From the IMG/VR virus record IMGVR_UViG_3300025101_000130, positions 1 through 28,368 of that record: 28,368 bases of DNA; one strand, 5' to 3'. Each line of letters begins with the position of its first letter. Positions within the stretch are counted from its first letter, which is position 1. The notes beneath the pieces are model-generated. The model made no database searches and had not been told where the DNA came from. It worked only from the letters and a program-made list of their open reading frames with translations. This document shows positions 1-28,368 of the stretch, piece by piece. Source of the DNA: a virus. The position numbers and the translations under genes were made by a program.

Positions 1-1439
1 CAAAAAAAATAACAAAGAAAAATAAACATATACAACAATCAGAAGCACTTAATACAGTTATTGATTGGAGAAATACTGCTGACAATAGTTACGATGGTAT
101 GAAGCTTAAATTACTTGTTCATGATGAGGCTGGTAAATGGACAGGTTCAACATCTATAGCTAAGAACTGGTCTGTAACTCAAACATGTCTTTTACTTGGT
201 AGAAAAATTGTTGGTAAATGTATGATGGGTTCTACTGCTAATAAACTAGAGGATGGTGGATTAGAGTATAAAAACCTATATCATGACTCTGACGTAACAG
301 ATAAAGATTTAAATAAAAGAACTAAGTCTGGATTGTATTCTTTATTTATACCTGCAGACGAAAACCTAGAGGGATTTATTGATGAGTATGGATTCTCTGT
401 TTCAGAAACACCTAAAAATCCAGTTATGGGAATGGATGGTGCTAATATAGATATTGGTTCAAAAGACTACATAAAAAATAGAAGAGAGGGTTTAAAGAAT
501 AACACAAATGAGTTATCAGAATTTAAAAGACAATTTCCATTTACATCAGAAGAAGCTTTTAGAAATGATTCATTATCCAGTGTGTTTGATGTAGAAAAGA
601 TATATCAACAAATGGATTATAATGAAATTTCTGAAAATCTAACAACCAAGGGTGATTTTATATGGAAAAATGGTATTCAAGACAGTGAGGTTATATGGGT
701 TCCAAACAACAAAGGTAAGTGGGAAATATGTTGGGTTCCAGACGAAGGTAAAAGAAACCTCATAGATACAAAGGGGGGTAAAAAAAGACCAGGAAACTCT
801 ATTAACTTAGTTTCAGGTTGTGACCCCTATGACCATGACACAACAACAGATGGTAGAAGGTCTAATGCAGCTTGCCATGTTTATCATAAATTTACAATGG
901 ATGAAGGTGCACCATGTGAACAGTTTGTTTGTGAATACATATTTAGACCACCAAAAGCAGAAATATTTTATGAAGACATGATTAAGCAATGTGTTTTTTA
1001 TGGTTGTCAAATTCTTGTTGAGAATAATAAAATAGGAATAATAAAATATTTTGAGAGAAGGGGTTATTATGAGTATCTAATGGACAGACCTGAATCAACA
1101 CATACTGATTTTAGTAGAAAACAACAAACAAAGGGTATACCAGGTTCTGGAGTGGCTGTTATCAATGCTCAAGCTGAGGCAGTGGCAACTTACATATATG
1201 ACCATGTTGGACTAAAACCATCAACAGGAGAGATAGGAAAATGCTACTTTAATAAGCTTCTAGATGACTGGAGTAGGTTCGATATAAATAACAGAACTAA
1301 ATTTGATGCTACAATAAGTTCTAGTTTAGCATTGCTTGCATCACAAAAATTTGTCAGAATTAAGGAAGAATCGCCAAAATTTGTTAAATTTGTAAAAACT
1401 TATAGTAATAGGGGTAACTTATCTAAAAAAATACAATAA
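1..1439 (+). CDS. terL: Terminase large subunit, 5' end cut by window (C-terminal ATPase motif and nuclease)
   Basis: The large terminase is the motor that pumps genome DNA into the prohead through the portal and cuts it with an RNase H-fold nuclease. The reading frame is open from base 3, upstream of the Met codon at 99, so that Met is internal and the N terminus with Walker A lies outside the window. Just after it, hydrophobic residues followed by His-Asp-Glu (LLVHDEAG, bases 111-134) form the Walker B motif. The nuclease part shows three acidic positions in the expected order: Asp in GCDPYD (base 822), Glu in ILVENN (base 1020) and Asp in KFDATISS (base 1305). The motifs and order are seen directly; the function follows from the family. 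The stop codon abuts the portal start with no gap, the usual packaging pair. About 480 residues are visible, so perhaps 200-300 are missing. Confidence 0.9.
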   Translation, partial: KKITKKNKHIQQSEALNTVIDWRNTADNSYDGMKLKLLVHDEAGKWTGSTSIAKNWSVTQTCLLLGRKIVGKCMMGSTANKLEDGGLEYKNLYHDSDVTDKDLNKRTKSGLYSLFIPADENLEGFIDEYGFSVSETPKNPVMGMDGANIDIGSKDYIKNRREGLKNNTNELSEFKRQFPFTSEEAFRNDSLSSVFDVEKIYQQMDYNEISENLTTKGDFIWKNGIQDSEVIWVPNNKGKWEICWVPDEGKRNLIDTKGGKKRPGNSINLVSGCDPYDHDTTTDGRRSNAACHVYHKFTMDEGAPCEQFVCEYIFRPPKAEIFYEDMIKQCVFYGCQILVENNKIGIIKYFERRGYYEYLMDRPESTHTDFSRKQQTKGIPGSGVAVINAQAEAVATYIYDHVGLKPSTGEIGKCYFNKLLDDWSRFDINNRTKFDATISSSLALLASQKFVRIKEESPKFVKFVKTYSNRGNLSKKIQ

Positions 1440-3911
1440 ATGAAATATTTAGAAAATGCTATTGAAAAGGTAAAAAAAGTTGGTGGATACCCAAGTCCAT
1501 TTGTGCCTCCAGAGCAGAAAGAAAAAATAGAATATGGTTTAGCATATTTTAAAAAAATGTATCACGACTGGAAAGATAATGCTGACATGAAGGTGGATAG
1601 CAGAAAGTCTAGGTATACAAAAGCTAGAACTTATGCTCAAGGTTCTCAAAATGTTTCTAAATATAAAGATTTATTAGATGTTGAAGGTGACTCATCTTAC
1701 CTTAATCTTGATTGGACTCCAGTTAATATAATACCAAAGTTTGTAGATTTAATAGTTAATGACTTGTGTAATCAAGAATATGAGATTGTTGCAAATGCTA
1801 TAGACCCAATATCAGAAACCTTAAGAGAAAAGGATAAAAAAACATTGTTCGCTAAGATGTTAATCCATCCTGCAATGAAAGACTTTAATAAAGCTACAGG
1901 GTATGATGTTGAGCAAAAGGGGTACATACCACAAACTCAAGAAGAGTTAGATATACACATGGCACTTAACTACAAACAGTCAACAGAAATTGCTGTTGAG
2001 AATGGGGTTAAATTTGTAATGGATGTGAACAACTATAACTCTATAAAAAAAGCTGTTATACGAGACCTTCTTGTTTGTGGGATTGGTGCAACAAAAACTT
2101 CAATAGACCCAAATACTGGTGTAAAAATAAAGTATGTAGACCCATCTAATTTAGTTACTTCATATACAAATAGTGAAGATTATAGCGATATACAACACGC
2201 TGGTGAAGTTTATACAATAACTATAGGTGAATTAAAAAGAATAGCTGGAGACCAATTAACAGAGCAAGATTATGAAAAAATAGCTCAAGAATACGCTGGT
2301 AAAAATCACAACAGTAATATGTCCCCCAACTATGAATCTTACATGAATGAATATCAAGATGAGTTTGAGTACGATAAGTACAGAGTTACAATTATGGATG
2401 CTGAGTTTTTATCTGTTAATGAACTTAAGTATGAGAAAAAGAAAAACGCTTATGGTGGATATACTGTAACTAAGAAAAAGGGAAGTTATAAGAAACCAAA
2501 GAAATCTAAGTTTGAGAGAGAGTTAATAAAAACATCTGTTAAAGTTGTTTATTCAGGTAAATGGATTGTAGGAACTGATTTTTGTATAAACTATGGTTTA
2601 GCAAAAAACATGATGAGAAACAAGTCTAATCTTACAGAGACAAAATTATCATATGTTGTATATGCACCTGGAACCCATAAAATGGTCAATAAATCTATGG
2701 TTGAAAGAATGATTCCATTTGCAGACCAAATACAATTAGCTCATTTAAAGTTACAACAAGTTATAGCAAAAGCTAGACCAAAGGGTGCTGCTTTTGAGCT
2801 TGGTGCATTAGAAAATGTATCAAAGGGAGATGGGGGAACATTTACACCATTAGAACTTCAGGAAATATATGACCAAACTGGTAATATATATTACAGAACC
2901 ATGAGTGATACAGGAGAGCCATCAGGAGCTGTCCCTGTTCAGGAACTTGAAAATGGTATAGGTAGTGATATGGAAAAGCTTATATCTGTATATGCCCATA
3001 ACCTACAAATGATTAGAGATGTTACAGGAGTTAATGAAGCTAGGGAGGGGGCTAAACCACCAAGTGAAGCTTTAGTTGGTGTTCAGAAACTACAGATAAT
3101 GGCTTCTAATAATGCAACCAGAAATATAAATGATGGATATTTAAGTATAACCAAGAGGGTTGCAGAGTGCGTGGTAATGAGATTACAAGATGTTTTAGAA
3201 AGTAAATCTAAGAAAAAATCTTACACAAATGCTATAGGAAAGTCTGCAGTAACTATGTTTGGAGTGAACCAAGACATATCTATAAACGAATTTGGAATAA
3301 CTCTAGATGTTGCTCCAGACGAGCAGGAAAAAAGTCAATTAGAAGCTAATCTACAGATGTCTCTTGCTCAAAAAGAAATAAGACTTGAGGATGTTATAAC
3401 AATAAGAAGAATTAAGAATGTTAAACTAGCTAATCAAGTTTTAATGTTTAGAAGAAAGAAATATCAAGAAGAGGAAGAAAGAAAGGCTAAAGAAGCTCAA
3501 AAGATGAATGCAAATATTCAACAACAATCTAATGAGCAACAATCTAAACTAAAGCTACAAGAAACAGAGTTTATGGCTAGAATAGAACAAGCTAAAATAG
3601 AAAGCGAAGCACAAGCAGACTTAAGGAGATTAGAGGCAGAGTTTAAGTTAAAGAATCAATTAGAGGATATGAATCACCAAAGAAGAATGAAAGAGATTGC
3701 TTTAAACAATTCTGGCAAAAAAGAAGTTGCTGATGTATCTGGTAAAATAAAATTAGATTCTCAGGATAAAGCTGCTTATAACCAGTCTAGAATGATAGAG
3801 CAAAAAAGAGATAGAGCTTTGCCATTAACAGAATTAGAGACACCTTCTTCATCTCAACAACAAATGGAAGAAGAAAATATTGATAATCCATTGCCAAATA
3901 TTCTTAGATAA
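1440..3911 (+). CDS. Portal protein (823 aa, crAss-like size)
   Basis: This is the likely portal, the dodecameric ring at one head vertex through which DNA enters and leaves. It begins immediately after the TerL stop codon. Residues 190-270 have the typical portal core pattern: a helix, a hydrophobic strand (VIRDLLVCGIGATKTS), a turn with DPNTG, then YVDPSNLVTSY and a helix starting with TIGELKRIAG. Residues 400-600 continue with portal-like helical wing/clip/stem sequence. Residues about 665-800 are highly charged (Glu, Lys, Gln) and should form a long coiled coil or barrel. The tail of the protein is Gln/Glu-rich and ends NPLPNILR. At 823 residues it is much longer than siphovirus portals (about 400-500) and close to P22-type or crAss-like podovirus portals. 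No peptidase or MuF fusion is seen. The assignment is strong from position plus pattern, though no single catalytic motif exists for this family. Confidence 0.82.
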   Translation: MKYLENAIEKVKKVGGYPSPFVPPEQKEKIEYGLAYFKKMYHDWKDNADMKVDSRKSRYTKARTYAQGSQNVSKYKDLLDVEGDSSYLNLDWTPVNIIPKFVDLIVNDLCNQEYEIVANAIDPISETLREKDKKTLFAKMLIHPAMKDFNKATGYDVEQKGYIPQTQEELDIHMALNYKQSTEIAVENGVKFVMDVNNYNSIKKAVIRDLLVCGIGATKTSIDPNTGVKIKYVDPSNLVTSYTNSEDYSDIQHAGEVYTITIGELKRIAGDQLTEQDYEKIAQEYAGKNHNSNMSPNYESYMNEYQDEFEYDKYRVTIMDAEFLSVNELKYEKKKNAYGGYTVTKKKGSYKKPKKSKFERELIKTSVKVVYSGKWIVGTDFCINYGLAKNMMRNKSNLTETKLSYVVYAPGTHKMVNKSMVERMIPFADQIQLAHLKLQQVIAKARPKGAAFELGALENVSKGDGGTFTPLELQEIYDQTGNIYYRTMSDTGEPSGAVPVQELENGIGSDMEKLISVYAHNLQMIRDVTGVNEAREGAKPPSEALVGVQKLQIMASNNATRNINDGYLSITKRVAECVVMRLQDVLESKSKKKSYTNAIGKSAVTMFGVNQDISINEFGITLDVAPDEQEKSQLEANLQMSLAQKEIRLEDVITIRRIKNVKLANQVLMFRRKKYQEEEERKAKEAQKMNANIQQQSNEQQSKLKLQETEFMARIEQAKIESEAQADLRRLEAEFKLKNQLEDMNHQRRMKEIALNNSGKKEVADVSGKIKLDSQDKAAYNQSRMIEQKRDRALPLTELETPSSSQQQMEEENIDNPLPNILR

Positions 3912-3917
3912 TTATTG

Positions 3918-3943
3918 TTTGTTAATAATATTTAATATATTTG
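3918..3943 (+). promoter_or_regulatory. Bacteroidota-type promoter upstream of the head genes
   Basis: TATATTTG at 3936-3943 matches the -7 element TAnnTTTG used by the primary sigma factor of Bacteroidota. A TTG lies at 3915-3917, leaving 18 bases between the boxes, within the usual range for the -33 element; a TTTG at 3918-3921 is a closer alternative. The site lies in the 64-base gap between portal and scaffold-like gene, about 32 bases before the start codon at 3976, so the transcript would have a short A/T-rich leader. The motif is seen; its activity is inferred. Confidence 0.55.
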
Positions 3944-3975
3944 CAAAAAGTAATAACAATTTAATTTAATATAAA

Positions 3976-5166
3976 ATGAGTGAAGAAAAACTAGATGTTG
4001 CCAGTGAATTTGCAAATTTAACTGGTACAGAAATAGAGGTTTCTCATGAGTCTACTCCAAATGCTAATAGTGAAGACTCTCAGTTAGAAAGTAATATAAT
4101 TGATTTAACTGAAAATAAAGAAGAAACCCAAGAACAAGAAACTCCTGTAGAAATGACTCAAGATGAGGAAAGTCCACAGGAGATTATAGAAAGCTCTTTG
4201 AAATCAGATTCTCGTAAAGAAGAAAACGAGCAAGAAACTGAAGAACAATCTTCAGAAGCCCAAGATTCTTCTAATGATTCATACGACAAAACTCTATCTA
4301 TGCTAAACGAAACGTATGGTACAGAGTATGAGGATTTAAATGAATTGTTAGATGATTTGGAAGGTAAAAGTGATGGTCAAAACTTTGCTAGCGAACAGAT
4401 GGCAGAGTTGAATAGATTTGTTTCTGAAACAGGTAGGAGTCCACAAGACTACTTTAAAACACAAACACAGAATTATGACGAAATGTCTGAGTCTGATGTA
4501 ATAAAAGAATACCTATCTCTGGAAAACCCAGAACTTAGTCAGAAAGAAATAGACCTATTTTTTGATAGCACGTATAAACTTAACGAGGATAAATACAGTC
4601 CTGAAGAAACTGAATTGGGTAAAATCCATCTTAAGAGAGATGTTTCTAAAGCTAGAGGCGAGTTAAAAGAACTTCAAGAAGAGTATTGGTCACCAGAACA
4701 ATCTGGAGACACTTATTCTGATGAAGAACTTCAAAACATGGAAGCTGAAGTTGATAAAGCTAGAGAAACATTTTATAATGATATGGATGAAGAATTAGAT
4801 AGTATTGAGTCTTTAACTTTTAAAATAAATGATAATGAAAGTTTTGACTATAAACTAACTGATGAAGACAAGCAGGTTGTGGGAGAAGCGTTATCTAATT
4901 TAGATGACTTCTTTGAACCATATATGGACGAGCAAGGTAATTTAGATAAGGAAAGTTTAGCTTTAGATATGATGGCTATGAAGTTGCAAGACAAAATAGT
5001 TAGAAGTGTTGCTAGTCAATACAGGTCTAAAGGTTCTGAACAAGTTCTTCAGGATATTAAAAATCCATCTTTTGAGCCTGCTAAAGTAACTGATACTAAA
5101 GGAGGTGGCAACATAGATAAACAAATAAGTGACCAAATTTTTGGTGACTCAACTCTATGGGGCTAA
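3976..5166 (+). CDS. Acidic scaffold-like head assembly protein
   Basis: Probable scaffolding protein, judged mainly by position between portal and major capsid gene and by composition. Residues 1-105 are low-complexity and very rich in Glu, Gln, Ser and Asp. Residues 105-340 are acidic and helical-looking, with long Glu/Lys-rich stretches (for example KARGELKELQEEYWSPEQ). The C-terminal 25 residues (GGGNIDKQISDQIFGDSTLWG) are glycine-rich then amphipathic, which could be the capsid-binding end. Scaffolds typically are acidic and helical, with a small C-terminal capsid-binding motif. No protease motif is seen either here or nearby, so I cannot say whether it is cleaved or released. There is no Shine-Dalgarno; the start follows an A/T leader downstream of the promoter at 3936. 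A minor capsid or portal-binding role remains possible. Confidence 0.6.
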   Translation: MSEEKLDVASEFANLTGTEIEVSHESTPNANSEDSQLESNIIDLTENKEETQEQETPVEMTQDEESPQEIIESSLKSDSRKEENEQETEEQSSEAQDSSNDSYDKTLSMLNETYGTEYEDLNELLDDLEGKSDGQNFASEQMAELNRFVSETGRSPQDYFKTQTQNYDEMSESDVIKEYLSLENPELSQKEIDLFFDSTYKLNEDKYSPEETELGKIHLKRDVSKARGELKELQEEYWSPEQSGDTYSDEELQNMEAEVDKARETFYNDMDEELDSIESLTFKINDNESFDYKLTDEDKQVVGEALSNLDDFFEPYMDEQGNLDKESLALDMMAMKLQDKIVRSVASQYRSKGSEQVLQDIKNPSFEPAKVTDTKGGGNIDKQISDQIFGDSTLWG

Positions 5167-5207
5167 AATGTATTAAAATAAATTATTAAAAAATAAAATT
5201 ATAAATT

Positions 5208-6623
5208 ATGGCAAGTGTAAGTTTAGGTACTGGGATGGTTCTTAACCCAACAAGTGTTGCGTTAGCTACCCAGGACAATTATGTAAGTGCTCTAACTACT
5301 GCTGCTTTAGCTATGCATAAGCGAGACGTAGATGAGAATTTTGTCAAGAGATATGGTAATCAAGGTATTACTGGTCTACTTGAATTGGTGGGGGCCAAAA
5401 AAGAAACAACCCAAACAACCTTTTCACATTATGAAGAGGCATTTATTCACAATTCTGTGTTATTAACTAGTGCTGATGGTTCATATGGAACTGGTGCAGA
5501 GGTATTTACCTATGCAGCAGAAGACAATACTGATGCTGTTGGTGATGACACAACTATTGATACTAACGTAGATTCACCAGTAAGAGTAGGTGATATACTA
5601 ATGGCACCTAATGGTGAGTTAGGATATGTATCTAATGTTGCTGCTACTACTAGTAATGTTACCATGCTTTGTTTAAGTGGTACGTTTACATTCAGTGCTA
5701 CTGCTCAATTAAGATTCGCTATTGTTGGTAATGCTCACGCAGAAGGAAGTGGACAGCCAGGCTCTTTATTACCTAGAGTTCATACTTATGAAAACAATGT
5801 GATGATTATAAAAGAATCATTTGAGGTATCAGGTACTGAGGCTACTAACGTAGTTTACTTTAAGGTAGACAACGAAAAAATGGGCTCTGGTTACCTATGG
5901 TACTTAAAAGGTGAGGCTGATACTTATAAGCGATTCTTAGATTATTGTGAATTACAATTAATTATAGGTCAACAAAATGCTAACGTAACTGCTGGCTTTA
6001 CTGGAACTGATATTAGAGGTACTGAAGGTTTACTTTCTTTTATAGAAAATAGAGGTCAGTCAATGGACTTAGGAGCTTCTTCAATTACTATGGCAGATTT
6101 TGATGCTATGGTTAAGTCTTTAGATAAATATCGAGGTGCTAAAGAGATGGCTCTTTACGCTGGTATTGATTTATCTTTAGATATTGATGACTTATTAGCT
6201 GCTCAAGGAGCTTTTGCTTCAGGTGGTGCTAATTATGGTACGTTCCAAAATAAGAAAGATATGGCTCTTAACTTAGGGTTTAACTCTTTCACTAGAGGTG
6301 GATATACATTCCATAAGAAAACTTATGATGTGTTTAATCATCCTAAATTATTAGGAACTGCTGGTTCAAACTTCTCAGGATATGGTATGTGTATTCCTAT
6401 GGATACTCAGCGTGATGCTAAGAGTGGTTCAAAGATACCATCACTTAGAATCAGATATAAGGCTGCAAATGGTTATTCAAGAGAAATGGAACACTGGTTA
6501 ACAGGTTCTGCTGTTCTTAAGAATAAAACTAATGATAGTGACCACTTGAAGTCTCACTATAGAACTGAGAGAGGTTTTGAAGGTTTTGCACCTAATAGAT
6601 TCATGTTGATTAAGAAATCGTAA
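5208..6623 (+). CDS. Major capsid protein (HK97-fold expected, with insertion domain)
   Basis: Likely the major head subunit: it is 471 residues long, directly follows the scaffold-like gene and is followed by decoration-like genes. The N-terminal 60 residues are helical (YVSALTTAALAMHKRD, then a region ending FVKRYGNQGITGLLELVG). Residues 70-85 (TQTTFSHYEEAFIHNSV) resemble the strand that leads into the E-loop. Residues 123-182 look like an inserted small beta domain: VRVGDILMAPNGELGYVSNV, strands, then FAIVGNAHAEG. The rest has the long central helix (residues around 225-255) and a Gly/Ala-rich P-domain/A-domain pattern, finishing with a conserved basic C terminus. The preceding 41-base gap is almost entirely A/T and has no Shine-Dalgarno. 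I infer the HK97 fold from context; no fold-specific motif proves it. The inserted beta domain resembles two repeats at the end of the 2031-aa tail protein. Confidence 0.8.
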   Translation: MASVSLGTGMVLNPTSVALATQDNYVSALTTAALAMHKRDVDENFVKRYGNQGITGLLELVGAKKETTQTTFSHYEEAFIHNSVLLTSADGSYGTGAEVFTYAAEDNTDAVGDDTTIDTNVDSPVRVGDILMAPNGELGYVSNVAATTSNVTMLCLSGTFTFSATAQLRFAIVGNAHAEGSGQPGSLLPRVHTYENNVMIIKESFEVSGTEATNVVYFKVDNEKMGSGYLWYLKGEADTYKRFLDYCELQLIIGQQNANVTAGFTGTDIRGTEGLLSFIENRGQSMDLGASSITMADFDAMVKSLDKYRGAKEMALYAGIDLSLDIDDLLAAQGAFASGGANYGTFQNKKDMALNLGFNSFTRGGYTFHKKTYDVFNHPKLLGTAGSNFSGYGMCIPMDTQRDAKSGSKIPSLRIRYKAANGYSREMEHWLTGSAVLKNKTNDSDHLKSHYRTERGFEGFAPNRFMLIKKS

Positions 6624-6648
6624 TTACTAACTATTTAAACTCGTAAAA

Positions 6649-7299
6649 ATGAAAGAAAATTATATATACTTTAACTCTTCTGCAGCAGCTACTATTGCTG
6701 TTGGTGAGTTAACTTTAACAGCTAGAGATACGAGTAGTAAGGGTAATTTAGTTTCTATTGCTATTCCAGAGTCTGGAACAGAGAGTCAGGTGACTGTATC
6801 TGTTTCTGGTAATGCTATTACTGCTGCTATTGGAACTAGTAATGACCAACATGCCAATGGTATAGCTACAGCTATTGCTGCAAATGCTGATGCAAATGCA
6901 TTAGTAAGTGCTGCAGGTGGGGGAACAACTGCTATTACAACAGCAGTTTCCCAAACCTTTTTAGCTGGTGGAGAAACTTTTGTTGGCTTTCCCATATCTT
7001 CTTTTGCAGGTATGCAGCCATCAGGAAACTCTGAATTAACATTATATTTTAAATCCATGAAAAATCATGATGGACATACAGACACTGGTAACGCAGAAGT
7101 TACCAGTGACGCTGTCCCTTTAACTTTAGCAACTGCTAATACTCACAGACAGCTTATGAATGCTATATGTGACCAATTTGCTTCTGCTAAGGGTGGACAT
7201 GGAGATATTATAATAAGTGATTCAGCTTCAGATAAAAGCTATATCTCTTCATTAATTTCAGCAGTTGGTACAATTGCTGTAAAAGCTGCTAACTCTTAA
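6649..7299 (+). CDS. Decoration-like paralog 1 with an inserted ~90-residue module
   Basis: First of three tandem paralogs after the capsid gene, probably small virion surface (head decoration) proteins. The shared framework is an N-terminal strand (MKENYIYFNS), FPISSFAGMQPSG, LTLYFKSMKNHDG, a strand with SDAVPLTLATANTH, a helix, and a C-terminal SAVGTIAVKAANS. Between residue 17 and residue about 108 it carries extra sequence missing from the other two: GELTLTARDTSSKGN, SVSGNAITAAIG, a helix with ATAIAANADANALV, and a strand ending TFLAGGE. This Ala/Thr/Gly-rich pattern recurs in many phage and bacterial surface proteins as an independent beta module. There is no signal peptide. The role is inferred from position, small size, beta-rich composition and duplication; they could instead be neck or fibre-anchor proteins. 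Confidence 0.6.
   Translation: MKENYIYFNSSAAATIAVGELTLTARDTSSKGNLVSIAIPESGTESQVTVSVSGNAITAAIGTSNDQHANGIATAIAANADANALVSAAGGGTTAITTAVSQTFLAGGETFVGFPISSFAGMQPSGNSELTLYFKSMKNHDGHTDTGNAEVTSDAVPLTLATANTHRQLMNAICDQFASAKGGHGDIIISDSASDKSYISSLISAVGTIAVKAANS
6700..6972 (+). other. Inserted beta module within decoration-like paralog 1
   Basis: This stretch encodes residues 18-108 of the 216-aa protein. It is absent from the 138- and 144-aa paralogs, whose sequence matches on both sides (the YLYF strand before, FPLSS.AG after). Its pattern (LTLTARDTSSKGN, VTVSVSGNAITA, an Ala-rich helix, TFLAGG) is one I recognise from many unrelated phage structural proteins. The boundaries are approximate to within a few codons. 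Confidence 0.55.
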
Positions 7300-7312
7300 A
7301 ATTATTATTAAA

Positions 7313-7729
7313 ATGGAAGAAAAATATTTATATTTCAGAACAGTTACAGCAATCGCTGATGATGGTGCAATATCTGTTGACTCTTGTTGTTTCCCCCTAT
7401 CTAGTTTGGCAGGGATGGTTCCAACAGCAGGAGGTATATTGACACTATACTTTAAGTCTATGACTAATCACGATGGTGATTCAGACAGGGCTGATGAAGT
7501 TGTCGTAAGTGATTCTGTTGACTTGAGGTTGGGGACTAATAATACTCATAAGAGAGCAATGAAGGATTTGGTTAATTTTTTTAGTTCAAGTAAAAAAGGA
7601 ATGTTAGTAGTAGGAGATGATGCTGCCAATGATGGCACTGGTGATGATGCTGATAAAAACAGTGCTAGATATGCGTCTACGTATATCAATGCTGTAGGCA
7701 CAATCACTGTCGATGCTATGCTAACTTAA
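7313..7729 (+). CDS. Decoration-like paralog 2
   Basis: Second of the three tandem paralogs. It has the core framework without the insert: MEEKYLYFRTVTAI, then CCFPLSSLAGMVPTAGG, LTLYFKSMTNHDG, a strand (VSDSVDLRLGTNNTH), a helix with Lys-rich end (MKDLVNFFSSSKKG), and the C-terminal NAVGTITVDAMLT. Residues 105-120 form an Asp/Asn-rich loop (DDAANDGTGDDADKN), which could bind a metal or simply be surface exposed. It starts 13 bases after paralog 1 with no Shine-Dalgarno. Tandem small beta-rich proteins right after a capsid gene are most often head decoration or head-fibre proteins; that role is inferred. Confidence 0.6.
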   Translation: MEEKYLYFRTVTAIADDGAISVDSCCFPLSSLAGMVPTAGGILTLYFKSMTNHDGDSDRADEVVVSDSVDLRLGTNNTHKRAMKDLVNFFSSSKKGMLVVGDDAANDGTGDDADKNSARYASTYINAVGTITVDAMLT

Positions 7730-7754
7730 TTTATAACTATTTAATACTGAAAAA

Positions 7755-8189
7755 ATGAACGAAATTTATTTATACTTTAGAACTCAAGCTACGATAGGAA
7801 GTGACAGTGGCAATGACGATTCTTGTTTATTCCCATTATCATCATACGCTGGACTAGAGGCATCTAGTGCTTCAGGTGTTAACACAGTTACATTGTATTT
7901 TAAGTCTATGCTTAATCACAATGGTATGGACCAGGCAGATAATTCAGAAACTATTTCAGATTCTGTTCAATTAACTTTGTCTGCGTCTCACACTGTAAAA
8001 GACTTTATTAAGGACTTTACAGCAAAACTAGTTGACGTTAAGAAGAAAAAGAGTGGATGGTTTATGGTTGCAGATGATTGCACATCAATAGATGTTGTTA
8101 ATACTGAACTAGAACGATTTGGCCCAAGTTACTTTTCTCCCACAATTACTGCTGTAGGCACAATAGCTATTGCTGCTGCACACAGTTAA
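7755..8189 (+). CDS. Decoration-like paralog 3
   Basis: Third paralog, with the same framework: MNEIYLYFRTQATIG, CLFPLSSYAGLEASS, VTLYFKSMLNHNG, ISDSVQLTLSASH, a helix (VKDFIKDFTAKLVDVKKKKSG) and C-terminal TAVGTIAIAAAHS. The leader in front of it repeats the leader of paralog 1 (TAACTATTTAA followed by ten bases, then ATG), so gene and leader were probably duplicated together. The frame stays open for 31 codons beyond its TAA stop (8187-8189), reported separately. Its role is inferred as for the other two. Confidence 0.6.
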   Translation: MNEIYLYFRTQATIGSDSGNDDSCLFPLSSYAGLEASSASGVNTVTLYFKSMLNHNGMDQADNSETISDSVQLTLSASHTVKDFIKDFTAKLVDVKKKKSGWFMVADDCTSIDVVNTELERFGPSYFSPTITAVGTIAIAAAHS

Positions 8190-8216
8190 TTGTTGGAACT
8201 GTTGAACTGTCTTGAA

Positions 8217-8285
8217 ATGATATACAGGCAGTATAAAGAACATATCCAAGGAGGGGGAGTTTCTCCCCTTCCAAAGGTATCTTAA
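8217..8285 (+). CDS. Possible 22-residue small protein (or readthrough tail of paralog 3)
   Basis: An ATG at 8217 opens a 22-codon frame ending in TAA at 8283-8285: MIYRQYKEHIQ, then GGGVSPLPKVS. It is in the same frame as the preceding gene, and no stop intervenes between that gene's TAA and this ATG. The Gly-Gly-Gly and Pro codons coincide with the hairpin arms at 8250-8272, so the hairpin may be a by-product of coding or the coding may be chance. In A/T-rich DNA a 31-codon open stretch is not rare. It is listed because the gap otherwise holds no gene. Function unknown. Confidence 0.25.
   Translation: MIYRQYKEHIQGGGVSPLPKVS
8250..8272 (+). other. Strong GC-rich hairpin in the gap after the decoration genes
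   Basis: The arms GGAGGGGGAG (8250-8259) and CTCCCCTTCC (8263-8272) pair over ten positions, with one G-U wobble, around a three-base TTT loop. This is striking in such A/T-rich DNA. No run of T follows directly (AAAGGTATC comes next), so it is a poor intrinsic terminator. It could slow transcription, protect the abundant capsid and decoration mRNA from 3' decay, or act on the small ORF that covers it. The 8190-8313 gap otherwise shows only a GAACTGTT/GAACTGTC direct repeat (8196-8211) and an A/T leader. Confidence 0.55.
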
Positions 8286-8313
8286 TTTTAATTTTAATTT
8301 AATATTTAATATA

Positions 8314-9234
8314 ATGACAAAGAAAAAAACATTCCCAAAAAAGAAAACTGCAGTTAATACAGGAGTATTAGAGCCAGTTTCAGCAGAGGTAGACTTTAAA
8401 GTTCCACCAATGCCTAAGAAAAAATCAAATCCTTTTGTTAGTCCAAGTTTTGGTCAAAAATCAGAGAAACCTACTTTATACAAGTTACTTGGTGGAAAAA
8501 AAATACCAGGAACAAATAAAACACAGTATCCTGTTGTTTATATGATAAAAGCTGAAGATGTTATTTATGACCCAATAAAAGGAATAAATAGAAAAATAAG
8601 ATATATTCCTGGTGAGTCTTCAATATACGAAGATGAACAAAAAGAAGATGCTAAAATCAAATCTCCAATTATTTTTAGTGAAGGAATTTTAGTTGTTCAA
8701 AATCAAAATCCAACCCTAAAGAATTATTTAGATAATTGTAATTTAAATAAAAGTAATCCTAATAGGATGAAAGATAAATCTCCAAGATTTGAATTAGTTG
8801 ATAAATCTGTAGACGCTAAACAAGTTATTAGTAAAGAAATGAAAGAGATAGATGCTATGTCTTTAGCTCTTAAAATGCCTATTGATAAACTTATTGGTTA
8901 TGCTAAGGTCCTGGGTGTTAATGTTGATAAATCAACAGAAGAAATTAGATATGATATGAAAGTGTTGGCTAAAAAGTCACCAGCATCTTTTATAACAGGT
9001 TTAGATGACCCTATGACAGGTATAAAGGAAATTATATTAAACGCTAAAGATTATTCAATTATAAAATTAGAATCAAATAGAATTTCTTGGAAAAAGGGTG
9101 ACCATTTGTCCACTATATGTCATGTTCCTGTTGGAGTAAAACCAATTGACCATTTTGCTGGATACTGTTTAGAAGAAGATGGAGAACTTGTTTTGAATGA
9201 AATAAAGAAACAATTAGCCAGATTCAATAGTTAA
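8314..9234 (+). CDS. Hypothetical virion-associated protein (306 aa)
   Basis: I do not recognise the family. The first 60 residues are strongly basic and proline-rich (MTKKKTFPKKK, MPKKKSNPF), probably disordered and perhaps DNA- or capsid-binding. Residues 60-165 look beta-rich: YKLLGGKKIPGTNKTQYPVVYM, IRYIPGESSIY, SPIIFSEGILVVQNQNPTL, then the run NYLDNCNLNKSNPNRMKDKSPRF seen in segments. Residues 165-230 are helical (AMSLALKMPIDKLIGYAKVLGV). The C-terminal 70 residues carry LNAKDYSIIKLESNRISW, a second GDHLSTICHVPVG segment, and end on a helix. Its place as last gene of the head block, just before a terminator, suggests a head completion or vertex protein. It could equally be a DNA-mimic or internal protein. 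No catalytic motif is evident. Confidence 0.45.
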   Translation: MTKKKTFPKKKTAVNTGVLEPVSAEVDFKVPPMPKKKSNPFVSPSFGQKSEKPTLYKLLGGKKIPGTNKTQYPVVYMIKAEDVIYDPIKGINRKIRYIPGESSIYEDEQKEDAKIKSPIIFSEGILVVQNQNPTLKNYLDNCNLNKSNPNRMKDKSPRFELVDKSVDAKQVISKEMKEIDAMSLALKMPIDKLIGYAKVLGVNVDKSTEEIRYDMKVLAKKSPASFITGLDDPMTGIKEIILNAKDYSIIKLESNRISWKKGDHLSTICHVPVGVKPIDHFAGYCLEEDGELVLNEIKKQLARFNS

Positions 9235-9260
9235 TAAAAACTCTATATACCTATTTTTAG

Positions 9261-9291
9261 AGGGGGTTGCTTTTGTAGCCCCCTTTTTTTT
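9261..9291 (+). terminator. Intrinsic terminator after the head block
   Basis: The arms AGGGGGTTGC (9261-9270) and GTAGCCCCCT (9275-9284) pair over ten positions, with two G-U wobbles, around a TTTT loop. The second arm runs into eight T residues (9284-9291). It lies 27 bases after the stop codon of the 306-aa gene and directly before the promoter of the next block. This is the clearest terminator in the window. Confidence 0.85.
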
Positions 9292-9301
9292 GTTATATTT
9301 G
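9272..9301 (+). promoter_or_regulatory. Bacteroidota-type promoter overlapping the terminator
   Basis: TATATTTG at 9294-9301 matches the TAnnTTTG -7 element. TTTG at 9272-9275 lies 18 bases upstream and fits the -33 element; it is formed by the terminator's loop and the first base of its second arm. The ATG of the 242-aa gene is at 9307, only five bases beyond the motif, so the mRNA would be leaderless or nearly so. Motifs and spacing are seen; activity is inferred. Confidence 0.65.
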
Positions 9302-9306
9302 TATCT

Positions 9307-10035
9307 ATGACAATAGATGAAGTATACAGATTTGTAAAAACAATGGCTAATAAAGAAAACAGAGGGTGGATAAAACCTTCTGAATTTAATTTATTGGCTG
9401 AGAGAGCACAGCTAGACCTTATAAAGGACAGGGTTGGAACAGTTTCTCCTGATGGAGTTGTTAATGGATACAAAACAAATGCACAGTTTTGGGATGAGTT
9501 GAGACCTGTTATAGCTTATAATATTGCATTAGCAAATGATGGAGATGGAGACTTTAACACAAATCAGAATGATACAGAGGCAACAGGTGATGATGTAGAT
9601 GTTTTTGGAGCAACTGGAGATTATCTGTATTTTTTAAGTGCTAGATATAATGGCAAACCTGTTGATATGGTTGATGTGAATGAAATATGGAGAAGAAGAG
9701 AGAGTTATTTAAATCCACCATCAGAAGATTTTCCAGTTGGAATTGTAACACCTCAAGGTATTAGGGTTTTTATAACTACTGCAGATTTAGGTGGTAGTGA
9801 GGATATTGGTACAGTTAGGTTAACTTATATTAAAAAACCACCTACACCAAATTGGGCTTATAACACAGTCAATAATGTGGAGATTTATAATAGCACAAAC
9901 TCAACTCAACTGACATTACCTGAAACTACACACAAAGAAATTGCTCACAGAATATTAGCTTATATTGGAGTAACATTAAGAGAGCAAACAATAGTTGAAT
10001 ATGGTACAGTAACAGTGGCAGAACAAAATAAATAA
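9307..10035 (+). CDS. Neck/ring (head-to-tail adaptor) candidate, 242 aa
   Basis: First gene of the neck/tail block. Its N terminus (MTIDEVYRFVKTMANKENRGWIKPSEFNLLAERAQLDLI, read in segments) is an all-helical pattern common at the start of structural proteins in crAss-like and related podoviruses: a helix, a 'GWIKPSEFN' turn and an Ala/Gln helix. Residues 80-110 contain an Asp/Gly-rich loop (GDGDFNTNQNDTEATGDDVD). Residues 120-210 look beta-rich (ITTADLGGSEDIGTVRLTYIKKP). The C terminus is helical (THKEIAHRILAYIGVTLREQ). Such proteins often form a ring between portal and tail. I infer this from N-terminal resemblance, size and position. The stop codon overlaps the next start by one base (TAATG), indicating translational coupling. 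Confidence 0.5.
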   Translation: MTIDEVYRFVKTMANKENRGWIKPSEFNLLAERAQLDLIKDRVGTVSPDGVVNGYKTNAQFWDELRPVIAYNIALANDGDGDFNTNQNDTEATGDDVDVFGATGDYLYFLSARYNGKPVDMVDVNEIWRRRESYLNPPSEDFPVGIVTPQGIRVFITTADLGGSEDIGTVRLTYIKKPPTPNWAYNTVNNVEIYNSTNSTQLTLPETTHKEIAHRILAYIGVTLREQTIVEYGTVTVAEQNK

Positions 10036-11765
10036 TGGCAACAAAAGGACAAATAGCAGAACAGGTATTAAGGATAGTTAATGGTGGTGCCCTGACTGAT
10101 GATTCAAAAGTTACAATGCAAGAGGTTGGTGTTCTTATGGAGCACGAAAGAGATGCTTTAATAAGAAAAACCATATTAGAGAATGCTACACTAGGAGAAC
10201 ATGAAATACCAAGTGAGTTTCTAAGCGTTCATGTTTTAGAGATGTATAATGACACTTCAGGTGTTTATGGAGCTGGTGGTAGACCTTATGTTGTTTTACC
10301 ACAAATGCCAGTAAACCTACCACAAGATGGAAGTATATATAGGGTTTGTAGAGTTAATCTTTTAGAGGGACATGGAAAACTTGAAGAATGGAGTTTAACA
10401 GCACAAGACATTGTATATAGTGTAGATACAAATTTCTCCAGCAGTTCTTACATTTTTAGTAAATCAACAGCGACAGGTGAAATTGGGAATAGATTTGTTT
10501 TTAATTTTCAATATGGTCTAACTACTGCAACAGTAAAGAGCTATAGTTTTACTTTTGATTATTACAATAAAGATGGAAAAATAAAAGGAGGAGTTACAGC
10601 AGATAACATAAACATGCAAGAATTGGTTCATAGCCTACAAAGAAATGCTGATTTTAACGACTTCTTATTTAAAAATGATTTAATATTTTACTCAAACTAC
10701 GATGGTGGGGCAAATATGAAGACGAATATTTATTTCCAATCTTACAATAAAGATTTTAGCCTTGGTGTTGATAATTCTAATAACATGGACATAAAATCTC
10801 TTTTAACTGGGGATAGTGTAGTCACTATAACGTCTACTAACAACCCAAATGAAGGTGGAGATTTTTCTGAAGGAGCTGTTGATGTAGTTCCTCAAGCAGG
10901 ATTGTCTGTACAAATAAATTATCCAAGAAACAAAAGAATATACGAACTAGAAGAAGATTCTCTTGGAGTTAAGGGTAAAGATTCAACCACCTTAACAATG
11001 TCTGTTTTTATTGATTTAAACGATTTAAGAACAACTAATTATGGTCAAAATGATGGAACCATACAAGGGGTCTCTGATGACAATTTGATTAAAATGTTTA
11101 TGAATAAATATTCTGGTATTTTAAAGATTTATGGAATTGATTTAACTTGGCAATCTAATAAATTATATTTTAAAGAAATGTTTCCTTTGGGAGGATTTGA
11201 TGAGGTTATACCAAGCACTGGTCTGCTGGGAACATCTACTGCAGCACTAGTGAGCACTGGAGATATAGCAGAGTCAGCAAACTACAATGAAATGCACTGC
11301 TATACTAGAATGTCTAATCCTGGAGTTTACTCAAAGATGTATGACAACGCAATAGCCTTAAGTGGTAGAAAGTATTGGTATAGGCAGTTAAATGGAGTTG
11401 GATATTCAGGAAAAACAGTTAATTCAACTACTGAAGGTCCAGATGGTCCAATAAGTACATCAACCACAAATATTAACTTTGGAACTGATTGGTTTTCTGA
11501 TGAACCACAATATAATACTCTTAATAATAGAATTTATTTTTATGGGGAAACAAATTTTCACGACCCACTCATAGTTGACCCCAAAAATATTACTAGTTAT
11601 GTTTCTGTTTGGATGCTGTCTAAGTCAGCGTCTTTAAAATTTGAAGACCAGTTTCCATTACCATCAGACGCTATAGTTGATATGATAAAATCTTTAGTAG
11701 CCACTTTTACAACAATGAGAGCTGCAAAAGAAGATTTAACAAATGATAATGTAGATATAACATAA
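10035..11765 (+). CDS. Tail/neck structural protein, 576 aa, function unassigned
   Basis: I do not recognise the family. It starts within the TAATG overlap with the previous gene and is followed one base later by the 237-aa gene, so the three are co-translated and probably assemble together. Residues 1-70 are helical (KGQIAEQVLRIVNGG, MQEVGVLMEHERDALIRKTIL) and resemble the start of portal-proximal ring proteins. The remaining 500 residues look beta-rich with many Asn, Ser, Thr and Tyr residues and no long hydrophobic segment. Residues 430-520 include YWYRQLNGVGYSG and TTEGPDGPISTSTTN. The extreme C terminus is helical (AIVDMIKSLVATFTTMRAAKEDLTN). The pattern fits a ring or collar protein carrying an outward beta domain, or a tail-fibre anchor. 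Confidence 0.45.
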   Translation: MATKGQIAEQVLRIVNGGALTDDSKVTMQEVGVLMEHERDALIRKTILENATLGEHEIPSEFLSVHVLEMYNDTSGVYGAGGRPYVVLPQMPVNLPQDGSIYRVCRVNLLEGHGKLEEWSLTAQDIVYSVDTNFSSSSYIFSKSTATGEIGNRFVFNFQYGLTTATVKSYSFTFDYYNKDGKIKGGVTADNINMQELVHSLQRNADFNDFLFKNDLIFYSNYDGGANMKTNIYFQSYNKDFSLGVDNSNNMDIKSLLTGDSVVTITSTNNPNEGGDFSEGAVDVVPQAGLSVQINYPRNKRIYELEEDSLGVKGKDSTTLTMSVFIDLNDLRTTNYGQNDGTIQGVSDDNLIKMFMNKYSGILKIYGIDLTWQSNKLYFKEMFPLGGFDEVIPSTGLLGTSTAALVSTGDIAESANYNEMHCYTRMSNPGVYSKMYDNAIALSGRKYWYRQLNGVGYSGKTVNSTTEGPDGPISTSTTNINFGTDWFSDEPQYNTLNNRIYFYGETNFHDPLIVDPKNITSYVSVWMLSKSASLKFEDQFPLPSDAIVDMIKSLVATFTTMRAAKEDLTNDNVDIT

Positions 11766-11766
11766 T

Positions 11767-12480
11767 ATGTATATAAAATTAGAAGATATAATAAATGACC
11801 TACTAGTAGAAGAGGGAAAGACAAGTGAGAGTGATTTCCTTAGATACTTTAAATTAGGGATGCATGGAATGAAAGAGTTAAGCTTTGATGTTTCTGGTGT
11901 AATTAGAACTATTGAGCTTGTTGTTGATTCTAACACGTTATCTATAGACCTTCCTAATGATTATGTAAAATACACTAAGATAGGTGTTTATGGTAACGAT
12001 GGAGACGTTCATCTACTTGGGTTAAGAAATCAGAAATCATTAATATCTACTGCTGCTAATTCCACTCAAGTTAATGATGATGAATTAAATCCATCTTATT
12101 TTGAGTATACTCAAGAATATGGTTTAGGTGGTGGAAACAATGCAAATGGATATTATAGGGTTGATTCAGAAGGTTCAACAATACAATTTACATCTCCTTT
12201 ATCAGGAAAAAAGATAATACTAGAATATATATCAAACTCTCTTGTTCATCCAACAGAGGGGGAGGTTGTTGTTCATGAGTTTTTATCTGATGCTATGAGA
12301 GCATATATATATTGGAAATCTATACATAGAAAAAGAGGAGTAGATATTGGAGAGAAAGACTCTGCTAAAAGAGATTATTACAACCAGAAAAGACTTGCTA
12401 GGGCTAGAATGTTAAGTTTCACAAAACAAGAGGCTTTACAAACTATAAGAAAACCATTTAAGCAAGCTCCTAAAATTTAG
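11767..12480 (+). CDS. Second neck/ring candidate, 237 aa
   Basis: This is a compact structural protein of the neck block. Helical N terminus (LEDIINDLLVEEGKTSESDFLRYFKLGMHGMKEL), then a strand pair (IRTIELVVDSNTLSIDLPNDYVKYTKIGVYG), a Gly/Asn-rich loop around residue 120 (GLGGGNNANGYYRVD), a strand pair (STIQFTSPLSGKKIILEYISN) and a basic helical C terminus (EFLSDAMRAYIYWKS, then a run rich in Lys and Arg). The helix, beta-sandwich, helix plan with a 'DLPNDYVKYTKIGVY' turn recurs in adaptor-type proteins of short-tailed phages, including crAss-like ones. Its mate is probably the 242-aa protein; both have the size of head-tail adaptors. The assignment is by pattern and context only. It is spaced one base from the gene before it and five from the gene after. 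Confidence 0.5.
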   Translation: MYIKLEDIINDLLVEEGKTSESDFLRYFKLGMHGMKELSFDVSGVIRTIELVVDSNTLSIDLPNDYVKYTKIGVYGNDGDVHLLGLRNQKSLISTAANSTQVNDDELNPSYFEYTQEYGLGGGNNANGYYRVDSEGSTIQFTSPLSGKKIILEYISNSLVHPTEGEVVVHEFLSDAMRAYIYWKSIHRKRGVDIGEKDSAKRDYYNQKRLARARMLSFTKQEALQTIRKPFKQAPKI

Positions 12481-12485
12481 AACAA

Positions 12486-15400
12486 ATGCAAGATAAGAGG
12501 AATTTTCAAGGGGGTCTTAATAGGGATGACGATTCCAGGGTTTTACCTAATGGAGACTATTTCTATGCAAAAAATGTAAGAATAGTATCTTCTGAAGATA
12601 GAAGTTCTCAGTTGTTAGAAAATCTAAAAGGGATGGAAAAAGAAAAAACTCCAACTCTAACATTACCATCTTTTGGTTCTAACAAATTAGACTATAGGGT
12701 TATTGGCTCTTATGAGGATAAACCTAAAAACTGCATATATTACTTCTTATATAATAAACAGTTTTTTCACACAATATTAGAATACAATGTCAACACAGAT
12801 ACAGTTTCTACTGTTTTTAGAGACAATGGAGAAAAGGGCAATGATGTTCTTAGGTTTGATAAAAACACATTAATAACTGGTATAAATAAGATAGGAGATT
12901 TATTATACTGGACTAGTGACAATACCTATCAACACTTGTTAGAAACAAGAAACAATGAGCCTAAGTATATAAATGTAGAGATGGCTAAGGCTGGCTGGGC
13001 TGTTTATTATGATGGTGGAGCTTTTACAATTAACCCTACAACTGCATTTGATTTAGAAACAATGTATCCATTTGAATTTTACACAAGTTCACAAGATGGA
13101 AATGAGTCAGTTAATTTTGAGAAAAAACTTAAATATATAGATGTTTGTAAAACAAGACCTGCAGCTCCTATATACTTTCATCAAACCCCTATAAAAAATG
13201 TATCATCTACTGATGCAGACTTAAGCACACTTACTGATGGGGATGGAGAAGCTTTATCCTCTGGAACAGTTAAGCCAGGAGAAGTTGTATATGCAGACGC
13301 ATCAATAACCTCTGTTGAGGGTAGTTCACTTTTTGATTATGCATATAATAAAAATAATTTATATGGTTTTATGTGGCAGTTTGCATATAGATATATATAC
13401 AAAAACAATGAAGTTAGTGCTTACTCAGAGTGGAGCTTTGTACTTCCAGCTCCTCAATACTACGCAAACAAGGTTGATGAGAAGTTTCAAAACCCATACA
13501 ATCAAATCAGGGTCTGGTATCATAATGGACCTTCTGATGTTGATAAAATAGAGATAGTCGCTAGAAAATGTTCTTATATAGAAACATCTCCACATGAAGG
13601 TAATAAAGGTGAATACTATCTTATAGCCACTATTGAGAACAAATACTATGACAGTTCTTACTCTCCTTCTAACAACGTCTCAATAACAGGTGAGTCTGGC
13701 TTCCCACAATATGATTATACAAGTGTAACCACACAGAATGTTCCATATTTAACAAGTATGGAAACCAATGGTTCTGAGATAAAATATTCTAAAGAACCCT
13801 ATGGGTTTATTAACTTTAGAAATGATGGTGTATATTCTCAGGTTGACCCTGTAGCTTTTGATAAACTCTATGATATGGTTCCCAAAAGAGCTAAGGCACA
13901 AGAGTTGGTTAATGAAAACAGAATTATATATGGTAACTATGTAGATGGATTTGACCAGTGCAATCCACACTATCACTTATCTCCAATATACAATGACAAG
14001 GATGCACCATATGGAGAAGAAAATTTTAACCCATATTCATTCACTCAATTAGAAAATGGTTCTTGGGAGGGTTTCTTTACAGAGGATGGAGTGACTTCTG
14101 GAGATGGACATAAGCTAGCTAGTGGTTTTAACGACCCTAACATGAACTGGTTAAGGGGGACAAATGGAGACACAAACAATGGTTTATATGGAACTGTTGG
14201 TGAGGATGCTATGCATGTTTCTGACACAACTCCCTACAAACATAGAGCAGGGGGAGGAAACGCTTATGCAGTAAACACTGTTGATGGAGAAGGCATGTTA
14301 TCTGCCCAAGGTTTGGGTATAGGTGATGGTGATAGAAAGCACATAATGAAACAAGCTGCTTGGGACGTTAATCCACTTATAAGTAGGGTTAAGATAGTAT
14401 TCCCAACAAGTGGGACTTCAGGAGACTTATTTAGAATAAGAGTTAAACACAGGGAAAGATATAGAACACTATTTGGGTCCAGCACTGCTGGTTTTGGAAA
14501 ACAATCATTTTACCCATTTGACTGGGAAGACAATGGAAGCAATCAAGATGATGCTACAAAAGGCTTTAAATGGTTTGGGTATCAAATAGATTTATCAAGA
14601 GCTCTTGGTGGTGGAGGCATGAATGAGCTTATTACGTTTTTTATAAATGATATAAAAGCTATGGCTAACTTTGACCAAGTTCCTACTGGAGGGGGCTTAG
14701 ATGATAATAGGGGGACTGACTTTAGTATAGACCCACAAACAGGTTCAGCTAACACTTTCTATAATCCAAACCATAAAGATGGAGATAACCCAGGAAAAAT
14801 ATACACAACTTGGATGAAGAATGGTGGTTCTGAAACAGATTCCTCTGGTGCTGCTCCTGGTGCCCATACTTATGGGTGGGATGGAACCCAGAGACAGGGA
14901 GCTGCATTAATGAGATTGGTTAGAATAAGGCAAGAAGATACTGACTTTGGAACTGGTAATGCTATATATATGGAGTTTGCTCCTTATGGCCAAACTATTG
15001 CTAGTGATGGTGATGGTGACAATGCCCCATTTCCTGATGATGGTTGCTCTACAAAAAGACATCTTTTTGAGTTTGGAAACGCAAACGCTGATGGAACTGG
15101 TTATTACTACCCATTTGGTAGCTTTACTCCTCCATATCATTCTCATTCTGGTGGTTCAACAACAAATCTACATTGTTGGATTCGTGGTTCATCATCTGGC
15201 TGGTTTGGAGAAACCCCTGATGACGAGGTAAATTCATATTATGATTCAACAGAGTGTGAAGGTGTTTTAGGCTCTATAGGTTGTGGTAATTTTTGGGCAG
15301 TTGATTCTTCTAATTTACTGGGAACAAGGTCTGGTTGTCAAACAGATGGAGATAGGTATAATGCAAAATATTTAGAAGTTGAATACGATAGTGAGAACAG

Positions 15401-18400
15401 TTCTTTTGATGGAGCTAAAGGACAATGGAGTCCAGGTGGTGTTTGGGAAATAATAAGCACTGTAAATGGAGGGTTTGGAAACATGATACACTCAGCTAAT
15501 GGTGCTCAATCATTTAAGTCTGGAGCTTTCCATAGATTTGGATTAGTATATTATGATTATAAAGGTAGAAGCTCTACAGTTATGTTAAATACAGAGGATG
15601 TTAGCGAAACCTTTGAAAGAGACTCGTCCTGCTATGTTCAGTTCCCACCTGAGAAAAATTTAGCCCAATATCCACCAACATCATTTAATGCTAACAACCC
15701 TAGTGGTATTGTAAGTTCTGAGCTAGGTGATGGTGATAAAGCTACCCCAGCAGATGTTTATTGGAAAATATTTCATAAACCACCAATATGGGCAAGATAC
15801 TATCACTGGGTTTATGCTAGGAACACATCTGTTGCTCAGTTCCTTCAGTTTTCTGTAGATAATGCATATGTTAATAAAGGAGCAAAAGCTGGAGTTGGTG
15901 AAGGTGAAGCAGAAAACGATACCAAAATATATATATCTCTAAACACAATGGATGGTAGAGATTGGAGTTATAGCGAAAAAAACAGAGCCTTAATTGGTGA
16001 CTGGAGTTTCGCAGAGGGAGATAGAATAAGGTTAATAAGTAAAGGAGACTTAGATGCTGATGGTACTGACGATGGTGTTTTTGATGAGTATTATGATTTT
16101 AAAATTAGTGACATAGGTCATTTCCCAGGAAGATTCGAACTTGGTGATGATGAAGATGGAATCATGAAAGAAACACACGTGGTTTCTAACTCTCCTGTTG
16201 GTGGGGCTTTTAATGAACCACAATCTGGTGTTCAGGGTAAATTTATTATTTTAGATGACCCAAAAATACCTAACTATGGTATAGCTGGTGCTGAGGGTCA
16301 ACCAAATGGTAGAATACCAAACTGGCATAAAGTTGTGGTTGAGATATACAGACCTAGTAAAAACGAAAAAGAAGAAGAAACATTGTATTATGAGTTTGCT
16401 GAGAGAATGAATATTGGTGACCCTGGAACTAACGAAAGATTTCATCAAGGACCTTTAAGTAATCAAGATGGTTCTGTTTACGATTCTAATGACAAAACAT
16501 TGTTAGCACCTGCACAGGGAATATTTAAAAGGGGTGATATATGGTGGAAGCCAAGAGAGATTCAAGCTGTATTAGAAGATGGTACTGCACTTGACATGAG
16601 GGCTATATATGTAGAGAGTTATTTTTTAAATGACTTTATGCAAACTAACCACAACAACATAGGAAGGCCTAATGTTTTTTCAACATTTGCTAAGGAACAA
16701 AGGAGAGAGGCAACATTAACTTATTCTGATGTTTTCCAACCTGATACTCAATATAATGGCTTACACTCATTTAACTTTAGTCAAAGACCATATATGGACT
16801 ATGACTTATCTTTGGGTTCAATACAGAAGCTTGTTTCTAGAGATACTAATCTTGTTATGTTACAAGAAAACAAACTATCAACTATACTAGTAAACAAATC
16901 TATAATAACATCACCTTCAGGAGATGAGGGTATATCTCTATCTAATAATGTTCTTCCTGAGACTGCATCTCCAGTTGCTGGAGAATATGGTGTTTCTAAG
17001 AATCCAGAATCTGTAGCTGTGGAGGCTTCATCAATATATTTTGCAGACATAAAGAGAGGAGCTATCCTAAGGTTAGGGGGGAATGGAATTACAGTTATCT
17101 CTGATTATAAAATGACAGATTATTTTAGAGATAAGATGGACCAATACCAACAAATATTAGAATCAGAATATGAAGAAAAACTAGGTGGTGGTTTATTTAT
17201 AATTGGTGGGTTTGACAGAAGACATAAGGAATACGTAATTAGTTTTCCACCAACATATAAAACAACTAAGTCTACATCTGACAAACCTAAGAAAGCTTTC
17301 TTTAATACAAATTCACAAGTTTTCCAAAGTGAGACCACAACATTTAACACTTTAAAAACAAGTGACAAAATTAAAACAAGTTTTTTAGATAAAGATTTAC
17401 CTCAAAAATATGAGATAAATGGTAGAGAGCTTGATATAGACCCTGAAACTATAGCTTTCCATGAGCCCTCAAACAGGTGGAGTTCTTTTTATACTTATTA
17501 CCCAGAATATTATGGAGCATTAAACAGAACATTTATAAGTTTTAAAGATGGGCATTTATATAAACATGATATGGACTCAAACTGGCATAATCAATTTTAT
17601 GAGTATCCATTTGCTGAAGAGTCAGAAATATCTTTCCCATTCAATGCTGATGTATCAACTGTAAAAACTTTTAACTCCATATCTCTTGAAGGACCCTCTA
17701 AATATTCAGTAATCCCAATACTAACAGTTGCGTCTTCATCAGGTCCAGCCACAATAACAGCAACAACAGGTAGTGCAAACCTAGAAGGCTCTAATGTAAA
17801 TCTAACATCCTCTTCAGCAGACATTAAAGTTGGTGATGAAGTTTTTTACAATGACAATGGAACATTTAGAACACTGGGGGTTATAACTGCCTTAACTGAT
17901 TCAGATACTATTGTTACAAGTGTTGATGAAGTTAATGCTTTTATAACAGCTAGCACCACATCGTCAGGTGACGCACTAGAAGGTGTGTTTATTGTCTCTG
18001 CTGAAAAAAGTGCTTACAACACAAAATTAGAAACAAATATGAATAGCACTGAATTGGTTCATAGACTTTCTTATAATAACTCTGCTACCACATATTCAGG
18101 TTCTTGGGTAGATAGGGAAGATGTTCTTAGCACTCATATATCTAATGGCACAACTAACACTTCTGGTGGAGAATACTTTGGTATAGGTCATGTTTCTTCA
18201 GACAATGGTAATGAAGAGATTTTTGGAAGCACCACATGGGCTGCTCTTGTTGGTGGATTGGTTCAAGGAACAACAACTAACACAACCTTTACATCTGCAG
18301 GAATAAACATAGGGGATTCAATTTATTATGATAATAATGGAACTGAAACACTAATTGGGGTGATAGATACTATTAATGAAGATAGAATGATTACATTAGC

Positions 18401-18581
18401 GTCTAATGCTACAACTTCTTTAGCAAATACTTTTATGTTTGTAAAGAAAAATTCTACCATTGAAGGAGATAGATTAAAGGGAAATTATATGGATGCAACC
18501 CTAACAAAAAGGTCAAAAGATAAGATTCATTTATTTGCAGCAAATGCAAATGTAATTAACAGTGAACTTAGCAATAAATAA
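12486..18581 (+). CDS. Giant tail stabilisation / 'muzzle'-like protein (2031 aa)
   Basis: Probable main component of the short tail. The N terminus (RNFQGGLNRDDDSRVLPNGDY, then FYAKNVRIVSS) has the 'GG..D...R.LPN..Y..A.NVR' pattern shared by P22 gp10-like tail stabilisation proteins and crAss-like counterparts. The body is rich in Gly, Asp, Asn, Ser, Tyr and Trp with repeated short beta strands, as in beta-propeller or beta-sandwich tail proteins. Residues 500-960 are especially Gly/Asp-rich. A regular stretch (residues 1420-1700) includes TYSDVFQPDTQYNGLHSFNFS, IQKLVSRDTNLVMLQENKLS and GGLFIIGGFDRRHKEYVISF, again typical of gp10-like families. Residues 1779-1845 and 1938-2004 are two copies of a small beta domain (VGDEVFYNDNGT..., IGDSIYYDNNGT...). 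At 6.1 kb it dominates the block. Its position after ring-sized proteins agrees with a crAss-like muzzle. Fibre binding is possible. Confidence 0.68.
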   Translation: MQDKRNFQGGLNRDDDSRVLPNGDYFYAKNVRIVSSEDRSSQLLENLKGMEKEKTPTLTLPSFGSNKLDYRVIGSYEDKPKNCIYYFLYNKQFFHTILEYNVNTDTVSTVFRDNGEKGNDVLRFDKNTLITGINKIGDLLYWTSDNTYQHLLETRNNEPKYINVEMAKAGWAVYYDGGAFTINPTTAFDLETMYPFEFYTSSQDGNESVNFEKKLKYIDVCKTRPAAPIYFHQTPIKNVSSTDADLSTLTDGDGEALSSGTVKPGEVVYADASITSVEGSSLFDYAYNKNNLYGFMWQFAYRYIYKNNEVSAYSEWSFVLPAPQYYANKVDEKFQNPYNQIRVWYHNGPSDVDKIEIVARKCSYIETSPHEGNKGEYYLIATIENKYYDSSYSPSNNVSITGESGFPQYDYTSVTTQNVPYLTSMETNGSEIKYSKEPYGFINFRNDGVYSQVDPVAFDKLYDMVPKRAKAQELVNENRIIYGNYVDGFDQCNPHYHLSPIYNDKDAPYGEENFNPYSFTQLENGSWEGFFTEDGVTSGDGHKLASGFNDPNMNWLRGTNGDTNNGLYGTVGEDAMHVSDTTPYKHRAGGGNAYAVNTVDGEGMLSAQGLGIGDGDRKHIMKQAAWDVNPLISRVKIVFPTSGTSGDLFRIRVKHRERYRTLFGSSTAGFGKQSFYPFDWEDNGSNQDDATKGFKWFGYQIDLSRALGGGGMNELITFFINDIKAMANFDQVPTGGGLDDNRGTDFSIDPQTGSANTFYNPNHKDGDNPGKIYTTWMKNGGSETDSSGAAPGAHTYGWDGTQRQGAALMRLVRIRQEDTDFGTGNAIYMEFAPYGQTIASDGDGDNAPFPDDGCSTKRHLFEFGNANADGTGYYYPFGSFTPPYHSHSGGSTTNLHCWIRGSSSGWFGETPDDEVNSYYDSTECEGVLGSIGCGNFWAVDSSNLLGTRSGCQTDGDRYNAKYLEVEYDSENSSFDGAKGQWSPGGVWEIISTVNGGFGNMIHSANGAQSFKSGAFHRFGLVYYDYKGRSSTVMLNTEDVSETFERDSSCYVQFPPEKNLAQYPPTSFNANNPSGIVSSELGDGDKATPADVYWKIFHKPPIWARYYHWVYARNTSVAQFLQFSVDNAYVNKGAKAGVGEGEAENDTKIYISLNTMDGRDWSYSEKNRALIGDWSFAEGDRIRLISKGDLDADGTDDGVFDEYYDFKISDIGHFPGRFELGDDEDGIMKETHVVSNSPVGGAFNEPQSGVQGKFIILDDPKIPNYGIAGAEGQPNGRIPNWHKVVVEIYRPSKNEKEEETLYYEFAERMNIGDPGTNERFHQGPLSNQDGSVYDSNDKTLLAPAQGIFKRGDIWWKPREIQAVLEDGTALDMRAIYVESYFLNDFMQTNHNNIGRPNVFSTFAKEQRREATLTYSDVFQPDTQYNGLHSFNFSQRPYMDYDLSLGSIQKLVSRDTNLVMLQENKLSTILVNKSIITSPSGDEGISLSNNVLPETASPVAGEYGVSKNPESVAVEASSIYFADIKRGAILRLGGNGITVISDYKMTDYFRDKMDQYQQILESEYEEKLGGGLFIIGGFDRRHKEYVISFPPTYKTTKSTSDKPKKAFFNTNSQVFQSETTTFNTLKTSDKIKTSFLDKDLPQKYEINGRELDIDPETIAFHEPSNRWSSFYTYYPEYYGALNRTFISFKDGHLYKHDMDSNWHNQFYEYPFAEESEISFPFNADVSTVKTFNSISLEGPSKYSVIPILTVASSSGPATITATTGSANLEGSNVNLTSSSADIKVGDEVFYNDNGTFRTLGVITALTDSDTIVTSVDEVNAFITASTTSSGDALEGVFIVSAEKSAYNTKLETNMNSTELVHRLSYNNSATTYSGSWVDREDVLSTHISNGTTNTSGGEYFGIGHVSSDNGNEEIFGSTTWAALVGGLVQGTTTNTTFTSAGINIGDSIYYDNNGTETLIGVIDTINEDRMITLASNATTSLANTFMFVKKNSTIEGDRLKGNYMDATLTKRSKDKIHLFAANANVINSELSNK
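17820..18500 (+). repeat. Two diverged copies of a beta domain at the end of the tail protein
   Basis: Protein-level repeat. Copy A (about 17820-18010) reads IKVGDEVFYNDNGTFRTLG then VITALTDSDTIVTS and ends FIVSAEKSAYN. Copy B (about 18300-18500) reads INIGDSIYYDNNGTETLIG then VIDTINEDRMITLASN and ends FMFVKKNSTIEGD. The order of conserved positions is the same: V/I-G-D, aromatic pair, N-G-T, L-G-V-I, T, F-x-x-x. The copies have diverged, and the 290 bases between them (18010-18300) encode other beta-rich sequence. Confidence 0.6.
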
Positions 18582-18593
18582 AATAATAATTAC

Positions 18594-18601
18594 TATATTT
18601 G
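18594..18601 (+). promoter_or_regulatory. Bacteroidota-type -7 element before the last block
   Basis: TATATTTG occurs in the 27-base gap after the giant tail gene, seven bases before the ATG at 18609. It is the third identical copy of this octamer in a gap. No TTG or TTTG is seen at the expected -33 distance (around 18572-18575), so the promoter may be weak or need an activator. A transcript from here would have a leader of only a few bases. Confidence 0.5.
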
Positions 18602-18608
18602 TAAAACT

Positions 18609-19871
18609 ATGGCTAGAAAGAAGAAAAAATTAAAAGGTTTAAGTGCTGCTAAATACTTTATTGGTGGATTAATATCTGGAATAAAGGGAGCCAAAGAGTC
18701 TAAAAAAGCTATAGCTAAAGCTGAAGCTGATAGACAAGCTCAGTTAGCAAAAGAAGAGGAGCTTAGAAATAGTAGACAAAAACTAACAATGTCTCCTGAG
18801 ATTGAGAAGATGAAAGAGGGTCTTGGTGGTGGAGAGATACAGAGAAGACAAGAAGCTGCTGAAAGAGCAAGAGCAGGTGCCATGGCTGCTGCAACAAGAG
18901 GTGGAACAAGGGTAGACCCATTTGCTGCTGCTAGAGCAGGACAACAACAGGAATCAGCATTAGCTTCTGAACAAGCTGCTGCTCAAAGAAAAGGATTGCA
19001 AGCAGGTGTTGCAGAGAGAGGAAAACTTAGAGGTATTCAAGAAGAAAGAGAAAAAGCTGATTATGCTAGGCAAGCTCAACTAGCTGATTATGCTAGAGAA
19101 GATGTTATGGCTGGTCAATCTAATTTAGCTTCTTATCAACAACAACAATATGGTGCTATTGATGCAGGTATTGGTATGGCTGCAAGTGCTCTTATGTCAG
19201 ACAGAAAAGAGAAAAAAAATATTAAGAAAGTTGGAAAAACAAAAGATGGTGTACCTGTAAGTGAGTTTGATTATAAAGACGATGAAGATGCTCCACAGGG
19301 CCCTGGTAGATACAAGGGTGTTATAGCACAAGACCTTGTAGGAACAAAGCATGAGGGTGCTGTTAAAAAGATAGGTAAGAACACTTTGGGTGTTAATTAT
19401 GGCAAACTAGATGTTAAGTTAGGTAAAATTAGTGGTGGTAAACTTAAAGATAAAATGAAAAAATTTGCTAAAGGTGGTGTTCAAAAAGACATGATGGATG
19501 CTGGAGAAGCTGAGGTAACACCAGGAAAATTTTCTCATAAAGAAAACCCTATTGATTTAGTTCAAAAAAATGGTGAAGAGGGTAAACCAGAAAAGATAGG
19601 TGAGATGACTGGAGGTGAAGCTATAGTTCCACCAAAGAATGTTAAGCAAATGAGAAAGATGATTGAGAATAATGATGGTGAAAGCTTAGTTAAATTAATG
19701 GATAGACTATTAACAAAGTGGGATAAAGAGGCAAAGGACTCTGCTGAGTCTGCTGCTGAATTTGGAAAGACCATGGCAAAACATGGTGCTGTACATAAAC
19801 CACGTGTACCATCAGGAAAACAAAAATTTAAATTTAGAAACCTAGGGAGAGGCTCTGTAGGTAAACTTTAA
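18609..19871 (+). CDS. Virion protein with an internal S74-like intramolecular chaperone motif
   Basis: The protein is basic, with an Ala/Lys/Arg/Gln-rich helical N terminus (residues 1-180; for example RRQEAAERARAGAMAAATRGG) that likely forms a coiled coil. Residues 197-275 match the Peptidase_S74 (endosialidase-type) intramolecular chaperone: MSDRKEKKNIKKVGKTKDG, VPVSEFDYKDD, GRYKGVIAQDLVG, then GVNYGKLDV. In the family a Ser and a Lys five residues later form the cleavage dyad; here S197 and K202 occupy those places. In most tail fibres this domain is the C terminus and is cut off, but about 145 residues follow here, containing KIGEMTGGEAIVPPKNVKQM and a basic end (KFKFRNLGRGSVGKL). It may be a fibre-assembly or internal protein. 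Ten bases separate it from the next gene. Confidence 0.6.
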   Translation: MARKKKKLKGLSAAKYFIGGLISGIKGAKESKKAIAKAEADRQAQLAKEEELRNSRQKLTMSPEIEKMKEGLGGGEIQRRQEAAERARAGAMAAATRGGTRVDPFAAARAGQQQESALASEQAAAQRKGLQAGVAERGKLRGIQEEREKADYARQAQLADYAREDVMAGQSNLASYQQQQYGAIDAGIGMAASALMSDRKEKKNIKKVGKTKDGVPVSEFDYKDDEDAPQGPGRYKGVIAQDLVGTKHEGAVKKIGKNTLGVNYGKLDVKLGKISGGKLKDKMKKFAKGGVQKDMMDAGEAEVTPGKFSHKENPIDLVQKNGEEGKPEKIGEMTGGEAIVPPKNVKQMRKMIENNDGESLVKLMDRLLTKWDKEAKDSAESAAEFGKTMAKHGAVHKPRVPSGKQKFKFRNLGRGSVGKL

Positions 19872-19881
19872 AATACAACAT

Positions 19882-21762
19882 ATGCCAATAGCTAATGTAT
19901 CAGACATAGTAGGTAGAAGAGACCTTGTAGCAGAAGCTCAAGGTTGGAGTGACCAAATGATTAAGTGGAAGAAGCTTAAGATGATGCAGGAAGAGCATAA
20001 AGAGAAAACTAAACCCAAACCTTATAAATTTGATTTAGCTGAATTTGGAACTGACAACGAGGCTATGCTTGGTTTACAGGAAGACTTAAATAACCAGGCT
20101 TATCAGTTTGCTATGGCCAACGCTGACGTTTTGAGAATAGACCCATACTCTGAAGATTGTGGACCAAATTGTAAAAGAGCACATAATGCTTTAAACAACA
20201 TGAAAGGTGCAGCAAAAATATTCAACACATATGGTAATGATTTAAAAGATAGGTATGATTATTTATCTAGATTATACCACGAACAAGGAGATTTGTATGG
20301 CAACTCTGAAAATGCCCAAAAGCTAGTAGACATGCCAGGACTTTGGAAACAAGGTATGGCTGGTGAAACTTATAATTTTACTTTTGGTCCTGATGGAAGG
20401 TTGATGGTTGATGTAAAGAAAAGAAAACAAACTCAAAAAATTCAAACTGACCCTGATGGAAATCCTGTTTTAAAAGATGGACAACCAGTAAAGATGTATA
20501 TTGCTAAAGATGGTAACACAGAAGGAACTGAAGACCCCTCTAGAGCTGAGAAGGGTAAAGATGGTAATCCTTTACCTTTTATGGTAGATATGGATACAGG
20601 TCAAGATACTGACTTTGAGGTAACTCAAAAGAGTTTTGGAAACTTTTTAACTGACTTAGGATTTAATGATGTTATTAAAAACACTGGAGCTGAAAATTTT
20701 GACAAAACTGTGTTTTCTTATTCTAAGATGGTAGATTTTGGAACAAATGAAACAACTGGAGCTAAAAACTACGAAGACCATGAAAGAACGTCTAAACAAA
20801 AAATGGAAGCATTTATTTTTGGTGGCTCAGGTTCTTGGAATAATACAACTGGAACTGGTGATTTAGCTAGTCATTCCAGATATTTAGAAAAATTAGTACA
20901 ACAAGACAAAGAGGAGGCTGATGATGCGACTCCAATAACAAAACAAGACCTTATTGATAAAGCTTATGAGTTAGGGAAAAGTTCATTAACTGGAAAGGAC
21001 ACTAAAAAAACAACTCAAGCTCAAACAGTGGAGCTTTATAATTTAGATATTCCTGGTGTAAACTATAAGACTACTGTTGATTACGATAATAATGGAAGTG
21101 TTATTCAGTCTGCAAAAATTGAGGATGGAGAATCAGTATCTTACCCTTTTCAGGGAAAAAGTTTCGCTACTGGTAGTTCTACTCAAAATTATATATCATT
21201 AAGTCATACAGTTAATCCTAACACCACAACCCTTACTACTGGTGATAACAATTTTCAAACAGTTAATAGCAACACTGCTCTTGATTCTTTTGAGAAACCA
21301 AGAGATTTTCGTACTGGAACGATTGGTATTGCCCCATTTTATGTTGACCCAACAACTGGAAAGGGTAGGGCTTTATCTCAACAGGATTTAAAAAAATTAC
21401 AGGAAGAGTCTCCAGAGTTAGCAAAAAACATACAGTTTAAAGTTGCTCTTTATGGAAATATTGTTTTTAGTGGAACATCTGAGAAAAAGAAATTAGGGAA
21501 TCTTGGAATACAATATACTGAAACTCAAGACAGTAAGGGTCTTTTGGTTCCAGCCATAGTAGAAGCTGGATTTTATGAAGAAAGAATTAAAGATATTAGA
21601 AGTTCAACTGACCCAAGTAAAACATCTAGAAATATAGAAACTTATGACAATTTAACAATACAGGCAACAAATCAAACTAAAGCTTTTTTAGATGGCTTAA
21701 CAGGTGATGTTCAGAATCAGAATCAACAAAATAATAATCCAGACCCATTAGGTATATTATAA
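19882..21762 (+). CDS. Hypothetical virion/cargo-like protein (626 aa)
   Basis: I do not recognise the family. Residues 1-130 are helical and basic then mixed (SDQMIKWKKLKMMQEEHKEK; LGLQEDLNNQAYQFAMAN), with a Cys pair in SEDCGPNCKRA (C93, C97). Residues 165-230 have a Gly/Asp-rich run with the repeated pattern DGNPVLKDGQPV and GKDGNPLPF. Residues 240-390 are mixed helical (FGNFLTDLGFNDVIKNT; YLEKLVQQDKEEADDATPI). Residues 390-590 look beta-rich (YNLDIPGVNYKTTVDYDNNGS). The tail is Asn/Gln-rich, ending DPLGIL. There is no signal peptide or membrane segment. It sits between the S74-like gene and the giant protein and overlaps the latter by one base (TAATG), so the two are probably made and packaged together, perhaps as internal or ejection proteins. 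This role is inferred only from location. Confidence 0.45.
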   Translation: MPIANVSDIVGRRDLVAEAQGWSDQMIKWKKLKMMQEEHKEKTKPKPYKFDLAEFGTDNEAMLGLQEDLNNQAYQFAMANADVLRIDPYSEDCGPNCKRAHNALNNMKGAAKIFNTYGNDLKDRYDYLSRLYHEQGDLYGNSENAQKLVDMPGLWKQGMAGETYNFTFGPDGRLMVDVKKRKQTQKIQTDPDGNPVLKDGQPVKMYIAKDGNTEGTEDPSRAEKGKDGNPLPFMVDMDTGQDTDFEVTQKSFGNFLTDLGFNDVIKNTGAENFDKTVFSYSKMVDFGTNETTGAKNYEDHERTSKQKMEAFIFGGSGSWNNTTGTGDLASHSRYLEKLVQQDKEEADDATPITKQDLIDKAYELGKSSLTGKDTKKTTQAQTVELYNLDIPGVNYKTTVDYDNNGSVIQSAKIEDGESVSYPFQGKSFATGSSTQNYISLSHTVNPNTTTLTTGDNNFQTVNSNTALDSFEKPRDFRTGTIGIAPFYVDPTTGKGRALSQQDLKKLQEESPELAKNIQFKVALYGNIVFSGTSEKKKLGNLGIQYTETQDSKGLLVPAIVEAGFYEERIKDIRSSTDPSKTSRNIETYDNLTIQATNQTKAFLDGLTGDVQNQNQQNNNPDPLGIL

Positions 21763-24700
21763 TGACTCAAGACGATAAAATAACAATAGAAGAATTAGCC
21801 CAAAGGTTAAAGGAAAAATATCCACAGTATCAATCGATGGATAACCAAGAATTGGTTGATAAGGTTCTTTCCAAATATCCTGAGTATCAGAATGTCTTAA
21901 AAAAAAAAGACCAAAGCGAAGAAGACTTATTGGATGTGGAAGATGGTACATCAGAGTTGGAAAATATTGGTTTGGACTCTTTACAAGCTGAAGAAAACAC
22001 TCCAGTATACACAATAAATGGCGAAAACACTTCTAAAGAATCTGTACTAGAATCTATAAATAATGATGAATTTATAGAGGGAGTTGTTAATGGAGACAAT
22101 AATATAGATATTCAAAATGACGAAAGCACTTCTGAAATTCTTGTTAATAAAGTAAATGATTTTAATAATAAACAAGAAGAAAATAACAACACGCCTAATA
22201 TAACCATAAATGAAGAAGCTGATGAAGAGCTTATAAAAACAGACCCAACTAAGGCTGTATCTAGAGAAAGCTTAGTCCCTATCCTTACCCAAGAAGATAA
22301 AATATCCCTAACAGGGGGGTTAACTAACAATGCAGTAAACCCTGTTGTAAACCAGGCTTTAGCTGAAGTAAGAGATGTGTGGCCAGAGCAACCACTACTT
22401 AATATTGAGAGTGCTTATAGAGATGAAGAGCTAAATAAAAGCGTTGGGGGACATGACCACTCTTACCATTTACATGGAATGGCTATAGACCTTACAGGCG
22501 ATTCAGCAAAGGTGTTTTTAAATTGGGTTAACACAACTGAGGAAGGTAAAGCTTGGGCTGAAAAATGGACAGAAGGAGCTGATGGGGGTACTGGAATTAT
22601 TTTAGAGTCAGAGGGAACTAGAAAAGAGCATGTTCATATACAGTTTAAAAAAGGACTTGGAAATCCTTTAACCAACTCTGAACCCTCAGCACTTCCTGAG
22701 GGAAATATGGAAACTATAGATAGAGTTTCTCAAACAAACCAGTCTGATGTTTCTGATGATGGATGGGTTTCAGGAGACACTCCAATGTTAAATCTTTCAG
22801 GAGTATCAAAAGAAGAAAAAAATAAGATACTATCTGAAATAGATGATACATACTCTAATTTTAATATAGAAGATGTATCTTCATTATATACTGAAAAAGA
22901 GTTAAAACACTTAAGAGACAAGCTAGAGTCTGAGGAGCTTATGGTCACTGGAGGTCGTACTCCAGGAGCAGTTAAAGAAAAGGGATTTGGCATAACAGAC
23001 CCTTGGTGGAAATCTGACGAATACTTTAATGAATTAGTAAATAGACCAAGAAAAGTTATACAACAATATTTAAACAGTGGATGGGAGCATGTAGGAAATA
23101 GAAGCTACAAACATACTGAAACAGGAATTGTTATATCACCTGAAGACTCAGAGGGTAGAAACCCACTTATAGCAAATAGTTCTGCAATACCTGAGATGAT
23201 AAAGTTATCTCAAGAAAATCCTGAATACTTGAGAGATTTGAATTATGTAAAAATAAAAGAACTATATGACAAGTTTAATCCAATTTTATCAAACTATTAT
23301 CAACAAGAAATAGAGAAAAGTAGTGGAGATAAAAAAGAGCTTTTAGAGCAAGAGTTTAAAATTAATATGGGAGAGTTTGTTTTAGGTAAGACAAACAGTA
23401 TGTTAAAGGGCTTGGAAAATAGCATTCCAGAGAGTGTTAATGAACAAACAATAGAGGTTGGTAAAAAACTTTCTTTGATGGAGGACTGGTTAGTAAAACA
23501 ACAAAAACTAATTAACTCATATCCTAAAACTGCATATGGATTTGTTGATACTAGATATATGTCTGAGCAAGATATAGATAGTTATAATAGTTTAGTTAAA
23601 GACTATAACGAAAAGTATAATGGAATATATAAAAATCTATTAGGAGAACAAAATAAAATAATTGAAGACAACCCCAATTTAGGTGTTATAAACAATCTTT
23701 CAAGTGGATACAATGAGTCTGTTAAATATATCAATGCAGCTAGAGAAAATGAAATATGGAAATCCCATTATGATAAAATAATAAAGAGACAACAGGAGAT
23801 AGATAAAGAGTGGAAGAACACACCTTGGACAGCAGTTCCAGCTTTTGCTCTAGCTCAAATTGCTTCAGACTTAACTGGAACAATGCTAAAAGGTATTGCT
23901 AGTGTTCCTGAGCAAATAAAAAGTATATTCTCTTATGAAAATGAATATGACTTTACAGATAAAATATCAAGAGAGGTTGCTAAGGCTTGGGAAACATCTC
24001 CATTTAATATACCAAAACCAACTGCACTTAATAATGCTGAAGCTTTAGGTAAAGTTTATTCTTCAAATGTAGATGGAAACAGCATTTACTTTGACGATAA
24101 AGGAAGAATAAAGCACATCCTAAATAAAGATGGATTAAAAGTTGAAGGTGGAACAGATGAATATAATAAAGTAGTAAAAGAATATAATGAAAATAAAGAA
24201 ACATACCCTATAGAGGAAAGTTATCAATGGGGAAATACTCTTTATAATGTTTTACATGCAGGTGGTGGTTTTGCTGTAGACATGGGACTTGCATGGTTAA
24301 CTAGAGGTAGAGCAAAAAGTTTAGGTGCTGGTCTAAAAGCACAAAGATATGCTTTTGCAGGTGGATTAACTGGAGCAACAAACTTAAGAATGTATCATGG
24401 ATTTAGAGAAGAGGCTATTAAACAGGGTTTATTACCTGGAGATGCTTCTAGGTTTGGTAATGAAGCTAGTGCTATAGTTAGTGCAATAGAATTATTAACA
24501 CCTGATTTTGGTATGCTTAATGCATCAACTAAAAAGCTAGCAGCAAATGAAGTTTTTGATGCACTTTCTAGAACAACAAAGCAAGATGCAGTAGATAAAA
24601 TAATTAGAAGAAACACTATAAATAATACGCTTTTTTATGGAACCATGGAAGGTTCTGAAGAGGTTTTTCAAAGTTTAGGTGTTGATGCACTTAAAGACAA

Positions 24701-27700
24701 TTATTATCGTGAATATAACTTTGAAACAGAGGGTTTAAGTAGAAGGTCTGCAGAAGAGTTTTTAATTGGTGCTTTACTTGGGGGTGGTACAACTCTTGTA
24801 TCTAATGTAAACACAAGTAGAGATTATATAGTAGATGACTTATATAAAGATGCTCTTTTAACTTCCTACAACAACTATAAGTCTAAGGGTGGAAAGTCAG
24901 ATATTTTTTCATACATAGACAACATGGTTGGTAAAAACATTGACCCTAAAACCAAGTTTACTCAAACTGACGCTAAAAAAATGAAAGACAAGTTAACTAA
25001 CCTTTTTGGAGAGTTAGATAATTTAGTTGGAGAAAATAAACTTTATGACAATGACCTATCTAAAAGAGAGCTTTTAAACTTAGTGGAAGGCAAGAAAGTT
25101 GCTGAAGCACTTCAAGGTTCTCTAGACCCTGTTCAAGCTGAGTTAATGAAAAATAGAATAAAAGATTACGATAGTTCTATAAACAAAATACTCAAGGGGA
25201 ATGACCCAATAAAGGTTATGAGTGACCTTGCTATTAAAAATGACAATGCAGTAAATAACTATGTCAAAGGTTTTATGAAAAACACTGACATACCAGATGG
25301 GGCTAAAGCACTTATAAGACAGTTGTCATCTAATTCAATTACTACAGAGAGTCAGAAAAGGTTATATTTAGCTGCTTTATCAGAGGATATAAAGAGGTTG
25401 GACAATATGGACTCAGATAAGATGACAGATGTAGATAAAAAGAAACTAACTCTATATAAGAGAATAGAAAAAGATATTAACAATCTAAAAGTAAAAAAAG
25501 ATGAAACAACAACTACCACTGCAACTGGAACAGAGGCTGGAAGAACTGCCAGAGGAACTGAAACTGAAGGTGTTGGAAAAGATACTGAACAGGCTGCAAC
25601 AGAATCAGAAAAAACAACCCTCAATCAAAACATAGGTAAAAGGGTTTCTTACAAAGGTAAAAAAGGAATACTTGCAAAAGACAAAAATGGTAATTTCATA
25701 CTTAAACCTATAGGTAGGGGTAGGGGTGTGAAAATCAAAGGTGTTAAGAGGGGGAATATGAGAATGGGGACTGTTGGCCTTCAATATGAGGGGGCAAATA
25801 TATCTGTTGATAATAATAATAATCTTACTATAGATGGACAAAATTCTGGAGAAATAGTTGGATTATATAAAGATGATTCAGGTGCTTTGGGTGGAGTGAT
25901 TACTATTGACGATAAAGTTGGAGATTTAATTGTTAATAAAGATAAAACTAAATCTAAGATTAGGAGACTTCAAAAAAGAAGAAACAATGGAGACATTTCT
26001 CAAAGAGAGTTTCTAAATAAAGTTAGAGAAATAGATGGTGTAAACATCTTAACAGATAGTGATGTTAAGTTTGATGCTGCTTCTAATAAAGTTACAAACG
26101 ATATTCTTAACGCTGGTGGTGTTGAGGTTATAACAATGGAGGATGTAGAACAAATGATAGATGAGGCTATAAATGAGCTTGGTCAAGAATATCAGACAAA
26201 ATCACAGAAAGCTAAACAAGAAAAATCTAATCAATCTAAAAGAAATAAAAAAGAAAATATAAAGCAAGAGAAGAGGTCTACTGAGCCCTTATTTGACTCA
26301 AGGTCTGGAACTGATATAGACTCCTTAATAGAAGAGTACGACAAGTTTGAGGGTGCAGAATACAGGGCAAAAGTTAGAATATTAAAACAAGCTAAGAACC
26401 TTTTTCAAACACAAGGACAAAGTGTTGTTATACATGATAATACTGAATCAGAAGTTGAATACTTTATAAACCAAGGATTTAACCCTGTCGAGGCAGTTAA
26501 ATTAGCTGTAGGAGGTAATGGTTTTAATTTAGAGAGTGGTTTAGGTAATGAAGCAGTAATGCATATTAATTTTGAGCTAGCTAATGACAATACACTATTC
26601 CATGAGGCAGCTCATCCATTTGTAACATCTATATTTGAATATGCTAAACAGGGAAATAAAAATGCTAAGCAATTAGTTGAGAGCATAGAAAAAACATTAC
26701 CAAAGGAATATTTAGACTTTGGATATAATCCAAAATCAGGATATGCAAAAGACAAAAGTGGAAAAACACCATTGGATAAAAATGGCAATGTAGATAGAAA
26801 AAGGGTTACTAATAAATATGATTCAAATGGTCCACTTGCTGAAGCACTAGCTGAGTTTTTAGCAGATGCTGGTCTTAAAAAGTTTGATGATAATCAAAGC
26901 ACTTTAAACAAAGCTATTAGTTACGCTAAATCAACTATAAGTTCAATACTTGGAATAGAAACTGATAATCCTGTAAACATAAGTCTAGAAGAGTTAAGTA
27001 ACTTAACCAATATAGATGACGTTGCACAAATATTCAAAGAGTCTACATCAAGAGGGATGACAGTTAACGAGAAGGCCAGAGGTCAAGTTAAGCCAACAAT
27101 TAAAAGACAAGTTGACAATTCTATCCCAGGTGAAGTTATTGCAGAAAATGTAACCATGACCAGCATAGACAGTGATGTTGGTCAAGATGTCTCACCCACT
27201 AATGTTGATAATGTAGAGAGGACATTTGAAGAGGGAGATGTTATAAGAGCAGATAGAGGTGATTATGAGGGGCAAACATTTACAGTTATAGCAGCAGATA
27301 GAGCTTTAACAGGTAATGTTAAGTCGCCAACAGGGGTGGAAATGGAGTTTAAAGGTGGAATGTATTTTCCATACGCTTTTAAAGGTTATGCTTGGGCTGT
27401 GCATGGTCCTGCAATTGGAACAAGACTTATTAACTCTGCTAAAGCAACAGATGGCAGGGTTGCAGTAATGATTACAGGAGACAGAGGTATAGAGGGAAGT
27501 TTATTAATGTCTGAGTATATAATAAAAGAGTTCCAAAATGCTATAGATAATAAAACAGCTAGTAAAAAAGATGTTCTAGAATTTATAAATGGGAAATTAA
27601 ATAATAGGGCTATAAGAGAAGCTATAGACAAAAAAAAATTACTAGGCAATAGAAAAGGCATAAAAGATTTAGGTGAGATTATGCCTATATTTGAGCAACT

Positions 27701-28368
27701 AAGTTTTGCTGCAAGAAAATCATTTATTGAAAAAATTGTTGAATCCAAAGACAGTACAATGAATAAATTTGGACTACCTGGTTCAGATGCAATTTTAGAT
27801 TGGGTAAATGACCCAGACTTAAAAAATATTAGGAACTCAAGTGTAGTTTCTATGGTTCAAATTGATGTAAACGACCCTAATGTAATTGTTGATACACAAT
27901 CATCTGATTATGATGGGCCAATTCATGAGTCTTACAGGTATCTCATTAAAGGGAGTCCAATAACTGTTCTTAACAAGTCTATTCCTATTGAGGACCTAGT
28001 AGAATCTTATAGGGGTGAGAAATACTTGGAAAAAGGAAAGTTTTCCACAAGTAGAGCAGGATATGCAGTAGCTCAGTCAATGCCAGAAGTTAAGTTTCAA
28101 ACATATGGAGACAATGGGTTTTCAGCATTAGATTCTGCTTTAGAATTTACAGACATAAACAGTGGTACACCAAAACAGTGGATAAAAGAAATAAAAAGAG
28201 TTGGAGATAGAAACACTCTTAATGAACTAAAGTTTGTGGGAATGAGAGATTTCTTAAAGTCTGTTGAAAGGTCTTACGCTGATGGACTTATACCAAAAGC
28301 TGCTATTCAAGATTATATATCTATGAATAATACCTCTATAGATATAGAAGAAAATACTATGAGAATTA
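21762..28368 (+). CDS. Giant multi-domain virion protein with M15 peptidase and HExxH domains (3' end cut)
   Basis: The frame runs from the TAATG overlap at 21762 to the window edge without a stop: at least 2202 codons. Residues 7-43 hold two 'KYPxY' helical repeats. Residues about 180-295 form an M15 (D-Ala-D-Ala carboxypeptidase/endolysin-type) site: SAYRDEELNKSVGG, then SYHLHGMAIDL with H236 and D243, and KEHVHIQF with E289 and H292; spacing and order match the zinc ligands and catalytic Glu of the family. Residues 470-680 are helical and charged. Residues around 687-705, 834-846 and 998-1014 are hydrophobic and Gly/Ala-rich, possible membrane-entering segments. A Thr/Glu-rich linker (1245-1287) precedes an SH3-like segment (GKRVSYKGKKGIL). 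Further on, FHEAAHPF (1614-1618) is an HExxH motif, with E1694 or E1698 as candidate third ligand. A second SH3-like segment starts near 1823. It likely enters the cell with DNA and opens peptidoglycan; the HExxH role is unknown. Confidence 0.7.
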   Translation, partial: MTQDDKITIEELAQRLKEKYPQYQSMDNQELVDKVLSKYPEYQNVLKKKDQSEEDLLDVEDGTSELENIGLDSLQAEENTPVYTINGENTSKESVLESINNDEFIEGVVNGDNNIDIQNDESTSEILVNKVNDFNNKQEENNNTPNITINEEADEELIKTDPTKAVSRESLVPILTQEDKISLTGGLTNNAVNPVVNQALAEVRDVWPEQPLLNIESAYRDEELNKSVGGHDHSYHLHGMAIDLTGDSAKVFLNWVNTTEEGKAWAEKWTEGADGGTGIILESEGTRKEHVHIQFKKGLGNPLTNSEPSALPEGNMETIDRVSQTNQSDVSDDGWVSGDTPMLNLSGVSKEEKNKILSEIDDTYSNFNIEDVSSLYTEKELKHLRDKLESEELMVTGGRTPGAVKEKGFGITDPWWKSDEYFNELVNRPRKVIQQYLNSGWEHVGNRSYKHTETGIVISPEDSEGRNPLIANSSAIPEMIKLSQENPEYLRDLNYVKIKELYDKFNPILSNYYQQEIEKSSGDKKELLEQEFKINMGEFVLGKTNSMLKGLENSIPESVNEQTIEVGKKLSLMEDWLVKQQKLINSYPKTAYGFVDTRYMSEQDIDSYNSLVKDYNEKYNGIYKNLLGEQNKIIEDNPNLGVINNLSSGYNESVKYINAARENEIWKSHYDKIIKRQQEIDKEWKNTPWTAVPAFALAQIASDLTGTMLKGIASVPEQIKSIFSYENEYDFTDKISREVAKAWETSPFNIPKPTALNNAEALGKVYSSNVDGNSIYFDDKGRIKHILNKDGLKVEGGTDEYNKVVKEYNENKETYPIEESYQWGNTLYNVLHAGGGFAVDMGLAWLTRGRAKSLGAGLKAQRYAFAGGLTGATNLRMYHGFREEAIKQGLLPGDASRFGNEASAIVSAIELLTPDFGMLNASTKKLAANEVFDALSRTTKQDAVDKIIRRNTINNTLFYGTMEGSEEVFQSLGVDALKDNYYREYNFETEGLSRRSAEEFLIGALLGGGTTLVSNVNTSRDYIVDDLYKDALLTSYNNYKSKGGKSDIFSYIDNMVGKNIDPKTKFTQTDAKKMKDKLTNLFGELDNLVGENKLYDNDLSKRELLNLVEGKKVAEALQGSLDPVQAELMKNRIKDYDSSINKILKGNDPIKVMSDLAIKNDNAVNNYVKGFMKNTDIPDGAKALIRQLSSNSITTESQKRLYLAALSEDIKRLDNMDSDKMTDVDKKKLTLYKRIEKDINNLKVKKDETTTTTATGTEAGRTARGTETEGVGKDTEQAATESEKTTLNQNIGKRVSYKGKKGILAKDKNGNFILKPIGRGRGVKIKGVKRGNMRMGTVGLQYEGANISVDNNNNLTIDGQNSGEIVGLYKDDSGALGGVITIDDKVGDLIVNKDKTKSKIRRLQKRRNNGDISQREFLNKVREIDGVNILTDSDVKFDAASNKVTNDILNAGGVEVITMEDVEQMIDEAINELGQEYQTKSQKAKQEKSNQSKRNKKENIKQEKRSTEPLFDSRSGTDIDSLIEEYDKFEGAEYRAKVRILKQAKNLFQTQGQSVVIHDNTESEVEYFINQGFNPVEAVKLAVGGNGFNLESGLGNEAVMHINFELANDNTLFHEAAHPFVTSIFEYAKQGNKNAKQLVESIEKTLPKEYLDFGYNPKSGYAKDKSGKTPLDKNGNVDRKRVTNKYDSNGPLAEALAEFLADAGLKKFDDNQSTLNKAISYAKSTISSILGIETDNPVNISLEELSNLTNIDDVAQIFKESTSRGMTVNEKARGQVKPTIKRQVDNSIPGEVIAENVTMTSIDSDVGQDVSPTNVDNVERTFEEGDVIRADRGDYEGQTFTVIAADRALTGNVKSPTGVEMEFKGGMYFPYAFKGYAWAVHGPAIGTRLINSAKATDGRVAVMITGDRGIEGSLLMSEYIIKEFQNAIDNKTASKKDVLEFINGKLNNRAIREAIDKKKLLGNRKGIKDLGEIMPIFEQLSFAARKSFIEKIVESKDSTMNKFGLPGSDAILDWVNDPDLKNIRNSSVVSMVQIDVNDPNVIVDTQSSDYDGPIHESYRYLIKGSPITVLNKSIPIEDLVESYRGEKYLEKGKFSTSRAGYAVAQSMPEVKFQTYGDNGFSALDSALEFTDINSGTPKQWIKEIKRVGDRNTLNELKFVGMRDFLKSVERSYADGLIPKAAIQDYISMNNTSIDIEENTMRI
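22410..22643 (+). other. M15-type peptidoglycan peptidase active-site region
   Basis: This is the part of the giant protein encoding the conserved M15 motifs. The pattern S-x-H-x-x-G-x-A-x-D gives zinc ligands H236 (base 22467) and D243 (base 22488). E289 (base 22626) and H292 (base 22635) form the E-x-x-H pair that supplies the catalytic base and third ligand in this family. All four key residues are present, so an active enzyme is expected. Known relatives cleave peptide cross-links or stem peptides in cell walls. Confidence 0.75.
26580..26880 (+). other. HExxH zinc-peptidase-like region in the giant protein
   Basis: The segment encodes NDNTLFHEAAHPFVTSIFEYA with HEAAH at residues 1614-1618 (first His codon at 26601). 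About 76-80 residues later PLAEALAEFLADAGL supplies glutamates E1694 and E1698, suitable as a third zinc ligand in gluzincin-type enzymes. Upstream lies FINQGFNPVEAVKLAVGGNG, a segment often seen just before such motifs in large phage and mobile-element polyproteins. It could cut virion proteins during maturation or host proteins after entry. Confidence 0.55.

Follow-up and report, generated by a model that had tools for sequence, protein, structure and literature searches.

A cargo protein of the polyvalent type is the probable product of the last late gene of the virus studied here, taken to be a podovirus whose tail resembles that of crassviruses; a probability of about 0.7 is assigned to this model as a whole. 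The window, i.e., the whole stretch of 28368 nucleotides that was analyzed, corresponds to the complete virus record (G000). A first-pass annotation of the window had proposed a virion protein of the polyvalent type in which two zinc-peptidase sites belong to different families, and this proposal is supported by the homology of the protein to a phage protein annotated as identified by MS/MS, by the position of the gene and by the domains LPD23 and InPase found in its relatives. The reading as polyvalent virion protein is thereby well supported by homology. The protein is a variant of the already known polyvalent injected phage proteins, and among the records searched its fusion to an M15 peptidase is confined to this lineage. 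What happens in the first minutes of an infection is decided by injected phage proteins, a group that also supplies unknown enzymes, and the variable middle of the giant protein may hold uncharacterized tools for this first infection step.

The giant open reading frame starts with an ATG at position 21762 and runs on the plus strand without any stop codon through 28368, confirming the earlier claim of a frame of at least 2202 codons. In shuffled sequence of the same composition stop-free runs reach at most 137 codons. Because the virus record comprises no more than the window, the gene is cut off where the contig stops. The sequence past 28368, which the first-pass annotation had called for, is supplied by the relative L003, which shows 55 mismatches to the window across 12.7 kb (99.6% identical DNA) and in which the gene is complete, encoding a protein of 3389 aa with 1187 residues beyond the window's contig end. 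The version in L002 has 3373 aa with 78% amino acid identity, and L004 carries 2922 codons of the gene. Since the same open frame is present in L003, L002 and in part in L004, the giant gene is not split by a frameshift or stop, which had been named as a refuting observation. Compared to L002, dN/dS is 0.18 for the whole gene and 0.10-0.44 for its segments, indicating purifying selection in each; as amino acid changes are selected against in all segments, this is a single functional gene. That the long frame is an assembly artefact fusing separate genes, for which one could only point to the gene running off the window end, was rejected as having a negligible probability given the concordance of independent contigs and the low dN/dS in all segments. 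The features are compiled in Table 1.

Table 1. Features of the window, with residue numbers referring to the giant protein.
Feature	Position	Strand	Basis
Terminase large subunit, portal, next gene, major capsid protein	3..6623	+	PHROGs 6681, 6547, 13704; Pfam SU10_MCP
2031-aa gene, crassvirus muzzle (tail tip)	12486..18581	+	PF25731, E=1.5e-18
Giant ORF, residues 1-2202 of 3389 aa	21762..28368	+	Open frame; remainder from L003
M15 (D-Ala-D-Ala carboxypeptidase/endolysin-type) peptidase domain, residues ~180-300	22299..22661	+	Pfam PF08291, PHROG 894
M15 catalytic residues H236, D243, E289, H292	22467, 22488, 22626, 22635	+	
Gly/Ala-rich region, residues ~851-1060	24312..24941	+	Occupies the place of the relatives' Gly/Ala-rich or hydrophobic N-terminal region
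Zincin-like metallopeptidase module, residues ~1530-1730	26349..26951	+	Conserved motifs; L023 homology
HEAAH, residues 1614-1618	26601-26615	+	
EALAE, residues 1694-1698, with likely third zinc ligand	26841-26855	+	
Shared module, residues ~1830-2130, FKGGMYFPY...AWA motif	27249..28151	+	Common to other giant phage proteins
Beginning of another module, residues 2131 to ~2310, extending past the window	28152..28367	+	Fuller in L023, L040

Judged from its genes, the virus is a podovirus related to Cellulophaga and Flavobacterium phages (marine Flavobacteria). Its portal is 25-37% identical to those of Flavobacterium elemo phages, of Cellulophaga, Maribacter and Tenacibaculum phages and of ctfjg026. 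As indicated by the muzzle homolog, the phage has tail parts in common with crassviruses. For 10035-11765 a similarity to crAss ring protein 2 was seen that stays below the threshold (E=0.005), and the tail-fibre-like gene at 18609-19871, located between the muzzle gene and the gene preceding the giant gene, encodes a Peptidase_S74 (endosialidase chaperone) domain (E=3e-5). The giant gene is the final gene of the late operon, and giant last late genes were found in most of the portal relatives, i.e., in elemo (3694 aa), ctfjg026 (3859 aa), phi38:1 (1691 aa), phi18:3 (1935 aa) and Panino (1829 aa). An exception is Tenacibaculum phage Gundel, the giant gene of which lies upstream of the terminase (L013:9882-17330); its product contains an acetyltransferase-like stretch (sub-threshold Pfam matches). 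In public records the giant gene of Panino (L012:35426-40915) is named 'tRNA methyltransferase' and that of ctfjg026 (L008:642-12221) 'reticulocyte binding/rhoptry protein', both probably misannotations, as these are giant terminal late genes of the same type. The elemo protein (L009:52-11136) contains DUF3293 (E=1e-12), a recurrent module of giant proteins that is also found in 9 of the 13 scanned relatives.

Near the N-terminus, the profile matches identify a real M15 domain with all four catalytic residues present, for which enzyme activity is predicted. Pfam PF08291 (M15_3) matches the giant protein with E=1.3e-8 (35.4 bits, cut-off 23.2), and the match to the PHROG 894 endolysin spans residues 179-298 and includes H236, D243, E289 and H292, the residues that had been proposed earlier. 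The H, D, E and H of the SxHxxGxAxD and ExxH motifs are kept in L002 and L005, the segment has a dN/dS of 0.097 (versus L002), and a pattern of the type H..G.A.D...[DE]..H arose in only 4 of 5000 shuffles of the giant protein. The structural check suggested for this domain was answered in part: the sequence profile matches, whereas the AlphaFold model (pLDDT 35, alignment of 3 sequences) is too poor to show the fold. M15_3 is above cut-off also in L002, L003 and L005. Among the 20 records searched it lies within the giant frame in four, all from this lineage, and forms a separate ORF of ~150 aa in five other relatives; these counts derive from incomplete records and the fused form represents a single lineage.

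This distribution bears on the possibility that the M15 part is the phage's lysis endolysin, made within the giant chain and freed by cleavage, which would account for M15_3 being found in the lineage solely inside the giant frame while five relatives carry it as a separate ORF. This is considered quite improbable. The records are incomplete, and as no exact end overlap joining the contigs L005 and L004 was found, the absence of a second M15 in the lineage rests on such incomplete records. Moreover, another candidate wall gene, DUF5675, is located directly downstream in this lineage only, the sequence of the fused M15 bears no close resemblance to those of the separate M15 ORFs in the relatives, and the giant protein belongs to a virion family. 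A capture of the M15 domain from the phage's own lysis gene is not claimed either, as fused and separate sequences are not close. The DUF5675 gene (E=2e-27; L003:16283-16783) was detected downstream of the giant gene in no relative searched outside the lineage, including those with separate M15 (incomplete records), and it could be a replacement lysis gene.

The second putative peptidase site contains the HEAAH motif named in the first-pass annotation, at residues 1614-1618. Its H, E and H as well as E1694 and E1698 of the downstream EAxAE motif are invariant across nine aligned relatives. These relatives were in part found by a pattern ending with NTLFH, by which the first His is biased, while the Glu and the second His of HExxH and the EAxAE motif were absent from that pattern. 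As HEAAH and the downstream EAxAE are invariant in the nine relatives, a zincin-type site is likely. A chance HExxH was obtained in 66 of 5000 shuffles of the giant protein. The module has a dN/dS of 0.134 (versus L002), and by BLAST residues 1595-2114 are homologous to L023 (E=2.5e-43). The HEAAH region has no match to the Pfam model MPTase-PolyVal (PF18818), a model that represents just a fraction of the diversity known. In the AlphaFold prediction HEAAH and EALAEF are each placed on a helix, as far as the proposed structural check could be carried; pLDDT is low, the alignment shallow and the fold is not confirmed, with the models of residues 1530-2340 being too poor to serve as fold evidence. 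A fold search in the PDB yielded nothing at E<0.001, PDB sequence searches nothing usable, and a fold search in BFVD two unnamed viral proteins (E=2.9e-6 and 2.5e-4, TM ~0.2), which are uninformative on function. The HExxH is missing from relatives of ~1590-1990 aa, phi18:3 included, and for this reason the peptidase is regarded as an addition outside the basic function.

If active, the zincin-like peptidase would most likely have its own giant chain as substrate and release functional pieces from it, either inside the head or once the protein has entered; we give this about even odds. The main alternative, an injected effector peptidase acting on a host protein, is considered less likely. Such a role was deemed possible for domains of this kind, and the N4 virion RNA polymerase with its MPTase domain is packaged unprocessed (PMC5512222). 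However, a recognizable target or target-binding domain was not found, and for P1 DdrB, the example with processing, own-chain cleavage is the proposed role (PMC5512222). As processing precedes packaging for P1 DdrB and the N4 virion RNA polymerase is packaged unprocessed (PMC5512222), the timing of a processing event in the giant protein cannot be guessed from these examples.

Several further parts of the protein were assigned. The segments described earlier as Gly/Ala-rich and hydrophobic are indeed Gly/Ala-rich, but only mildly hydrophobic, with no 19-residue window above 1.2 on the Kyte-Doolittle scale, and no confirmation was obtained for the two SH3-like segments. Comparison of the Gly/Ala-rich region with the N-terminal region of the relatives by hhalign gave a probability of 5% and E=0.008, which is only suggestive of homology. 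C-terminal to the zincin-like module, a tile profile of residues ~1830-2130 matches L038, L039, L023 and L040 with E ~1e-39, and the same residues have a weak BLAST match to the elemo phage. The length of the middle region varies strongly among the giant proteins. The part past residue 1300, in which no function had been nameable at first, thus holds the zincin-like module, two shared modules and, beyond the contig, a conserved C-terminal core. No catalogued polyvalent domain (LPDs and others) was found in the window protein, NCBIfam gave no match, and a direct tblastn search with the window part of the protein had no match in the phage records.

Of greatest interest is the uncatalogued core at residues ~2500-3280 of the 3389-aa protein, shortly past the end of the window. 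Residues 2531-3281 are homologous to residues 1177-1810 of gp123 from Cellulophaga phage phi18:3 (E=5e-36), recorded as a structural protein and annotated as identified by MS/MS. The core profile also matches phi38:1 (E=5e-19) and all searched virus contigs in which the C-terminal part of such a gene is included, and it does not match elemo, ctfjg026, Panino and Gundel. In a scan of bacterial genomes the core was detected in several phyla, with assemblies of Zoogloea, Dechloromonas, Azoarcus, Pseudothauera, Myroides, Marinomonas, Ekhidna and others among them, presumably in prophages. The complete ones of these ORFs encode 2100-3500 aa; the core is situated close to their C-terminus and is in most cases preceded by a single HExxH. 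InPase, a named polyvalent-protein domain, is fused in frame with the core in the Marinomonas ORF and in one Zoogloea ORF, and LPD23 is above cut-off in the relative L023. A Pfam scan of 13 relatives returned no model for the core. LPD38 (PF18857) was tried as its identity and rejected, as there was no match in the lineage and a sub-threshold one only in Maribacter phage Panino. Tentatively, the core may be an uncatalogued packaging/ejection module by which one class of injected giant proteins is defined. This module would be common to Bacteroidota podoviruses and to giant ORFs in genomes of Pseudomonadota and further phyla, and would serve as a base for the exchange of wall-cutting and effector domains, M15 being the addition made in this lineage. 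The family combines a variable middle with a conserved core that is found in bacterial genomes as well as in cultured phages, namely phi18:3 and, at greater distance, phi38:1. This combination makes it practical to test packaging and ejection driven by the core and to read effector modules from the varying parts.

The giant protein resembles phi18:3 gp123 (Pachyviridae, PHROG 22602) in the homology of the core and as product of the last late gene; in contrast, gp123 has only 1935 aa and lacks M15, HExxH and the modules at 1830-2330. The features of phage-type polyvalent proteins (Iyer, Burroughs, Anand, de Souza and Aravind, 2017, PMC5512222) are found in the very large chain, the context of late genes with portal-terminase packaging, the combination of a zincin-type HExxH with a peptidoglycan peptidase, and the LPD23 and InPase domains of the relatives. 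Among polyvalent proteins zincin peptidases are known and DD-peptidases occur less often (PMC5512222). At least two domains of different activity are combined in one chain of 3389 aa (M15, HExxH module and shared modules), with both recognized activities being peptidases. Unlike these proteins, the window protein has no LPD or MPTase-PolyVal match and its core no Pfam match. Giant terminal proteins occupying the same gene position are encoded by Elemovirus (3694 aa) and ctfjg026 (3859 aa); the window protein has in common with them a similar size and HExxH sites and, for Elemovirus, short BLAST matches to the middle region, whereas the core profile fails on both and the M15 of ctfjg026 is a separate gene. 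The likeness to the crassvirus cargo proteins (phicrAss001 gp45-gp50), which are large, stored in head and tail and then ejected (PMC10172136), is by tail context only, i.e., by the muzzle homolog of this podovirus; unlike in crassviruses, no RNA polymerase module was seen in this phage.

On the basis of these published polyvalent and crassvirus cargo schemes (PMC5512222, PMC10172136), the giant protein is proposed to be stored in the virion and to leave it via the tail, with or ahead of the DNA; the wall would be cut by M15 and the chain by the zincin-like module. The core and the Gly/Ala-rich region, as the constant parts, would most likely serve encapsidation and passage via portal, tail and envelope, the M15 domain would most likely cleave the stem peptides of peptidoglycan during passage of the protein across the periplasm, and the modules at 1830-2330 may be exchangeable cargo acting in the host. 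Several observations weigh against this model: the MS/MS evidence concerns a homolog that shares the core only, the window protein matches neither a catalogued polyvalent domain nor MPTase-PolyVal, the AlphaFold models are poor, and HExxH is missing from the minimal relatives of ~1590 aa and from phi18:3.

Some of these observations would also fit a protein that serves only in ejection or as a channel, comparable in role to T7 gp16, with wall opening as the task of M15, a structural function for everything else and neither processing nor effector activity of the HEAAH module. The occurrence of the core in relatives of ~1590-1990 aa without HExxH suggests that the basic task is accomplished by the core on its own, and the window protein contains no catalogued effector domain. 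This is nevertheless judged to be rather unlikely, as HExxH and EAxAE are invariant in nine relatives and under purifying selection, effector-type domains (LPD23, InPase) are present in the same chain of relatives, and the middle region is strongly variable in length. The polyvalent-type cargo protein is the preferred reading.

Two further observations were made in the relatives. The protein encoded by L023:974-12247 (3757 aa) contains two HExxH sites and LPD23, and it has a stretch which by eye resembles an ADP-ribosyltransferase fold (RSTGHFGTGFYF). In a close relative, a separate ORF at a contig end (L049:19426-19982; G003:40962-41279) matches MPTase-PolyVal with E=4e-27, and together with the preceding ORF it looks like an ArdC-type antirestriction protein.
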